DNA of 64,000 nt from Cognatiluteimonas profundi (GTDB taxonomy: Bacteria > Pseudomonadota > Gammaproteobacteria > Xanthomonadales > Xanthomonadaceae): the NCBI RefSeq assembly GCF_009792795.1, contig NZ_VKHQ01000003.1, forward strand, positions 310,001 to 374,000, written 5' to 3'. This document shows positions 1-64,000 of the stretch, in pieces. The notes under the pieces were generated by a model. The model did no database searches and had not been told where the DNA came from. It saw only the letters and a list, made by a program, of their open reading frames with translations. Within the stretch, counting starts at the first letter, position 1. Each line of letters starts with the position of its first letter. Position numbers and translations under genes: made by a program.

Positions 1-84
1 GGCGATCAATTGGGTGTATTGCGCGCCGAAATCCAGGATCAGGATGCGGTCAGCATGGATGTCGTCGCTGTGCAGGTCGGTCAT
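1..84 (-). CDS. guaA: GMP synthase, N-terminal fragment (cut by window edge)
   Basis: Only the first 28 codons are present; the rest lies beyond the left edge. The start of the glutamine amidotransferase domain is readable: [16 protein letters not shown], the typical first strand of GMP synthase. The enzyme converts XMP to GMP with ATP and glutamine, the step after GuaB. ATG is at 84, with a short GGA element about 8 nt upstream. It follows guaB on the same strand with 41 nt between, the classical guaBA purine operon. Confidence 0.9.
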
Positions 85-125
85 GGTGTTCCGTCAAAAA
101 AAGCGTTCAACAGTGGAGCCGGCAA

Positions 126-2637
<2,512 letters not shown>

Positions 2638-2707
2638 GCGGTCGGGGCCGATGCTGCGCTAGAGTCGGGCCGCGCATTATCGCCGATCCTGACCCGACCC
2701 TGCCGCC

Positions 2708-3022
2708 ATGAACACCCCTGATTCCGACACCACGGCCATTGAAGCCGCCGTGTTCCGTCGCCTGCTCGTCCACCTGATGCGCGACCGACCCGACGTGCAG
2801 AACATCGAGCTGATGATCCTTGCCGGGTTCTGTCGCAATTGCCTGTCCGACTGGTACCGGGAAGCAGCCGAGGCACAAGGCAGGGCGCTGACGCGGGACG
2901 ATGCGCGGGAAGCCGTCTACGGGATGCCATTCGCGCAATGGAAGGATCTGCACCAGACGCAGGCCACGCCCGAGCAACTTGCCGCGTTCGCCTCCGTCCA
3001 GCAGCATCAGCCGAAGGGCTGA
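2708..3022 (+). CDS. DUF1244 family protein
   Basis: A 104-residue protein with the conserved DUF1244 core: LAGFCRNCLSDWY with a CxxC pair (about residues 42-45), then EAVYGMPFAQWKDL and a C-terminal ATPEQ. The family is widespread in Proteobacteria, small and cytoplasmic; its function is not established. The CxxC pair could bind a metal, which is inference. ATG 2708 has no strong ribosome site. It faces folD head to head and ends 9 nt from the oppositely oriented moeB gene. Confidence 0.85.
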   Translation: MNTPDSDTTAIEAAVFRRLLVHLMRDRPDVQNIELMILAGFCRNCLSDWYREAAEAQGRALTRDDAREAVYGMPFAQWKDLHQTQATPEQLAAFASVQQHQPKG

Positions 3023-3031
3023 CCGCGCGGA

Positions 3032-4159
3032 TCAGCCAGCGGTGCAGAAACGCTGGTAGTCGACATAGCCCTGCCATTTCCGTCCGGGGGCGCACACCGC
3101 ACATTCCGGGTCCGGCGCCAGCCGGGTCTCGCGGAAACGCATCGTCAATGCGTCGAACTGCAGCAATCGCCCGGCCAGCGACTCGCCGATGCCAAGGATC
3201 AGCTTGATCGCCTCGGTTGCCTGCAGCAGGCCAATAACGCCTGGCAGCACTCCCAGCACGCCGGCCTGCGCGCAGTTGGGGGCCGCATCCGCGGACGGCG
3301 GCTCGGCGAAGAGACAGCGATAGCAGGGGGCGATTCCGCGTCGTCGTCCGGCATCGAACACGCTCGCCTGTCCGTGGAAGCGATGCACCGCCCCGTACAC
3401 CAGCGGCACGCCAAGATGCACGCAGGCGTCATTGAGCAGGTAGCGGGCCGGGAAGTTGTCGGCGCCATCGATGGCGACGTCGACGCCCTGCAGGTGTTGC
3501 TCGACGTTGGCGCTGGTCAGGCGCTCGCCGATGGCTTCGATGCGCGTGCGCGGATTCAGGGCCGACAGTGCAACGGCGGCCGACGCGACCTTCAGCTGGC
3601 CGATGCGCGCTTCGGTGTGCAGCACCTGGCGTTGCAGGTTGCTGCGATCCACGACGTCGTCATCCACCAGGCGCAGCGTGCCGACACCTGCCGCGGCCAG
3701 GTACAGGGCGGCGGGTGAGCCCAGCCCGCCGGCCCCGACCAGCAGGATGCTTGCCTCGGCGAGCCGCTGCTGCCCCGCGAGGCCGACTTCGGGCAGGACG
3801 AGATGCCGCGAGTAGCGATCGGAGAAGTCGGCGTCGATATCCGGACGGCTCATCGGCAGGCCGCGGGCTTCCCATGCCGACGTTCCGCCCGTGATCGAAA
3901 CGACGTTCGCATAGCCGTTGTCGGCCAGCAGTTGCGCCGTCATCAGCGACCTGCGGCCACCCTGGCAGATCAGCAGCACTTCGGCGGCGCGATCGGGCAA
4001 ATGGACATTTGGTGCGGCGGCGATCGATGCATGGTCGATGCCGCGCGCGCCCTTCGCCGAACCCAGTGCGCGCTCGTGGTCCTCGCGGACGTCGATCAGG
4101 ATCGCACCGGCGTCCAGTCGCGCCTGCGCATCCTCCGGGCTGATTTCGCGAGGGCTCAT
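3032..4159 (-). CDS. moeB: Rhodanese-MoeB fusion, molybdopterin-synthase adenylyltransferase
   Basis: 375 residues with two domains. Residues 1-105 form a rhodanese domain with the active-site loop ICQGGRRS (Cys65), able to carry persulfide sulfur. Residues 115-375 form a ThiF/MoeB/E1-like domain with the ATP loop GAGGLGSP (about residue 140), the metal-binding pairs CYRC and CAVC, and DGADNFPARYLLND. MoeB adenylates the C-terminus of MoaD so that sulfur can be added during molybdopterin synthesis. E. coli MoeB lacks a rhodanese domain, so this fusion probably joins the sulfur donor to the activating enzyme. A role in thiamine (ThiS) or another ubiquitin-like carrier is possible, but the neighbours moeA and mobA favour molybdenum cofactor. 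It follows moeA by 23 nt. Confidence 0.9.
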   Translation of the reverse strand: MSPREISPEDAQARLDAGAILIDVREDHERALGSAKGARGIDHASIAAAPNVHLPDRAAEVLLICQGGRRSLMTAQLLADNGYANVVSITGGTSAWEARGLPMSRPDIDADFSDRYSRHLVLPEVGLAGQQRLAEASILLVGAGGLGSPAALYLAAAGVGTLRLVDDDVVDRSNLQRQVLHTEARIGQLKVASAAVALSALNPRTRIEAIGERLTSANVEQHLQGVDVAIDGADNFPARYLLNDACVHLGVPLVYGAVHRFHGQASVFDAGRRRGIAPCYRCLFAEPPSADAAPNCAQAGVLGVLPGVIGLLQATEAIKLILGIGESLAGRLLQFDALTMRFRETRLAPDPECAVCAPGRKWQGYVDYQRFCTAG

Positions 4160-4182
4160 CGCGTCATTATCGGTCGATGCGC

Positions 4183-5400
4183 TCAGTAAGGCAGCACATC
4201 GACGACACAGCCGGCCTCGAACAGGCGCTCACCCTCCGGCAACACGATCAATGCATCCGACCGGGCGGCGGCGCCAAGCCGGTGCGACCCGTCGGCCGGC
4301 TCTGGCGTGACCTGCAGGCTGCCGTCCGCGCCCGAACGCAGGCGGCCACGCAGGAACTCGCGTCGCGCGTGGCGCTTGTCGAAGGCATCGGTCAGGCGCG
4401 CATGCCAGACGTCACGCGGGCCTTCCCTGCCCTGCAACCCGTCGAGCAACGTGCGCCCCAGCGTGAGCCAGGTCGCCAGCACCGATACCGGATTGCCCGG
4501 CAGCCCGAGGAAGCGCGCGCGCCGCATCGAGCCGAACAAGAGCGGCATGCCCGGCTTCATCAGCACCTTCCACAGGTGCACGGCGCCCTGCGATCGCAGC
4601 AACCCGGGGATGAAGTCCTTCTCGCCCGCCGACACCGCGCCGCAGGTCAGGACGAGGTCGAAACTGGAGGCGGCATCCAGCAATGCCGACGCCATCCGTG
4701 CCGGGTCATCGGGCAAGGTCGGCCAGGCCACCGGCTGCAGTCCTTCGTCGCGGAGCAGGCCCATCAGCAATGCACGATTGCTGTTGTAGATCTCGCCGAT
4801 CCGCAACGGCAATCCTGGTTCGACGAGTTCGTCGCCGGTGGTGAACACCGCCACGGTGGGTCGTTGCGACACCATGACCTGCGGCTGCCCCATCGCCGCG
4901 AGCATGGAGACGCGGGCGGGCGTCAGCAGCGTGCCACGTGGGACGACCAGGTCGCCGGGGCGCACATCCTCGCCCGCGCGCCGGATGTGTGCCCCCTGCC
5001 GCACCGGATCGGCGATGTGGATCCGCCCGCCTTCCAGACGTGTCATTTCCCGCATGACGACGGTATCCGCGCCCTCGGGGATCGGCGCCCCCGTGGTGAT
5101 GCGGATGCATTCGCCCGCGCCGATCCGGCCTGCGTTTGCGGGGCCTGCGAATTGTTCACCGACGATCTTCAACCCGCTCGTCGACGCATCGCCAAGATCC
5201 GCGTGCCGGAACGCAAAACCATCCATCGCGCTGTTGTCGAACGGCGGCAATGGCAACGGTGAGACGACGTCCCGGGATGCGATCCTGCCGTGGGCATCCG
5301 ACAGGCCGACAGTTTCCGTCGGCATCGGGTGCAGTCGGGCGACGGTGTCGACGATCGATTGCGCCTGCGCAAACGTCACCCGGGTCGGGAAACCGGTCAT
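4183..5400 (-). CDS. moeA: Molybdopterin molybdotransferase
   Basis: Inserts molybdenum into adenylated molybdopterin, the last common step of molybdenum cofactor synthesis. 405 residues from ATG 5400. Visible are the N-terminal PLPPFDNSAMDGFA signature, domain II around ITTGAPIPEGADTVV, the MogA-like domain III with TGDELVEPG, NSNR and GAVSAGEKDF, and a closing PGNPVSV. The open frame continues upstream to 5574, but the ATG at 5400 gives the family N-terminus and its ATGA overlaps the mobA stop by 4 nt, typical of translational coupling. Order of transcription is der, mobA, moeA, moeB. Confidence 0.95.
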   Translation of the reverse strand: MTGFPTRVTFAQAQSIVDTVARLHPMPTETVGLSDAHGRIASRDVVSPLPLPPFDNSAMDGFAFRHADLGDASTSGLKIVGEQFAGPANAGRIGAGECIRITTGAPIPEGADTVVMREMTRLEGGRIHIADPVRQGAHIRRAGEDVRPGDLVVPRGTLLTPARVSMLAAMGQPQVMVSQRPTVAVFTTGDELVEPGLPLRIGEIYNSNRALLMGLLRDEGLQPVAWPTLPDDPARMASALLDAASSFDLVLTCGAVSAGEKDFIPGLLRSQGAVHLWKVLMKPGMPLLFGSMRRARFLGLPGNPVSVLATWLTLGRTLLDGLQGREGPRDVWHARLTDAFDKRHARREFLRGRLRSGADGSLQVTPEPADGSHRLGAAARSDALIVLPEGERLFEAGCVVDVLPY

Positions 5401-5975
5401 GGGGAGGCGTCGATGTTCGCCGTCGCCAGGTCCGACGGCGTGTTGAGGTTGCCGAATCGAACGCCGGCGCAACGCACCGCTGTCATGCGCAATCGCGACT
5501 GCAGGGCGTGCATGCTGAAGTCCTTGCGGGAAATCGCGTCCGCGACTGTCGAATGAACGCCGTCGACGCGCCACAGCGCCACCAGCGGCTGTGGGCCGTC
5601 ATCATCGATGGCGAATGCCCCGGCGCCGCCAGCATGGGCCCACAGCGTCGGCAGCAGGCAGTCGTTGACGTCGACCAGGTCGACCGGAACGGTGAGCAAC
5701 CACGGCGTGCGGCAGTTCGAGACCAATGCATCCAGCCCGCCCATCGGGCCGATATCACGATGCGTGTCGACAATGACTGCCAGCCCCAGCGCGGCATGGC
5801 GATGCAGTTGCTGGTTTGCGCTGACAAGCAATGACGCGACCCGTCCTTCGAACCTCTGGGCGATCCGCGACACCTGCGCCTTGCCGTCACGTTGCAGCCA
5901 GGCTTTGTCGATTCCGCCCAGCCGCGTGGCGCGGCCGCCGGCCAGGATGCCGAGGCTGACGTCGGCGACGTTCAC
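5397..5975 (-). CDS. mobA: Molybdenum cofactor guanylyltransferase
   Basis: 192 residues from a GTG start at 5975. It transfers GMP from GTP to Mo-molybdopterin to make the MGD form used by the DMSO-reductase family. The N-terminal nucleotide motif [17 protein letters not shown] is clear, followed by [11 protein letters not shown] and a closing NLNTPSDL. A much longer open frame (to 7058) reads through, but its upstream part is the antisense-free shadow of der. The GTG overlaps the der stop as GTGA, and its own stop overlaps moeA as ATGA, so it sits in a tightly coupled string. Confidence 0.92.
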
Positions 5976-7372
5976 TTCCCGCGTTTGACGTGCCGGATCA
6001 GGCGGCGCTTCTTCGCGATCTGCTTCTCGGACAGGACGTTCTTCTTGTCCTTGTACGGATTCTCGCCTTCCTTGAAGACGAAACGCACGGGCGTCCCGAC
6101 CAGCTTGAAGCGCTTGCGGAAGAAATTCTCGAGGTATCGCCGGTAGGTGTCGGACAAGGTCCGCAGGCGATTGCCATGCACGATGAACGTGGGCGGGTTC
6201 TCGCCGCCCGGATGCGCGAAACGCAACTTGGCGACATGACCGCGCACCACGGGCGGCGGGTTGGTCTCGTAGGCAACCTCGAGCGCCTTGGTGACTTCGG
6301 CGGTGCTGAACTTGTGCGTGGCCGACCTGTGCGCGCGATGGATCGCCTTGAACAGTTCGCGAAGACCTGATCCATGCAGGGCCGAGATGTGCATGGACTC
6401 CGCCCAATTGACGAATCCGAGCTTGCGCTCCACCAGTGAGTCTGTCTGCTTGCGCTGGTAGTCGCTCTGGCCGTCCCATTTGTTGACGGCGATGACGAGT
6501 GCGCGGCCGGCATCCAGCACCGCGCCCAGCACCGTCGCATCCTGGTCGGTGACGCCTTCGCCCGCATCGAGCATGATCACGGCCACCTGGCAGTGTTCGA
6601 TCGCCTGCAGGGTCTTCACGACCGAGAATTTCTCGATTGCCTCCTCGACCTTTCCGCGGCGTCGCAGGCCGGCGGTATCGATCAGGCGATATTTGTGTCC
6701 GTCGCGTTCCAGGTCGACCGCGATCGAGTCGCGGGTCGTGCCCGGCACGTCCGACGCGATCATGCGGTCCTCGCCGAGGATGCGATTCACCAAGGTCGAC
6801 TTGCCGACGTTTGGCCTGCCGACGAATGCAATCCGGATGCGCTCCGGATCGTTGTCGAGGATCTCCGCATCGCCGTCCGCCGGCAACTGGGCGATGACTC
6901 GTGCGAGTAGCGTATCGACGCCCTGCCGGTGCGCCGACGACACCGGCAGCACGTCCTTGATGCCGTAACGCGCGAATTCCGCGACCGCGGTCTGCGCATC
7001 GATGCCGTCGGTCTTGTTGACGACCAGGAATGTCGGCGTGTCGATCTTGCGAAGCCACGCCAGGATGTCGTCATCGAGCGTCGATGGGCCTTCGCGGCCG
7101 TCGACGATGAACAGGATCAGGTCGGCCTCGGTCGCTGCTGCCCGCGACTGGCGCGCTGTCGCGCCCGCAAGGCCCTCGTCGCTGCCATCGATACCGCCGG
7201 TATCGACCAGCACGAAGGGATGCTCGGGATCCAGGCGGCACACGCCGTAATTGCGGTCGCGGGTCACGCCGGGCTCGTCATGGACGAGCGCGTCGCGGGT
7301 GCGCGTCAACGCATTGAACAACGTCGATTTACCAACGTTGGGACGACCGACGAGCGCGACGAGAGGGAGCAT
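5972..7372 (-). CDS. der: Ribosome biogenesis GTPase Der (EngA)
   Basis: Essential GTPase with two tandem G domains that acts in 50S subunit maturation. 466 residues, standard length. G1 loops GRPNVGKST occur near residues 9 and 184, each followed by its own DTGG/DTAG, NKTD or NKWD motif; the C-terminal KH-like domain (about 370-440) and a lysine/arginine-rich tail follow. It is preceded by bamB on the same strand with 130 nt between, the order bamB-der seen in many gammaproteobacteria, and here it leads into mobA-moeA-moeB by a 4-nt overlap. Confidence 0.97.
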
Positions 7373-7502
7373 TGGTGGCCGGAATCAGGTTGCAGGACTG
7401 CGAGCCAGCCCGGATGGGATGGCAGTGCCGGGGCAGGTGTTGGCAGCAGGACGACTACTGCGCAACACCGGTTCGGCGTCGCGTCCGTCGCTACGCCGGT
7501 TC

Positions 7503-8753
7503 CTATTGGCCCAGGCGATAAGCGTTGATGCGGCCATCGGTATCCTGGACGACAAGGATACCGTCGGACACGACAGGCGCGGCGCGGACGGCATCCTTGC
7601 CCATGCGCATGCGCGCGGCAAAGGCGCCATCTGACAGCTTGAGCCAATGCAGGTAGCCATCGTAGTCACCGACGACGGCGTAGTCCCCCTGGATGGCGGG
7701 AGCCGTGGCGTTGCGGCGAAGCAGTCCGTCCTGCTGCCAGAGGCCACTGCCGCTCGCCTTGTCCAGGCCCCAGACCGTGCCGGAGGCACCGGAGACGACG
7801 ACGCGGTCAGCGGAGACACCCGGCCGGCCCGGGCCGCCCGCATCGTGTGTCCACGACGGGCGGCCGGTCGGCGCGTCCAGGGCTACGGTCTCGCCCTTGA
7901 AGCTGGTGGCGTACAGCGTTGTGCCTTCCAGCACGGGGCTGCCGTCCACATCGGCCATCCGTTCGAGTTCGGTGCGACCTTCCGCTTCGGCAACGGTCTG
8001 CTGCCAGACCGGGTGGCCATCGGAAACCGCCAGGGCAGTCATCGTGCCGTCATCGTTGCCAACGAACACGTAGCCTGGCCCCAGCACCGGTGCATCGTTG
8101 CCGCGCACGGTCAGCGGTGGCATTTCGTGCTCCCAGAACCAGCGACGCTGGCCGCTCGCTTCGTCGAATGCCGTCACGCGGCCGTCGTTGGAATGGACAA
8201 ACACAAGGCCCTGCCCGACGGTCGGAGCGGCGATGACTTCATTGGCGACCTTGGCCGTCCACTTCTGCGCACCGGTGGCCGCATCCAGGGCAACCACGTC
8301 GCCTTCCAGGCTGCCGGCGACGACAAGCCCGTCGCCCACGCCCGGGCCGCCGGACAACGGCAGCTTCGAGTCGAAATGCCACAGGGACGCACCGGTCTGG
8401 AGATCGAACGCATGCACGCCACCACGGATGGCGGCGGCGTATACATGGCCATCGGCAATGACCGGCCCTTGCCTGGCGCCGATGAGTCCCTCGCCCTTCC
8501 CGGCCTTGGCCGACCACAGGCGCACGACTGTCGCCGACGGAGTGAACTCCACCAGCTTCGCCGGCTTCAGTGCAGCGTCCTTCTTGCTCGTAAACAGGTT
8601 CTTGACGCTGCTGCAGCCGCCCAGCGCCACGGCTGCGGCGAGCACGACGGCACCGAACTGCCATCCACGGCGATGCATCGTGGCGACAGGCGTCGAATGC
8701 GCGACGCGAGCGGTATTCGTGCGGGTTACGGATGTGTCATCAGCGAGCTTCAT
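7503..8753 (-). CDS. bamB: Outer membrane assembly lipoprotein BamB
   Basis: A beta-propeller lipoprotein of the BAM complex that helps insert beta-barrel proteins into the outer membrane. 416 residues from ATG 8753; the hydrophobic stretch FGAVVLAAAVALGG ends in a lipobox with Cys about residue 47, then PQQ-like repeats (GxVxALDxxTGxxxW type) fill the rest. The ATG at 8753 shares one base with the yfgM stop (TGATG), so coupling supports it, but it puts 25 residues ahead of the signal sequence. An internal ATG at 8678 (MHRRGWQFG) would give a normal lipoprotein signal and may be the true start. Confidence 0.92.
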   Translation of the reverse strand: MKLADDTSVTRTNTARVAHSTPVATMHRRGWQFGAVVLAAAVALGGCSSVKNLFTSKKDAALKPAKLVEFTPSATVVRLWSAKAGKGEGLIGARQGPVIADGHVYAAAIRGGVHAFDLQTGASLWHFDSKLPLSGGPGVGDGLVVAGSLEGDVVALDAATGAQKWTAKVANEVIAAPTVGQGLVFVHSNDGRVTAFDEASGQRRWFWEHEMPPLTVRGNDAPVLGPGYVFVGNDDGTMTALAVSDGHPVWQQTVAEAEGRTELERMADVDGSPVLEGTTLYATSFKGETVALDAPTGRPSWTHDAGGPGRPGVSADRVVVSGASGTVWGLDKASGSGLWQQDGLLRRNATAPAIQGDYAVVGDYDGYLHWLKLSDGAFAARMRMGKDAVRAAPVVSDGILVVQDTDGRINAYRLGQ

Positions 8754-9388
8754 CAAGTCTTTGCCTCGGGCTGTGCGGGCGCGCCGCCGACTTCGGAGAG
8801 TTTCAATTCGATCAGGCGGCGCTGTGGTGCAGCGACATCCAGGTGAGTCAGGGCCAGGGCGTACGATGCGCGCGCGCGGTCGACATGGCCAAGCGCGAAC
8901 TCAGCGTCTCCGCGAACCTGCAGCGCTTCGGGATCGACGGTGTCGGCGGGCAACAGCTTGAGGGCATCCGCCGCCTTGCCTGAGTCAATCAGCAGGCGCG
9001 CAAGTCGTTGCGACACGACAGCGGCCAACGCCGGCTCGGCCGGCTTGGCCGCGCGCAGCGTCGCGATCGCCGCATCGCGTTGTCCTGCATCGAGCTGCGC
9101 CTTGGCGAGCTCGAGGGCGGCCATCGTCGAGAATGCGGGATTGGACAGCGATGCCAACCGTGCCTGCGCTGGCTTGAACTGCCTTGCCTGGATCATGTCC
9201 AGGGCGGCCTGGTAATGCTCGGCGGTCTGGATGCGCGCCTGCTGCTGCTGTCCCTGCCACCATTGCCATCCGCCTATCAAAGCCAGGCCGAGGACCACGC
9301 CACCAATCAGGCCGGCGCCGTTGGCTCTCAGCCAGCTTCGGACTTTTTCACTTTGCTCATGCTCGTCGAGCAGGTCGTCGATTGCCAT
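8753..9388 (-). CDS. yfgM: YfgM-like tetratricopeptide membrane protein
   Basis: 211 residues: a short cytoplasmic N-terminus (MAIDDLLDEHEQSEKVRSWL), one transmembrane helix at about residues 25-45 (GLIGGVVLGLALIGGWQWW), then a periplasmic TPR domain. YfgM is an ancillary partner of the Sec translocon and periplasmic chaperones in E. coli. The start at 9388 gives the family N-terminus. Its stop overlaps the bamB ATG, and rodZ lies 83 nt upstream, matching the conserved order rodZ-(hisS)-yfgM-bamB-der; hisS is missing from this string here. Confidence 0.9.
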   Translation of the reverse strand: MAIDDLLDEHEQSEKVRSWLRANGAGLIGGVVLGLALIGGWQWWQGQQQQARIQTAEHYQAALDMIQARQFKPAQARLASLSNPAFSTMAALELAKAQLDAGQRDAAIATLRAAKPAEPALAAVVSQRLARLLIDSGKAADALKLLPADTVDPEALQVRGDAEFALGHVDRARASYALALTHLDVAAPQRRLIELKLSEVGGAPAQPEAKT

Positions 9389-9471
9389 GCCGGTGTCTTG
9401 CTGCCTGTTGCCGGACGCCAGGACAGGCGCCGGTGGGTGGACTGCCTCGCGGCCCGAGGGCCGACGGGCAA

Positions 9472-10299
9472 TCAGTCGGCGACAGGCGAGAGGGAACCGG
9501 CAGAGGATACCGTAAAGCGCGCCACATTCGAGCGCAGGTACGGCGTGAGGTCCACTGGCGTGCCGTTGCGGCGCACCGTGACAGCCGAGGCGTTTCCGAG
9601 CACGACGCCACCGACATCCTCGAGCGGATAGCGCAGTTCTTCTCCGGCCCGCACCAGCGACTTCCGAACCAGATGCCCGTCCGGCGCGGTGACCTGCACC
9701 CAGCTGTCGGCGCTCAGGCGCAACGACAGTTCACCGTCGGAAGCTGTCGACCCCATGGGTGCCAGCGAGGCGACGAGCGGTCGCGGATCCTGCGTGGCGG
9801 CCGCCTCATCCGCGGCGCCGATATTGATCGCCCTGGGATCGACCGGTACGTCCAGCGGAGCCGAATCATGCGCGACGATGCCCAGGTGCGGGCGCGTCGC
9901 CAGCCAGACCGGGACGATGATCGCAGCGGTCAGCACGACATAGACCAGTCGCCTGGCCAGCTGTTCGGCGAGGCGCTGCATCGGAGGCGTATAGGTTCTC
10001 GGGACCAGTACCGGCGGCTCGACCGTACCGACGCCCGAGGCTGCAACCATCGGCGCCGTCATGAGTCCCAGGAGGCGCGAGTAGCTGCGCAGCTGGCCCC
10101 GGACGAATACCGGAGCGCCCAGGCGACTCCAGTCCTCGATTTCGAGGGACTGAACCACGCTGACCGGCATCTTCAGCCGGCTGGCGACGTCGGACTGGGT
10201 CAGGCCCGCGGCTTCCCGCGCCCGGCGCAACCGAACCCCGCAACCCCTGTCGCCTTCCGGCATGGAGTTGTCAGGCAGCAATGGATTGGCCTGCATCAT
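9472..10299 (-). CDS. rodZ: Cytoskeleton protein RodZ
   Basis: 275 residues. A cytoplasmic helix-turn-helix domain (about 20-85: RLRRAREAAGLTQSDVASRLKM, then LEIEDW), one transmembrane helix at about 115-135 (LVYVVLTAAIIVPVWLA) and a periplasmic DUF4115 beta domain at the C-terminus (SWVQVTAPDG... GNASAVTVRRNGTPVDL). RodZ binds MreB and keeps rod shape. The ATG at 10299 overlaps the pilF stop as ATGA. The linker between membrane helix and C-terminal domain is short compared with E. coli RodZ. Confidence 0.92.
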   Translation of the reverse strand: MMQANPLLPDNSMPEGDRGCGVRLRRAREAAGLTQSDVASRLKMPVSVVQSLEIEDWSRLGAPVFVRGQLRSYSRLLGLMTAPMVAASGVGTVEPPVLVPRTYTPPMQRLAEQLARRLVYVVLTAAIIVPVWLATRPHLGIVAHDSAPLDVPVDPRAINIGAADEAAATQDPRPLVASLAPMGSTASDGELSLRLSADSWVQVTAPDGHLVRKSLVRAGEELRYPLEDVGGVVLGNASAVTVRRNGTPVDLTPYLRSNVARFTVSSAGSLSPVAD

Positions 10300-11114
10300 C
10301 GTTGGCTCGCATCCCCTGGCGAGACGGGCCGCGCTTGCGGAAATTCCTGCCCGATGCGCTGAACATATCGGGCCGCTGCAGCGGTGTCGCCGAGTTTCTG
10401 TTCGATTTGTGACGCAAGTTGTAACACTGTGACGCTGGCGGGCGCTACGGACAGCCGCCTCTCCGAAAAAGCCCGGGCCTGGAGGTAGTTGCCCTGCTTG
10501 AACTGCAGGCTTGCCATCGCCGCAAGCGCCACCGGGCTGGCCGGATCCATCTGCAATGCACCCTGGAGATATCTGGCCGCGGCCTGGTCCTGTCCGGCCG
10601 TGATGGCGCAGGACCCGGCGTTTGCCAGTGCCCCCGCAGGAGTCCTGTATTCCGGGTCAGCGAGGGTTCGATCGAACATGGCGAGGGACTCGGCCGCCCG
10701 ACCATTGCCGCATAACCACGCGCCATAGTTGTTGAGTGCCGTCCCACGAGTGGGGGCCAATGCCACGGCCTTCGCGTAGTAGCCGCCGGCCGCGGCATTG
10801 TTGCCCCGCTGCTCCGCGATCATCCCCATCAGGATGTAGGCGTTGACGGACTTCGGATCGGATTTCAGCGCCGCCTGGACCTCGGTCTGCGCCTCGTCCA
10901 GCTGGCCCGCACCAAGATGCTGCTCGGCGACGGCGACATGGTCGATCGCTGCCACCCGCTGCGCGTCGCGCGGGTCGTCGCGGATGTTGTAATCAGGCGT
11001 CACCTGCTGGTAGTTGTGGCGCTTCAGATTCGGCTTGACGAAGGTCAGCCGCGAACAGCTTCCGGCGGCCAGCGTGACCAGCAGCAACAGGGCAATGCGC
11101 TCAAGCAGCCGCAT
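10296..11114 (-). CDS. pilF: Type IV pilus assembly lipoprotein PilF/PilW
   Basis: 272 residues from ATG 11114. A lipoprotein signal ([18 protein letters not shown]) places the acylated Cys at about residue 20, followed by TPR repeats (residues about 60-240). PilF acts as pilotin for PilQ secretin multimers in the outer membrane. The frame is open upstream to 11174, but that extension would precede the signal sequence and overlaps rlmN by 74 nt; the chosen start overlaps the rlmN stop by 14 nt. rodZ follows with a 4-nt overlap. Confidence 0.88.
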
Positions 11115-12336
11115 CGCCGACTCCCTGCGCCTGCAAGGTCTTGCGGAATTCAGCCTGGCGCCGGGTGCGATCATTGACCTGCCCTTTCAGTTGCCCGCAT
11201 GCCGCGTCGATGTCGTCGCCACGCGTGCGCCGCACCGTGGTGAGGATATTCTTCGCCTGCAACGCCTGCTGGAATGCCCGGATGTCGTCGTCGGTGGATC
11301 GTTCGAAACGGGTTCCGGGAAACGGATTGAACGGAATGAGGTTGACCTTCGCCGCATCCTTCATCTGTGCGGCGTTGCCGAACTGGCGCATGAGGCTTGC
11401 CAGCTTGAGGGCATGCTGCGGCTGGTCGTTGACGCCCTTCATCAGCGTGTACTCGAAGGTGATCGAGGAGCGCGGCTTGCGTGCCACGTAGCGCTGGCAG
11501 GCCGCCATGAGTTCCGCGATCGGGTATTTCCTGTTGAGCGGGACGAGTTCGCTGCGCAGGTCATCGTCTGCCGCGTGCAGCGACACCGCAAGCGAGACAT
11601 CGCTCTCCTCGCCGAGCCGATCGATCATCGGAACCATCCCTGCCGTGGACAGGGTGACGCGTTTGTTGGCCAGGCCGTAACCGAGGTCGTCGCGCATGAT
11701 GCTCATGGCGCGCACGACATTGTCGAAGTTCATGAGCGGCTCGCCCATGCCCATCATCACGACGTTGGTGAGCTTGCGCCGCTGGTGCGGCACGTTGCCC
11801 AGGTGGCGCGCGGCCACCCAGACCTGGCCGATGATCTCGGCCGTGGACAGGTTGCGGTTGAATCCCTGGGTCGCGGTGGAACAGAACTGGCAATTCAACG
11901 CGCAGCCAACCTGCGATGAGACGCAAAGCGTCCCTCGCCCCTTGTCCGGGATGTAAACCGTCTCGATCGCATTGCGCGGGTCCATTCCCAGCAACCATTT
12001 GTGGGTGCCGTCGGTCGACGCCTTGTCGAAGACGACCATTGGCGGCTGGACGTGCGCCTGCTGCTCGAGCTTCGCACGCAAGGCCTTGCCAAGATCCGTC
12101 ATGTCCGCGAAATCGGTGACGTACCGATGATGGATCCACTTCATGACCTGGTGGGCCCGATAGCGCTTCTCGCCCAGCACCTGCTCGAAGAAATCCTCGA
12201 GCTGGATGCGGTCGAGGTCGAAGAGATTCCTCCCCGACCCCACCGCGATTTCCGGCCTGTCCGCCACGGTCGACGTCGCGGCATTCGCGTTGTCGGCGAC
12301 TACGATGTCGATGGTCCTGGTCGGCGTGGCGGTCAT
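11101..12336 (-). CDS. rlmN: Dual-specificity rRNA/tRNA adenine-C2 methyltransferase
   Basis: Radical-SAM enzyme that methylates A2503 of 23S rRNA and A37 of some tRNAs. 411 residues, with a slightly long N-terminus. The [4Fe-4S] motif CALNCQFC (CxxxCxxC) is at about residue 143, followed by the GMGEPL motif and the SLHA...DDDLR strand. The two cysteines used as methyl acceptor and general base are expected in the C-terminal (near ACGQL) and middle regions. The ATG at 12336 is 13 nt after ndk, so ndk, rlmN, pilF and rodZ are probably one transcript. Confidence 0.95.
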
Positions 12337-12349
12337 CTGTTGCGTTGTC

Positions 12350-12775
12350 TCAGCGTGCGTGGACGTCGGTCGCCGGGAAGAAATAGGCGATTTCGACGGC
12401 GGCGTTTTCCAGTGAATCCGAACCGTGCACGGCGTTGGCGTCGATGCTGTCGGCGAAGTCGGCGCGGATGGTGCCCGCCGCGGCGTCCTTGGGATTGGTC
12501 GCTCCCATCAGGTCGCGATTCTTCGCGACGGCGCCCTCGCCTTCGAGCACCTGGATCATGACCGGGCCGGAGCTCATGAAGTCGACCAGGGCATTGAAGA
12601 ACGGACGCTCGCGATGCACTGCGTAGAAGCCTTCAGCTTCCTGGCGCGACAGCTGCTTCATCCGCGCGGCCACGATCTTGAGGCCGGCTTTTTCGAAGCG
12701 GGAATAGATTTCACCGATGACGTTCTTGGAAACGCCGTCGGGCTTGATGATCGAGAGGGTGCGCTCCAGCGCCAT
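12350..12775 (-). CDS. ndk: Nucleoside diphosphate kinase
   Basis: 141 residues, the normal length. It transfers the gamma phosphate of ATP to other (deoxy)nucleoside diphosphates through a phosphohistidine. The N-terminus [12 protein letters not shown] and the active-site block NAVHGSDS (His at about 117) are intact. ATG 12775 has a clear ribosome site, GGAGA, about 8 nt upstream; the open frame to 12811 has no such support. A long inverted repeat sits directly ahead of this ribosome site. Confidence 0.97.
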
Positions 12776-12797
12776 GGGGAATTTCTCCGGGCAAGGC

Positions 12798-12825
12798 GGG
12801 CCGCGGAACATGATGTTCGCGGCCC
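12798..12825 (-). promoter_or_regulatory. Inverted repeat in the ndk leader
   Basis: Near-perfect palindrome: 12-nt arms (plus-strand right arm TGTTCGCGGCCC) with one extra G in the left arm and a 3-nt loop TGA. In the minus-strand transcript it would form a strong hairpin just upstream of the ndk ribosome site. It may be an operator or an mRNA structure affecting ndk; which one is inference. Confidence 0.45.
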
Positions 12826-12834
12826 GAGGATAAC

Positions 12835-12862
12835 AGAAAAACCCGCGTCAAAACGCGGGTTT
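12835..12862 (-). terminator. Rho-independent-type terminator, minus strand
   Basis: 9-bp perfect stem (arms AAACCCGCG and CGCGGGTTT) with a 6-nt loop. Read on the minus strand it is followed by a run of five T. On the plus strand the T run is weak. It lies between ndk and the plus-strand regulator gene, upstream of ndk, so no recognised minus-strand gene precedes it within 4 kb. Confidence 0.6.
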
Positions 12863-12960
12863 AGCCGATACGGCTGCAGTGATTCTACCGGAAGCGATGC
12901 GTGCGTTGCACGCCGGAAAACAAATCCTTTCGTTTGACCCCGGGCGAGGACGGGCATACG

Positions 12961-12978
12961 ATCAAACAAGCGTTTGAT
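12961..12978. promoter_or_regulatory. PsrA-type operator ahead of the fatty-acid regulator
   Basis: ATCAAAC-AAGC-GTTTGAT, a perfect 7-bp inverted repeat with 4-nt spacer. It contains CAAAC-N4-GTTTG, which fits the known Pseudomonas PsrA recognition pattern (CAAAC, 2-4 nt, GTTTG). It ends 12 nt before the ATG of the TetR gene, the expected place for autorepression. Confidence 0.75.
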
Positions 12979-12990
12979 TCAGGCTCGACA

Positions 12991-13620
12991 ATGGTGTCCA
13001 CCACGCACTTTTCCACCAAGGACCGCATCCTCGGCGCCGCCGAGGAGCTCTTCGCCCAGTTCGGATTCAGCGGCACGTCGCTGCGCCAGGTGACGAGCAA
13101 GGCCGACGTCAACATCGCGGCGGTCAATTACCACTTCGGCAGCAAGGAAAACCTCGTCAACGAGGTCTTCCGGCGGCGCATGGACGAGATGAGCGCCCAG
13201 CGCCTCGCCCGGCTGCATGCGGTGGTCGAATCCGGCAGTTGCGACCTCGAAGCGGTGCTGGCGGCATTCGTGGAGCCGGCGCTCGCGCTGGCCCAGGATC
13301 GCCATGGCGGAGGGGCGTTCATTCGCGTGATTGCCCGCGCCTATGCCGAGAAGAACGACAGCCTGCGCCGGTTCCTGTCGGACCAGTACGGTCACGTGCT
13401 GCGCGAATTCGCCAAGGCAATCGCCAGTTGCGTCCCATCGCTGGGCAAGGAAACCCTGTACTGGCGGCTGGATTTCCTGTCGGGCGCGCTGACCTACGCC
13501 ATGGCCGATTTCGGAATGATCAAACGGCGCTCCGGAGTATCCGAGGCCGCCCACCGCGAACGTGCCGCACGCGAACTGATCGCGTTTGCGGCCGCTGGCC
13601 TGCACGCTGAATCCAATTAA
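12991..13620 (+). CDS. psrA: PsrA-like TetR regulator of beta-oxidation
   Basis: 209 residues from ATG 12991. The TetR DNA-binding domain (about 10-55) reads RILGAAEELFAQFGFSGTSLRQ followed by TSKADVNIAAVNYHFGSKENL, very close to what I recall of Pseudomonas PsrA; the C-terminus shares LYWRLDFLSGA and FAAAGLHAES. PsrA represses its own gene and fatty-acid oxidation genes and is released by long-chain acyl-CoA or fatty acids. A matching inverted repeat lies 12 nt upstream, and two beta-oxidation genes follow on the same strand (19 nt to the first). The open frame reaches back to 12901, but that start would place the operator inside the coding region. Confidence 0.85.
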   Translation: MVSTTHFSTKDRILGAAEELFAQFGFSGTSLRQVTSKADVNIAAVNYHFGSKENLVNEVFRRRMDEMSAQRLARLHAVVESGSCDLEAVLAAFVEPALALAQDRHGGGAFIRVIARAYAEKNDSLRRFLSDQYGHVLREFAKAIASCVPSLGKETLYWRLDFLSGALTYAMADFGMIKRRSGVSEAAHRERAARELIAFAAAGLHAESN

Positions 13621-13639
13621 ATACAAAGGCTTGCCAAAC

Positions 13640-16012
13640 ATGCTTAAGACATTGCTCGTCAAACGTGCGGCTGTCCTTGGCGCCGGCGTCATGGGCGCAC
13701 AGATCGCCGCCCACCTCACCAATGCCGGCATCGACACGGTGTTGTTCGACCTGCCAGCCAAGGAAGGGAATCCCAGCGGGGTGGCGATCAAGGCCATCGC
13801 CGGCCTGGCAAGGCTGTCGCCTGCCCCGCTCGCCAGCCAGTCGCTGGCCGATGCGATCACGCCGGCCAACTACGACGACGGTCTGGAACTGCTGCGCGAC
13901 TGCGATCTGGTCATCGAGGCGATCGCCGAGCGGATGGACTGGAAGCAGGACCTGTATCGCAGGATCGCGCCGTTCGTTCCCGACCACGCCGTGCTGGCCA
14001 GCAACACATCGGGCCTGGGCATCAATGCCCTGGCCGACGTGCTGCCCGAGCAGTTGCGCCACCGCTTCTGCGGCGTGCATTTCTTCAATCCGCCGCGCTA
14101 CATGCACCTGGCGGAACTGATCCCGGCCCGCACGACGGATGCCGACGTCCTCCAGGCCCTGGAGACATTCCTGACAACCGTGCTCGGCAAGGGCGTCGTG
14201 TACGCCCGCGATACCCCCAACTTCATCGGCAACCGCATTGGGGTCTTTTCGATCCTGGCGACGATGCACCACACGGCCGCATCGAAACTCGGATTCGACA
14301 CCGTCGATGCATTGACCGGCCCGGCAATCGGCCGGCCGAAGTCGGCGACCTACCGCACGGCGGATGTCGTCGGCCTGGACACCATGGGACATGTCATCCG
14401 GACGATGGCAGAGACCTTGCCGGACGATCCATGGCACGCCGGTTTCAAGGCGCCGGCCTGGCTGGATGCACTGGTCGCGAAGGGAGCACTTGGACAGAAA
14501 TCGGGCGCCGGCATCTACACCAGGCAGGGCAAGGACATCCTCGTGCTGGACCCGGCGACGGCCGCTTACCGGCCCAGCGCCGGCGACGTCCATCCAGAGG
14601 TTGCAGCCATCCTGAAGGAGCGCGATCCGGCCAAACGGATGGCGGCACTGCACGGCAGCAGCGACCCGCAGGCCCGATTCCTCTGGGCCGTCTTCAGGGA
14701 TCTGTTCCATTACAGCGCCTACCACCTGGGCGAGATTGCAGACACCGCGCGGGATGTCGACCTCGCCATCCGCTGGGGTTATGGCTGGTCGCAGGGACCG
14801 TTCGAGACCTGGCAGGCCGCGGGCTGGAAACAGGTTGCCGACTGGATCGCGGAAGACATCGTCGCGGGAGAGGCCATGAGCACGGCGCCGCTACCGGATT
14901 GGGTGTTCGACGGACGCGACGGCGTGCATGGTGCCGAAGGCAGCTTCAGCCCGGCGCGGAATGCCAAGCTGCCCCGCTCGGGGCTGGCTGTGTACAAGCG
15001 CCAGCGATTCCCCGATCCGGTCCTGGGCGAGCGCTTCGATCCAGGCGAAACCGTCTTCGAAAACGACGGTCTGCGGCTTTGGCATGACGGCGATGGCGTC
15101 GCGGTGGCCTCGTTCAAGACCAAGCTGCACACGGTCAATGACCATGTGATGGACGGGCTGCAGCAGGCCATCGCGATCGCCGAGCGCGACTTCACGGCGA
15201 TGGTGCTGTGGCAGCCGAAGGAGCCCTTCTCCGCTGGCGCCGACCTCGCGGGCGCGCTGGGGCTGCTGCAGGCCGGCAACATCGCTGGCTTTGAGTCGAT
15301 GGTCGCCAACTTCCAGGCCACCAGCCAGCGGATCAAGTACGCGCTGGTGCCCGTGGTGGCGGCCGTGCGTGGATTGGCATTGGGCGGCGGCTGCGAGTTC
15401 CAGATGCACGCCACCCGCACGGTGGCGCACCTGGAGAGCTACATCGGCCTGGTGGAAGCTGGCGTGGGGCTGCTTCCAGCCGGTGGCGGCCTGAAGGAAT
15501 TCGCGGTGAGGGCCTCGCAGGCAGCCGGCCCCGGGGGCGATGTCTTTGCCCACCTGAAGCCGGCATTCGAGGCGGTGGCCATGGCGAAGGCATCCACCTC
15601 CGCCATGGAGGCAAAGGAACTTGGCCTGCTGCGCGCCGGCGACCTGGTGACCTTCAACGCGTACGAACTGCTGCACGTCGCCCGGCAGCAGGCGCTGGCA
15701 CTGGCGGACGGCGGCTACCGCCCGCCGCTCCCCGCACGCCGGATCGCGGTGGCAGGTGATGTCGGGATCGCGACCTTCAAGATGCTGCTGGTCAACATGC
15801 TCGAAGGCCGCTTCATCTCCGAACACGACTTCGAGATCGCGACACGCATCGCCACCGTTCTGTGCGGCGGCGAGGTCGATCGCGGCACGCTGGTGGACGA
15901 AGACTGGTTGTTGACGCTGGAACGGAGGGAATTCGTGGCGCTGGCGCAGATGCCGAAGACCCAGGAGCGCATCGCCCACATGCTCAAGACGGGCAAGCCA
16001 CTGCGGAATTGA
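13640..16012 (+). CDS. 3-hydroxyacyl-CoA dehydrogenase / enoyl-CoA hydratase fusion (reversed domain order)
   Basis: 790 residues. The N-terminal part is the 3-hydroxyacyl-CoA dehydrogenase: the NAD loop VLGAGVMGAQIAAHL (about 10-24), SNTSGL, catalytic GVHFFNPP, and a C-terminal dehydrogenase region to about 430. Residues about 500-700 form the enoyl-CoA hydratase/crotonase domain, with FSAGADL, the glutamate-bearing GGGCEFQ, and LVEAGVGLLPAGGG. E. coli FadB has hydratase first and dehydrogenase second, so this is the other architecture, as in Bacillus FadN-type proteins. It should carry out steps two and three of fatty-acid beta-oxidation, passing 3-ketoacyl-CoA to the thiolase encoded next. 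Start ATG 13640 lies 19 nt after the regulator; the ribosome site is weak. Confidence 0.9.
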   Translation: MLKTLLVKRAAVLGAGVMGAQIAAHLTNAGIDTVLFDLPAKEGNPSGVAIKAIAGLARLSPAPLASQSLADAITPANYDDGLELLRDCDLVIEAIAERMDWKQDLYRRIAPFVPDHAVLASNTSGLGINALADVLPEQLRHRFCGVHFFNPPRYMHLAELIPARTTDADVLQALETFLTTVLGKGVVYARDTPNFIGNRIGVFSILATMHHTAASKLGFDTVDALTGPAIGRPKSATYRTADVVGLDTMGHVIRTMAETLPDDPWHAGFKAPAWLDALVAKGALGQKSGAGIYTRQGKDILVLDPATAAYRPSAGDVHPEVAAILKERDPAKRMAALHGSSDPQARFLWAVFRDLFHYSAYHLGEIADTARDVDLAIRWGYGWSQGPFETWQAAGWKQVADWIAEDIVAGEAMSTAPLPDWVFDGRDGVHGAEGSFSPARNAKLPRSGLAVYKRQRFPDPVLGERFDPGETVFENDGLRLWHDGDGVAVASFKTKLHTVNDHVMDGLQQAIAIAERDFTAMVLWQPKEPFSAGADLAGALGLLQAGNIAGFESMVANFQATSQRIKYALVPVVAAVRGLALGGGCEFQMHATRTVAHLESYIGLVEAGVGLLPAGGGLKEFAVRASQAAGPGGDVFAHLKPAFEAVAMAKASTSAMEAKELGLLRAGDLVTFNAYELLHVARQQALALADGGYRPPLPARRIAVAGDVGIATFKMLLVNMLEGRFISEHDFEIATRIATVLCGGEVDRGTLVDEDWLLTLERREFVALAQMPKTQERIAHMLKTGKPLRN

Positions 16013-16080
16013 CCGGATCGCACCACGCAGGTCGATTCCCCCCAGACACGAACCAGCGACACCCATCGAGGAACAAGCGG

Positions 16081-17283
16081 ATGTCCAGACAAGTACAAGA
16101 GGCCTACATCGTCGCCGCCACCCGCACACCGGTGGGCAAGGCGCCGCGCGGCATGTTCCGCAATACGCGCCCGGACGACATGCTCGCGCACGTCCTGCGT
16201 TCGGTCGTCGCCCAGGCGCCCGGGATCGATGTCGGCCGCATCGACGACGCGATCATCGGCTGCGCGATGCCCGAGGGCGAGCAAGGCATGAATGTCGCCC
16301 GCATCGGCGTTCTGCTCGCGGGCCTGCCCCACACCATCGCGGCGCAGACGATCAATCGCTTCTGTTCGTCGGGATTGCAGGCGGTGTCGCTTGCCGCCGA
16401 CCAGATCCGGCTGGGCCATGCCGACCTGATGCTCGCGGGCGGAACCGAGTCGATGTCCATGGTGCCGATGATGGGCAACAAGGTCGCGCTGGCGCCGTCC
16501 GTCTTCAGCACCGACAACGTCGCCATCGCCTATGGCATGGGCATCACCGCCGAAAAGGTCGCCGAACAATGGAAGGTGTCGCGTGAGGAGCAGGATGCCT
16601 TCGCCCTCGCCTCCCACCAGAAGGCGATCGCGGCCATCGGGGCGGGTGAGTTCGCGCAGGAGATCAGCCCCTATTCGATCGATTCGCACGTGCCCGGTGC
16701 CAGCGGCAGCATCCTGTTGCGTCGCGCCGTCGTCGATACCGACGAAGGGCCGCGCGCGGATTCCTCGCCGGAAAGCCTGGCGCGCCTCAAGCCCGTGTTC
16801 CGCAATGGCCAGTTCGGCGGCACGGTCACTGCCGGAAACAGCTCCCAGATGAGCGACGGCGCCGCCGGCGTGCTGCTTGCGTCGGAGCAGGCAATCAAGG
16901 ATTACGGCTTGACGCCGCTGGCGCGGCTGGTCAGTTTTTCGGTCGCAGGGGTGCCTCCCGAGATCATGGGCATCGGCCCGATCGCAGCCATTCCAAAAGC
17001 CCTGAAACAGGCTGGCATCACCAGGGAGCAGCTGGACTGGATCGAGCTCAACGAGGCCTTCGCCGCGCAGGCGCTGGCCGTCATTCGTGATTGCGAACTC
17101 GACCCCGCCAAGGTGAATCCGCTGGGCGGCGCCATTGCACTCGGGCACCCACTCGGTGCGACCGGCGCGGTGCGCACGGCCACCATCGTCCACGGCATGC
17201 GTCGCCATGGCCACAAGTACGGCATGGTCACGATGTGCATCGGGACCGGCATGGGCGCGGCAGGAATCTTCGAGGCGCTCTGA
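16081..17283 (+). CDS. Acetyl-CoA C-acyltransferase (3-ketoacyl-CoA thiolase)
   Basis: 400 residues. Cleaves 3-ketoacyl-CoA to acetyl-CoA and a shortened acyl-CoA, the last step of beta-oxidation. The nucleophilic cysteine is in INRFCSSGLQAV (about residue 93), with the catalytic His in GGAIALGHPLGATGA and the second Cys in MCIGTGMGAAG. ATG 16081 has a ribosome site (GAGGAA, 7 nt). It follows the dehydrogenase/hydratase by 68 nt. A role in making rather than breaking chains (acetyl-CoA acetyltransferase) cannot be excluded, but the context favours FadA/FadI-like degradation. Confidence 0.93.
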   Translation: MSRQVQEAYIVAATRTPVGKAPRGMFRNTRPDDMLAHVLRSVVAQAPGIDVGRIDDAIIGCAMPEGEQGMNVARIGVLLAGLPHTIAAQTINRFCSSGLQAVSLAADQIRLGHADLMLAGGTESMSMVPMMGNKVALAPSVFSTDNVAIAYGMGITAEKVAEQWKVSREEQDAFALASHQKAIAAIGAGEFAQEISPYSIDSHVPGASGSILLRRAVVDTDEGPRADSSPESLARLKPVFRNGQFGGTVTAGNSSQMSDGAAGVLLASEQAIKDYGLTPLARLVSFSVAGVPPEIMGIGPIAAIPKALKQAGITREQLDWIELNEAFAAQALAVIRDCELDPAKVNPLGGAIALGHPLGATGAVRTATIVHGMRRHGHKYGMVTMCIGTGMGAAGIFEAL

Positions 17284-17528
17284 CCAGGCCCATCGATGGC
17301 AGCTGTTCGCTGACTGGCCGGTTGGACAAGCGCGGCGGGGACGCCTGGAAGCTAGGAGACCCTGCGCGATGTCCGCGGCCTGCGCGGCGATGGCGCAACA
17401 CGGTGGGCTGCACGAACCCGCCCCCTCGGCGCAATGGCACTGGCCCTCGGTGCGGCCCTGACGCTGTGGGTGTCGTGGGTGTTCTGGCATTTCGCCCGAC
17501 CGGCCAGCGCCGATCAGGCTGGAACAAC

Positions 17529-18458
17529 TCAGGCCACTTCGATCACGCCCAGTTCGCTGAGTGCGTCCTGCATCATCCGGCGGGCGGCATCGCTCAGCGC
17601 CTCGTGGTCCAGCGCATAGCGGATCGTCGCCTCGACCAGGCCGATGTGGGTGCCGCAATCGAAACGCGTGCCCTGGAAGCGATAGGCGAGCACCGGTTGC
17701 TCCTGCAACAGCGTGGAGATCGCGTCGGTCAGCTGGATCTCGCCGCCTGCGCCAGGAGTCGTCGTCTCCAGCAACTCGAAGATCCGCGGTGACAGGATGT
17801 AGCGTCCAACGACGGCCAGGGTGCTGGGCGCCACGTCGGGTTGCGGCTTCTCGACGATCGCGTTGATCCTTCCCTGGCGCTGGTTGAAGTCTTCGGTCGC
17901 GACGATGCCGTAACTGGCGGTCTGCGAACGGGGGACATCCTGGGTAGCGATGACGCTCGCGCCCGTTGATTCGGCCACGTCAGCCATCTGCCGCAACGCG
18001 CCGGGGCCTCGGTTCCAGATGAGGTCGTCAGGCAGCACGACCGCGAATGGCTCGTCGCCGATCACCGGCTTCGCGCACAGGACTGCATGGCCCAATCCCA
18101 GTGCTTCGGTCTGGGTGACGAAGATGGCTCGCACGCCCGGCGGCAGCACGCTGCGCACCAGTTCCAGCTGCTCGAGCTTGCCGGCCCGCTCCAGCTTTTG
18201 TTCCAGCTCGTAGGCCTTGTCGAAATAATCGGCGACGGCGTGCTTGTAGCGATTGGTGACGAACACCAGCGTGTCGCAGCCGGCCTCGATCGCTTCATCG
18301 ACTGCGTACTGGATCAGCGGCTTGTCGATGATCGGCAGCATCTCCTTGGGGACGGTCTTCGTCGCTGGCAGGAACCGCGTGCCCAGGCCGGCAACAGGAA
18401 ACACGGCCTTGCGGATACGGCGATTGCCGCCGGTCGTGGCGATCGTCGATGGGCTCAT
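17529..18458 (-). CDS. galU: UTP-glucose-1-phosphate uridylyltransferase
   Basis: 309 residues. Makes UDP-glucose for lipopolysaccharide, exopolysaccharide and glycan precursors. The activation motif VAGLGTRFLPATKTVPKEMLP is near residue 25 (shown here in part: GLGTRFLPATK), with VLPDDLI, the sugar-binding VEKP and the C-terminal GTRFDCGTHIG. I chose ATG 18458, which shares one base with the stop of the upstream dehydratase (TGATG) and has GGAAG about 6 nt upstream. A TTG three bases earlier is in frame. Operon with the CapD-like gene and the WecA-like transferase. Confidence 0.96.
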   Translation of the reverse strand: MSPSTIATTGGNRRIRKAVFPVAGLGTRFLPATKTVPKEMLPIIDKPLIQYAVDEAIEAGCDTLVFVTNRYKHAVADYFDKAYELEQKLERAGKLEQLELVRSVLPPGVRAIFVTQTEALGLGHAVLCAKPVIGDEPFAVVLPDDLIWNRGPGALRQMADVAESTGASVIATQDVPRSQTASYGIVATEDFNQRQGRINAIVEKPQPDVAPSTLAVVGRYILSPRIFELLETTTPGAGGEIQLTDAISTLLQEQPVLAYRFQGTRFDCGTHIGLVEATIRYALDHEALSDAARRMMQDALSELGVIEVA

Positions 18459-20365
18459 CAAATCTTCCTTGCATTGCGGGCGGGGAAAGCCACGATGGTG
18501 GCGGATGGCGTTTCCATCGGAGCACCGGCCGGGGAAAACTCCGGTACGGACTCCCGCAACAGCAACGCCAGTTGCTCTACATCGTAGCGGCCCACCGCAT
18601 CACGCAGGCGTGAGCTCAGCAGTTCGATTTTCTCGGTCGCGATGACGCGAGCGTCCGCCTGCAGGATCTTCGGGTGCGACGTCGGGCGGTAGCGTTCGTC
18701 GGCATGGAACAGCGTTTCGTGCAGTTTCTCGCCCGAACGCAAGCCGGTGTAGACGATGGCGATGTCCCGCCCAGGGGTCTTGCCGGCGAGGTGGATCATC
18801 TGCTCGGCGAGCAGGCGGATCGACACCGGCTCGCCCATGTCCAGCGTATAGACCGCGTGTTGCGAGCCGATTGCCGCGGCCTGCAGGATCAATTGGCAGG
18901 CTTCGGGAATCGTCATGAAATAGCGCGTCACCTCGGGGTCGGTGACAGTGACGGGACCACCGCTGCGGATCTGTTCCCGGAACAGCGGCACCACGCTGCC
19001 CGCCGAATCCAGCACGTTTCCGAAGCGGACCGTGACGCAGCGGGTCGACCTTGGATCGGCCATTGCCTGGCAGATCATCTCGGCCAATCGCTTGCTCGCT
19101 CCCAGGACGTTGACCGGGTCGACGGCCTTGTCGGTCGAGATCAGGACGAAGGTCCCTACCCCGGCCTTCTGGCTCTCCCGGGCGACCGTTTCGGTGGCAA
19201 GCACGTTGTTGCGGATCGCTTCGCGCAGTTGTGTCTGGAGCAGCGGTACCTGCTTGTACGCGGCTGCGTGGAAGACGGCTTCGGGCGCGGACAACGCAAG
19301 CGCATGGCGGATGACGGCCGGATCACCGCAGTCGCCCAGCACCGGCACGCAGATGACGTTGGGGAAGTCGCGCCGCAACTGCGCCTCTGTTGTCGTGAGC
19401 GCCAGTTCGTCGATTTCCAGCAGGGCGATCTGGCGCGCACCATGCCGCGCGCACTGCCGGCTGAGTTCGGAACCGATCGAGCCGCCGGCGCCGGTCACCA
19501 GCACGCTGCGACCACCAAGCCAGCCGCGGATCGCCTTCCAGTCGGGGGTGACCGGCTGGCGCCCGAGGAGATCCTCGATGGCCACTTCCTTGAGTTCGCC
19601 CGGCAGTGAGCGCCCTTCCAGCAGGTCATCCAGTCGCGGCACCGTCCTGAAGGGAATCCCGGTCCGCTCGCAGGCGGCCACGATCCGTCGCATCGACGCC
19701 GCGTCGATCGACGGGATCGCGATGACCAGCAATCGCGCGGCGGTCTCGGGCGCAATGCGCTCGACTTCGTCGATGCGTCCGAGGATCGGGACGCCCTGCA
19801 GGTGGCTCCCACGAAGCTTGGGAGCATCGTCCAGGAAGCCGACCGGCTGGTAGTGCCCGCCGCGTCGCAGGTCGCGGACGAGCGCCTCGCCAGCTTGTCC
19901 TGCGCCCAGGATCAATACCCGCAGGACCGCCTTCTCGCTCCCGCTGAGCCGATGGTCCATCCAGGCCCGATACAACAATCGCGGCATGCCCAGCAATGCG
20001 GTGAGCAACACCGGATAGAGCACGAGGACCGTGCGCGGAACCTGGTACAGGCGGTTGTAGAGGAACAATCCGATGACGATGGCAAGCAGGCCAACGACAC
20101 TTGCCTTGAGGATGTTCAACAGGTCGGGGACACTGGCGAATCGCCAGATCCCGCGGTAAAGACCGATTTGCCAGAGGACAAGTCCCTGTGCGACCAGCAC
20201 GATCGCGGTGGTCATCGACCACAAGGGCAGCACGGGCGGCAGGGCCTCGATCGCGTATCGGAACTGATGCAGCCCCGTCCAGGCGACCCACACCATGAAC
20301 AAGTCGTGCAGGACGACAGCCGCACGAGGCAGTCCCACACTCACGCGATCCCTCAATCCATTCAT
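18458..20365 (-). CDS. CapD/WbpM-like nucleoside-diphosphate-sugar 4,6-dehydratase, membrane bound
   Basis: 635 residues. About four N-terminal transmembrane helices (15-130) are followed by a first Rossmann region (LRVLILGAGQAGEALVRDL, about 150) and the catalytic SDR domain (GRSVLVTGAGGSIGSEL, about 290; STDKAVDPVNVLGASKR, about 410). The active site lacks the usual SDR YxxxK tyrosine and has VNVLGASK, as in WbpM-type UDP-GlcNAc 4,6-dehydratases. Such enzymes start synthesis of QuiNAc- or bacillosamine-like sugars for O-antigen or capsule. Sits between the WecA-like transferase and galU. Confidence 0.9.
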   Translation of the reverse strand: MNGLRDRVSVGLPRAAVVLHDLFMVWVAWTGLHQFRYAIEALPPVLPLWSMTTAIVLVAQGLVLWQIGLYRGIWRFASVPDLLNILKASVVGLLAIVIGLFLYNRLYQVPRTVLVLYPVLLTALLGMPRLLYRAWMDHRLSGSEKAVLRVLILGAGQAGEALVRDLRRGGHYQPVGFLDDAPKLRGSHLQGVPILGRIDEVERIAPETAARLLVIAIPSIDAASMRRIVAACERTGIPFRTVPRLDDLLEGRSLPGELKEVAIEDLLGRQPVTPDWKAIRGWLGGRSVLVTGAGGSIGSELSRQCARHGARQIALLEIDELALTTTEAQLRRDFPNVICVPVLGDCGDPAVIRHALALSAPEAVFHAAAYKQVPLLQTQLREAIRNNVLATETVARESQKAGVGTFVLISTDKAVDPVNVLGASKRLAEMICQAMADPRSTRCVTVRFGNVLDSAGSVVPLFREQIRSGGPVTVTDPEVTRYFMTIPEACQLILQAAAIGSQHAVYTLDMGEPVSIRLLAEQMIHLAGKTPGRDIAIVYTGLRSGEKLHETLFHADERYRPTSHPKILQADARVIATEKIELLSSRLRDAVGRYDVEQLALLLRESVPEFSPAGAPMETPSATIVAFPARNARKI

Positions 20366-20371
20366 TCCCTG

Positions 20372-21400
20372 TTACCTCGTCCGGTCCTTCGTCGCGGTCC
20401 GCAGTGCCGACCAGGCCGCCAATCCGGCAAAACCCGTCACCGCCAGCGCTGTCATGGTAACCGCAAGGCGCTGCGTGTTTGCCGCGAGCATGATGATGAC
20501 CATGGCAAGGGTCCATACGGCATAGGCTGCGGTGACCGGCCCATGGCGCTGCAACCGTCTCGCCCAGTGCTGATAAGCGTGCTCAGTGTGCGGGAGCCAC
20601 CAGCGCTGCCGGTCCGCCATCCGCGCCAGCAGGGTCAGCGAGGAATCGACCAGGAATGCCGAGAGGGGAAGCAGGAGCGCCGGTGCGCGCGCCCAGTCCC
20701 GGTGAACGAAGGCGATCAATGCCACGAGCGCGGCAAGCAGGTACCCAAGCGCTCCGCTGCCCACGTCACCCAGGAACACCCTTGCCCTCGGCGCATTGAA
20801 AGGAAGGAAACCCGCGCACGCTGTCGCCAGCGCCAGCGCCAGCCATGTGGCAACACCCGGAGCTGCCAGCATCGCGTAGCCCAAGGCCACCAGCAGTGCC
20901 TGGCTGGCGGCAAGACCATTGATGCCGTCCATGAAATTCCAGACATTGACCAGCACCATCGACAGCAGGATGGTTGCCAACGCCGCCGGAATCCCACCGC
21001 CGGCGTCTGCAACCGCCCCGCCGAGAAGCAGCGACGCGAAGGCCTGCACGACCAATCGAAGCAGTGGCGACAGCGGACGGTGGTCGTCGACCCAGCCAAT
21101 CCCGGCCACCAGGCAAAGGCCAGCGCCAATGGCGAGCAAGAGTGGTGCGTCGGTCGGTGCACGCCATGCCAGCCACGCGATCGCCAGCAACATCGCAACG
21201 ACGATCGAGATGCCACCGCCGCGGGGTGTTGCCGTTGCATGGCTGCGACGATCCCCGGGCTCGTCGAGCAGGCGTCGGTGCACGGCATAGCGGCGGGCGA
21301 GCCATGTTCCGATGAAGGCAATGACAAACAGCACGCCGACGAACATCAAGCCGAGCACCAACATGTTCGAGCTCGCCTGCTCCCAGCTCGCGTCAGCCAT
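20372..21400 (-). CDS. WecA/MraY-family polyprenyl-phosphate sugar-1-phosphate transferase
   Basis: 342 residues with about ten transmembrane helices. It joins a sugar-1-phosphate (GlcNAc-, QuiNAc- or FucNAc-type) to undecaprenyl phosphate at the inner membrane, starting glycan assembly. Key family motifs are present: RGGG near residue 50, the acidic GWVDDHR, NFMDGINGLA and FLGDVGSG. ATG 21400 is 2 nt after the lapB stop (TGAACATG); the open frame continues to 21469 but overlaps lapB. With the CapD-like enzyme downstream it probably builds the first residue of an O-antigen or similar polymer. Confidence 0.88.
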   Translation of the reverse strand: MADASWEQASSNMLVLGLMFVGVLFVIAFIGTWLARRYAVHRRLLDEPGDRRSHATATPRGGGISIVVAMLLAIAWLAWRAPTDAPLLLAIGAGLCLVAGIGWVDDHRPLSPLLRLVVQAFASLLLGGAVADAGGGIPAALATILLSMVLVNVWNFMDGINGLAASQALLVALGYAMLAAPGVATWLALALATACAGFLPFNAPRARVFLGDVGSGALGYLLAALVALIAFVHRDWARAPALLLPLSAFLVDSSLTLLARMADRQRWWLPHTEHAYQHWARRLQRHGPVTAAYAVWTLAMVIIMLAANTQRLAVTMTALAVTGFAGLAAWSALRTATKDRTR

Positions 21401-21402
21401 GT

Positions 21403-22581
21403 TCACACGACGGCGTAATTCAGCAGTGGCTTGACCGTGCCCCATTCCTTGCAGCTGGGGCATTGCCAATGGTGGCTGCGGGCGCCGAAACCACAGCGGC
21501 TGCAGCGGTAGCTCGGATTCCTGACCAGCAACTGGTCGGTGATGTGCTTGAGGTCCTGCAAAGTCGCCGTGGCATCGGCGTCTTCGGCCAGCGTCAGGTC
21601 GATCAATGCGGCCTCCCCACGGACCGATGGACGGTCCTTGAGTTGCTGGGCCAGGTAGGTTCGCGCGGCGGCGGTCCCCTCCTCCACTTCCACCAGCCGC
21701 GTCAACGCCAGCACCGGCGCGATGCCACGGTAGTGTTCGCTCATCTCGCTCAGGAATGCGCGCGCGCCCGGGCTGTCGCCAACGCGCTCGTAACTGGACA
21801 ACAGTTGCGGCAGGATTTCGGGAAGGTAATCAGGATCGTGCCGCGCGGCGCGCTCGTAGGCGCGGATGGCGGCACTGTCATGGCCCGACTCGATCTCGAT
21901 CCTGCCCTCGAGCATGCCTGCGCGCACGGATGTCGAGTCGGCGGCGTAGGCGCGTGCGATCGACTCGCGGGCTGCGTCGGTGTCGCCGGAGGCTCGCTGG
22001 CGCTCTGCAAGTTCGCACTCGAATTGCCCGATCAGCTTTCCCATCGGTTCGCCGGTGGCCGCTTCGAAGCGGGTGGCGTTTTCAATCGCCTTGGGCCAGT
22101 CGCGTTCGGCCTGGTAGATGCCGATGAGATGCTTGAGTGCCTGCGGTGCGCGCTGGTCGATTTTCGCCAGGTCGGAGAAGACGGTCTCCGCGCGATCCAG
22201 CAGTCCGGATCGCATGTAGTCCTCGCCAAGCGCCAGCAGCGCCTGCACCTTCTGCGCATCGTTGAGATCGGCACGCTGGACCAGCGCCTGGTGCAGGCGG
22301 ATGGCGCGGTCGACCTCGCCGCGACGGCGGAACAGGTGACCCAGAGCGACCTGGGTTTCGAACGTCTCCTTGTCCAGTTCGGCGATATGCAGGAACAGTT
22401 CGATTGCCTTGTCCGGCTGCTCGTTCAACAGGTAATTGAGGCCGCGGAAGTAAGTGGTCGACAGCTTGCTGACCTGGCTGTCGCTATGGCGCTCGCCACC
22501 ACGCCTGCCGATGACCCAGCCACTGAGGGCAGCCAGCGGCAGCAACAGGAAGAACCAGAACCACTGGTTGATGAAGTCCAC
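21403..22581 (-). CDS. lapB: Lipopolysaccharide assembly protein LapB (YciM)
   Basis: 392 residues from a GTG start at 22581. An N-terminal membrane anchor (FINQWFWFFLLLPLAALSGWV) is followed by tandem TPR repeats and a C-terminal rubredoxin-like metal site with two CxxC pairs (CSRCGF and CPSCKEW). In E. coli LapB directs FtsH-dependent degradation of LpxC and so tunes lipid A synthesis. It follows lapA with 2 nt between; the conserved lapA-lapB pair supports the call. Confidence 0.95.
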   Translation of the reverse strand: MDFINQWFWFFLLLPLAALSGWVIGRRGGERHSDSQVSKLSTTYFRGLNYLLNEQPDKAIELFLHIAELDKETFETQVALGHLFRRRGEVDRAIRLHQALVQRADLNDAQKVQALLALGEDYMRSGLLDRAETVFSDLAKIDQRAPQALKHLIGIYQAERDWPKAIENATRFEAATGEPMGKLIGQFECELAERQRASGDTDAARESIARAYAADSTSVRAGMLEGRIEIESGHDSAAIRAYERAARHDPDYLPEILPQLLSSYERVGDSPGARAFLSEMSEHYRGIAPVLALTRLVEVEEGTAAARTYLAQQLKDRPSVRGEAALIDLTLAEDADATATLQDLKHITDQLLVRNPSYRCSRCGFGARSHHWQCPSCKEWGTVKPLLNYAVV

Positions 22582-22583
22582 GC

Positions 22584-22853
22584 TCAGCGTTCCAGTGGCT
22601 CGGCCGCGGTCGCATCAGCCACGGGACGCCCGGCCAGCCGCAGGCGCCTGCGTAGCGGCAATACGACACTGGCGCTGATCACCAGTCCGCCGATCAGGAC
22701 GCCGATCAGCAGGGCAACCAGCACGCAGACACCCAGCGTGGCATGCCATGTCGTGAATCCCATATCCAGTGCAACCGGCTGTGCATTGAGTGCGCCGATG
22801 GCGATGCCAACAGCGAGGCACGAGAGTGCAACCAGCAATCGAATCAGGCGCAT
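22584..22853 (-). CDS. lapA: Lipopolysaccharide assembly protein LapA (DUF1049)
   Basis: 89 residues, two transmembrane helices (about 5-22 and 40-65) and a short basic cytoplasmic tail (LPLRRRLRLAG). LapA works with LapB in lipopolysaccharide assembly control. ATG 22853; its stop is 2 nt ahead of the lapB GTG. ihfB lies 75 nt upstream on the same strand. Confidence 0.9.
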   Translation of the reverse strand: MRLIRLLVALSCLAVGIAIGALNAQPVALDMGFTTWHATLGVCVLVALLIGVLIGGLVISASVVLPLRRRLRLAGRPVADATAAEPLER

Positions 22854-22928
22854 GGGTCAGGCTCCGGACGCAAGGGCTAGCTTAGCCGACGGACCCAGGA
22901 TTGTTCAGCAGCTGGCGGATGAGGCCGA

Positions 22929-23231
22929 TCAGTCGTCGGCGGGCAGCGGAATGGCGGTGCTGACGCGCTCGCGCAATTCCTTGCCAGGCTTGAAATGCGG
23001 TACATGCTTGCCCGGCAGTGCAACCGCATCACCCGTCTTGGGGTTGCGGCCGGTGCGCGGCGGGCGGAAATGCAGGGAAAAACTGCCAAAGCCGCGAATC
23101 TCGATGCGCTCGCCATGGGCCAGCGCGCCTCCCATCATCTCCAGCAGGGATTTGACGGCGAGATCAACGTCCTCTCCCTTCAGGTGGCCCTGACGCTGGG
23201 TGAGGATTTCGATCAATTCGGACTTTGTCAT
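22929..23231 (-). CDS. ihfB: Integration host factor subunit beta
   Basis: 100 residues, a DNA-bending HU/IHF-family protein that pairs with IHF-alpha. The N-terminus [13 protein letters not shown] and the arm region [20 protein letters not shown] with the intercalating proline are intact. Its place after rpsA is the conserved enterobacterial and xanthomonad order cmk-rpsA-ihfB-lapA-lapB. It lies 65 nt from rpsA, across a strong hairpin. Confidence 0.96.
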
Positions 23232-23257
23232 GGGATGGCGGTCCGTGCGGGCATCGA

Positions 23258-23285
23258 CAACGGCCCGGCGGATGCCGGGCCGTTG
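23258..23285. terminator. Perfect hairpin between rpsA and ihfB
   Basis: 12-bp perfect inverted repeat (arm CAACGGCCCGGC) around a 4-nt loop GGAT. No U run follows on the minus strand, so it may act as partial terminator, attenuator or 3'-end stabiliser that lets the very abundant rpsA message exceed ihfB. Confidence 0.55.
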
Positions 23286-23296
23286 ATGCCAATCGC

Positions 23297-24997
23297 TTAC
23301 TCGGCCTTGCTGTTGAGCTGTTCGCGCAACAGCGCACCCAGCTTGGTGGTGCCACTGGAGGCATCGGCGGCGGAGCGGTTGTAGTCGCTCATGGCTTCCT
23401 GCTCCTCAGCCTCGTCCTTGGCCTTGATCGAGAGCTGCATGACGCGGCCCTTGCGATCCATGCCGATGAAACGGGCTTCGACTTCGTCGCCGACCTTCAG
23501 GTGCTGGGTCGCATCGTCGATGCGCTCCTTGGCGATGTCGCGCGCGGCGAGGTAACCCTCGACGCCTTCACCCAGGTCGATGGTCGCACCCTTGGCGTCG
23601 ACTTCCTTGACCGTGCCCTTGACGATCGAACCCTTGGTGTTCGACGCCACGTACTGGCCGAACGGATCCTGCTCCATCTGCTTGACGCCAAGGCTGATGC
23701 GCTCGCGCTCCGGGTCCACTGCCAGCACGACGGCTTCCAGCGTGTCGCCCTTCTTGTAGTTGCGGGCGATGTCCTCGCCGGTGGAATTCCACGAGATGTC
23801 CGACAGGTGGATCAGGCCATCGATACCGCCGTCCAGGCCGATGAAGATGCCGAAGTCGGTGATCGACTTGATCTGGCCGTCGACCTTGTCGCCCTTCTTG
23901 TGGATGGCGGCGAAGGTTTCCCACGGATTGCTGGTGACCTGCTTGATGCCCAGCGAAATCCGGCGACGCTCCTCATCGACGTCCAGCACCATGACCTGCA
24001 GCTCGTCACCGACCTGCACGACCTTGGACGGGTTGACGTTCTTGTTTGTCCAGTCCATTTCGGACACGTGGACCAGGCCTTCGACGCCCGGCTCGATCTC
24101 GACGAACGCGCCGTAATCGGTGACGTTGGAAACCTTGCCGAACACGCGGGTGTTGGCCGGGTAGCGACGCGCGATGTTGTCCCACGGATCCTCGCCCAGT
24201 TGCTTGAGGCCGAGGCTGACGCGGTTGCGCTCCTTGTCGTACTTGAGCACGCGGACATCGAGCTCCGCGCCCACTTCCACGACTTCGGACGGATGGCGCA
24301 CGCGCTTCCAGGCCATGTCGGTGATGTGCAGCAGGCCATCGATGCCGCCGAGGTCGACGAACGCGCCGTAGTCGGTGAGGTTCTTGACCACACCCTTCAG
24401 CACCGCGCCCTCGACGAGCTTCTCGAGCAGCTGCTCGCGCTCTTCCGAATGCTCGCTCTCGACCACCGCGCGACGCGAAACCACCACGTTGTTGCGCTTG
24501 CGGTCGAGCTTGATGAGCTTGAACTCGAGCTCCTTGCCTTCCAGGTACACCGGGTCGCGGACCGGACGGACATCGACCAGGGAGCCCGGCAGGAATGCAC
24601 GGACGTCCTTGATGTCGACGGTGAAGCCGCCCTTGACCTTGCCGCTGATGCGACCAACGATGGTTTCGTTCTTCTCGAGCGCTTCCTCGAGCTCGTCCCA
24701 CACCATGGAACGCTTGGCCTTCTCACGCGACAGCACGGTCTCGCCAAAGCCATTCTCGAGGCTGTCCAGCGCGACCTTGACGATATCGCCAACGGCGACA
24801 TCGATCTCGCCGGCGTCGTTGCGGAACTGTTCGATCGGCACGATGCCTTCGGACTTCAGGCCGGCATTGATCACGACGACGTCGGTGCGGACCTCGACGA
24901 TCGTGCCGGTGACGATGGAGCCCGGCTTCAGCTTGGCCAGGTGGGACTGGCTCTGTTCGAACAGCTCGGCAAAGGATTCGGTCATTGCAGCATTCAT
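23297..24997 (-). CDS. rpsA: 30S ribosomal protein S1
   Basis: 566 residues from ATG 24997; six S1/OB RNA-binding repeats follow one another (for example [56 protein letters not shown]). S1 binds mRNA and helps initiation on structured leaders. ATG 24997 has AGAG about 7 nt upstream; a second ATG four codons on (24985, MTESFAEL) is the usual family start but has no ribosome site. Both are possible. The 144-nt leader towards cmk could carry the S1 autoregulatory structure, which is inference. Confidence 0.96.
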
Positions 24998-25141
24998 GGA
25001 ATATCTCTGTGGATACACGAGCCGGCGCCGCCACTGGGGCGCACGTCGACCCACCCTGGGTATGGCGCGCGCTTGCGGGCAAGCTGGCGCCATGTGTTGT
25101 GGATGGTCCACCTGCGGGATTGCCGGTGGTGTCTTCTGTCG

Positions 25142-25846
25142 CTAGAACCCCTGGCCCTGGCGTGCCGGCAGCAAAGCCAGCACGCGCTCGACGACCGCAT
25201 CGATCCCAAGGCCGGTGGTGTCGATGCACACGGCGTCGGGCGCCGGGCGCAACGGAGCCACCGCGCGATTGGCATCGCGGGCGTCGCGGGCGAGGATCTC
25301 TCGCAGCAGACCCGCCAATGTAACGGAAACCCCTTTGTCCTTCAACTGCTTATAGCGCCTTTCGGCCCTTTCGTCGGCGCTGGCGGTGAGGAAAACCTTG
25401 GGGTGCGCGTCGGGGAAGATGACCGTCCCCATGTCGCGCCCGTCGGCGACCAGGCCCGGGGCCTGCCGGAACGCACGCTGGCGATCCCGAAGCGCGGCGC
25501 GGACCTCGGCAATGGCGGCGATGGCCGATGCGGCGGCGCCGGCCGTCTCGGTCCGGATCTCGTCCGTGGCATCGGTGCCGTTGACGATGACCCGCGGCTC
25601 GGCGTGCCCGTCCCCGCGGAACGCGATCCGGGTATCGAAGGTGCAGCGGACCAGCGCCGAAGCGTCGGACAGGTCGATGTCCGACCAGCCGGCGGCCAGT
25701 CCCACCGCCCGATACAGTGCGCCCGAGTCCAGGTAATGCCACCCCAGCGTTTCCGCGACCCGGCGGCTGATGGTGCCCTTGCCCGACCCCGATGGGCCAT
25801 CGATCGTGAGCACCGGGACGGCGCCGGCGGGGTGTTCGTCAGCCAT
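25142..25846 (-). CDS. cmk: Cytidylate kinase
   Basis: 234 residues. Phosphorylates CMP and dCMP. The P-loop GPSGSGKGT is at residues 17-25; [24 protein letters not shown] and the [10 protein letters not shown] lid helix follow. It precedes rpsA on the same strand, the conserved cmk-rpsA pair. A plus-strand gene for bL36 diverges 143 nt away. Confidence 0.95.
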
Positions 25847-25905
25847 GTGGACTCCCTTGAATCGGGCGATTGTAGCGGGCGACGCCCGTCCCTCGTTGCA
25901 AGCAC

Positions 25906-25935
25906 TTGAATCGGTGGAGAAAAAGCCGCTAAAAT
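25906..25935 (+). promoter_or_regulatory. Sigma-70-type promoter for bL36
   Basis: TTGAAT (25906-25911) and TAAAAT (25930-25935), spaced 18 nt, upstream of the small bL36 gene. Good match to the consensus in an otherwise very GC-rich stretch. Confidence 0.65.
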
Positions 25936-25989
25936 GCGCGGCTCAATTGTGTCGTCACTTTTCCCAACCGTTTCCTGCCGAGGTTTGCC

Positions 25990-26115
25990 ATGAAGGTCCT
26001 GTCCTCCCTGAAGTCGGCGAAGACCCGTCACCGCGACTGCAAGGTGGTCCGTCGCCGTGGCAAGGTTTTCGTGATCTGCAAGTCCAATCCGCGTTTCAAG
26101 GCGCGTCAGCGCTGA
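25990..26115 (+). CDS. rpmJ2: 50S ribosomal protein bL36, Cys-poor (zinc-independent) form
   Basis: 41 residues starting [20 protein letters not shown] and ending NPRFKARQR. It belongs to the YkgO/RpmJ2 type: it has only two cysteines (17 and 30) and lacks the CxxC...C...H zinc ribbon of the ordinary bL36. In several bacteria such paralogs replace the zinc form under zinc limitation under Zur control; in Xanthomonadaceae it may be the only copy, which cannot be judged here. It stands alone with its own promoter and terminator. Confidence 0.92.
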
Positions 26116-26140
26116 CCTGCGATTGCAGGCGCGCGAAGGA

Positions 26141-26165
26141 AAGGCCGCAGCGATGCGGCCTTTTT
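26141..26165 (+). terminator. Rho-independent terminator after bL36
   Basis: 9-bp perfect stem (AAGGCCGCA / TGCGGCCTT), loop GCGA, followed by TTT. It begins 26 nt after the bL36 stop. Confidence 0.85.
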
Positions 26166-26266
26166 CGTTTGGACCCGCCGCTCCCGGTCGGCCCGTCATG
26201 GTCGCTCGCCGGGCAGCCGATCTGCTACAAGGCAGGACCTATCCACCGCTCCCGAGGAGTCGCGCC

Positions 26267-26593
26267 ATGACCTTCCGCTATCAAGCCTTGCCGCTGGTTG
26301 CCCTACTGGCCTTCGCCGGGATCGCGTCGGCCGAAACCCTGCTGGTGGACCGCGTGCAGCAGGAGCCGTCGGCGATGCCGCGACGCGGCCTGTCCATGGC
26401 CCAGGTGCAGGCCCGGTTCGGCGCTCCCACCAGCCGGCTGGACCCGCGTGGCGGCCAGAAACACCAGTGGCCGACCATCAACCGCTGGAGCTATCCGGGC
26501 TTCACCGTGTACTTCGAACACGACAAGGTGATCGATGCCGTCGCCAACAAGGTCGACGCGGAAGAGATCGGTCCCAAGCCGGCAATCCGGTGA
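26267..26593 (+). CDS. Small secreted protein with a SmpA/BamE-like domain
   Basis: 108 residues. A Sec signal peptide (YQALPLVALLAFAGIASA, cleavage near residue 22) leads a short periplasmic domain. The block GLSMAQVQARFGAP, then W and YPGFTVYFEHDKVIDAV resembles the SmpA/OmlA (BamE-like) pattern GMTxxxVxxxxGxP...W.Y....V.F...V. No lipobox is visible. ATG 26267 has GGAG 8 nt upstream. It precedes aguA by 19 nt and may share its transcript. Function unknown. Confidence 0.75.
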   Translation: MTFRYQALPLVALLAFAGIASAETLLVDRVQQEPSAMPRRGLSMAQVQARFGAPTSRLDPRGGQKHQWPTINRWSYPGFTVYFEHDKVIDAVANKVDAEEIGPKPAIR

Positions 26594-26612
26594 TCGCGAG
26601 GTCCGTCCGTTG

Positions 26613-27641
26613 ATGAGCGACAGCATCCGCTTCCCCGCCGAATGGGAGCCGCAGTCGGCCGTGCTGATTGCCTGGCCGCACGCCGACACCGACTGGGCGG
26701 CGCATCTGGGCGAAGTCGAAGAGACTTACATCGCGCTGGTTGTTGCGATCACCCGCTTCGAACCCGTCGTCATCTGTGTCCCGGACGACGACGTCCAGGC
26801 CTATGCGCGCGCGCGGCTGGCGTCGGCCCGTGTCGACATGGGCCGCGTTCGTTTCGTCGAGGTCGCATACGACGACACCTGGCTGCGCGACTCCGGACCG
26901 ATCTCGCTCCGGGATGGCGACGGCTTCCGACTTCTCGATTTCCGCTTCACCGGCTGGGGCGGAAAGTTCGAAGCCAGCCGCGACGACCAGTTGATCGCAC
27001 GCCTCGACGAATCCGGAACATTTCTCAAGAGTGTCCGCCAACCTATTGATTTTGCATTGGAAGGTGGCGCCATCGAGACCGACGGCGCGGGCACCCTGCT
27101 GGCAACCTGGCAGTGCCTGCATGAGCGTCATCCGGACCTCGACCGCGACACCCTCGCCGACAAGCTGGCGGGCTGGCTGCACCAGGATCGCGTGCTGTGG
27201 CTCGACCACGGCTACCTCGAAGGCGACGACACCGACGCCCACATCGACACCCTGGCCCGCTTTGCCGACGCCAACGCCATCGTCTACCAGGACTGCAACG
27301 ATTCCGACGACCCGCATTTCACCGAACTGCAGGAGATGGCTGCGGAACTGGCCGCGCTCGTCACCCGCAATGGCCAGCCGTATCGACTGTTCGCATTGCC
27401 CTGGCCCAAACCAATCGTCGATGAAAACCGAAGGCTGGCTGCCAGTTACGCCAACTTCCTCATCATCAATGGCGCCGTGCTGATGCCGGCTTACGGCGAT
27501 GCGGCCGATGCGGGCGCGCAGGCCGTGCTGGCCGCGGCATTTCCCGATCGCGACGTCATCCCGGTCCCATGCCGGTCATTGATCTGGCAGAACGGCAGCC
27601 TGCATTGCATCACCATGCAGTTGCCGGAAGGAGTCGTCTGA
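26613..27641 (+). CDS. aguA: Agmatine deiminase
   Basis: 342 residues. Hydrolyses agmatine to N-carbamoylputrescine and ammonia, the first step of the plant-type route to putrescine. Guanidine-modifying-enzyme motifs are intact: YDDTWLRDSGP, FTGWGGKF, LEGGAIETDG and the catalytic cysteine near the C-terminus (GSLHCITMQ). ATG 26613; the longer frame (26535) overlaps the preceding gene. Its stop overlaps the aguB ATG by one base (TGATG), so the two are coupled. Confidence 0.95.
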   Translation: MSDSIRFPAEWEPQSAVLIAWPHADTDWAAHLGEVEETYIALVVAITRFEPVVICVPDDDVQAYARARLASARVDMGRVRFVEVAYDDTWLRDSGPISLRDGDGFRLLDFRFTGWGGKFEASRDDQLIARLDESGTFLKSVRQPIDFALEGGAIETDGAGTLLATWQCLHERHPDLDRDTLADKLAGWLHQDRVLWLDHGYLEGDDTDAHIDTLARFADANAIVYQDCNDSDDPHFTELQEMAAELAALVTRNGQPYRLFALPWPKPIVDENRRLAASYANFLIINGAVLMPAYGDAADAGAQAVLAAAFPDRDVIPVPCRSLIWQNGSLHCITMQLPEGVV

Positions 27642-28531
27642 TGGCCACCTTGAAGACCCTGCCGGTCGCGCTGATCCAGGAGCGCAACCACGGGGACGCG
27701 GATGCGAACCTCGCGATCATCGAGCAGCGGGTTGCCGAGGCGACAAAGCGCGGAGCACGGCTCGTGCTGCTGCAGGAGTTGCACAACGGGGCGTACTTCT
27801 GCCAGCACCAGGACGTTCGTGAATTCGACCTGGCCGAGCCGATCCCCGGCCCCAGCACCGAGCGCCTGGCGCAACTGGCAAAGGCGCACGGCATCGTGCT
27901 CGTGGGTTCGCTGTTCGAGCGCCGCGGCGCCGGGCTGTACCACAACACCGCCGTGGTCTTCGAATCCGACGGCTCGATCGCGGGCAAGTACCGCAAGATG
28001 CACATCCCGGACGATCCCGGCTTCAACGAGAAGTTCTACTTCACTCCCGGCGACCTCGGCTTCAATCCGATCGATACCTCTGTCGGCCGGCTCGGGGTGC
28101 TCGTGTGCTGGGACCAGTGGTATCCGGAAGGCGCGCGGCTGATGGCGCTGGCCGGTGCCGAACTGCTGCTGTATCCGACCGCCATCGGTTGGGATCCGGA
28201 CGACGACCAGGCCGAGAAGGACCGCCAGCGCAATGCCTGGATCCTCAGCCATCGCGGTCATGCGGTCGCCAACGGATTGCCGGTGCTCAGCTGCAATCGC
28301 GTCGGCCACGAGCCGTCGCCGATCGGGGCCTCCGGGATCGACTTCTGGGGGTCGAGCCACGTGCTTGGCCCGCAGGGGGAATTCCTGGCCGAAGCCGGCA
28401 TCGGCGATCCGGAAATCCTCATGGCCGAAGTCGACCTGCAGCGCAGCGAACACGTCCGCCGCATCTGGCCATTCCTGCGTGATCGACGCATCGACGCCTA
28501 CGGCGACCTGCTGAAACGCTATCGCGACTGA
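27641..28531 (+). CDS. aguB: N-carbamoylputrescine amidase
   Basis: 296 residues of the nitrilase/carbon-nitrogen hydrolase superfamily. Converts N-carbamoylputrescine to putrescine, CO2 and ammonia. The Glu-Lys-Cys triad is visible in LLQELHNGAYF (Glu), GKYRKMHIPDD (Lys) and GVLVCWDQWYPEGAR (Cys). Coupled to aguA by a one-base overlap; together they form an arginine-decarboxylase-linked polyamine pathway. Confidence 0.95.
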   Translation: MATLKTLPVALIQERNHGDADANLAIIEQRVAEATKRGARLVLLQELHNGAYFCQHQDVREFDLAEPIPGPSTERLAQLAKAHGIVLVGSLFERRGAGLYHNTAVVFESDGSIAGKYRKMHIPDDPGFNEKFYFTPGDLGFNPIDTSVGRLGVLVCWDQWYPEGARLMALAGAELLLYPTAIGWDPDDDQAEKDRQRNAWILSHRGHAVANGLPVLSCNRVGHEPSPIGASGIDFWGSSHVLGPQGEFLAEAGIGDPEILMAEVDLQRSEHVRRIWPFLRDRRIDAYGDLLKRYRD

Positions 28532-28547
28532 TCGGCCACCGGGCATG

Positions 28548-28564
28548 CGCCAGGCACCCTGGCG
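28548..28564 (+). terminator. Short hairpin after aguB
   Basis: Perfect 7-bp inverted repeat (CGCCAGG / CCTGGCG) with a 3-nt loop, 17 nt after the aguB stop. No U run, so termination is only suggested. Confidence 0.35.
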
Positions 28565-28642
28565 GTATCCGGCACAACGCCTCCATTGCCTTAATCCTGC
28601 GTCGCCGATGGCGAATCCACGGCGACCCACAAGCGACCGACG

Positions 28643-29866
28643 ATGACCGACACCACCCCCGCTGCGACATCTCCCGCCAACGTGCTCGCCGGCCAGCCGG
28701 TGGCCATCGTGGAGCGCGATGGCGTGCACTACACGCTGCTCGGCACGGCGCATGTCTCCCACGCCAGCGTCGAGGCCGTGCGCGCCGCGATCGCCAGTGG
28801 CGAATACGACCAGATCGCGATCGAACTCGACCCCCAGCGGCTGCAGGCACTGACCGACCCGGACGCACTGGCGAAGCTGGATCTGATCAAGGTGCTGCGC
28901 GAGGGCAAGACGGCACTGTTCGCGGCCAACCTCGCCCTCGCCGGCTACCAGCGCCGGCTGGCTGAAAAACTGGGGATCGAGCCCGGCGCGGAACTGAAAT
29001 ACGCGGCGCTCGAGGCCAGGTCGCTCGGCCTGCCCCTGCACCTGATTGACCGCGACGTCGGCATCACCTTCCGGCGCGCCATGCGCAGCCTGGGCTGGTG
29101 GGGACGCGCCAAGATCAGCGCCGGACTGGTTGCGGGAATGGTCGCCAGCGAGGAAGTCGACGAAGACGAGATCGAACGCCTCAAGGAAGGCGACATGCTC
29201 GAGTCGGCATTCGGTGAGTTCGCCGAACGGACGCCGGCGTTGTACGAGGCGATCATCGCCGAGCGCGATCGCTACATGGCGGCCAAACTGCGCGCCTGCG
29301 GACAAGCGGGAACGCGCGTACTCGCCGTGGTGGGCGCCGGACACCTGCAGGGGCTGTCACGCCACCTGCGCGACGACACCGAAGCACCCGCGCCGATGCT
29401 CGAGCAGCTGGAGGCGGTGCCGAAGAAGTCGTCGATTCCGTGGTTCACGCTCGCCATCACGACGCTGATCGTTGGCAGCGTCGCCTACGGCTTCTGGCAC
29501 GGCGGACTCGACCTGGGCGCATCGCTGGTCATCCAGTGGGTGTTGTTCACCGGCGGGCTGGGCGCACTGGGATGCCTGCTGGCTGGAGGCCATCCGCTGA
29601 GCATCCTCACCGCGTTCGTCGCCGCGCCGCTCAAGCCGTTCCATCCGGGTGTCCCGGCCGGGACGTTCAGCGGACTGGTCGAGGCGCGGATCCGCAAGCC
29701 GACCTACGGCGATTTCCTCGCGTTGCGCGACGACGTGCAATCGGTCGGTGGCTGGTATCGCAACCGGGTCGCACGCGTGCTGGTCAACTTCATGCTCACC
29801 AACCTGGGCACCGCGATCGGCGTCTGGATCGGTGGCGCGAAGATCCTGAGCAAGGTGCTCGCCTGA
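28643..29866 (+). CDS. TraB-family membrane protein
   Basis: 407 residues. The N-terminal TraB/PrgY/GumN-like domain (about 20-260) shows YTLLGTAHVSHASVEAV and VVGAGHLQGL, the conserved GTAH and GxGH histidines of the EreA/ChaN-like superfamily; the C-terminal part has three or four transmembrane helices (about 270-345 and 385-405). Some members act as pheromone-shutdown proteins or mitochondrial regulators; no role is known here. ATG 28643 follows aguB by 111 nt. Confidence 0.82.
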   Translation: MTDTTPAATSPANVLAGQPVAIVERDGVHYTLLGTAHVSHASVEAVRAAIASGEYDQIAIELDPQRLQALTDPDALAKLDLIKVLREGKTALFAANLALAGYQRRLAEKLGIEPGAELKYAALEARSLGLPLHLIDRDVGITFRRAMRSLGWWGRAKISAGLVAGMVASEEVDEDEIERLKEGDMLESAFGEFAERTPALYEAIIAERDRYMAAKLRACGQAGTRVLAVVGAGHLQGLSRHLRDDTEAPAPMLEQLEAVPKKSSIPWFTLAITTLIVGSVAYGFWHGGLDLGASLVIQWVLFTGGLGALGCLLAGGHPLSILTAFVAAPLKPFHPGVPAGTFSGLVEARIRKPTYGDFLALRDDVQSVGGWYRNRVARVLVNFMLTNLGTAIGVWIGGAKILSKVLA

Positions 29867-29880
29867 TTGCGTGAGCTGGT

Positions 29881-29909
29881 GGGTCGGCTTCGGGAACTGA
29901 AGCCGATCC
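29881..29909. terminator. Stem-loop between convergent genes
   Basis: 11-bp arms (GGGTCGGCTTC / GAAGCCGATCC) with one mismatch and a 7-nt loop, in the 50-nt gap between the TraB-family gene and the RND pump. Likely serves both transcripts. Confidence 0.5.
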
Positions 29910-29916
29910 ACAGTGT

Positions 29917-32900
29917 TCACTCCGCGGCGATGGCAGCCACCGTTGCCGCCGGCATGCCGCCCTCGCCTCGCCTGCGCCGTGCCCGCGCGATGAGTCGTGA
30001 CGTGCCATGGCGCATGTCGTCGAGGATCGCGTAGATCGTCGGCAGGAACAGCAGGCTCACGACCGTCGAGAACGCCAGCCCACCCGCGATCGCGCGCGCC
30101 ATCGGGTAATACGCTGGCATGTTCTGCCCGCTGTCGCTGGTGGACAACGCGATCGGGACCATGGCGAGGATCGCCGTGCCCATCGTCATCATGATCGGAC
30201 GCAGGCGTTCGCGACTACCTTCGACCAGTGCATCCGTGCGCGACAGTCCGCGGCGGCGCAGGTTGTTGATGTGCTCGATCATGACGATGCCGTTGTTCAC
30301 CACCACGCCCATCAGCACCAGGATGCCGATGAAGGCCATGATGTTGAACTCGGTGCCGGTGAGCCAGAACAGCCAGAAGACCCCGAACACCGAGAACAGG
30401 ACGCCACTCATGATCGCGGCGGGGAACAGCAGCGACTCGAAGACGGCCGCCATCACGATGTAGATCATGACCAGCGCGATCAGCAGGTTGAACATCATCT
30501 GCGACGTGGCTTCTCCGTCGTCCTGGAACGCGCTGCCTTCAAACGTGTAGCTGTATCCGGCAGGGAACTCGATGCTCTTCAGCGTGTCCTCCATCGCCTT
30601 GCGCGCGTCAGGCATCGTCACCTTGTCGGGGAGCCTGGCGACGATCTTGACGGCGGTCTGGCGATTGACGCGTTTGATCTCGCTCGCCGCCGGCACCATG
30701 CTGACGTCCACCATCGACGCCAGCGGCACGGACCGGCCGTCCGGCGCGCGGACGGTGAAGGAATTGATCTGGTTCATTCCGAACTTCTCGGCGCCGGCGA
30801 AACGCACCCAGACCGGCACTTCGGTTTCGCCGCGGCGGAATTCGCGCAGCGGAGCGCCCCTCAGCGCGAGTTCCACGAAGCGCGAGACGTCCTGCACGCT
30901 GAATCCGAACGCGGCCGCCCGTTCGCGGTCGACCCGCACCGTCAATTCGCTGTTGCGGTCGCCCGCGTCGAGGCGGACATCGCGTAGCTCCTTTCGCCGC
31001 GCGAGGATCGGAACGATGTCGTTCGCAAGGTCGGTCAGGGTCCGGGTGGAGTCGCCGACCAGCTGCACCTCCACGTTCTGGCCCGGACCGCTGTCGCCGC
31101 CACCGTTGCCCAGGGTGATCTGGGCGCGCGCGGACTTCGGCAGGGCCTTGCTGATCTGGTCGCTGATCGGCTTGGTCACCTTGGCGTCCTTGCTGTCGAA
31201 CGTCACGACCGTATTGGCGTCGCCCTGCTCGCTGTAATACGAGTAGATCTGCTTGACGTGGAATTTCTTCCGGTTCGCGTCCAGGAATCGCTCGACGCGC
31301 AGCACCTCGTCCGACATCTGCTCCTTGGTGTAACTGCCGTTCCACTGGTAACTGACGTAGGCCTGCTCGCCGCCGTCGCCGCCGAACATGTTCTTCTTGG
31401 TCAGCATCACCGGGACGATGCTGACCGCGATGATCAGGACGATGCCCAGGACCGACTTGCCACGGTGCTCCAGCGTCCAGCGCAACAACGAAGCGTAACG
31501 GCGTTGCAGGCGCGGGATCAGTCCTTTCGACGACGCCTGGTTGGCGACGGTCGGCGGGGTTTTCAGCCGCGCCGAAATCATCGGGATGAGGCTTACCGCA
31601 ACCAGCCACGAGGCCAGCAGCGAGACCGAGATCGTGATGGCGATCTGCGACAGGTAGATCGCCAGGAAGTTGCGCTCGCCGAACAGGTTGGGAACGAACA
31701 CGATGCAGTGGCACAAGGTGCCGGCGGACAATGCGATGGCGACATGCCGGGTGCCCAGGATCGAGGCCAGTCGCGGCTGTCCGGGATTCTTCTCGCGTTC
31801 CTGGTAAATGCTCTCGACCACCACCACGGCGTTGTCCACCAGCATGCCCACCGCCAGCAGCAAGCCCATCATGGTCAGGATGTTCAGGGTGACGCCGACG
31901 AAGTACATGAAGCCCAGCGTCATCACGAAACAGATCGGAATCGCCAGGGTCACCATCAAGGTCGACGGCCAGTGGCGCAGGAAGAAAAACAGCACGGCGA
32001 TGGACAGCACCAGGCCGATGCCGCCGGCCTCGGCCAGGCTTGTCAGGGAGCTCGTGACGTTCTCGCCGCTGTTGTCGATCACCTTGACCTGCACGCCGCT
32101 GAAGGCTGGATCCTTCTGGATCGCCTGTACCATCTTCAGCGCGCGGCTGGACACGTCGACGAGGTTCGCGTCGCGCTCCTTGAAGATGTCCAGGCCAACC
32201 GCGGGGCGGCCATCCAGCCGACGACCGTAATCCATGCGCGCAGGCTTGAGGCGCACGTCGGCAATGTCGCCCAGGCGAGTGCCATTGCTGCCGATCACCA
32301 GGTCCCGCAGTTGCTGCAGGTCGGTCAACTCGCCGACCGGCTCGACGCGCAGCCGTTGTCCACCGTCGTCGATCTCTCCGGCGGACACCGAGAAATTCAC
32401 CGCCTGCAGGGTCCTGGTCAGGTCGTTGAGGTTGATGCCATTCGCGGTCAGGCGATCGGGGGCGATGGCGATCTCGACTTCATTGGGCGTCGCGCCCGAT
32501 ACCTCGACCTTGGCTACGCCCGGAAGCCGCTCCAGGGGACGCTTGAATTCCCGGTCGATCAGGTCGTAGGCACCCTGCAGGTCCTGGGTCTGGCTGGCCA
32601 GGCGCACGCGCAGCACGGGCTGGTCGGCGGTATCGATCTTCTGCACGACGTAGCGCTGCAACGCCTCGGGCAATTCGGCGCGGATCGCATCGATGCGTTC
32701 GCGCGCGTCGGAGGCGGCGATGGCGACATTGCGGCTCCAGTCGCTGAAGACCACCATGAAATCCGCGCCGTTGGCACGCGCCGTCCCCTCGGTGCGCTTG
32801 ACCCCTGACATCGTCGCCAGCGCTTCTTCGACCGGCCGCAGCACCGTACGCTCGACTTCCTCGGGCGTCGACCCCGTATACGGCAACTGCACGAAGATCA

Positions 32901-33030
32901 GCGGCGGCGTCACCGACGGGAACGCTTCCAGTGGCAGGCGGAACGCCGCGATCAAGCCGATCACGAACAACGACACGAAGAACATGACCGTCGTGACCGG
33001 GCGCTTGATGCTCAGCTCGGCGATCGTCAT
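29917..33030 (-). CDS. RND efflux pump, inner-membrane subunit (second of two)
   Basis: 1037 residues of the AcrB/HAE1 family: N-terminal helix (PVTTVMFFVSLFVIGLIAAF), two large periplasmic porter loops and twelve transmembrane helices. In helix 4 the proton-relay region reads GMLVDNAVVVVES, one Asp followed by Asn, whereas its partner has two Asp. It pumps substrates out using the proton gradient with a periplasmic adaptor and an outer-membrane channel. It lies 37 nt after the first RND gene; both depend on the adaptor encoded at 36561-37709. Substrate cannot be read from sequence. Confidence 0.92.
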   Translation of the reverse strand: MTIAELSIKRPVTTVMFFVSLFVIGLIAAFRLPLEAFPSVTPPLIFVQLPYTGSTPEEVERTVLRPVEEALATMSGVKRTEGTARANGADFMVVFSDWSRNVAIAASDARERIDAIRAELPEALQRYVVQKIDTADQPVLRVRLASQTQDLQGAYDLIDREFKRPLERLPGVAKVEVSGATPNEVEIAIAPDRLTANGINLNDLTRTLQAVNFSVSAGEIDDGGQRLRVEPVGELTDLQQLRDLVIGSNGTRLGDIADVRLKPARMDYGRRLDGRPAVGLDIFKERDANLVDVSSRALKMVQAIQKDPAFSGVQVKVIDNSGENVTSSLTSLAEAGGIGLVLSIAVLFFFLRHWPSTLMVTLAIPICFVMTLGFMYFVGVTLNILTMMGLLLAVGMLVDNAVVVVESIYQEREKNPGQPRLASILGTRHVAIALSAGTLCHCIVFVPNLFGERNFLAIYLSQIAITISVSLLASWLVAVSLIPMISARLKTPPTVANQASSKGLIPRLQRRYASLLRWTLEHRGKSVLGIVLIIAVSIVPVMLTKKNMFGGDGGEQAYVSYQWNGSYTKEQMSDEVLRVERFLDANRKKFHVKQIYSYYSEQGDANTVVTFDSKDAKVTKPISDQISKALPKSARAQITLGNGGGDSGPGQNVEVQLVGDSTRTLTDLANDIVPILARRKELRDVRLDAGDRNSELTVRVDRERAAAFGFSVQDVSRFVELALRGAPLREFRRGETEVPVWVRFAGAEKFGMNQINSFTVRAPDGRSVPLASMVDVSMVPAASEIKRVNRQTAVKIVARLPDKVTMPDARKAMEDTLKSIEFPAGYSYTFEGSAFQDDGEATSQMMFNLLIALVMIYIVMAAVFESLLFPAAIMSGVLFSVFGVFWLFWLTGTEFNIMAFIGILVLMGVVVNNGIVMIEHINNLRRRGLSRTDALVEGSRERLRPIMMTMGTAILAMVPIALSTSDSGQNMPAYYPMARAIAGGLAFSTVVSLLFLPTIYAILDDMRHGTSRLIARARRRRGEGGMPAATVAAIAAE

Positions 33031-33067
33031 GCGCGCGCTCCGGAACCGGCGCCTGCAAGCGGCCGGC

Positions 33068-36000
33068 TCATGGCTGGCCTGCGTCGGTCAGGGGCGACTG
33101 TTCGCCATGGATGCCTGCCTCCACTTCCGCGTTCTCGCGGCGCGCACGGCGCCCGCGTTCGCGGTAATAAGCGTCGGCGCGCTTGTCCAGCAGGTCGTAG
33201 ACCACCGGGATCACGACGAGCGTCAGCAGCGTCGACATCAGCAGCCCGCCAATCACAGTGATCGCCATGGGCGAGCGCACTTCGGCGCCTTCGCCGGTGG
33301 CGATCGCCAGCGGCAGGAACCCGAAGAGCGTACATAGCGTTGTCATGATGATCGGGCGCAGGCGAGACCGCGCGCCCTCCACCAACGCCTCGCGCTTGGC
33401 GACGCCCTGCTCGCGCAACTGGTTGACCTTGTCGATCAGGATGATTGCGTTCTTGACAACAAGACCAACGAGCAGGATCAGGCCAATGAAGACCACCACC
33501 GACACCGTGGAGCCTGTCAGGAACAGGGCCAGGACCGCGCCAACCATCGCCAACGGGATGGTGAACAGGATCACGAAGGGATGCAGCAGCGATTCGAACT
33601 GGGAAGCCATCACCAGGTAGACCAGGAAGATCGCCAGGCCGAACGCGAACAGCAGCGACTTCACCGAGTCGGACAGTTCCTCGCCCTGCCCGCCAATATG
33701 CATGCCGGTGTCGGTTCCCAGGGGATGCGCGGCGACCATGTCGCGCACTTCCTGCACGGCGCCACCCAGGTCGATACCCCGCAGGTTGGCCGAAACCACG
33801 GCCACGCGAACCTGGTCGGCACGATGGATTTCGCTTGGCCCGGTCGTGGCGACGACGTCGGCGACGGCGTCCAGCGTCACCGGGCGGCTGTTGCCCGGGT
33901 TGACGATGAGGTGGCGGATGTTGTCGACGGATGCACGATCGGATTGGCGGGCACGTACCAGCACGTCGATCTTTCGGTCGCGATAGCTGTATTCGGTGGC
34001 CACGTCACCGCGGACCTTGCTGACGACCACGTCGGCGATCTGGCGCGTAGTCATGCCCAGGGCCGCCGCGCGCTCCTGGTCGAAGCGGATCTGGATCTCG
34101 GGGAAGCCCTGCTCGACGGTCGACTTGACGTCGGCGTAGTGCGAGTTGCCGCGCAGCAGCGTCGCCAGCCGCCGGCCGGCGTGCTCGATCGAAGCGAGGT
34201 CCTGGCCGGTGATTTCTATTTCCAGCGGCGCGGAAAAACTGAACAGCTCGGGCCGGCTGAAATCGACCTGCGCATTGCGATGCGCCTGCATGCTCCGACG
34301 CAGGCTCTCGGTTTCCCGCGCCTCCACCGCCTTGCTGCCGCCATCGGCCATGATCACGCTGACCCTGCCGATGTTCTCGCCACTCTCGGTTGGATTCGCA
34401 TCCAGGCGGGTGCCGCTGCCACTGACGCCATACAGCACGCGGATGCCGTCGTCCTTCGCATGGGCGCCCTGCAGTTGGCGAACCAGCGCGTCGGTTTCAC
34501 GCAAGGGCGTCCCAGGCGGCAACTTCACCGTCATGTCGAAACGGTCCTGCGCCAGTTGCGGGATCAGGTCGGCGCCGAGGAACGGCACCATCAGCAGCGT
34601 CAGCGCAAAGGCGGCGGCTGCGGTTCCGAGGACCAGGCCACGCTTGCCGAGCGCTGCCGGCAACAATTTCATGTATGCGCGCTCGGCGCGTCCGTACGGT
34701 GCCATGGCCAGGTCGCTCGCCTTGCGCATGACCGGACCGACCACGGCGCACAGGCCACGCCAGCTCCGTACCACCAGCCAGGCGATGCCGAAGAATCCAC
34801 CGCGCACGCCAGCACCCATGCCGTGCTCCACGGCCGCCAACGGCTTCTGCAGGCGGGAGGTCGGCTGCCATTTCGGATGTGGCGGCTCTTCGGGGAATGC
34901 CAGCGGCGGACGTCCCTTGAGCGAACTCAACATCGGGATCAGCGTCATCGCGACCACGAGCGAGATGCCGATCGCCAGCGCGACCGTCAACGCCTGGTCG
35001 CGGAACAGTTGGCCAGCGATGCCTTGCACGAACACCAGCGGAAGGAATACCGCGATCGTCGTCAGCGTGGACGCCACGACCGCCATGCTGACCTCGCGGG
35101 TGCCGGCGATCGCGGCATCCAGGATGCCCAGCCCGCGTTCGCGTGCCTTGGCGATCGACTCCAGCACGACGATCGAGTCGTCGACCACCAGTCCGGTCGC
35201 CAGCGCGAGGCCGCCCAGCGACATGACATTGAGGCTGAGGCCGAACCGGCCCATGAAGAAGAACGTCGCGATGATCGACACCGGCAGCGACAGCCCGACA
35301 ACGAAGGTGCTCCAGCCATCGCGCAGGAACAGGAAGATGATCAGGATCGCGAGCATCCCACCGATGATCGCGTCGACCTTCACGTCTCGGATCGCATTGC
35401 GGATGAACTGCGACTGGTCATCGATCGTCGTCAGCTCCATGTCCGATGGAATCTGGTCCTTGATCTGTTCCAGGCGTTTGCCGATCGCGTCCGCGGTCGC
35501 CACGGTGTTCGCGTCGCCTTCCTTGTAGATCGCCAGCTCGACCGCTTCCTTCCCGGCCAGGCGGATGATCGCCTCGCGCTCCTTGTAGCCCTGGCGGATC
35601 GTCGCGACGTCCCTCAGCCGCACCGGCATGCCATCGGCGATGCTCGACGAGGAGGACGAGGCGCTCTGGACCGAGGCCGCGGCCGCCATCGCACTGGCGT
35701 CGCCGGTGGCCGCTGCCACGCGCGCCATCTGCTCGGCGGCGCTCTGTGCCGCGCCACCGCCGGCCGCCTGCGTGGTCACCAGCATGTTCGCGATTTCATC
35801 GACGCTGGCGAACTGGTTGACGGTCCGCACGAGGTAGCGCTGCGTCCCCTCCTCGAGCCGACCGCCCGACACGTTGATGTTTTCCTGCTTCAGCCGGTCG
35901 ATCACGGTCGCGATCGGCAGGTTCAGCTGCGCCAGCTTCTGCTGGTCGATGTCGACCTGGATCTCATCCTCCAGGCCACCTCCGACCTTGACCGCGGCGA

Positions 36001-36544
36001 CGCCAGCGACCGGTTCAAGTTTCTTCTTGAGATCGTCGTCGGCGTACCGCCGCAGCTCGGTGAGCGCGCGGATGGGATCGGATGCCGTTTTCGGCGTCAA
36101 CGCCAATCGCATGATCGGCTGCGTCGACGGGTTGAATCGCAGCAGCACCGGCGGCTTCGCCTCCAGCGGCAGTTGCACGACCTCCATTTTGTCGCGCACG
36201 TCCAGGCTGGCCTGGTCCATGTCCGTGCCCCAGGCGAACTCGAGCACGACGTCGCTCTGTCCGGTGCGCGACACCGACTTGAGCTTGCGCAGCCCCTTCA
36301 CCACGCCGACGGCTTCCTCCACCGGTTGGGTGATGAGCGTCTCGATCTCCGTCGGCGCCGCGCCCGTGTACTCCGTCCGCACGGTCAGCGTCGGATAGCT
36401 CAGGTCCGGCAGCAGGTTGACCTTGAGGCTGCGCAGGGCAATCAGACCGAACAGCACGAGCGTGATCGTCATCATCGCCACCGTCACGCGACGGCGGGTG
36501 GCGAATTCGACGAGATTGAAGGACGGACCGCTGGAGGAAGGCAT
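33068..36544 (-). CDS. RND efflux pump, inner-membrane subunit (first of two)
   Basis: 1158 residues, about 120 longer than typical. AcrB/HAE1-type architecture with twelve transmembrane helices; helix 4 carries GLVVDDSIVVLES, the Asp pair needed for proton relay. The extra length comes partly from a low-complexity Ala/Ser insertion at about residues 270-310 (SAAEQMARVAAA... SSSSSS) in the first porter loop and a loop near residues 560-640. ATG 36544 is used; a GTG one codon earlier is in frame. Transcribed after the adaptor gene (16-nt gap). Confidence 0.92.
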   Translation of the reverse strand: MPSSSGPSFNLVEFATRRRVTVAMMTITLVLFGLIALRSLKVNLLPDLSYPTLTVRTEYTGAAPTEIETLITQPVEEAVGVVKGLRKLKSVSRTGQSDVVLEFAWGTDMDQASLDVRDKMEVVQLPLEAKPPVLLRFNPSTQPIMRLALTPKTASDPIRALTELRRYADDDLKKKLEPVAGVAAVKVGGGLEDEIQVDIDQQKLAQLNLPIATVIDRLKQENINVSGGRLEEGTQRYLVRTVNQFASVDEIANMLVTTQAAGGGAAQSAAEQMARVAAATGDASAMAAAASVQSASSSSSSIADGMPVRLRDVATIRQGYKEREAIIRLAGKEAVELAIYKEGDANTVATADAIGKRLEQIKDQIPSDMELTTIDDQSQFIRNAIRDVKVDAIIGGMLAILIIFLFLRDGWSTFVVGLSLPVSIIATFFFMGRFGLSLNVMSLGGLALATGLVVDDSIVVLESIAKARERGLGILDAAIAGTREVSMAVVASTLTTIAVFLPLVFVQGIAGQLFRDQALTVALAIGISLVVAMTLIPMLSSLKGRPPLAFPEEPPHPKWQPTSRLQKPLAAVEHGMGAGVRGGFFGIAWLVVRSWRGLCAVVGPVMRKASDLAMAPYGRAERAYMKLLPAALGKRGLVLGTAAAAFALTLLMVPFLGADLIPQLAQDRFDMTVKLPPGTPLRETDALVRQLQGAHAKDDGIRVLYGVSGSGTRLDANPTESGENIGRVSVIMADGGSKAVEARETESLRRSMQAHRNAQVDFSRPELFSFSAPLEIEITGQDLASIEHAGRRLATLLRGNSHYADVKSTVEQGFPEIQIRFDQERAAALGMTTRQIADVVVSKVRGDVATEYSYRDRKIDVLVRARQSDRASVDNIRHLIVNPGNSRPVTLDAVADVVATTGPSEIHRADQVRVAVVSANLRGIDLGGAVQEVRDMVAAHPLGTDTGMHIGGQGEELSDSVKSLLFAFGLAIFLVYLVMASQFESLLHPFVILFTIPLAMVGAVLALFLTGSTVSVVVFIGLILLVGLVVKNAIILIDKVNQLREQGVAKREALVEGARSRLRPIIMTTLCTLFGFLPLAIATGEGAEVRSPMAITVIGGLLMSTLLTLVVIPVVYDLLDKRADAYYRERGRRARRENAEVEAGIHGEQSPLTDAGQP

Positions 36545-36560
36545 CACGTCGGTCTTCTTC

Positions 36561-37709
36561 TTATTGTTTGGGCTTGGACGGGGCTTTGGCCGTCACGCGC
36601 TTTGCCGGCGCATTGACGTCATCCAGGACCTGCACGACGGTGCCGTCACGCAGTGCGGTCTTGCCGGCGACGACCACCTTGTCGCCTTCCTTCAGGCCAC
36701 TGCGGACTTCGGCCCAGGCGCCATCGGTGTAACCCAATTTGAGCGGGACGCGCTGCGCCTTGCCGCCCACGATCGCGAACACGGCGGGATCGGTCGCATC
36801 GTCCAGCAGCGCGGCACGCGGCACGACCAATGCGTTCATGCGCTGGTCGTAATCGATCTGCATCCGTCCGAACATGCCGGGTTGCAGCAGGCCGCCGCCA
36901 GCGAACGCGCAGATCACGCGAAACGTGCCGCTGCCCGAATCGACCACCGGTGCGACGCGATCGACGCTGCCGGTGAATGTCTTGCCCGGCAACGAGTCGA
37001 CCTGGAGCTTGACCGGCAAGCCCGCCTTGAGCACCTCGAGTTCGCGCTCGGGGACATTCAATGTCGCCTCGAGCCTGGACGTGTCGACGATGCGGAAGAT
37101 CGGCGTATTGATCTGCACGAAGTTGCCCGGCTTGATCGACCGTTGCGCGATCACGCCGGAGATCGGCGCGGTGACGTTTGCGTAGGAGAGCTCGAGGTTG
37201 GCCAGCCGGTTGGCGGCACGCGCGTTCTCAAGGTCGTACTTGATCTGGTCGATGTCGTTGGCACTGATCAGGCGCTGGTCGGAGAGTTGGCGCGCACGGG
37301 CGTAATTGCTTTCGAGCTTGCGCATCTGCGCCGACGACTGCGCGGCCTGCAGGGCGGCACGCGCCGAATCCAGGCGGACCAGTACCTGCCCGGCACGCAC
37401 CTGCTGGCCTTCCTGCGCGAGCACGCTCAGGGCGACGCCGGATGTCTTGGCGACGACCTGCGATTCCCCGCGGGCATCCAGCGGCGCCGTGCCGCTGTAG
37501 CTGGCCGCGATCGGGCGGCGGGTGGCCATGGCGACCTCGACCGGGACTGCCTCGGGGCCTTTGCTGGCCCCGTCCTTGGCGTTGGCCTCGCCCTCGCCTC
37601 CGCGCTTGCAGGCGCCCAGCGAGAGGGTTCCGACCAGCAGCAGCGCAACCACCAGGGCGGCTGGGGCACGCGACCGCGTGGCGGGTGGAATCGGGCGGGA
37701 AACGCGCAT
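36561..37709 (-). CDS. RND efflux periplasmic adaptor (membrane fusion) lipoprotein
   Basis: 382 residues. The signal sequence ends in a lipobox (ALLLVGTLSLGAC, Cys about 29). Barrel-sandwich/lipoyl halves (SGVALSVLAQEGQQVRAGQVLVRLD and YANVTAPISGVIAQRSIKPG) flank a short coiled-coil hairpin (about 100-150), then the beta-barrel and membrane-proximal domains. It bridges the two RND pumps to an outer-membrane channel that is not encoded nearby. ATG 37709 was chosen for the lipoprotein signal; the frame is open to 37832. Confidence 0.93.
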   Translation of the reverse strand: MRVSRPIPPATRSRAPAALVVALLLVGTLSLGACKRGGEGEANAKDGASKGPEAVPVEVAMATRRPIAASYSGTAPLDARGESQVVAKTSGVALSVLAQEGQQVRAGQVLVRLDSARAALQAAQSSAQMRKLESNYARARQLSDQRLISANDIDQIKYDLENARAANRLANLELSYANVTAPISGVIAQRSIKPGNFVQINTPIFRIVDTSRLEATLNVPERELEVLKAGLPVKLQVDSLPGKTFTGSVDRVAPVVDSGSGTFRVICAFAGGGLLQPGMFGRMQIDYDQRMNALVVPRAALLDDATDPAVFAIVGGKAQRVPLKLGYTDGAWAEVRSGLKEGDKVVVAGKTALRDGTVVQVLDDVNAPAKRVTAKAPSKPKQ

Positions 37710-37937
37710 GTCGGGAACCTGTTGTCTGGTGTTGTAGATATGTATATCACCCAGCGCGCGAACCTCGAATGCGCCATTGGTCATGGTGCGCTTCGGCTGT
37801 GACATGCATGGCGGCAGGCTGACCATCCGCATTGGGTTGCACGGACGAGGTCGCTATACTTGCGCGCTTGTGCATCGTGCTGGCGCACGGACGATGTCCA
37901 TCCAGCATTTCCTCGCCTTCCGACCGCGGACAAACCG

Positions 37938-38321
37938 ATGATCCGACCGTTGTTGCTCGCCCCATTCCTGATCCTCCTCGCCGGCAACGTGCTGGCCCAG
38001 GAACCCGCAGCGGCCACATCCGTTGCTGCTCCTGCCGCCGCAACCACCCCGGCCGCGCCTGCGGCGCTCGCCGGCGATGCGACGCGTGGCAAGGAACTGA
38101 CCTACACCTGCCAGGGTTGCCACGGCGTCACCGGCTACAAGAACGCCTACCCGAATTACCACGTGCCGCGGATTGGCGGCCAGGCGTCGCAGTACCTCGT
38201 CAATGCCCTGACGGAATACAAGCAGGGCAAGCGCAAGCATCCGACCATGCAGGCGCAGGCAAGCAGCTTTTCGGCCCAGGATATCGCCGATATCGCTGCC
38301 TACATCTCCAGCCTGAAGTGA
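37938..38321 (+). CDS. Periplasmic cytochrome c (class I, c4/c5-like)
   Basis: 127 residues. Signal peptide IRPLLLAPFLILLAGNVLA, an Ala/Pro linker, and one haem site CQGCHG (about residue 62) with a distal Met in HPTMQAQA. Probably an electron carrier to a terminal oxidase or other periplasmic acceptor. ATG 37938; an earlier in-frame start has no signal sequence. A second cytochrome c gene follows after 11 nt. It diverges from the efflux operon, and the 228-nt gap must hold both promoters. Confidence 0.9.
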   Translation: MIRPLLLAPFLILLAGNVLAQEPAAATSVAAPAAATTPAAPAALAGDATRGKELTYTCQGCHGVTGYKNAYPNYHVPRIGGQASQYLVNALTEYKQGKRKHPTMQAQASSFSAQDIADIAAYISSLK

Positions 38322-38332
38322 GCCCGATTCCA

Positions 38333-38797
38333 ATGACGAAGACCCACTGCCTGCCGCTGCGCCCACTTGCCCTCATCGCCGCCCTGCTTGCCGGCGGATC
38401 GATGATCGCCGGCTGCACACCCGCTGGCGAAACCCCGGCTGCCCATTCGTCGGCCGACCGGACCGAAGGCCACTCGACCTCCTCTGCCGGATTGCCGCCC
38501 GGCCATGCCGATGCCGGCCAGAAACTGGCCACCACCAAGAACGCCGAAACCGGCCAGGCCTGCGTCGATTGCCATGGACCCGGCGGCAATGCGCCGATCG
38601 ACCCCACCTATCCCAAGCTCGGCGGCCAGTACCACGACTACATCGCGCACTCGCTGCAGATGTACCGCGCCGGCGATCGCGAGAACGCCCTGATGGCGGC
38701 GCAGGCCAAGGTCCTCACCGACCAGCAGATCTCCGATGTCGCCGCGTACTTCAGCACGCAGCCGACGCATCTGCGCGACATGAGCGGGCTCGAATAA
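38333..38797 (+). CDS. Lipoprotein cytochrome c
   Basis: 154 residues. The N-terminus has a lipoprotein signal with ALLAGGSMIAGC (Cys about 28), then a polar linker and one haem-binding site CVDCHG (about residue 80) with the sixth ligand Met in ENALMAAQAK. It shares the layout YxxxALxxYxxGxR...M.AQA with the preceding cytochrome, so the two probably arose by duplication and act in sequence, one soluble and one membrane-attached. Confidence 0.88.
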   Translation: MTKTHCLPLRPLALIAALLAGGSMIAGCTPAGETPAAHSSADRTEGHSTSSAGLPPGHADAGQKLATTKNAETGQACVDCHGPGGNAPIDPTYPKLGGQYHDYIAHSLQMYRAGDRENALMAAQAKVLTDQQISDVAAYFSTQPTHLRDMSGLE

Positions 38798-38828
38798 GCC
38801 GAGCCACGCGTCCCGCAATCGCATCACC

Positions 38829-38851
38829 ACCGGCCCGCATCGCGGGCCGGT
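38829..38851. terminator. Bidirectional stem-loop
   Basis: Perfect 10-bp inverted repeat (ACCGGCCCGC / GCGGGCCGGT) with a 3-nt loop, in the 57-nt gap between the convergent cytochrome c gene and the repetitive membrane protein gene. Confidence 0.65.
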
Positions 38852-38854
38852 CGT

Positions 38855-40471
38855 TCATGGGGAGCCCGGTTTGCGCAGGCTCCGCTGGTCTTCCTGCAGG
38901 TCGGGCTTGAACGGAATGTCCGGGGGCGGTCGCGCCGTGGCTTCCTGGTCGTTCATGTTGGGATCGCTGATCGTGCAACCGCCGCCCAACTGCAACAACG
39001 ACACCTTGCACTCGAGCTTCTTGGATGTCCCGGGTATCGGGATGGACACCGTGCGGACGTTCCTGCGCACCCACTCCTCGAGCAGCGTTTCGCTGGGAAC
39101 CCAGACCTTGTCGAATCGCGTCGGCGTGTAATCGTTCGGTGGGCGCCTCAACCACGTCCCGGCGCGATCGAACTGCTCGTGGGTCCAGTGATCGCTGCCA
39201 GGCGGAAAACCGCCTCCAGGTTGCGCGGTGCCCGCGGACAGGCGCGGGCTGCCGTCGGCATTGAACAAGCCCGGTTGCGTGCCGGTATTGCCACCAGGCC
39301 GGTTGCGCGCTGAAGCACCCCAGTCGTCCGCACGCAGTGGTGTCGGCTGCGCCCCCGGCTTCGGCGTGCTCGTGGCGCCAGCGCCGATGGCAGCCTGGCT
39401 CGACTGCGCACTGGCAGTCGCCGCCGGCTTGCCGCCGACGACCGATGACGTGCTTGCAGGCGCCGTGCCAGTGGCCGGCCGCGGCGGTGCGATCGCAGTG
39501 GTTGTCGTTGACGCCGCGGGCGGAGATGGCGACGGCGCGGGCGGCTGTGTTGTCGGCGGCGTCACGGCCAGTGGCGATGGCACGGCCGGTTCGACGACGA
39601 CTTTCGGCGGCGCCGTGGTCGGGGCCACGGCCGCCGGGACAGGCGGCGTTGGCACCGGCGCTGGACTCGGCGACGGTTGCCTGGCCAGTTCGATGTCGCG
39701 GATTGGTACCTGCAGCGCCGGCTCCGCAATCTGCGCCTTTGGCAACTCGACGGCCCGCGGCGTCGGCGGCGGGAGCGAGAACCTGCGATCAGGCACGGGC
39801 ACCTGGCTGACCTGGAGCGGCTGCGGCGGAGTCGGAGCAGGCTTGATTTCAGCAACGGGGGCGGCGGGGCTGCTCGCCTCGGGTTGGGTTGCGGCGGCCT
39901 GCGCCGCAGCCGGTTCCCGAACCACGGCTTTGCGTGGCGGACGCGGCGATGGCGTTTGCGGCGCAGCAACCGTCGCCGGTTCGGCGGCGCCAGCCTTGGG
40001 CGCACCGCCGCCGGTCTCCTCCGGCGTGCCCTGACCGACATACTCGACCTGCACGACTTCTTCGCCCTGCGGCGCCGAGGTCACCATGAAACGGACGGAC
40101 GCCAGCCACAACAGGATGGCAACCAGGATGAGATGGGCGATCAATGTCAGCGCCGCCGCCGTCCAGCGCACATGGCGTTCTTCTCGCTCGGGCGGCATCC
40201 ATTGCTGGCGCCACAGCGTGGCGAACGCCTGCCAGCGATTGAGTTCGCCGGCCCGGCGCGGCGGCCGCGACAACTCCCGCCGCATGAGGACGGCGATGAT
40301 CGCCTCCGCCGTCGCGCCCGTGATGGCGCCCAGGTGCTCGCCCATCCGCGCGAACCAGGCCTGCCACGCCGGGGGAAATTCGCCCGCAGGCACCGGCTCG
40401 CCGGCACGAAGCCAATGCCGCGAACGCCCGCGACCGATCACGACATCGATGAGCTCAGCCGCAGAGAACAT
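38855..40471 (-). CDS. Proline/alanine-rich single-pass membrane protein
   Basis: 538 residues. Residues 1-105 are a cytoplasmic globular part rich in Trp and Arg, then one transmembrane helix (about 106-126, LTLIAHLILVAILLWLASV), a long periplasmic region of low-complexity Pro/Ala/Thr/Ser (about 150-410) and an ordered C-terminal domain (about 430-520) with two Cys (KLECKVSLLQLGGGCTI). The layout is TonB-like, but no TonB C-terminal motif is recognised. Similar proteins in Xanthomonas are called 'transmembrane repetitive protein'; function unknown. nfuA lies 30 nt upstream on the same strand. Confidence 0.75.
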   Translation of the reverse strand: MFSAAELIDVVIGRGRSRHWLRAGEPVPAGEFPPAWQAWFARMGEHLGAITGATAEAIIAVLMRRELSRPPRRAGELNRWQAFATLWRQQWMPPEREERHVRWTAAALTLIAHLILVAILLWLASVRFMVTSAPQGEEVVQVEYVGQGTPEETGGGAPKAGAAEPATVAAPQTPSPRPPRKAVVREPAAAQAAATQPEASSPAAPVAEIKPAPTPPQPLQVSQVPVPDRRFSLPPPTPRAVELPKAQIAEPALQVPIRDIELARQPSPSPAPVPTPPVPAAVAPTTAPPKVVVEPAVPSPLAVTPPTTQPPAPSPSPPAASTTTTAIAPPRPATGTAPASTSSVVGGKPAATASAQSSQAAIGAGATSTPKPGAQPTPLRADDWGASARNRPGGNTGTQPGLFNADGSPRLSAGTAQPGGGFPPGSDHWTHEQFDRAGTWLRRPPNDYTPTRFDKVWVPSETLLEEWVRRNVRTVSIPIPGTSKKLECKVSLLQLGGGCTISDPNMNDQEATARPPPDIPFKPDLQEDQRSLRKPGSP

Positions 40472-40500
40472 GGGGTCCGACCCGCTGCTGGCGGGGTCGC

Positions 40501-41094
40501 TCAGGCCGTGTCGCGCGGCATGTAGGGTGCCTCGCCGGTGCCATGGTCAGTGGCATCGCGGACGGCGGTGACGCCGGCAACCTTGGTCAGCAGCGTCTTT
40601 TCGATTCCCTGCTTGAGGGTGACGTCAGCCATGCCGCAACCGTGGCAACCGCCGCCAAAGCGCAGGACCACGACGCCATCCGCCGTCACCTCTTCCACCG
40701 CGACGTGGCCACGATGGGTCGCGAGCTGCGGGTTGATCTCATGCTCGACGATCCAGCGCACGCGCTCGACCAGCGATGCCGACGCGGTCGGCACCTGCCC
40801 CTTGATCCCCGGAGCGCGGATCTGCAACTGGCCACCAGTGGCCTGCTGGGTGTAGTCGATCTGCGCCCCGTCCAGGTAGGTCACGCTGGCCGCGTCGACC
40901 CAGAGGGTGAAGCCCTCGCAGTCGACGGCCCACTCGTCGCCGAGCAGGTCCGCCGGTTCTGCGAACTCCAGCCGCACGTCGGCCTTGGGCGTACCCGGAT
41001 GCATCGCCGTGAGGCGGACGCCCATGCCGGGCAAGCCTTCGCGCTCGATGAGCTTGTGGAAATGCGCCTGCGCTGACTCGGAGATATCGATCAT
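40501..41094 (-). CDS. nfuA: Fe-S biogenesis protein NfuA
   Basis: 197 residues. An N-terminal A-type-carrier-like domain without its cysteines ([14 protein letters not shown]...) is joined to the C-terminal NifU-like domain with the cluster-binding CHGC pair (about residue 150, [14 protein letters not shown]). NfuA carries 4Fe-4S clusters to target proteins, mainly under oxidative or iron stress. ATG 41094. Divergent from phhB across 110 nt. Confidence 0.95.
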
Positions 41095-41204
41095 GCCGCT
41101 ATTCTATCGATCTGCGCCCCACGGATCGTCGGCGAAGCCGGCGACCGCCCTTCGGCCGGTTGCCTGCATTCATCCGAAAACCCCGCCCCACCAGGAGGAT
41201 CCGC

Positions 41205-41555
41205 ATGAACGACCTGATCCCGCTGTCCCAGGCGCATTGCATCGCGCGCAAGGGAATCGACCACCGCCTGACCGAGGCGCGCGTGCGTGAGCTGCTTCCG
41301 CAGGTCCCTGGCTGGCAATGCGTCGAGGACGGCCACGCACTGAGCAGGACATTCACCTTTCCCGACTATTACCAGACGATCGCCTTCGTCAACGCGCTGG
41401 CCTGGATGGCGAATCGGGAAGACCACCATCCGGACCTGAGCGTGCACTACGACCGTTGCGTCGTGCGCTACTCCACCCACGATGTCGGCGGGCTCAGCGA
41501 AAACGATTTCATCTGCGCAGCCAAGGCTGGGGTGCTGGTCGACGACACGCGCTGA
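41205..41555 (+). CDS. phhB: 4a-hydroxytetrahydrobiopterin dehydratase (pterin-4a-carbinolamine dehydratase)
   Basis: 116 residues. Recycles the pterin cofactor of phenylalanine hydroxylase. The family block [29 protein letters not shown] contains the conserved HHP motif, shown here in part (EDHHPDLSV), and the C-terminal [15 protein letters not shown] 41205 is preceded by a strong AGGAGG. phhA is not in the window. Confidence 0.92.
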
Positions 41556-41662
41556 GTTCGTGCTCAACGGCTCCGCAACGCAGCAATCGGCTGGTCGGGG
41601 CCAATCCATCCGGCCCTGATCGGGCTTCCTTTCCGTGCCAGCAAAAACCCGTGCGGCGGGAT

Positions 41663-44600
41663 ATGCTCCGGCTCGTGATGAACGACATCACCGCCCCTGC
41701 CGAGCAGCCGCAGCCCATGCTGCGGATCAGCCAGCTCTACGCGGCACTCAGCCAGATCAACCAGGCCATCGTCCGGGTCACCACCCGGGAACAACTGTTC
41801 GCGGAAATCTGCGAAGCACTGGTGACGTTCGGCAAGTTCAAGATGGCGTGGATCGGGTGGAACGATCCTGCCACCTGCACCGTGAGCGTGGCCAGCCAGT
41901 ACGGCGATACCGACCATTACCTCGCCGGCATCTCGGTTCGCAGCGACGACACTCCCGAGGGCCGCGGGCCGGTCGGCACGGCCATTCGCGAAGGCACGCT
42001 GTGCGTGGTCAACGACTTCCTGCAATCGCCCATCACCAGGCCCTGGCACGATGCCGCGGCGCGCTGCGGTTTCCGCTCCATTGGCGTATTCCCGATCAGC
42101 ATGGATGGTCGCGTCTGCGGCGCGCTCGCCGGATACGCCACGGAGATCGATTTCTTCGGTCCACAGGAAATCGAACTGCTGGTCAAGGCAGCCGCCGACA
42201 CCTCGTTTGCGCTGGACCACCTCGCAGGCGAATCCAGGCGCAAGCAGGCCGAAGATACGTTGCGCAAGGTATCCAGGGCCGTCGAGCAGAGTCCGGTCGC
42301 AATCTCCATCGCCGATCGACAGGGGCGCATCGAGTACGTCAATCCCAAGTTCACCGAGATCACCGGCTACACCTCCGGGGAGGTCACGGGCGAGCATCTG
42401 CGCCTGCTCCATGCGCAGGACATGGCGCCCGCCGAACATCAGCAGCTTTGGGACACCATCACCGCCGGCAAGGTATGGGAGCGGGAGTCGCGGGCCACGA
42501 AGAAAAACGGCGAGCCCTGCTGGAGACATTCGAAGATCTCGCCCGTCCGCGATGCTGCGGGGCATATCGACAGCTTCGTCATCATCGAGGAGGACGTGAC
42601 CGAGCGCCGACGCATGGACATGGCGCTGGAAGACCGCGACAGGACACTGCGGGCTTTCTACGACGGGGCGCCGCTGATGATGGGCGTGGTCGAGCTGACC
42701 CCCGGCGGCGACATCATCGCCGTCTCGGTCAACGAGGCAACAGCCAGCAGGTACCACCGCACGGCGGCCGAGGTGGTCAACCTCAGCGCGCGCGACGCCG
42801 GGATGAAGGAAGACGAACACGCGACATGGCTGTCGAAGTTCCGGGAAGCCGAATCAACGGGCTTTCCGCAGCGTTTTGAATTGCGCGGCGCGTGGCACGG
42901 AAAGCCATCATGCCTTGCGATGGTCGTGTCCCTCATCGGCCGCACTGCCGAAGGCAACCCGAGGTTGTGTTTCATCGGCCATGACGTCAGCGACCGGGTC
43001 GCGGCCGAGGAGACCATCCGCAGGCAGAACGAGTTGCACCAGCTGGTGCAGCGCGCCACCCAGGATGCCATCTGGGACTGGGATCTCATCAGCGACACGC
43101 TGCAGTGGAACGATTCCATCCAGAACCAGTTCGGATACCACGCCGACGAGATCCCGTCCCAACTGGACTGGTGGCAGCACAACGTCCACCGGGACGACGT
43201 GACCAGGGTCATGTCCGGCCTGAGGCATGTCGTCGACAGCGGCGGCACGTTCTGGTCGGACGAATACCGGTTCCGCAAGGGCGATGGCAGCTTCGCCCAT
43301 GTGCTCGATCGGGGCTATGTCGTCCACGATGCGCAGGGCAGGCCGATCCGGATGATCGGGGCAATGGTCGACATGACCGAACGCAAGGTGGGCGAACAGA
43401 CCCAGGCCGCGCTGCATCATATTTCCGAGGCCGCACAGACGGCCTCCACGCTGCCGGAATTGTTCCGCAGCATCCACGCGATCATCGGCGAGTTGCTGCC
43501 GGCGGAGAATTTCTTCGTCGCCCTCTACGACGAGCGCAAGGACGAGCTGACGTTTCCCTATTACGTCGATGAGCACGACGGTGCTCCCGCACCGCAAGGA
43601 CTCGACGACGGCACCCTCGCCGGCCGCGTCATCCGGCTTGGGGAGGCGCTGCTGTTCACGCCGGAAACCCCGCGGGCCGGCTCGCATGAGGAGCTGGCCG
43701 TCGTCGGTACCGACTCGATGGACTGGCTTGGCGTTCCGCTCAAGTCGCAGTCGAAGACGATCGGCGCACTTGTCGTGCAGAGCTATTCGGGAAAGGTGCG
43801 CTATACCGAGAAACACAAGGCCCTGCTCGACTTCGTCTCCGGCCAGGTCGCCGCTGCGATCGTGCGCAAGCAGTCGGAGGAGGCGCTGCGCGCATCCGAG
43901 GCGCGGTTCCGACTGCTGTTCGAGCAGAACCTCGCTGGCGTATTCCGCACGCTGCCCGATGGCCTGATCATCGATTGCAACGACGCCTTCGCGCAGATGC
44001 TGGGTTACGGGTCCAGGGCCGAGATCCTGGGCACGAACAGCACGTCGTTGTACTTCGAGCAGGAGGACCGCGACAGCTACCTGTCCGAACTTCGCGCGCG
44101 CGGCGCGCTCATCAACTTCGTTGCCCGCCTGCGACGCAAGGACGGACGCGAACTGTGGGGCATGGAGACGGTCAACCTGATCCGCAACGAGCAGGGAGAG
44201 CCCGAAGTCATCCAGGGCACGCTTGTCGATTTCACCGACCGCAAGCACGCCGAGGAAGCGCTCCACCTGAGCGAGTCCCGGCTCGAAGAGGCACAACGGC
44301 TGGCCCATCTGGGTAGCTGGAACTGGGATCTCTCGAGCCTCTCACTGAGCTGGTCCGACGAGCTGTGCCGCATCTTCGGCGTGGACCCGGCGTCACACCT
44401 GCCCAGCTACGAGGATTTCCTGGGCCGCATCCATCCCGATGATCGCGCTTTCGTCGAGACGCTTGTCGCGCAGGCGCTCAAGGACCTGAAACCGCGCAGC
44501 TACGAGGCGAGGATCATCCGGCCGGACGGTGAGGTCCGCACCATCCAGGACCAGAGCGAAGTCCTCGTCGACGACTCGGGGCGTGCCAGGGGCATGACCG

Positions 44601-46498
44601 GGGCCAGCCTGGACATCACGCGCCGCAAGATGGAGGAATCGCTGGAGCGCAACCGCAGCCTGATCCTGGAGCAGGTGGCGCAGAACCAGCCTTTGCCCGG
44701 GATCCTGTCGCACATCGTCACCATGCTCGAGATGCAGATGCCGCGGGCACGCTGCTCCATCCTGCTGCTGAAGGATGGCCACCTGACGGCCGGCGCGTCG
44801 CCACACTTGCCACCGGAATATTCCAACGCGCTGGAGGGGCTGCCCATCGGCCCCGCGGCGGGCTCGTGCGGCACAGCGTGTTTCCGGCGCGAAACCGTCA
44901 TCACCCCGGATATCGCCATCGACCCCTTGTGGGACGGCTATCGGGAGTTGGCGCTGCCGCACGGGTTGCGCGCTTGCTGGTCCATGCCGATCCCCTCCAA
45001 CCAGGACGGCGTGCTGGGATCGCTGGCGATCTACCACGACCAGCCAAGCTCGCCGAGCGAGCGGGACCTCGGTTTCATGGAGATGGCCGCGCGACTGGCG
45101 GCGGTGGCGATCGAGCATCGGCAACTGACCGACCAGCTGTCGCACCAGGCCCAACACGATGCCCTGACCGGCTTGCCCAACCGTTTGCTGTTCCAGGATC
45201 GCCTGGGCCAGGCCGTCGTCCAGGCCGGGCGGGAACGTCAACAAGTGGCCGTCCTCTACATGGACCTGGACCGTTTCAAGCACATCAACGACACCCTCGG
45301 CCATTCGTCCGGCGATGCCCTGCTCTGCCAGGTCGCCACCCGGCTCCAGGGCTGTGTCCGCAAGACCGACACGCTGGCCCGCCTGGGAGGGGACGAATTC
45401 ACGGTGGTGCTGACCGGCCTCAGGGACGCGCAAGACGCCATGCAGGTGGCGGAGAAGCTCATCGAGACGATGCGCGACCCCTTCCACGTCGAAGGACGCG
45501 AACTGTTCACCAGCATCTCGCTGGGAATCAGCATGTATCCCGACGATGGCCTGGACGGCGAGACATTGATGGTCAACGCCGACGTCGCGATGTATCGCGC
45601 CAAGGACGTGGGTCGGGACAATTTCCAGTGGTTCGCTTCGGAAATGAACGCCCGCGCCCGCGACCGCATGGCCCTGGAAGGCCAGCTACGCCACGCGATG
45701 GCGCTGGGGCAGCTGAGCCTGTGCTACCAACCCCAGTGCGGTGCCATGGGCGAGATCCGGGGATTCGAGGCGCTCATGCGCTGGCGCCACCCGGAGCTCG
45801 GCATGGTGTCCCCGGCGCGCTTCATCCCGCTGGCGGAAGACTGCGGCCTCATCGTCCAGATGGGAGAGTGGGCGCTGCGGGAGGCCTGTGCCCAGGCGGC
45901 TGCATGGCGCCGTGCCGGACATTCGGAATTGCGGATCGCAGTCAATGTGTCCGCGGCGCAGTTCAGGCGCACGGATTGGGTGGACACCGTGCGCCGGGCA
46001 TTGCGCGACACGCGCCTGGAGCCCGAAGCCCTGGAACTGGAAATCACCGAAAGCCTGCTGCTGCAGAACGTCACGGAAACATCGGCGAACCTGTTCGAGC
46101 TGCGCAAGCTCGGGGTCGGCATCGCCATCGACGATTTCGGCACGGGCTACTCATCGCTGAGCTACCTGCACAAGCTGCCGGTGACCACGCTGAAGATCGA
46201 TCAGTCCTTCGTGCGCGAGATCCGCGGCGAATCGATCCCGGGACAGGAAGAGGCGCCCATCATCCGCACGATCATCGCGCTGGCACGCAACTTCAGGATG
46301 AACGTGGTCGCCGAAGGCGTGGAAACCGAGGCCCAACGCGAACTCCTGCTGCGGCTGGGCTGCGAAAGCCTGCAGGGCTACCTGCTGCACCATCCATTGA
46401 GCTTGGAGCAGGCGGATGCCCTGCTCGACGCCGCGTCCAGGGAGTCGTTCACGGCGACCGGGAGCCTCGACCGGCGCCGGACCACCAGGCAAAGCTGA
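41663..46498 (+). CDS. Large multi-sensor GAF/PAS cyclic-di-GMP protein with GGDEF and EAL domains
   Basis: About 1611 residues, soluble, no signal or membrane helix seen. Domain order from internal motifs and spacing: GAF (40-190), PAS (200-320), PAS (325-445), PAS (455-570), GAF (580-735), PAS (745-865), PAS (870-990), GAF (1000-1150), GGDEF (1165-1320), EAL (1345-1590). The GGDEF motif is intact (RLGGDEF, about 1242), as are EAL (FEALMRW, about 1369), DDFGTGYSS (about 1490) and VVAEGVET. Both catalytic sets look active, so it may make or break cyclic-di-GMP depending on the sensors. Start: ATG 41663 or the ATG five codons on (41678); neither has an ideal ribosome site. Confidence 0.9.
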   Translation: MLRLVMNDITAPAEQPQPMLRISQLYAALSQINQAIVRVTTREQLFAEICEALVTFGKFKMAWIGWNDPATCTVSVASQYGDTDHYLAGISVRSDDTPEGRGPVGTAIREGTLCVVNDFLQSPITRPWHDAAARCGFRSIGVFPISMDGRVCGALAGYATEIDFFGPQEIELLVKAAADTSFALDHLAGESRRKQAEDTLRKVSRAVEQSPVAISIADRQGRIEYVNPKFTEITGYTSGEVTGEHLRLLHAQDMAPAEHQQLWDTITAGKVWERESRATKKNGEPCWRHSKISPVRDAAGHIDSFVIIEEDVTERRRMDMALEDRDRTLRAFYDGAPLMMGVVELTPGGDIIAVSVNEATASRYHRTAAEVVNLSARDAGMKEDEHATWLSKFREAESTGFPQRFELRGAWHGKPSCLAMVVSLIGRTAEGNPRLCFIGHDVSDRVAAEETIRRQNELHQLVQRATQDAIWDWDLISDTLQWNDSIQNQFGYHADEIPSQLDWWQHNVHRDDVTRVMSGLRHVVDSGGTFWSDEYRFRKGDGSFAHVLDRGYVVHDAQGRPIRMIGAMVDMTERKVGEQTQAALHHISEAAQTASTLPELFRSIHAIIGELLPAENFFVALYDERKDELTFPYYVDEHDGAPAPQGLDDGTLAGRVIRLGEALLFTPETPRAGSHEELAVVGTDSMDWLGVPLKSQSKTIGALVVQSYSGKVRYTEKHKALLDFVSGQVAAAIVRKQSEEALRASEARFRLLFEQNLAGVFRTLPDGLIIDCNDAFAQMLGYGSRAEILGTNSTSLYFEQEDRDSYLSELRARGALINFVARLRRKDGRELWGMETVNLIRNEQGEPEVIQGTLVDFTDRKHAEEALHLSESRLEEAQRLAHLGSWNWDLSSLSLSWSDELCRIFGVDPASHLPSYEDFLGRIHPDDRAFVETLVAQALKDLKPRSYEARIIRPDGEVRTIQDQSEVLVDDSGRARGMTGASLDITRRKMEESLERNRSLILEQVAQNQPLPGILSHIVTMLEMQMPRARCSILLLKDGHLTAGASPHLPPEYSNALEGLPIGPAAGSCGTACFRRETVITPDIAIDPLWDGYRELALPHGLRACWSMPIPSNQDGVLGSLAIYHDQPSSPSERDLGFMEMAARLAAVAIEHRQLTDQLSHQAQHDALTGLPNRLLFQDRLGQAVVQAGRERQQVAVLYMDLDRFKHINDTLGHSSGDALLCQVATRLQGCVRKTDTLARLGGDEFTVVLTGLRDAQDAMQVAEKLIETMRDPFHVEGRELFTSISLGISMYPDDGLDGETLMVNADVAMYRAKDVGRDNFQWFASEMNARARDRMALEGQLRHAMALGQLSLCYQPQCGAMGEIRGFEALMRWRHPELGMVSPARFIPLAEDCGLIVQMGEWALREACAQAAAWRRAGHSELRIAVNVSAAQFRRTDWVDTVRRALRDTRLEPEALELEITESLLLQNVTETSANLFELRKLGVGIAIDDFGTGYSSLSYLHKLPVTTLKIDQSFVREIRGESIPGQEEAPIIRTIIALARNFRMNVVAEGVETEAQRELLLRLGCESLQGYLLHHPLSLEQADALLDAASRESFTATGSLDRRRTTRQS

Positions 46499-46544
46499 GC
46501 CCGATGCATTCCCTGGGCGGCGACGGAATCAGTCGTGGCTGCCG

Positions 46545-47555
46545 CTAGGCGAGCCGGTCCAGGACATCGACCAGTTCGGCCGGCAACGGCGCGTTGAGCA
46601 GGTAAGGCGCCTTGCCGCCATCCAGCGCGAACTCCAGCGTCGAGGCATGCAGGAACATCCGCTTCAACCCGGCGTGCTCGCGAAGGCGTTTGTTCGCCGC
46701 CTCGTCGCCGTACTTGTCGTCGCCGGCAACGGGGTGGTCGATGTGCCGGGCGTGCACGCGGATCTGGTGCGTGCGCCCGGTCTCGATGCGCACCTCGCAA
46801 TACGACTGTCCGCCACGGCGTTCGAGCACCTTGAAGTGGCTCATCGCAGCCTTGCCGCCCTGGTGGACCTGGACATGGCGCTCCCCGCCCTGCCGCAAGC
46901 CGACATGCAGCGGGGCGTCCACCGACATCACGCCGTCGGGCATTCGCCCGGTCAGCAAGGCCAGGTAACGCTTGCGGATGCCGCCAGCGCGGCCGCCATC
47001 CTCGCGCATGAGGGCCTGCAGCTCGGTCAGCGCCGAGCGCTTGCGCGCCACCAGCAGCAGGCCCGACGTGTCGCGGTCCAGCCGATGGACCAGCTCGAGG
47101 GATTCGCGCGGGCGCAGCGCACGCAGCGTCTCGATGGCGCCGAACGAGATCCCGCTGCCGCCGTGGCTGGCCACGCCAGCGGGCTTGTTGATCGCCAGCA
47201 GGCGCGCGTCCTCGAAGACGATGCTCGCCTCCATCGCCTCGAGCAGCCCCTTTGCCGGTGTCCCCTTGTCGGCGGGTTCCTCCAGCCGGACCGGCGGGAT
47301 GCGGACCATGTCCCCGGCCTCGAGCTTGCGCTCGGCCTTGACCCGGCCGCCGTTGACCCGGACCTGGCCGGACCGCAGCAGCTTGTAGACCAGGCTTCGC
47401 GGCGCGCCCTTGAGGTAGCCGAGCAGGAAATTGTCGATCCGCTGGCCGTCCCGGTCCTCGGCGATGCGGACGGTGCGCGAGTCCTTGCGCTCGCCCTGGA
47501 GCGGCATCGAGCCATCGGGGGCGTCTGGAGCGTCTGGAGCGTCTGAATGGGTCAT
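46545..47555 (-). CDS. rluC: Ribosomal large subunit pseudouridine synthase C
   Basis: 336 residues. An S4 domain (about 38-95) is followed by the RluA-family catalytic domain with HRLDRDTSGLLLVARKR (catalytic Asp about 160), then RTHQIRVHARH. It makes pseudouridines 955, 2504 and 2580 in E. coli 23S rRNA. The first residues are three copies of DAP, coded by a 9-bp tandem repeat at 47521-47547. It is transcribed divergently from rne, the order conserved in E. coli. Confidence 0.93.
   Translation of the reverse strand: MTHSDAPDAPDAPDGSMPLQGERKDSRTVRIAEDRDGQRIDNFLLGYLKGAPRSLVYKLLRSGQVRVNGGRVKAERKLEAGDMVRIPPVRLEEPADKGTPAKGLLEAMEASIVFEDARLLAINKPAGVASHGGSGISFGAIETLRALRPRESLELVHRLDRDTSGLLLVARKRSALTELQALMREDGGRAGGIRKRYLALLTGRMPDGVMSVDAPLHVGLRQGGERHVQVHQGGKAAMSHFKVLERRGGQSYCEVRIETGRTHQIRVHARHIDHPVAGDDKYGDEAANKRLREHAGLKRMFLHASTLEFALDGGKAPYLLNAPLPAELVDVLDRLA
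47521..47547. repeat. 9-bp tandem repeat in rluC
   Basis: Three copies of GCGTCTGGA, the last changed to GCGTCTGAA, near the rluC start. Coding for Ala-Pro-Asp repeats; copy number could vary without frameshift. Confidence 0.6.
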
Positions 47556-48019
47556 TCGGGGCCTGATCTGCTACACTCGGCGGGCGAGGTAAGGGTTTGA
47601 TTTCGCAGGGAGTTGCCTCCTGGTGTTTCGACATCGGAGGCAATCCGGCCAGAAGCCGGGCCCCGAGCGATATCCGACAGTGCGCGACCACCGCCCCCGG
47701 GGCGGCCATGTTAGCGGCTGTTCGGCAATCCCGGCGATCGCCCGGTGTGTCAGACATCGGCGCTGAACATGACCCGTGCGCTGCGCCCTGCTCCGAGGCA
47801 ACTTGCATCGAGCATGCGCGACGCCGGCCCGGCAACACTGAAACGAGACAAGCGCTCCCGCGGCCCGCCGTGGTGTCGAAGCGCTGGAACACTTGAAGCA
47901 GCACCGGCGCACGCAGTGTGGCATGCCACCTGCGAAGGATTTACCAGCCGTGCTGCTTGCGGTATCCAGAGGCGAACGCCCCCGGCGTCGTCGCGAGCGA
48001 AAGCGCGTGAGGACGCAAC
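47556..48019 (+). promoter_or_regulatory. rluC-rne divergent intergenic region and long rne leader
   Basis: 464 nt without a supported gene. A -10-like TACACT lies near 47570 towards rne; if used, the rne leader would be about 440 nt. RNase E in E. coli represses itself by cutting its long structured leader, and the same is likely here from the conserved arrangement. Short GC-rich inverted repeats are present but I cannot fold the region. The final GAGGA ribosome site is 7 nt before the rne ATG. Confidence 0.5.
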
Positions 48020-51004
48020 ATGAAACGCATGCTGATCAATGCGACGCAGGCAGAAGAACTGCGCGTCGCGATCGTTGATGGACAGACGCTGTACGACATC
48101 GACATCGAGCAACCGTCGAAAGAGCAGAAAAAATCCAACATCTACAAGGGCCGCATCACCCGGCTCGAGCCATCGCTCGAAGCCGCCTTCGTCGAATACG
48201 GCGGTGAGCGCCACGGCTTCCTGCCGCTGAAGGAAATCTCCCGCGACTACTTCCAGGCCGGCGTCGACCCCAACAAGGCGACGATCCGCGAACTCCTGCG
48301 CGAGGGCCAGGAAGTCGTCATGCAGGTCGACAAGGACGAGCGCGGCAACAAGGGCGCCGCGCTGACGACGTTCATCTCGCTGGCCGGCCGCTACATGGTG
48401 CTGATGCCCAACTCGCCCACCGCCGGCGGCGTCTCGCGCCGGATCGAGGGCGATGACCGCGCCGCGTTGAAGGAAGCCATGGACCGCCTGGCCATCCCCG
48501 ATGACATGGGGGTGATCATCCGCACCGCCGGCGTCGGCCGCGATGCCGAAGAACTGCAGTGGGACCTGGATTACCTGCTCAGCGTCTGGAAGGCGATCGC
48601 CGATGCCGCGTTGACCAAGCCGGCACCGTTCCTGATCTACCAGGAATCGCGCCTGATCATCCGCGCCCTGCGCGACTACATGCGCGCCGATGTCGGCGAG
48701 ATCCTCGTCGACACGCCCGAGATGTATGCCGAAGCGCAGGAGTTCGTGCAGCAGGTGATGCCGCACAACATGCGCAAGCTCAAGCACTACACCGACGACA
48801 CCCCGCTCTTCAACCGCTTCCAGATCGAATCGCAGATCGAGAACGCGTACGAGCGCAACGTGCGCCTGCCCTCCGGCGGCGCACTGGTGATCGACCAGAC
48901 CGAAGCGCTGACCGCGATCGACGTCAACTCCGCCCGTGCGACCAAGGGCGGCGACATCGAGGAAACCGCCTTCAACACCAACCTTGAAGCGGCCGAGGAA
49001 GTCGCCCGCCAGATGCGCCTGCGCGATCTCGGCGGCCTGGTGGTGATCGACTTCATCGACATGTCCTCCAGCAAGCACCAGCGCGACGTGGAGAACAAGC
49101 TGCAGAACGCGCTGCGCTTCGACCGCGCCCGCGTGCAGCTTGGCCGCATCTCGAAGTTCGGCCTGCTGGAGATGTCGCGCCAGCGCCTGCGTCCGTCATT
49201 GGGTGAATCCAGCCAGCTGATCTGCCCGCGCTGCGAAGGCCACGGCCGCATGCGCAGCATCGAGTCCCTGTCGCTCTCCATCCTGCGCGTGGCCGAAGAG
49301 CATGCGATGAAGGAAAACACCGGGCAGGTGCTGGTGCAGGTGCCGGTCGAGATCGCCAACTACCTGCTCAACGAAAAGCGTCGCGCCCTGGGCGAGATCG
49401 AACAGCGCCATGAAGCGCCGATCGTGATCGTGGCCGACGACCAGCTCGAGACGCCGCACTACGAAGTCACCCGCCTGCGCGAGAACGAACTGGGCGAGGA
49501 AGCCGCACGCCCGAGCTACCAGCGCGGCACGCCGCGCAAGCTTGCGACCATCGCCCTGACGCGCGCCAACCTCAACGTGCCGGTTGCCGCGGCGGTCACG
49601 CAGGTGCGGCCGGCGCAACCGGCTCCCGTGCGCGAACCGCGCGAGGAAGAAGCGCCGGCGCAGGTTGTCCAGGCGATGCCAGCCACGCCCGCGCCGACAC
49701 ATTCCGTCGGCATGGTCGAGCGCATCCTCCGCTTCTTCCGCGGCACGCAGCCGGCACCATCGTCCACTCCCGCACCCGCGCCCGCGCGTTCGGCGGACGG
49801 ACGTGGCGGCCGCAACGATCGCAACGCGCAGCGCCGCGATGGTCGCGGCAAGCCGGCCCGCGATGGCCAGCGACGCGACGAGCAACGCCGTGACGAGCCA
49901 CGTGGCAATCGTGCTCCCGCCAACGCCACGAACAGGCCGCAGGAAGCCAAGGCACCCGAGGCGCGTCCCGCCGACGGCAAGCAGGGCGATCGCAGCCGTG
50001 GCGAACCACAGCAGAAGCAGCAGCGGCAGCCACAGAAATCCGGTGAGCCGCGGCAGCAGCAGGCCAAGGCACAGGACGACACGCGCCAGCCCGCGCAACC
50101 GCGGGCTCCACGTCCGCCACGCGAGCCACGCGAACCGCGCGAGCCGATGGCAACCGAGCCCCGGGTGCCGCTGGTCGTTGTCGATGGCGTGGAGCCCGCA
50201 AGCATGACGTCGCCCGAGGGGGCGCTGGCAGTGAGCGACATCCAGGCCAGTGACGCAGGCATGCAAGGCGCGACCGCACCCGGTACGGATGCCGGCCAGG
50301 AAACAGCTGGTGAAGGTGGACGTCGACGTCGCGGTCGTCGTGGCGGCCGCCGCCGTCGTCGTGGAGCCGAAGGCACCGCTGCTGGCGAGACGACGGGCAT
50401 GGAACATGACGAGGTCGGAAACGATGTCGCCGCCGCCCATCGTTCGCAGCCGGAATTCGATTTCGACGATGACGACGGTGCAGCCGCACCCCACCTCGCC
50501 ATGTCGGAAGCCGTGGCAGCGCCTGTCGTGATCGGCGAACTCGTGGAGACGGATGCGGGCATCGCCAGCACGCCAAGCGCGGTCGAGCATGTCGAGCATG
50601 TCGAGCGTGTCGAGCAGGCACCCGTCGCCCCGATCGCGATTCACAGCCAGATGCAGCCACCCGCGGCGCCGACCGAGCCGGACATGGAGTCGACGCCTGT
50701 CACCGCGCCTGCGCCGGTGGATCGTGACGTCGCCGACATCGCCGGCTACCCGGTGGAACCGGCCGCCGTTGTCGAACCGTTCCTGCTGGAGCCGGCAACG
50801 ATGGACGTCGCGCAGAGCGCTGCGATCGGCATGACCGAAACGGCGACGGCTGCCGACGAATCGCCCGCCGCGCCTGGCCTGTTCGATCTCGTCAATGCCA
50901 CCCCGCCACCGGAATCGAATCCGGCCGATGCCGCCGCCAATGCGATCGCGCATGAGGCCGAGTCGACGGATATCGCGGAAGGCGAAGACAGGCGGAACGC
51001 CTGA
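48020..51004 (+). CDS. rne: Ribonuclease E
   Basis: 994 residues. The N-terminal catalytic half (1-510) carries the S1 domain (about 38-120), the metal-binding aspartates in [10 protein letters not shown] (D301) and VVIDFIDM (D344), and the zinc link CPRC (C403, C406), all at E. coli-like positions. The C-terminal half is disordered: an Arg-rich stretch (about 590-700), a Pro/Arg repeat, a second R/G patch ([15 protein letters not shown], about 770) and an acidic Ala/Val/Glu tail. It starts mRNA decay and processes rRNA and tRNA, and its tail scaffolds the degradosome. A 9-bp repeat at about 50584-50610 codes EHV repeats. ATG 48020 has GAGGA 7 nt upstream. Confidence 0.96.
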
Positions 51005-51011
51005 CCGCATC

Positions 51012-51065
51012 GCGCAACCGGGCATCCGGTTGCGCAAGACATCCAGCCCCGGGTCAGCCCGGGGC
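51012..51065. terminator. Two tandem stem-loops between convergent genes
   Basis: First: perfect 10-bp stem GCGCAACCGG / CCGGTTGCGC, loop GCAT (51012-51035). Second: 8-bp stem GCCCCGGG / CCCGGGGC around TCAG (51046-51065). Both lie in the 72-nt gap between rne and the response-regulator gene; no long U run. Likely end transcripts from both sides. Confidence 0.6.
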
Positions 51066-51076
51066 CGGATCAACGC

Positions 51077-51724
51077 CTACAGGGCGTTTGCAGGATCGGC
51101 GACACCGTATTGGCCGGCCAGCCTGGCCAGCGCGATGGTGTCGTGGATGCCAAGCTTCTCGAACAATCGCGTCTTGTGCGTGTTGACCGTCTTGGCGCTC
51201 AAGCTCAGTCGCTTGGCGATGTCTTCCTGGCGCAATCCCTGCGTCAGCAGCATCGCGACTTCCAGCTCCCGTGGCGACAACGCATCGAATGGCGACGCGT
51301 CGCCGTCGATACCGTACAAGGCCAGGTTCTGCGCCACGCTGCTGGCGAGATAGCGCTTGCCACGGGCGACATCGCGCACCGCCCGCAACAACTCGCTGGC
51401 ATCGCCGCCCTTCCCCACGTAACCCGACGCCCCGATCTCGAGCAGGCGCTTGGGCATCGGCCCATCCTCCAGCACCGACACCACGATGACGCGCGTGCCG
51501 TGGTCGCCCTTGAGGATGCGTTCGGTCAATTCCAGGCCGCTCACACCAGGCAGATGCAGGTCGCACAACACGACATCGGGCTTGAGCTTGCGGATCTGCG
51601 GCAATGCATCCTCGCCACAGTCCGCCTCGCCCACCACCTCGATGTCGACTTCCCCCGACAGAATCATGCGCATCCCTGCGCGCACCAACGCGTGGTCATC
51701 GACCACGAAAACGCGGATGATCAT
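51077..51724 (-). CDS. GacA/UvrY-like response regulator
   Basis: 215 residues. Receiver domain (1-120) with the phosphoacceptor Asp in VVLCDLHLPG (about 55) and KGD loop (GYVGKGG), followed by a LuxR-type helix-turn-helix (LSPRELEVAMLLTQG, then LSAKTVNTHKTRLFEKLGI). The pattern is that of GacA/UvrY, which activates small RNAs sequestering CsrA/RsmA. ATG 51724 was picked over GTG 51733 since GGAGGTGA is 5 nt upstream. The partner histidine kinase is not in the window. Confidence 0.88.
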   Translation of the reverse strand: MIIRVFVVDDHALVRAGMRMILSGEVDIEVVGEADCGEDALPQIRKLKPDVVLCDLHLPGVSGLELTERILKGDHGTRVIVVSVLEDGPMPKRLLEIGASGYVGKGGDASELLRAVRDVARGKRYLASSVAQNLALYGIDGDASPFDALSPRELEVAMLLTQGLRQEDIAKRLSLSAKTVNTHKTRLFEKLGIHDTIALARLAGQYGVADPANAL

Positions 51725-51806
51725 CCTTGTCACCTCCGTTCATGTACCCGAATGGAGCGTAGTCGGCAGGCACCCCCGACCGCAAGCTGATCCGCACGGC
51801 CTCCGC

Positions 51807-51812
51807 TAGAAT
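51807..51812 (+). promoter_or_regulatory. Probable -10 box for tRNA-Ser
   Basis: TAGAAT 12 nt before the tRNA 5' end. No clear -35 partner. Confidence 0.45.
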
Positions 51813-51823
51813 GGCCGGTCGCC

Positions 51824-51913
51824 GGAGAGATGGCCGAGTGGTTTAAGGCAGCGGTCTTGAAAACCGCCGTGGTAGCGATACCACCGTGGGTTCGAATCCC
51901 ACTCTCTCCGCCA
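51824..51913 (+). tRNA. tRNA-Ser (anticodon UGA)
   Basis: Cloverleaf read by eye: acceptor GGAGAGA / TCTCTCC, discriminator G, encoded CCA; anticodon stem GCGGT...ACCGC with the loop CTTGAAA giving anticodon TGA at 51858-51860; a long type-II variable arm (about CCGTGGTAGCGATACCACCG region) typical of serine tRNA; T loop GGTTCGAATCCC. Confidence 0.95.
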
Positions 51914-51959
51914 CCCTTGCATCGCGCCTGCGCCGGTCCACCGGCGGCCATCGGACCGC

Positions 51960-53012
51960 TCAGATCACGATGCCCTTGCTGATGTAATAGTAGAAAACGC
52001 CGCAGGCCATGATCAGTCCGCACTGGATCACCGGCGCACTGCGCAACAGGGGCATGCGGCTGTGGCAAAGGACGGCCGCCAGCATCAAGGAGGCGGCTTG
52101 CCAGGCCGGCAACAGGTAGCGGTTGGAGAAGTAACCCCAGCCGAACATGAAGAACGGCAGCAGCATCACCAGGTAGACCGATGTACTGCGCTTGATGCCG
52201 TCCCGGTACGGTGCCTCGATCATGGGCGCCAGTGCGAACGGCAACACGTACCACGCGATCGAGAACATCGCGAAATCCACCCGCACGCCTGGGCTGAAGT
52301 AATGGTTCTGCGCGTACTCCATCACGATCGTGTAGAGCTGCGGCGACAGCGACTTCACCAGGTACATCGTCGTGCCCGAGCAGTACAGCAGCAATGCGAT
52401 GGCCGCCACGCCGGCCAGCTGCCGGGGCCGCAGGAACAACGCAGGCGCGAAGGCGATGTAGAGAAGCGCCGAATAATGCAGCATCGAGGCCGCGGTGCCG
52501 ATCAGCAGGAAGCGCCACCACTCGCGCCTCTGGAAGGCCATCAGCGCAGTGAAGACCAGCAAGGCGGACAGGCCCTGTCGTATGGCGTTGATCGAGGCGT
52601 TGACGAAGATCGGCGACAGCAGGAGGAACATCAGCGACGCGCCCAGGAACGTCACGTACCTGCAGGCAGCCCCCATGTAACGGTAGTACTCCCGGGTCGA
52701 GACGACGACCGTCGCCAGCAGCAGCGTGAACAGCGCAGCCTGGTAGCCGACAAGACCGACTCCCATCTTCTTGAGGAAAAGAGTGATGGCGACGAAGCCC
52801 GGCTCCAGCCGCGTTTCGAGCGGCTGCTGCATCACGCCGGCATAGAAGTCGGCATAGATCTTCGTATCCGTGCCGATCTCCAGTGGCCGCGTCGCCACCA
52901 GCCAGGTGGCAAAGGCAGCAACGGCCAGCAGCAGGAAGGCAGCCACGGCGTTTTCGGCCGTCGACCGCGCAACCTGCGTGGGAGACTGGAAGGCAGCGAG
53001 CTGGACGCTCAT
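51960..53012 (-). CDS. EpsG-family membrane protein (polysaccharide polymerase-like)
   Basis: 350 residues with about ten transmembrane helices. The N-terminal LEIGTDTKIYADFY and middle NAIRQGLSALLVFTALMAF with HYSALLYI fit the EpsG/Wzy-like family (PF14897), which polymerises or exports exopolysaccharide repeat units. ATG 53012 shares one base with the stop of the glycosyltransferase upstream (TGATG), so the two are coupled. It ends 46 nt from tRNA-Ser. Confidence 0.82.
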   Translation of the reverse strand: MSVQLAAFQSPTQVARSTAENAVAAFLLLAVAAFATWLVATRPLEIGTDTKIYADFYAGVMQQPLETRLEPGFVAITLFLKKMGVGLVGYQAALFTLLLATVVVSTREYYRYMGAACRYVTFLGASLMFLLLSPIFVNASINAIRQGLSALLVFTALMAFQRREWWRFLLIGTAASMLHYSALLYIAFAPALFLRPRQLAGVAAIALLLYCSGTTMYLVKSLSPQLYTIVMEYAQNHYFSPGVRVDFAMFSIAWYVLPFALAPMIEAPYRDGIKRSTSVYLVMLLPFFMFGWGYFSNRYLLPAWQAASLMLAAVLCHSRMPLLRSAPVIQCGLIMACGVFYYYISKGIVI

Positions 53013-53884
53013 CAGGATGCCCGCGGCCGGCGAACGCCGACGATGCGACGACCCAGCGTCACCAGCCGGTGCCGCGCCAGGCGACACTCGAGGCTGGACC
53101 TGGCGAGGCCGTATTCGGCAAGGCTGATGCAGCCACGGCGATAGAGCTCGCGCCTGGATTCGCGCCCCGCCCGATGCCTGGCGCGGACATCCGTGCTCGA
53201 CTCACCGGCGCCGCGCGGATGTTCATGGGCGACGCCCAGGACCTGGTTGATCTTCGCGCAACGATGACCGGCGAATGCGATCTCGCTCCACAGCAGGAAA
53301 TCCTCCGACCTCCGCAACGATTCGCTGAATCGAAACGGAAGGTCCCTCCGCAGCACCACGGACAGGGTCTGGATCGGGTTGTGCAACAGGAACAACTCCT
53401 TGGGCAGGATCCGCGCCAGCAATGGGAATGTCAGCGGGGCATCGCGCGGGAAGGAGCGCTGCCGGACCTCCACGCAATGCGATATCAGCGCGATGCGGGG
53501 GTCTGCATGCAGTACGGCCATCTGCAGTTCCAGCTTGCTCCGGCACCAGATGTCATCGGCATCGAGGAAGGCGATGAACCGGCATCTTGCTGCCTGCCAT
53601 CCGGTGTTTCGCGCGCATGAAGGGCCACCGTTCCGCCGCCGGCGGATCACCTTGATCCAGCCGTCGGGATGGCTGCTTGCGGCACGCCGGATCGCCATGC
53701 GCGTCTGCGGACCGCTGCCGTCGTCGACCAGCAACACCTCGGCTGGCAGCAGGGTCTGGGCGGCAACGGATGCGATGGCGTCGCCAACGGTGTGCGCGCA
53801 GCGATAGCAGGGAATCACGACGCTGACCGGCGCGAATTCCCGATCGGTGGGGAAATTCCGCATCTGCGTGATCACCGGCTGCAT
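53012..53884 (-). CDS. Family 2 glycosyltransferase (copy A)
   Basis: 290 residues with a GT-A fold: VSVVIPCYRC near residue 20, LLVDDGSG, the substrate-binding loop NGGPSCARNTGWQAA, and DXD as FLDADDIWC. It adds a sugar from a nucleotide donor to a glycan or lipid acceptor. ATG 53884 has GGGAGG 6 nt upstream. It is a clear paralog of the next gene upstream (copy B). Sits between the latter and the EpsG-like gene, apparently all one operon. Confidence 0.9.
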   Translation of the reverse strand: MQPVITQMRNFPTDREFAPVSVVIPCYRCAHTVGDAIASVAAQTLLPAEVLLVDDGSGPQTRMAIRRAASSHPDGWIKVIRRRRNGGPSCARNTGWQAARCRFIAFLDADDIWCRSKLELQMAVLHADPRIALISHCVEVRQRSFPRDAPLTFPLLARILPKELFLLHNPIQTLSVVLRRDLPFRFSESLRRSEDFLLWSEIAFAGHRCAKINQVLGVAHEHPRGAGESSTDVRARHRAGRESRRELYRRGCISLAEYGLARSSLECRLARHRLVTLGRRIVGVRRPRAS

Positions 53885-53987
53885 CCGCCACCTCCCTGTG
53901 AACCACCACGCCGCTGCGTCAACCAGCGCCCGGCGCGATCCGGATGCGACTGGGCGAGCGGGCCATGTCTTGCCAAGTGCGACGCAT

Positions 53988-55019
53988 CTACCTGCTGGTG
54001 TCGTCGAGCGTCGAACATCGCTTCTCGCTTCCGACGGGCCACGCGGGGCCGAAGTCCGTATGCCTGCGCCCGGCGTTGAACGCCGGACCGTCGCGACGCT
54101 GCTGGGGGAGCGATTGCGACGATTCGAAATACGGCCAGACGAAGCAAGCCCTCGGCCGCCTGCGCCTGTTGGTGGTGCGCCGGCTCAGCATCACCAGGTT
54201 CCGCCGCATCCGGCGGCACCACCCGACGGGCCTGGAAATGTAGTGCTCGGCAGGACTGATCAACCCCTGCCGTCGCAATTCCTGCCGCACTTCCAATCCA
54301 GCCTGGTGCATTGCCCCGATGTCCGCGCTGAGTCCCCCAGCCCCGTAGGCAGGTTTGTGGGTTGCGGCCAGCACCTGGTTGATCTTGACGCACAGGAATC
54401 CGGACAGCGCGATCTGGCTCCAGAGCAGGAAATCCTCGACCAGCCGGAACTTCTCGTTGAAACGGAACGGTATGTCGGACCGCAACACGACCGAGCCCGT
54501 GCGGAACGGGTTGTGCAACAGGAATGCGCGCCTGTCGAGCGCCCGCGCGCGTAACGGATAGACCGGCGGTGGAGGTGGCAGCGACCGCTGGCGGACATCC
54601 ATCCGGTGCGAGATCAGTGCGATGCCGGGATGGGCGCGCAACAACGGCATCTGCAGCTCCAGCTTGTTGGGAAACCAGGTGTCATCGGAATCGAGGAAGG
54701 CGATGTGATCATGGCGCGCACGCTGCCAACCAAGGTTGCGCGCACGCGCGGCACCGCCGTTGTGTCGCAGGGCAATGACCTTGATCCAGCCATCCGGATA
54801 TCGCGACGCCAGTCGTTCGAGGCCTTCGGCGGTTCCGTCGCCACTGCCGTCGTCGACAAGCAGCACTTCGGCCGGCAACAGGGTTTGCGCAGCGATGGAT
54901 GCCACCGTCGCGCCAACGGTCTGCATGCAGCGATAACAGGGAATCACGACGCTGACCGGCGCGGTCTTTCGGGCGGGGCTGAAAGTGGGCGGTTGCCTGG
55001 TGACGAACTTCATCGACAT
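53988..55019 (-). CDS. Family 2 glycosyltransferase (copy B)
   Basis: 343 residues. Same GT-A motifs as copy A (VSVVIPCYRC, AAQTLLPAEVLLVDDGSG, NGGAARARNLGW, FLDSDDTWF) and long identical or near-identical stretches over residues about 20-250, so the pair is a tandem duplication. It carries an extra basic C-terminal tail of about 60 residues (from ...SRRTTNRRRRP). ATG 55019 has GGAG 4-5 nt upstream. A 103-nt gap separates it from copy A. Confidence 0.9.
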   Translation of the reverse strand: MSMKFVTRQPPTFSPARKTAPVSVVIPCYRCMQTVGATVASIAAQTLLPAEVLLVDDGSGDGTAEGLERLASRYPDGWIKVIALRHNGGAARARNLGWQRARHDHIAFLDSDDTWFPNKLELQMPLLRAHPGIALISHRMDVRQRSLPPPPPVYPLRARALDRRAFLLHNPFRTGSVVLRSDIPFRFNEKFRLVEDFLLWSQIALSGFLCVKINQVLAATHKPAYGAGGLSADIGAMHQAGLEVRQELRRQGLISPAEHYISRPVGWCRRMRRNLVMLSRRTTNRRRRPRACFVWPYFESSQSLPQQRRDGPAFNAGRRHTDFGPAWPVGSEKRCSTLDDTSR

Positions 55020-55378
55020 CGCACTCCATTGCCACAGTCGCTTCCTGCCGCAACCACCCACTTTCAGCTGCCTGGCAGCGTCAAGGCGTTTTCGACTGGC
55101 GCATTTTTTATTGCCGAGCTGTCAGCTCTGGTTAAGAAACTAACAATGCAGATGTGTTAGCCGCGTTAACGGCAGCAGGGTTTTTCCGACACCGGATGCA
55201 AGATGGCAACCGCTTGCCTGGTCGCATTTTCGTGAAGGACGTGTACGTGTCCGCTGCCCGGCAATATCCGCGTGGCCCTCCAGTTGAGTCGTGCATTCGC
55301 TTCACCTCGGCCAGCGCGCAGGACGTCGACACTCGTGCCGCACGGCAGGATGCAAACCGATCACCAGAGGGACCAGAC
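55020..55378. promoter_or_regulatory. AT-richer divergent region between glycosyltransferase and sulfotransferase
   Basis: 359 nt without a supported gene. The stretch 55090-55160 is clearly richer in A/T than its surroundings. It contains the perfect palindrome GAGCTG-T-CAGCTC (55116-55128) and a TTGCCG/TAAGAA pair spaced 16 nt that could be a promoter towards the sulfotransferase. Both divergent operons must start here. Confidence 0.4.
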
Positions 55379-56311
55379 ATGAGTGCACGCATCGCCGCTC
55401 CGAAGCCGAACCTCTTCCTTGTCGGCGCCCCGAAAGCGGGGACGACATCGATCGACCAACTCCTGCGGGAGCACCCGGACGTCTTCCTGTCGCCGATCAA
55501 GGAGCCATGCCACTTCTGCACCGACGTGGCCGACCAGCTGTCGCAAAGCGTCCAGCGCAAACGGAAGTTCGATGTCGCCGCTTACCTCGACGCGTCCGAA
55601 CGCAAGCTCGAAGGCCTGGCGTGGGTGGATTCACCCGGGCACTACGCGCGCCTGTTCGACGCTGCCGACGCCCAACCCGTCATCGGCGAGTGCTCGACGT
55701 TCTACCTGTCGTCGAAGGTCGCGGCGCGTGCCATCCACGACTACAACCCGGACGCCAGGATCGTGGCCTTGCTGCGCGACCCCTTGCAGCGGATCCGCTC
55801 GCATTACGAAATGGACCGCGTGCACGGCCTCACCGCGCGAAGCCTGACGTCGCTCATCGAGGAGGAACTCGCCCTGGGCGACGACGCGCATTGGGGGAAC
55901 TGTTTCTACTACCTGGGCGCGAGCCGGTATGCGCCGCAGCTCGCACGCTTCCGCCAGTATTTTCCGCACGACAAGGTGCTCGTCCTGTCGTTCGAGTCAT
56001 TGCTCGCCGATACCGAGGCCACCCTGCGCCAGCTGTACGCATTCCTCGGCATCGACGCGCTGCCGGAACTGCTTGCGCTCCCGTCGGCGAACAGGGGGCG
56101 CGCCGCCCGCTTTCCCGGCTTCAATCGCGCGCTGCATGCCAGCGGGCTGAAGCCGCTGGTGTCGGGACTGCTGAAAAGCGGGCTGTCGTCGCGGCTGGAG
56201 CAGCGGATGAAGTCCGCCTACTACCGCCGCGGCGTCCACGTCGTGTCGGACGAGGAAATGCAACGCATTGGACGCCTCCTGCGGGACGAGGGGCTGATGG
56301 CCGCGGCCTAG
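55379..56311 (+). CDS. PAPS-dependent sulfotransferase
   Basis: 310 residues. The 5'-phosphosulfate loop is FLVGAPKAGTTSIDQLL (about 12-28) and the 3'-phosphate motif is ARIVALLRDPLQRIRSHY (about 125-140). It moves sulfate from PAPS to an acceptor hydroxyl; bacterial relatives act on polysaccharides, lipids or peptides. I used ATG 55379 since AGAGGGA precedes it and it begins just before the first motif; the frame runs back to 55154. Next to a glycan operon and 2.8 kb from the lasso cluster, so a sugar acceptor is likeliest. Confidence 0.85.
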   Translation: MSARIAAPKPNLFLVGAPKAGTTSIDQLLREHPDVFLSPIKEPCHFCTDVADQLSQSVQRKRKFDVAAYLDASERKLEGLAWVDSPGHYARLFDAADAQPVIGECSTFYLSSKVAARAIHDYNPDARIVALLRDPLQRIRSHYEMDRVHGLTARSLTSLIEEELALGDDAHWGNCFYYLGASRYAPQLARFRQYFPHDKVLVLSFESLLADTEATLRQLYAFLGIDALPELLALPSANRGRAARFPGFNRALHASGLKPLVSGLLKSGLSSRLEQRMKSAYYRRGVHVVSDEEMQRIGRLLRDEGLMAAA

Positions 56312-56385
56312 CGCCTTGGCCGTGCGGTCGTGCCGATGCCGCGACCGGTTAGGCTACGGCACGCACGGCAATCGGCTCGAGAACG

Positions 56386-56832
56386 ATGGCACCTGATTTC
56401 AGCGTCAACCTGGCCGTGGTGCTGCTCACGGCCTTCGCGGTCGCCATCGCCGTCGGCCTGCACTACGAGGGCTTGAACTGGCTCGCGCGCCGACTGACCA
56501 AGCGCTCCCACGCGCGGCGACGGCGCGTGCTGCATGCGGTCATCGGCGCACTGATCCTGCACATCGCCGAGATCTGGGTGTTCGGCGTCGCCTACTGGCT
56601 GAGCCTTGCCCTGCCCGGCTCCGGCGGCGTGCTCGGTGCACCGGAGCACGGCCTGCTCGATACCGTGTACCTGTCGGCGATGACGTTCTCGACGGTGGGT
56701 TTCGGCGACGTGGCCCCGCATGGCCCGATCCGCTTCATCGCCGGCACCGAAGCCGTCCTCGGCCTGTTCCTGATCGCGTGGTCGGCGACCTTCACCTACT
56801 ACGAGATGGCGCGGAACTGGCGCGAGCGCTGA
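56386..56832 (+). CDS. Small potassium-channel-like membrane protein
   Basis: 148 residues, about four hydrophobic segments (8-28, 50-72, 95-105 pore, 118-140). The pore signature TFSTVGFGDVAP fits the ion-channel domain (PF07885) selectivity filter TxGYGD with GFGD. Possibly a two-pore-type K+ channel subunit without a regulatory domain. ATG 56386. Followed by tRNA-Val. Confidence 0.85.
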   Translation: MAPDFSVNLAVVLLTAFAVAIAVGLHYEGLNWLARRLTKRSHARRRRVLHAVIGALILHIAEIWVFGVAYWLSLALPGSGGVLGAPEHGLLDTVYLSAMTFSTVGFGDVAPHGPIRFIAGTEAVLGLFLIAWSATFTYYEMARNWRER

Positions 56833-56915
56833 GGCCCGAGCCGATGCGCGACGGATGCAACCGCTCCAGGGCCGAGGCCGCTGGCAGTCGCCCCGAAAAT
56901 CCCGGAAGGACCCGG

Positions 56916-56944
56916 TTGGCCGGGCGCGAGGTCGCCGTTATACT
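56916..56944 (+). promoter_or_regulatory. Promoter for tRNA-Val
   Basis: TTGGCC (56916-56921) and TATACT (56939-56944) spaced 17 nt; the tRNA starts 10 nt downstream. Confidence 0.7.
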
Positions 56945-56953
56945 GCGCGGCTC

Positions 56954-57028
56954 GGGCGGTTAGCTCAGCGGTAGAGCATTGCCTTCACACGGCAAGGGTC
57001 GCAGGTTCGAACCCTGCACCGCCCACCA
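56954..57028 (+). tRNA. tRNA-Val (anticodon CAC)
   Basis: Cloverleaf read by eye: acceptor GGGCGGT / ACCGCCC, discriminator A, encoded CCA; D arm AGCTCAGCGGTAGAGC; anticodon stem TTGCC/GGCAA with loop TTCACAC giving CAC; T arm GCAGGTTCGAACCCTGC. Confidence 0.96.
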
Positions 57029-57049
57029 GTCAAAACAAGCCTGTTTGCG

Positions 57050-57073
57050 AATCCGGCCCAGCGCCGGATTTTT
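57050..57073 (+). terminator. Terminator after tRNA-Val
   Basis: 8-bp perfect stem AATCCGGC / GCCGGATT with a 5-nt loop, followed by TTT-GTTT; starts 22 nt after the tRNA. Confidence 0.8.
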
Positions 57074-57144
57074 GTTTGGGCAACCGCGGGGCGTTGGGGG
57101 ACTGATCCCGCGATCACCCCGCCCGATATCGTTCTGGTCCAGCC

Positions 57145-58926
57145 TCAGGTCAACTCTTCCCGCAGATCGGCTGCGGAGGCGATTTCCCGCGGCGATGCCA
57201 CCGGCTGGTGGCGTGCTGGCGATAGTTGGCCGTCCTCGAGTTGCAGGATGCGATCGGCCAGCGCCAGGGTCGTGGGGCGATGCGTGATCAGGATGACCGT
57301 CCGCTTGTGCAGCACGCTGCGGCACTGCTCGATGAACATGGACTCGGCGTCGGGATCGAACATCGCGGTGGCTTCGTCCAGGATCAGGACCGCCGGATCC
57401 TTGAGCAAGGCACGGGCCAGCGCGATGCGTTGCCGCTGCCCACCCGACAGCCGGATGCCCTGGTCGCCGACGATCGTGTCGTAGCCATCCGGCAACCCGC
57501 GGATGAAGCCATCGGCCAGTGCTGCGCCGGCCGCGCGCTCGATGTCCGCATCCGACGCGTCGACATCGCCGTAGCGGATGTTGTCCCGGACCGATGCGTT
57601 GAACAGCAGCACCTGCTGCGACACCAGGCCCACGTGCGAGCGCAGGTTGCGCAGGGTCAGTTCCTTCAGGTCGACGCCGTCGAGCGAGATGCGCCCGCCT
57701 TGCGGGTCCACCAACCGCAGCAGCAGATGCGCCAGGGTGCTCTTCCCGGCACCGTTGGCTCCGGTGATTGCGAGCGTTTCGCCGGCACGCACCAGCAGGT
57801 TCAATCCCCTGAACACCGGCGGTCGCCCGGCATGGGAGAAATGCAGGTCTTCCAGTGAAACCTCGCCACGCACGTCGCGCAGTTCGCGCGTGCCGTCGTC
57901 GGGTTCCGGCGCGTGGGCAAACACGTCCATCAATCGTCGCGCCGTTGCACGTGCCGTCTGCACCTGGCCGTAGACGCCAGCCAGCTGGCTGATCGGCTGC
58001 GCCAGCAACAGCCCGTACATCAGGATCGTGACCAGGTCGGCGGCCGTCATCGTCCCCCTGGCAACGCTTTGACTGCTGATCCACAACAGCGCCAAAACGA
58101 AGGCCGAGACAAGGATCCGTGCAATCGGTCCGATGGCGTTCTGCAGTCGCACCTGGCTCAACTCGATCCGCCGCAGCGCTTCGGATTGCGCGGCGTAGCG
58201 TCGCGACTCCGCGCGCTCGCCGGAGAACGCCTTGACGATCGGCAACATGGCGAGGTTCTGCTCGGCCAGCGCGGATTTGCGGGCTTCCGCCTCGATTTCC
58301 AGTCGTGCCAGCGGTCGCAGGCGGCGGCCTGTCCAGCGCAGTGCGATGTAGAACACCGGCATCAGCGCCGATACCGCCAGCCCGATCGCCAGGTCCACGC
58401 GCACCATCAGGACGAATGCGCCGACACAGGTGAGCAGCAGCGGCATCAAGGGCGTCACCGTGCCGGTGACGAAGTAACCGAGCCGATAGACGTCTTCGGT
58501 CAACAGCACCAGGACTTCCCCACGGCGACGCTGTTCGTGCCACTGCAACGGCAGCGATTGCAGGTGGTCGAAGACGCGCGTCGATGCATCGGCGACCAGG
58601 TGGGACGCCACGGATTGGGAGCGGACCGCCACCACGTAACCCAGGCAGGCCTGCATCGCGATCACGACAAGCCAGATCAACAACAGCGACGTGACCGGAC
58701 GATCGCCCAGCAGCGCGGCGGAAAACCGCCCGGCCAGCCATGGCGTCGCCAGCGCCACCAGGCTCTGCGTGCACATCAACGCGACCATGGCGAGCAGGGC
58801 CAGCCGATACGGACGCACCAGCGCCAGCAGGAACCGCGCGTCCCGGCCCTCGCCGGCCGCCGGGTCTTTGCGCACTCCAGCATCTGCGCTTACGCTGGGC
58901 TCGTCGATGCCTCCAGGTTCCGCCAA
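57145..58926 (-). CDS. ABC exporter of the lasso-peptide cluster (D protein)
   Basis: 593 residues, a fused half-transporter: about six transmembrane helices (35-310), then a nucleotide-binding domain with Walker A GANGAGKST (about 390), signature LSGGQRQRIALARALL, Walker B AVLILDEAT and H-loop LITHRPTT. In lasso clusters such a protein exports the mature peptide and often gives self-immunity. The start is TTG 58926, backed by GAGGGGAG about 7 nt upstream; it abuts the GTG of the PqqD-like gene at 58927. A GTG at 58875 is an alternative. No C39 peptidase domain is present, as expected where a separate B2 peptidase exists. Confidence 0.9.
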   Translation of the reverse strand: MAEPGGIDEPSVSADAGVRKDPAAGEGRDARFLLALVRPYRLALLAMVALMCTQSLVALATPWLAGRFSAALLGDRPVTSLLLIWLVVIAMQACLGYVVAVRSQSVASHLVADASTRVFDHLQSLPLQWHEQRRRGEVLVLLTEDVYRLGYFVTGTVTPLMPLLLTCVGAFVLMVRVDLAIGLAVSALMPVFYIALRWTGRRLRPLARLEIEAEARKSALAEQNLAMLPIVKAFSGERAESRRYAAQSEALRRIELSQVRLQNAIGPIARILVSAFVLALLWISSQSVARGTMTAADLVTILMYGLLLAQPISQLAGVYGQVQTARATARRLMDVFAHAPEPDDGTRELRDVRGEVSLEDLHFSHAGRPPVFRGLNLLVRAGETLAITGANGAGKSTLAHLLLRLVDPQGGRISLDGVDLKELTLRNLRSHVGLVSQQVLLFNASVRDNIRYGDVDASDADIERAAGAALADGFIRGLPDGYDTIVGDQGIRLSGGQRQRIALARALLKDPAVLILDEATAMFDPDAESMFIEQCRSVLHKRTVILITHRPTTLALADRILQLEDGQLSPARHQPVASPREIASAADLREELT

Positions 58927-59223
58927 GTGCGCTCTCCCCTCGCCCAGCCGCTCACGCTAGCATGCCGCGCGCAACCGTCCGCGCGGGTCCGGCTGCAGCA
59001 GACGGGCGATGAAGCCGTCCTGCTCGACCTGGCCAGCGAATATTATTTCGGACTCGATGCGGTGGGGACGCGCCTGTGGCGGCTGCTGGAACACGATCCG
59101 GGTGTCCGCAACGCATTCGACACACTCCTGGGCGAGTACGACGTTTCCGCGGACAGGCTCGAGCACGACCTGCTGGCCGTACTCGCGCAACTGGCCGATG
59201 CCGGACTCGTCACGATTGAATGA
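58927..59223 (+). CDS. PqqD-like RiPP recognition element (lasso B1 protein)
   Basis: 98 residues from GTG 58927. The C-terminal 80 residues are a PqqD domain: VRLQQTGDEAVLLDLASEYYFGLDAVGTRLW with a following EYDVSADRLEHDLLAVLAQLADAGLV, shown here only in part. PqqD-like B1 proteins bind the precursor leader, mainly its conserved Tyr/Pro/Leu motif, and hand it to the B2 peptidase and the cyclase. The frame runs open far upstream (to 57913) as antisense of the exporter gene, so the start is judged by domain length; AGG lies 9 nt upstream. Its stop overlaps the B2 start by 8 nt. Confidence 0.88.
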   Translation: MRSPLAQPLTLACRAQPSARVRLQQTGDEAVLLDLASEYYFGLDAVGTRLWRLLEHDPGVRNAFDTLLGEYDVSADRLEHDLLAVLAQLADAGLVTIE

Positions 59224-59641
59224 CGGCGCACTCGCACGCTGGCGTGCATTGACGTGGCCTGATCGCGGGCGGCTGCTGGCACTGGTGTTGCTGCTTCCAA
59301 TGATCGACCTGTCGCTGCGGGCTTTCGGGCTTGGCGTCACCAGGCGGCTGCTCGGGATCGACCGCGGACGCGTTTTTCCCGGCGTGGCAACGTCCGATGC
59401 CCTGGCCGGCGCCGATCGCCTCGCGGTCCTGGCGTCCATCGCCGGCAGGCGCGGCGTGTATGCCAACACCTGCCTGCGCCAGGCGCTCGCGATCCAGTGG
59501 TGGCTGCGGCGCCGCGGCTTGCCGGCGGAACTGCGGATCGGCGCGCACGTCGTCGCCGGCAGCCTGTTGGCACATGCGTGGGTGGAGCTGGACGGCCATG
59601 CGCTGGCGCAATCCAGCGAGTTGCCTCCGGTCTTTTCCTGA
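59216..59641 (+). CDS. Lasso peptide B2 leader peptidase (transglutaminase-like)
   Basis: 141 residues from TTG 59216, typical length for the family (PF13471). An N-terminal hydrophobic segment (RLLALVLLLPMIDLSLRAF, about 19-37) precedes the papain/transglutaminase-like fold with its Cys in YANTCLRQALAIQWWLRRRG and His/Asp in AHAWVELDG. It cuts the leader after the -1 residue so the core N-terminus can be cyclised. The upstream ATG at 59009 lies inside the B1 gene in another frame; the TTG overlap with the B1 stop suggests coupled translation. Confidence 0.92.
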   Translation: MNDGALARWRALTWPDRGRLLALVLLLPMIDLSLRAFGLGVTRRLLGIDRGRVFPGVATSDALAGADRLAVLASIAGRRGVYANTCLRQALAIQWWLRRRGLPAELRIGAHVVAGSLLAHAWVELDGHALAQSSELPPVFS

Positions 59642-59669
59642 GCACGGGCGCCGCGGCACCCGGCAGGCG

Positions 59670-60773
59670 TCAACGCGATTTGTGCAGCAGGTGCACGACG
59701 CGTTCGCGCCACAGGCCGACCCATCCAGCGTCGCTGCCATACATCTCGCGCATGTGGGGGACCGTCGGGAACACCTTGCCCCAGATCCACGCCGCCCGCT
59801 GCGCCGTCGACGACAGCGCCTTGAGGTTCATGCGATGCATGTAGCGCCATTCGTGCAGGCGCTTGCCATCCACGCCATTGGCGTGGCGCGTTGCCTGCAA
59901 CGCCGACATCGCGAAGCCCGGCGTGGCATCGCCAAACCAGGTTGCGGCCGCCTCCAGGCTCGCCGCGCACACGCCGCCCAGGCCGCGCTCGCGGCACAGC
60001 GTCACGACGGTTTCCCAGTCCGATGGCGCGAGCCCTTGCGCCAGCAGGTGGACGTCATGCAGCCATTTCAGGCTGTCGCCGACGCCGGTGTAGAGGTTGA
60101 TGGCCCGATGCATGCCCGCGTGCAGCAAGGCATGTGCCGGCGACAGGCCGCGCGCGTGCGGCCCAAGCGCCGGCAACGGGATCGAAGCGGCAAGCAGCTC
60201 GTCGAAACCCAGCGACCGCGCAAACACCGGCGCATTGTTCAGGCCCCAATGCAGGTCGAGATCGAGCTGGATCGATCTGGACAGCGATCTCCTGCACACG
60301 AGTTCGTAGGCATGGCGACCTTGCGCATACCCATGATCGTAGCCATGGCCCTCAAGCAGGCGCTGGGCGCGGGTGACGGCATCGCGGGATGCGAACAGCA
60401 GATCGATATCGCTGCATTCGCGCAGGTGCGGTGCGGGATACAACCACCACGCCAGCGCCGAACCTTTCAGCAGCAGCACCGGGATCCCGGCTGCCGCCAG
60501 CACCGCCAGCACACGCTCGCATTCGGCTCCACGCAGCATCGCGATGGCGGTCGCGCCTTTCGCGGCTGCGGCGAATTCCACCCGCAGGGGATCGTCGCCA
60601 GCCCGCCCCTGCAGGCCTTGCGCAACCAGCGTCAGCACGCCTTCGGACCTGGCCAGTCGAATCGCATCCGCCACGTCGGCGAACGGAAATTCGTCGGCGG
60701 CACCCGCGCGGGCGCACAGCACATCGGCCAGCCATTGCCGGCGACGAACGACCCCCTGCGGCGATAAATCCAT
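59670..60773 (-). CDS. Nucleotidyltransferase of the lasso cluster
   Basis: 367 residues of the NTP_transf_5 family (PF14907). The motif LLLKGSALAWWLYP with SDIDLLF gives the catalytic acidic pair, followed by ELDLHWGL-like LDLDLHWGL. Homologs (for example PadeN of the paeninodin cluster) occur beside lasso kinases and are thought to modify a phosphorylated peptide; the exact reaction is not settled here. I used ATG 60773; the frame is open to 60962. It is convergent with B2 (28-nt gap) and divergent from the cyclase (35-nt gap), so it is its own transcript. Confidence 0.85.
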   Translation of the reverse strand: MDLSPQGVVRRRQWLADVLCARAGAADEFPFADVADAIRLARSEGVLTLVAQGLQGRAGDDPLRVEFAAAAKGATAIAMLRGAECERVLAVLAAAGIPVLLLKGSALAWWLYPAPHLRECSDIDLLFASRDAVTRAQRLLEGHGYDHGYAQGRHAYELVCRRSLSRSIQLDLDLHWGLNNAPVFARSLGFDELLAASIPLPALGPHARGLSPAHALLHAGMHRAINLYTGVGDSLKWLHDVHLLAQGLAPSDWETVVTLCRERGLGGVCAASLEAAATWFGDATPGFAMSALQATRHANGVDGKRLHEWRYMHRMNLKALSSTAQRAAWIWGKVFPTVPHMREMYGSDAGWVGLWRERVVHLLHKSR

Positions 60774-60808
60774 CACACTGATGCTAGCAGCACCACGCCA
60801 GCGGACCG

Positions 60809-62767
60809 ATGCAAGGCATCTGCGGTTTCTTCCATCTCGACCAGCAACCCGCATCGCCCGCCACGCTGGCGAGGATGCGCGACGCCCTCGTGCGCACGGC
60901 CTGGTCAAGCGGCGAGACCCTGGCCGACGGCCCCGTCGCATTCGCCGGCGTGCATTGGGCAACCGGCGAGCGCGTGCATGTGCCCGCCCTGCTCACGCAC
61001 GATCCGGCGAGCGGCTGCCACGTGGTCGCCGATGCGCGACTGGACGACCGCATCGATCTTGCCGGCGCGCTCGGCCTGTCGCCCGGCGATGCGCGGCAGG
61101 CCAGTGATGCCAGCCTGATCCTGCAGGCCTGGCTGCGCTGGGGCACTGACTGCGTCGATCGGCTTGAAGGCGATTTCGCCTTCGCCATCCACGATCCCCG
61201 CCGCGGCGGGCTGTTCCTCGCACGCGACCGAATGGGCGTGCGGCCGCTCCATGTGCATCTGGCGCCGGGGCAACTGTGCGTCTTCGCGTCGAGTACTTCG
61301 GCAGTGCTCGCGCATCCGCAGGTTCCCGCCACGCTCGACGAAGGCCGCATCGCCGACTTCCTCGTCACCCAACTCGAAGGCATCGACAAGTCGTCGACGT
61401 TCCATCGCGACATCCGGCGCCTGCCGCCCGCGCACTGGCTCGCGATCACGCGCGACGAGGTCCGCGAGCAACGTTACTGGTCGTTGCAGCGCATGCCTGC
61501 CGGGCAGCTGCCAACCACCGACGCGGGCTGGACGGACGCGCTGACCGATGCACTGGAGGCTGCCGTCGCACGCCACCTCGCCGGCCCGGAGCGGGTCGGC
61601 TGCATGCTCAGTGGCGGGCTGGATTCGTCGTCGCTGGCCATCATCGCCAACCGGCAACTTGCCGCGAGCGGGCGCGAGGCGCTGGCGACGTTCTCCAGCA
61701 TCGACGGCAGCGACATGGATTGCGCCGAAACGCGCGCGATCCGCGCGATGCTCGACGTTCCCGGCTTCCAGCCGACGCTGGTCGACCATGCCCGACTCAC
61801 CGCGCTGCGGCCACGGCTCCTGCGCTGCATCGACGACGCCGAGGAACCCTTCGATGTCGCGACGGCACTGCTGCACGCGCAATACCTGGCCGCCTCCGGC
61901 CAGGGCATCGATGCGGTGATGGATGGCCTCGATGGCGATTCGCTGTTCCTCGCCGGCGGTGGCCTGTCGCGCCAGCTGCGCAGCGGCCACTGGTTGGCGG
62001 CCTGGCACAACGCCTGCGGCCTGCAACGCATCCATGGCAAGGCATCCGCCCCCACCTGGCGCGTGCTCGGCACCGCCGCTCGTTCGGCGCTGCTGCCGAA
62101 GGCACTTCGGCCTGCGCTGCGGGCAATGCGCCGGGGACCGGACACCCGCCGCAACATCGCCATGTCGCTGATCGCACCGGAGTTCGCCCGGCGCACCGAC
62201 CTGCGCGGCCGACTGGCGACACTGGCGGCGCAACGCTCGCCCGGTCCCGGCGCCGACGCGCCTGCCGAGGCCCTGCAGGCACTCGACCATGCCTACCTGA
62301 CGGTCGCGCTGGAGCGCTATCACCGGGTCGCCGCCGCCCATGGCATCCAGCCGCGCCACCCGCTCACCGACCGGCGCCTGGTCGAACTGTGCGTCAACCT
62401 TCCCGATGCGCAGCGATTCGCCAACGGATGGAGCAAGGCCGTGCTGCGGCGAAGCATGCAGTCCCGGTTGCCGGCCGCCGTGTGCTGGCGCACGGGCAAA
62501 CAGCACCTGGGCTGGTCCCTCAACCGCAAGTTGCGGGAGGGCGATCACGCGGCGCTGGGCGATCGGCTCGGCGCCGTCCGGGGTCTCCTGCAACCCTACG
62601 TCGACCTGTCCAGGCTCGATGCGGCGCTCGCCCGCCTGCGCGGCACGGGCGACGACCTGGCCGCCGAGTTGGTATTCGATGCCCTGTCGCTGGGCAACTG
62701 GCTGGATCGGAACGCCCACCGGGCACAGGCGACGGCGGTCCGATCGGAGCGTGAACCCGTCGTGTAG
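60809..62767 (+). CDS. Lasso peptide cyclase (asparagine-synthetase-like C protein)
   Basis: 652 residues. The N-terminal half is a class-II glutaminase-like domain and the C-terminal half an ATP-pyrophosphatase domain with the P-loop SGGLDSSSLA (about 270), then DGLDGDSLF. The starting sequence is MQGICGFF: the catalytic Cys at position 2 of true asparagine synthetases is Gln here, so glutamine cleavage is not expected. This fits a lasso cyclase, which adenylates the ring Glu/Asp side chain and joins it to the core N-terminus. It is followed after 98 nt by the precursor gene. Weak ribosome site. Confidence 0.92.
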   Translation: MQGICGFFHLDQQPASPATLARMRDALVRTAWSSGETLADGPVAFAGVHWATGERVHVPALLTHDPASGCHVVADARLDDRIDLAGALGLSPGDARQASDASLILQAWLRWGTDCVDRLEGDFAFAIHDPRRGGLFLARDRMGVRPLHVHLAPGQLCVFASSTSAVLAHPQVPATLDEGRIADFLVTQLEGIDKSSTFHRDIRRLPPAHWLAITRDEVREQRYWSLQRMPAGQLPTTDAGWTDALTDALEAAVARHLAGPERVGCMLSGGLDSSSLAIIANRQLAASGREALATFSSIDGSDMDCAETRAIRAMLDVPGFQPTLVDHARLTALRPRLLRCIDDAEEPFDVATALLHAQYLAASGQGIDAVMDGLDGDSLFLAGGGLSRQLRSGHWLAAWHNACGLQRIHGKASAPTWRVLGTAARSALLPKALRPALRAMRRGPDTRRNIAMSLIAPEFARRTDLRGRLATLAAQRSPGPGADAPAEALQALDHAYLTVALERYHRVAAAHGIQPRHPLTDRRLVELCVNLPDAQRFANGWSKAVLRRSMQSRLPAAVCWRTGKQHLGWSLNRKLREGDHAALGDRLGAVRGLLQPYVDLSRLDAALARLRGTGDDLAAELVFDALSLGNWLDRNAHRAQATAVRSEREPVV

Positions 62768-62779
62768 GAAAATACCTAC
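62764..62779 (+). promoter_or_regulatory. Hairpin at the cyclase stop, upstream of the precursor gene
   Basis: GTAGG-AAAATA-CCTAC overlaps the cyclase stop codon. It may shield the cyclase 3' end or regulate the precursor. A weak TATTCT at 62796 could be a -10 box for a separate precursor transcript. Confidence 0.35.
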
Positions 62780-62865
62780 CCGGTCGCAAAACGGCTATTC
62801 TTGTGACGCCGGTCCAGAATCCAGGGCACCGGCCTACCGCTCGACGAAGGCCACAGGGGGCTTGC

Positions 62866-63048
62866 GTGAACGACCAGGGCAACATTGACGTGACTACGTC
62901 GATCCAGAAGAACGATGCGCGCCAGCAGTACACCGCGCCGACACTCGTGACATTCGGCGCGATCCGCGATCTCACCGCGGGCGGCTCCAGCGGGAAGAGT
63001 GAACATGGCAGGCCGGGCGGGGGAGAACAGTTCGGGCATCGTGGGTAA
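62866..63048 (+). CDS. Lasso peptide precursor (A protein)
   Basis: 60 residues from GTG 62866, with AGGGGG 6 nt upstream. Leader 1-38 holds every residue of the YxxPxLxxxGxxxxxT motif: Y22, P25, L27, G31, T37 (Thr at -2). Predicted core is residues 39-60, 22 residues. Gly1 could bond to Glu8 (ring GGSSGKSE, eight residues), the only Asp/Glu at positions 7-9. The tail has HGRPGGGEQFGHRG, with Phe18, His20 and Arg21 as bulky candidates for locking the ring. It ends in Gly, and its only Ser residues (3, 4, 7) are in the ring. The upstream ATG-frame to 62803 is an overlong alternative and would overlap nothing useful. Confidence 0.88.
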   Translation: MNDQGNIDVTTSIQKNDARQQYTAPTLVTFGAIRDLTAGGSSGKSEHGRPGGGEQFGHRG

Positions 63049-63081
63049 CTGCTGACGCTAGCGAGTAGCCGCACGGCTTTC

Positions 63082-63128
63082 GACCTGCGGTAGGTCTTCG
63101 ACGCCGATTCCCGATGCCAGCATCGGGA
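63082..63128 (+). terminator. Two stem-loops between the precursor and kinase genes
   Basis: GACCT-GCGGT-AGGTC at 63082-63096, and a perfect 8-bp TCCCGATG / CATCGGGA around CCAG at 63109-63128, ending 12 nt before the kinase GTG. Such structures often let a precursor message be more abundant than the genes after it. No U run is visible, so attenuation or message stabilisation is inferred. Confidence 0.5.
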
Positions 63129-63140
63129 TGTGAGCATCCA

Positions 63141-64000
63141 GTGTCTGCAACGATCTACCACCACCGGTTCGCGGGCTTGCGGCTCGTGTCCGACCTGCAC
63201 CTGCCCGAACTCCCCCGGGCAGCGCCGGACGCATGGGCGGATTTCCGCATCACCATCGCGCCGACGCCGGTCTTCCCGGCGATGGCCAGCGTCGATTGGC
63301 AACACGACTTCACCGACAACGACGGCGCCCATGCGTTCCGCTGCGTGCGCGTGGGTGGCGAATACGGATTCGACTTCCCCGGGGTGGCGCAAGCCTGGGT
63401 GACGCCGGACAACGGCATCGCGCTGTGGCAGCGCCACGACTCCACCATGGAATCGGTGCGCCACGTGCTGCTCGACCAGGTCCTGCCGCGCCTGCTCGCC
63501 CAGCGTGGACACATGGTGCTGCATGGTGCCGCGGTGCACACGCAGGACGACTGCACGCTGCTGATGATCGGCGACAGCGGCATGGGCAAGTCGACGCTGG
63601 CCGCCGCCTTCGGTCGCGCGGGGGCCGACGTGCTCAGCGATGACGGCGTACTGATCGCATTCGACGCCGCCAGCATCCATGCCGTGCCGTGCTATGCGGG
63701 CCTGCGGCTGTGGCCGGACTCGCTGGGCAGCGTGCTTGCCGATCGCGTCGCCGATTCCACCGCCATGGCGCACTACAACGACAAGCGACGACTCCTGCAG
63801 CCCGGGCCGACGCGCGCCAGCTATCCCATCGATGCGATCGTGCTGCTGCAACCATCGATCGACGCCAGCACCATCGCGATCCAGTCCTGCGCGACACAGG
63901 CCGCATGCATCGCACTGGTGGGCAATGCCTTCCAGCTCGACCTGGGTGACCACGGCAACCTCGTCGCACTGCTGGCGCGGGCCGCCGATGTCGTCCAGCG
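63141..64000 (+). CDS. HprK-like lasso peptide kinase (truncated by window end)
   Basis: 286 complete codons from GTG 63141, running off the right edge. Start chosen as MSATIYHHRFAGLRLVSDLHLPE; the P-loop LLMIGDSGMGKSTLAAAF is at about 138-155 and the LSDDGVLI motif (HprK-type Walker B with paired Asp) follows at about 168. HprK-like kinases in lasso clusters (PadeK, ThcoK) phosphorylate the precursor's C-terminal Ser. It is encoded after the precursor. No Ser is at that C-terminus here, so its target is open. Confidence 0.85.
   Translation, partial: MSATIYHHRFAGLRLVSDLHLPELPRAAPDAWADFRITIAPTPVFPAMASVDWQHDFTDNDGAHAFRCVRVGGEYGFDFPGVAQAWVTPDNGIALWQRHDSTMESVRHVLLDQVLPRLLAQRGHMVLHGAAVHTQDDCTLLMIGDSGMGKSTLAAAFGRAGADVLSDDGVLIAFDAASIHAVPCYAGLRLWPDSLGSVLADRVADSTAMAHYNDKRRLLQPGPTRASYPIDAIVLLQPSIDASTIAIQSCATQAACIALVGNAFQLDLGDHGNLVALLARAADVVQ

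Follow-up and report, generated by a model that had tools for sequence, protein, structure and literature searches.

Results

A seven-gene lasso-peptide cluster

The window (the whole 64,000-nucleotide stretch of Cognatiluteimonas profundi DNA that was analysed) carries seven lasso-peptide genes between 57145 and 64000 (Table 1). All seven are present, as proposed in an earlier note on this DNA. The note's picture of a complete predicted cluster with an unfamiliar core in a Lysobacteraceae genome is supported by gene profiles, precursor motifs and relatives. At least four transcription units, in both directions, were also expected, and the gene order (-, +, -, +) agrees.

Table 1. Features of the predicted lasso-peptide cluster and its left flank (window positions).
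Feature	Position	Strand	Evidence or remark
EpsG family protein	51963-53087	-	Left flank, polysaccharide-type, not a lasso gene
Two GT2 glycosyltransferases	53015-53884, 53991-55061	-	Left flank, polysaccharide-type, not lasso genes
Sulfotransferase	55154-56311	+	Flank; Sulfotransfer_3
D, ABC exporter, MsbA-like permease/ATPase	57145-58926	-	PF00664 and PF00005; homologues in most related clusters
B1, PqqD-like leader-binding protein (RRE)	58927-59223	+	PF05402, E 2e-15; proposed GTG start
B2, transglutaminase-like leader peptidase	59216-59641	+	NF033537, PF13471; proposed TTG start
N, nucleotidyltransferase (NT), Pol-beta fold	59670-60773	-	PF14907, 135 bits
C, lasso cyclase, asparagine-synthetase type	60809-62767	+	PF00733, PF13537, NF033535
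A, precursor leader, 38 aa	62866-62979	+	GTG start; homologues in P0002 and L003
A, 22-residue core, with stop codon	62980-63048	+	Predicted ring Gly1-Glu8
Ser3 codon of the core	62986-62988	+	Predicted phosphoacceptor
K, HprK-like kinase, 338 aa in total	63114-64000 and 130 bases beyond the window	+	

The three proteins expected of a lasso pathway are represented by PF05402 in B1, by NF033537 in B2 (58.8 bits, cut-off 33) and by PF00733 in the cyclase. The lasso_PqqD models scored B1 below their cut-offs, and the best NCBIfam match of the cyclase, NF033535, reached 389 bits yet remained under its cut-off of 525. The translation of B2 contains a Cys in TCLRQ and a His in AHAWVE, which we take to be the catalytic pair. 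The starts of B1, B2 and the NT were corrected by reading the frames, with 60773 the most likely for the NT; the proposed B2 start overlaps the B1 stop.

The kinase frame ends at C13:374130, outside the window, and is followed by galE (TIGR01179) and fcl (NF047922), both above cut-off, and then by a phosphomannomutase gene. These genes rule out a rightward extension of the cluster, and the continuation past the right edge that had been thought possible amounts to the last 130 bases of the kinase. On the left, the sulfotransferase was considered as a tailoring gene and rejected; it had no homologue in the 25 loci scanned and probably lies outside the cluster. A tRNA-Val gene is also present in the neighbourhood.

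Such clusters occur in at least 15 of the 297 sampled Lysobacteraceae genomes. Locus L035 has the gene order of the window in mirror image, including a precursor homologue located between the cyclase and kinase genes. The order is also consistent with L222 and L003, both contigs of one further genome of the genus. As judged from this recurrence, the predicted cluster is more than a chance arrangement.

The precursor and its relatives

The precursor has the features expected for a lasso peptide: a YxxPxL leader motif, formed by Tyr(-17), Pro(-14) and Leu(-12), then Thr(-2), and an acidic residue (Glu8) between core positions 7 and 9. The core begins with GGS and ends in Gly, and its only hydroxyl residues are Ser3, Ser4 and Ser7. 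Since it ends in Gly, it is without the C-terminal Ser that is the acceptor in paeninodin; Ser at position 3 combined with a last residue that is not Ser is the bsf-type pattern. The mass of 2118.97 Da calculated by hand for the cyclised core was right when recomputed. Among 5.8 billion proteins, a word-based search returned only the window precursor itself and one metagenomic relative. The precursor of the metagenomic relative P0002 is 62% identical over 60 aa, and its core also ends in Gly. The closest relative, L003, has a precursor homologue with a C-terminal Ser.

The kinase groups apart from most kinases with Ser-ending precursors

The kinase showed only weak family matches (TIGR04352, 32.6 bits, cut-off 200; PF07475, 18.2 bits, cut-off 33.3). 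Residues H137, G153, G156, G158, K159, S160, D176 and D177 were invariant in 12 sequences including that of the window, and make up the HprK-like motif H..G..G.GKS..DD, which is common to C-terminal-Ser kinases and so is not diagnostic of type. The AlphaFold model (pLDDT 89.1) has a PEP-carboxykinase-type fold; searching the solved structures with the kinase sequence gave nothing useful. As TIGR04352 (HprK-related kinase A) is the best NCBIfam match, and as kinases of that family adjoin frames weakly matching the NT profile, without a cyclase, the gene could be read as a TIGR04352 module unrelated to the peptide. We rejected this identity and find the reading barely credible: four true members scored 245 to 408 bits, the three of them in the tree branched far from the window kinase, and the precursor gene directly precedes the kinase gene.

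In a 76-kinase tree, the kinase of the window fell in a 19-row fork (support 95/85), outside a weakly supported 44-row group (80/65) that holds most of the Ser-ending precursors. A quick 82-row tree, from which 16 loci with outgroup or long-branch kinases were omitted, placed it in a 24-row fork (aLRT 96), so that in both trees it was separate from the main C-terminal-Ser group. PadeK, ThcoK, SyanK and BsfK were absent from the trees. We refer to the loci that group with the window as ring loci; L048 was classed as one from its neighbour genes, its partial kinase being absent from the tree. Of the predicted precursor rows, 2 of 22 ended in Ser in the ring group and 18 of 20 in the other group; the tally took every row that a single rule produced, spurious rows as well, at 20 ring and 42 other loci. 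At 16 non-ring loci, 12 of 18 rows ended in Ser, one of the rows (L273) looking spurious. The precursor of L265, which lies near the ring group in the 82-row tree, ends in Asn.

These data bear on whether the kinase phosphorylates the C-terminal residue, with the NT glycosylating there, as in the paeninodin/pseudomycoidin type. The same K and N gene types do occur in the pseudomycoidin cluster, according to the available parts of PMC8498205 and PMC9266682, and L003 ends in Ser. We nevertheless hold a C-terminal acceptor to be very improbable, given the C-terminal Gly of both the window core and P0002, the rarity of Ser-ending precursors in the ring group, and the position of the window kinase in both trees.

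Ser or Thr at core position 3 accompanies the ring-group kinase

Of the 17 Lysobacteraceae ring-group cores listed, 15 had Ser or Thr at position 3, compared to 1 of 27 distinct cores from kinase-free Lysobacteraceae clusters. A cluster counted as kinase-free if the stretch examined (3.6 to 12.5 kb) gave no kinase match, and these controls, apparently fused-B clusters, differ from ring clusters in more than the kinase. Without repeats the contrast was 14/16 against 1/23 (Fisher p 1e-7, a value that wrongly takes the loci as independent). The 17 cores were hand-listed from plausible precursor rows with an acid at 7-9; a spurious L002 row, the acid-less L035 core and P0002 were excluded, and no precursor was obtained for L046 or L117. 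The 27 controls were those judged plausible, with identical repeats removed, from a listing that also held spurious rows. The two exceptions among the 17 were the first core of L036 (Val3) and L041 (Gly3). The L035 core has Ser3, but lacks Asp or Glu at 7-9, so that under the Thr(-2) rule it does not read as a lasso core.

In the same 17 cores, Ser or Thr occurred at positions 1, 2 and 4-7 in only 1 to 5 cores each, and at positions 4 and 7 in two and three, respectively. This speaks against phosphorylation of Ser4 or Ser7, or of several ring Ser residues without strict position, even though both residues are present in the window core. The relatives from family f213 lend that option some substance: five of six cores have Ser2, four of these five are without Ser/Thr3, and only two of the six have Ser/Thr at position 3, so the acceptor may slide with the ring. 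As reported in the available part of PMC10368454, however, BsfK of Bradymonas, a ring-Ser3 kinase whose phosphate was located by tandem MS and an S3A variant, accepts S3T and is strict for position 3. We therefore consider another ring acceptor improbable, and because of the ring-group covariation and the BsfK precedent, Ser3 is the likely site.

The nucleotidyltransferase and its sugar-gene neighbourhood

Residues K103-G104, D122-x-D124 and D173-x-H175 of the NT were invariant in 15 sequences including that of the window, giving the cluster a PF14907-type protein with an intact Pol-beta motif. PsmN of the pseudomycoidin cluster presumably belongs to the same family. The AlphaFold model (pLDDT 92.2) best matched MenT1 (E 4e-4) and, more weakly, ANT(2'')-Ia (E 1e-2) in the PDB, and has a nucleotidyltransferase fold rather than a glycosyltransferase fold.

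Nucleotide-sugar or glycosyltransferase genes lay within 4 kb of the cluster ends at 18 of 22 ring loci compared to 8 of 91 comparison loci, a count in which the queries were taken from ring loci and the ring loci are mutually related. The split was 12/15 Lysobacteraceae and 6/7 f213 ring loci, with 0/7, 1/34 and 7/50 in the comparison sets; within the same family, lasso clusters of the C-terminal-Ser and kinase-free kinds together gave 1/41. Without a group label in this count were L047 (same genome as L048), L056, L057, L082 to L086, L124, L135, L144 to L152, L203, L206 and L222 to L225. The sugar genes vary by lineage: galE/fcl/phosphomannomutase, epimerase plus GT4, manC, rmlB, or rmlA/rmlD. 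That of L038 is an rmlB-type dTDP-glucose 4,6-dehydratase by NCBIfam; the same model is the best match of a partial frame in L118, just under cut-off, while no NCBIfam model exceeded its cut-off for the L036 epimerase (EPI) gene. The stretch includes the NT at 20 ring loci, and at 13 of these the NT frame was less than 100 bp from, or overlapped, a sugar gene, on the same strand in seven (L036, L038, L039, L040, L042, L043, L045) and on opposite strands in six. The NT of the window lies 3.3 kb from its nearest sugar-nucleotide gene.

This recurrent neighbourhood is a new observation, and hints at sugar attachment. Surface-polysaccharide loci are also recombination hot spots, and the neighbourhood could simply be a site that collects mobile cassettes, with the NT adding a nucleotide or acting in a way unrelated to sugar. 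The modelled Pol-beta nucleotidyltransferase fold would suit this, as would the patchy occurrence of the cluster in the genus (a strong kinase homologue in two of nine genomes), and we give it a chance only somewhat short of even. It sits less well with the contrast between 18/22 ring loci and 1/41 clusters of the same family, with the different sugar genes in different lineages, and with the closeness of NT and sugar genes.

Discussion

A proposed pathway

Our preferred reading, which we hold with reasonable confidence, is that the cluster makes a 22-residue lasso peptide, that the kinase probably phosphorylates Ser3, and that the NT then adds a further group, probably a sugar. B1 would bind to Tyr(-17)/Pro(-14)/Leu(-12) of the leader, handing the precursor to the kinase, which would phosphorylate Ser3 of the linear precursor; the NT would modify this phosphate. 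B2 would then remove the leader behind Thr(-2)-Ala(-1), a bond between Gly1 and Glu8 would be closed by the cyclase, with the tail threaded through the ring, and the ABC protein would export the product. Our own data supply the genes and their conservation, the motifs and fold models, the grouping of the kinase and its covariation with core position 3. The order of the steps and the acceptor are predicted by analogy with the work on BsfK and paeninodin. We suggest a sugar for the NT step because of the gene neighbourhood and the PsmN precedent: PsmN is described, in the available part of PMC9266682, as leading to one or two hexoses on the phosphoserine of pseudomycoidin, or as nucleotidylating it before a host enzyme acts.

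A bolder and rather doubtful extension is that lasso peptides of ring-group kinases are glycoconjugates, in which the NT couples the phosphate on Ser/Thr3 to a sugar or polysaccharide unit from the adjacent surface-polysaccharide genes. If so, the cell would carry or secrete lasso peptides linked to a glycan through a phosphodiester.

Within the available literature, BsfK (PMC10368454) alone is described as a lasso kinase that acts on the ring. From the sequence comparisons, this single case appears to represent one kinase group out of two or more, with the branch predicting the acceptor, either a C-terminal Ser or a ring Ser/Thr3. This rule is directly testable. In addition, the repeated nucleotide-sugar gene neighbourhood suggests a candidate role for the PF14907 nucleotidyltransferase, an enzyme of still unsettled reaction.

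Comparison with known systems

The earlier note had compared the cluster with paeninodin, which was half right. Like the window, paeninodin (PadeK), ThcoK and SyanK have a lasso cluster in which B1 and B2 are accompanied by an HprK-like kinase whose substrate is the precursor. These kinases act on a C-terminal Ser, while the last residue of the window core is Gly and the window kinase falls among kinases most of whose precursors carry Ser/Thr at ring position 3, and for these reasons the paeninodin-like framing of the K and N genes fails. Nor is this gene pair, which the note called best known from Firmicutes, restricted to that group. Pseudomycoidin (PsmK and PsmN) likewise combines kinase and nucleotidyltransferase, with hexose on the phosphate (available part of the source), but its acceptor is a C-terminal Ser and its host a Bacillus. 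The xanthomonin-like kinase-free clusters of the same family share the lasso cyclase and the B2 domain. They differ in having no kinase, NT or separate B1 match (34 stretches with cyclase), an apparently fused B, a leader without YxxPxL and, as above, almost no Ser/Thr at core 3.

By gene types and description, the published counterpart of the window cluster is the bsf cluster of Bradymonas sediminis FA350 with its Ser3 kinase, likened here through the available part of PMC10368454 rather than by direct sequence comparison. The window differs from it in having Thr(-2) and Glu8 in place of Ile(-2) and Asp8, in belonging to another bacterial group, and in its polysaccharide-gene neighbourhood, of which that part of the paper makes no mention for bsf. 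According to the same source, B1 stimulates BsfK, and bsf (BsfA, B1, B2, C, D, K and N) comprises the same seven gene types as the window. The two also share Ser3, an acid at core 8, a C-terminal residue other than Ser (Asp in bsf) and, matched through the published BsfK numbering, the kinase motif pattern H-G-G-G-K-S-D-D.

Gene content and limits of the cluster

The analysis covered the window (C13:310001-374000) and 10 kb past its right edge, in a genome of 2.7 Mb. Pfam and NCBIfam searches identified the exporter, the PqqD-like B1, the B2 peptidase (above the cut-off of NF033537), the PF14907 nucleotidyltransferase (NT) and the asparagine-synthetase-type cyclase. The kinase gave weak HprK-type matches and no stronger family match. 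All of the lasso genes named in an earlier note on this DNA are present. Its suggestion that the cluster runs past the right edge held for the kinase, which ends 130 bases outside the window, but not for any further lasso gene. As galE, fcl and a phosphomannomutase gene directly follow the kinase, the lasso cluster stops there.

The leader of the precursor frame carries Tyr(-17), Pro(-14), Leu(-12), Gly(-8) and Thr(-2); the core that follows is 22 residues long, with Glu at position 8 and Gly as its last residue. The computed mass of the cyclised core, 2118.969 Da, agrees with the value previously calculated by hand. Among 5.8 billion proteins, a word-based search returned the window protein and one metagenomic relative (P0002, 62% identity), whose leader end is nearly identical and whose core is different, again with a C-terminal Gly. 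A further locus, L003, shows this leader pattern too, between its cyclase and kinase. The leader is kept in both P0002 and L003 while the core varies. A conserved leader, a variable core and a fixed position together argue for a real precursor. As judged from its sequence, the window cluster is a real and complete predicted lasso cluster.

The kinase model (pLDDT 89) matched PEP carboxykinases best among the 50 matches listed (TM 0.43 to 0.56 by query length); HprK belongs to the same P-loop fold. The NT model (pLDDT 92) matched Pol-beta type nucleotidyltransferases over approximately 190 columns: MenT1 (E 4e-4) and, as a weaker match, ANT(2'')-Ia (E 1e-2). Its residues KG...DxD...DxH were invariant in 15 sequences. 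The NT step in the window cluster can be predicted only loosely.

Features of the window cluster and related loci (L-numbers are loci)
Feature	Position	Strand	Remark
Precursor	window 62866-63048		
galE	right of kinase	-	gene call in 10-kb extension; counted as sugar gene
fcl (GDP-L-fucose synthase)	right of galE	+	gene call in 10-kb extension; counted as sugar gene
Phosphomannomutase gene	right of fcl	-	gene call in 10-kb extension; counted as sugar gene
GT2 gene			counted as sugar gene
Second GT2 gene	further left of window cluster		
EpsG family gene	further left of window cluster		
PAS/GAF protein	window 41318-46495		1726 aa; several PAS and GAF domains, GGDEF and EAL
Methyltransferase-like gene	L038:9843-11054		
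Methyltransferase-like gene	L042:10228-11412		
Methyltransferase-like gene	L043:8111-9295		
Methyltransferase-like gene	L039:7700-8890		also PRMT_C
Methyltransferase-like gene	L046:3313-4464		
Radical SAM/SPASM protein gene	L039:2158-3405		adjoins NT of ring-kinase cluster
Precursor	L035:10120-10293		right leader

Kinase groups and the predicted phosphoacceptor

Kinase relatives were drawn from 15 of 369 genomes of the class (E<=1e-12) and 43 of 398 genomes of the phylum, the window's genome counted in each, and later from 24 of 199 genomes of f213, a family of another class in the same phylum (E<=1e-25). In a maximum-likelihood tree of 76 kinases, the window kinase fell in a 19-row fork (support 95/85) that held the Lysobacteraceae clusters of the window type together with five f213 kinases, of which two are long-branched (L124, L135). 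This ring group was kept in a quick 82-row tree (24 rows, aLRT 96). The 44-row comparison group of the 76-kinase tree, which holds most of the kinases beside precursors ending in Ser, was weakly supported as a group (80/65).

The two groups differed in their precursors. Under one prediction rule, with every row counted, a C-terminal Ser was found in 2/22 ring-group rows, compared to 18/20 in the comparison group (rows were obtained at 16/20 and 18/42 loci, respectively). Of the 18 rows obtained at 16 non-ring loci of the later set, 12 ended in Ser. Core position 3 was Ser or Thr in 15 of 17 Lysobacteraceae ring-group cores, the exceptions being the first core of L036 (Val) and that of L041 (Gly), and was Ser in 1 of 27 distinct Lysobacteraceae cores from lasso loci without a kinase match. 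The L035 core has Ser3 and no Asp or Glu at positions 7-9; either it is cleaved at another site or its product may not be a lasso. Ser/Thr3 is present in two of the six f213 ring-group cores and Ser2 in five, L262 being counted under both; cleavage of the leader one residue earlier would give the five Ser2 cores a Ser3 and a nine-residue ring.

We therefore part from the earlier comparison with paeninodin-type clusters: the window core ends in Gly, and ring-group rows mostly lack a C-terminal Ser. The cluster is predicted to be of the ring-Ser3 (bsf) kind, and its acceptor, at core position 3, is predicted with fair confidence. At basal loci, four rows have Thr, Gly, Asn and Gly as their last residue and all lack Ser/Thr3, so there may be a third group beside the other two. 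Basal kinases at L077 and L141 lie beside cores GFAGSVPDEQ... and GFAGSIPDEQ..., with neither Ser/Thr3 nor C-terminal Ser, possibly representing such a third type.

Distribution and related clusters

A kinase match at E<=1e-3 was found in 47 of 297 Lysobacteraceae genomes, many of the 47 being weak. Counted from the neighbourhoods read around kinase matches, at least 15 of the 297 (the window's, G184 and 13 others) carry the cluster type, with kinase, same NT and same cyclase type. The cluster genes are split over two contigs in both G184 and G095, and over two adjoining stretches in G081. The gene order of the window recurs, mirrored, at L035. Within the window's genus, a strong kinase homologue was found in 2/9 genomes. 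The cluster lies in a Lysobacteraceae genome, as indicated by the kinase's best named relative (63% identity), which is from a Lysobacteraceae MAG, on a contig apparently the same as one from the window's own genus (same precursor).

Genome G081 (L047 and L048) carries one ring-type and one C-terminal-Ser-type cluster within ~25 kb; the match to its ring-type kinase falls into two pieces, of which one contains an in-frame stop. At L049, L050, L051, L052 and L055, from the Lysobacteraceae genera g17 and g6, the precursors follow the pattern W.(T/A)P.VSFL.IDETAN, have short cores with a final Ser and adjoin kinase, cyclase and B1 genes; precursor prediction gave no row at L053 and L054. Five related clusters, but not that of the window, have a gene with PrmA/methyltransferase matches adjoining their lasso kinase; it possibly encodes a further tailoring enzyme. 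In cores of genus g51 (L038, L040, L042, L043), KHC is followed by a single last residue and a second Cys lies upstream, suggesting a tail disulfide.

Sugar genes beside the clusters

Sugar-nucleotide or glycosyltransferase genes lay no more than 4 kb from the ends of the cluster at 12/15 Lysobacteraceae and 6/7 f213 ring loci, compared to 0/7 Lysobacteraceae C-terminal-Ser loci, 1/34 kinase-free loci and 7/50 other kinase loci. The difference (18/22 versus 8/91) gave a Fisher p of 2e-11, with related loci treated as independent and with query proteins taken from ring loci, a bias in favour of the ring set. The window had galE, fcl, a phosphomannomutase gene and one GT2 gene in this range, and relatives had NAD-epimerases with GT4 genes, manC, rmlB, or rmlA and rmlD; named genes were above NCBIfam cut-offs where tested. 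In stop-to-stop frames, the NT overlapped or lay within 100 bp of a sugar gene in 13/20 ring loci with an NT in the stretch, on the same strand in seven and the opposite strand in six. The distance was 3.3 kb in the window and 2.5 to 4.1 kb at L035, L037 and L044; scanning with ring-locus queries found no sugar gene near the NT in the stretches of L041, L046 and L261. Of nine loci with an outgroup-type HprK-like kinase and no lasso cyclase, one had sugar genes. Four of these nine kinases proved to be HprK-related kinase A, and eight had a weak NT-profile match (30 to 62 bits) nearby. Extracts of the one paper found on lasso peptides together with polysaccharide biosynthesis and nucleotidyltransferases list such genes and do not discuss a link.

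Comparison with published lasso systems

In the extracts available, the acceptor of PadeK, ThcoK, SyanK and PsmK is the C-terminal Ser, and PsmN, the nucleotidyltransferase of the pseudomycoidin cluster, causes the phosphate to carry one or two hexoses, either by itself or ahead of a host enzyme (PMC8498205, PMC9266682). According to extracts of PMC7533575, genes for a nucleotidyltransferase, an HPr kinase and a glycosyltransferase are also present in rumen Firmicutes clusters. No kinase-containing lasso cluster from Lysobacter or Xanthomonadaceae was evident in the paper listings of the literature searches, and a word search of PMC10368454 found no mention of Lysobacter. As described in extracts of that paper, core Ser3 is the residue phosphorylated by BsfK of Bradymonas sediminis, an enzyme that B1 stimulates; the S3A variant of BsfA was principally unmodified and S3T was accepted, and all lasso phosphorylations known before BsfK were at a C-terminal Ser. 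Like the window cluster, the bsf cluster also has an N gene (PMC10368454).
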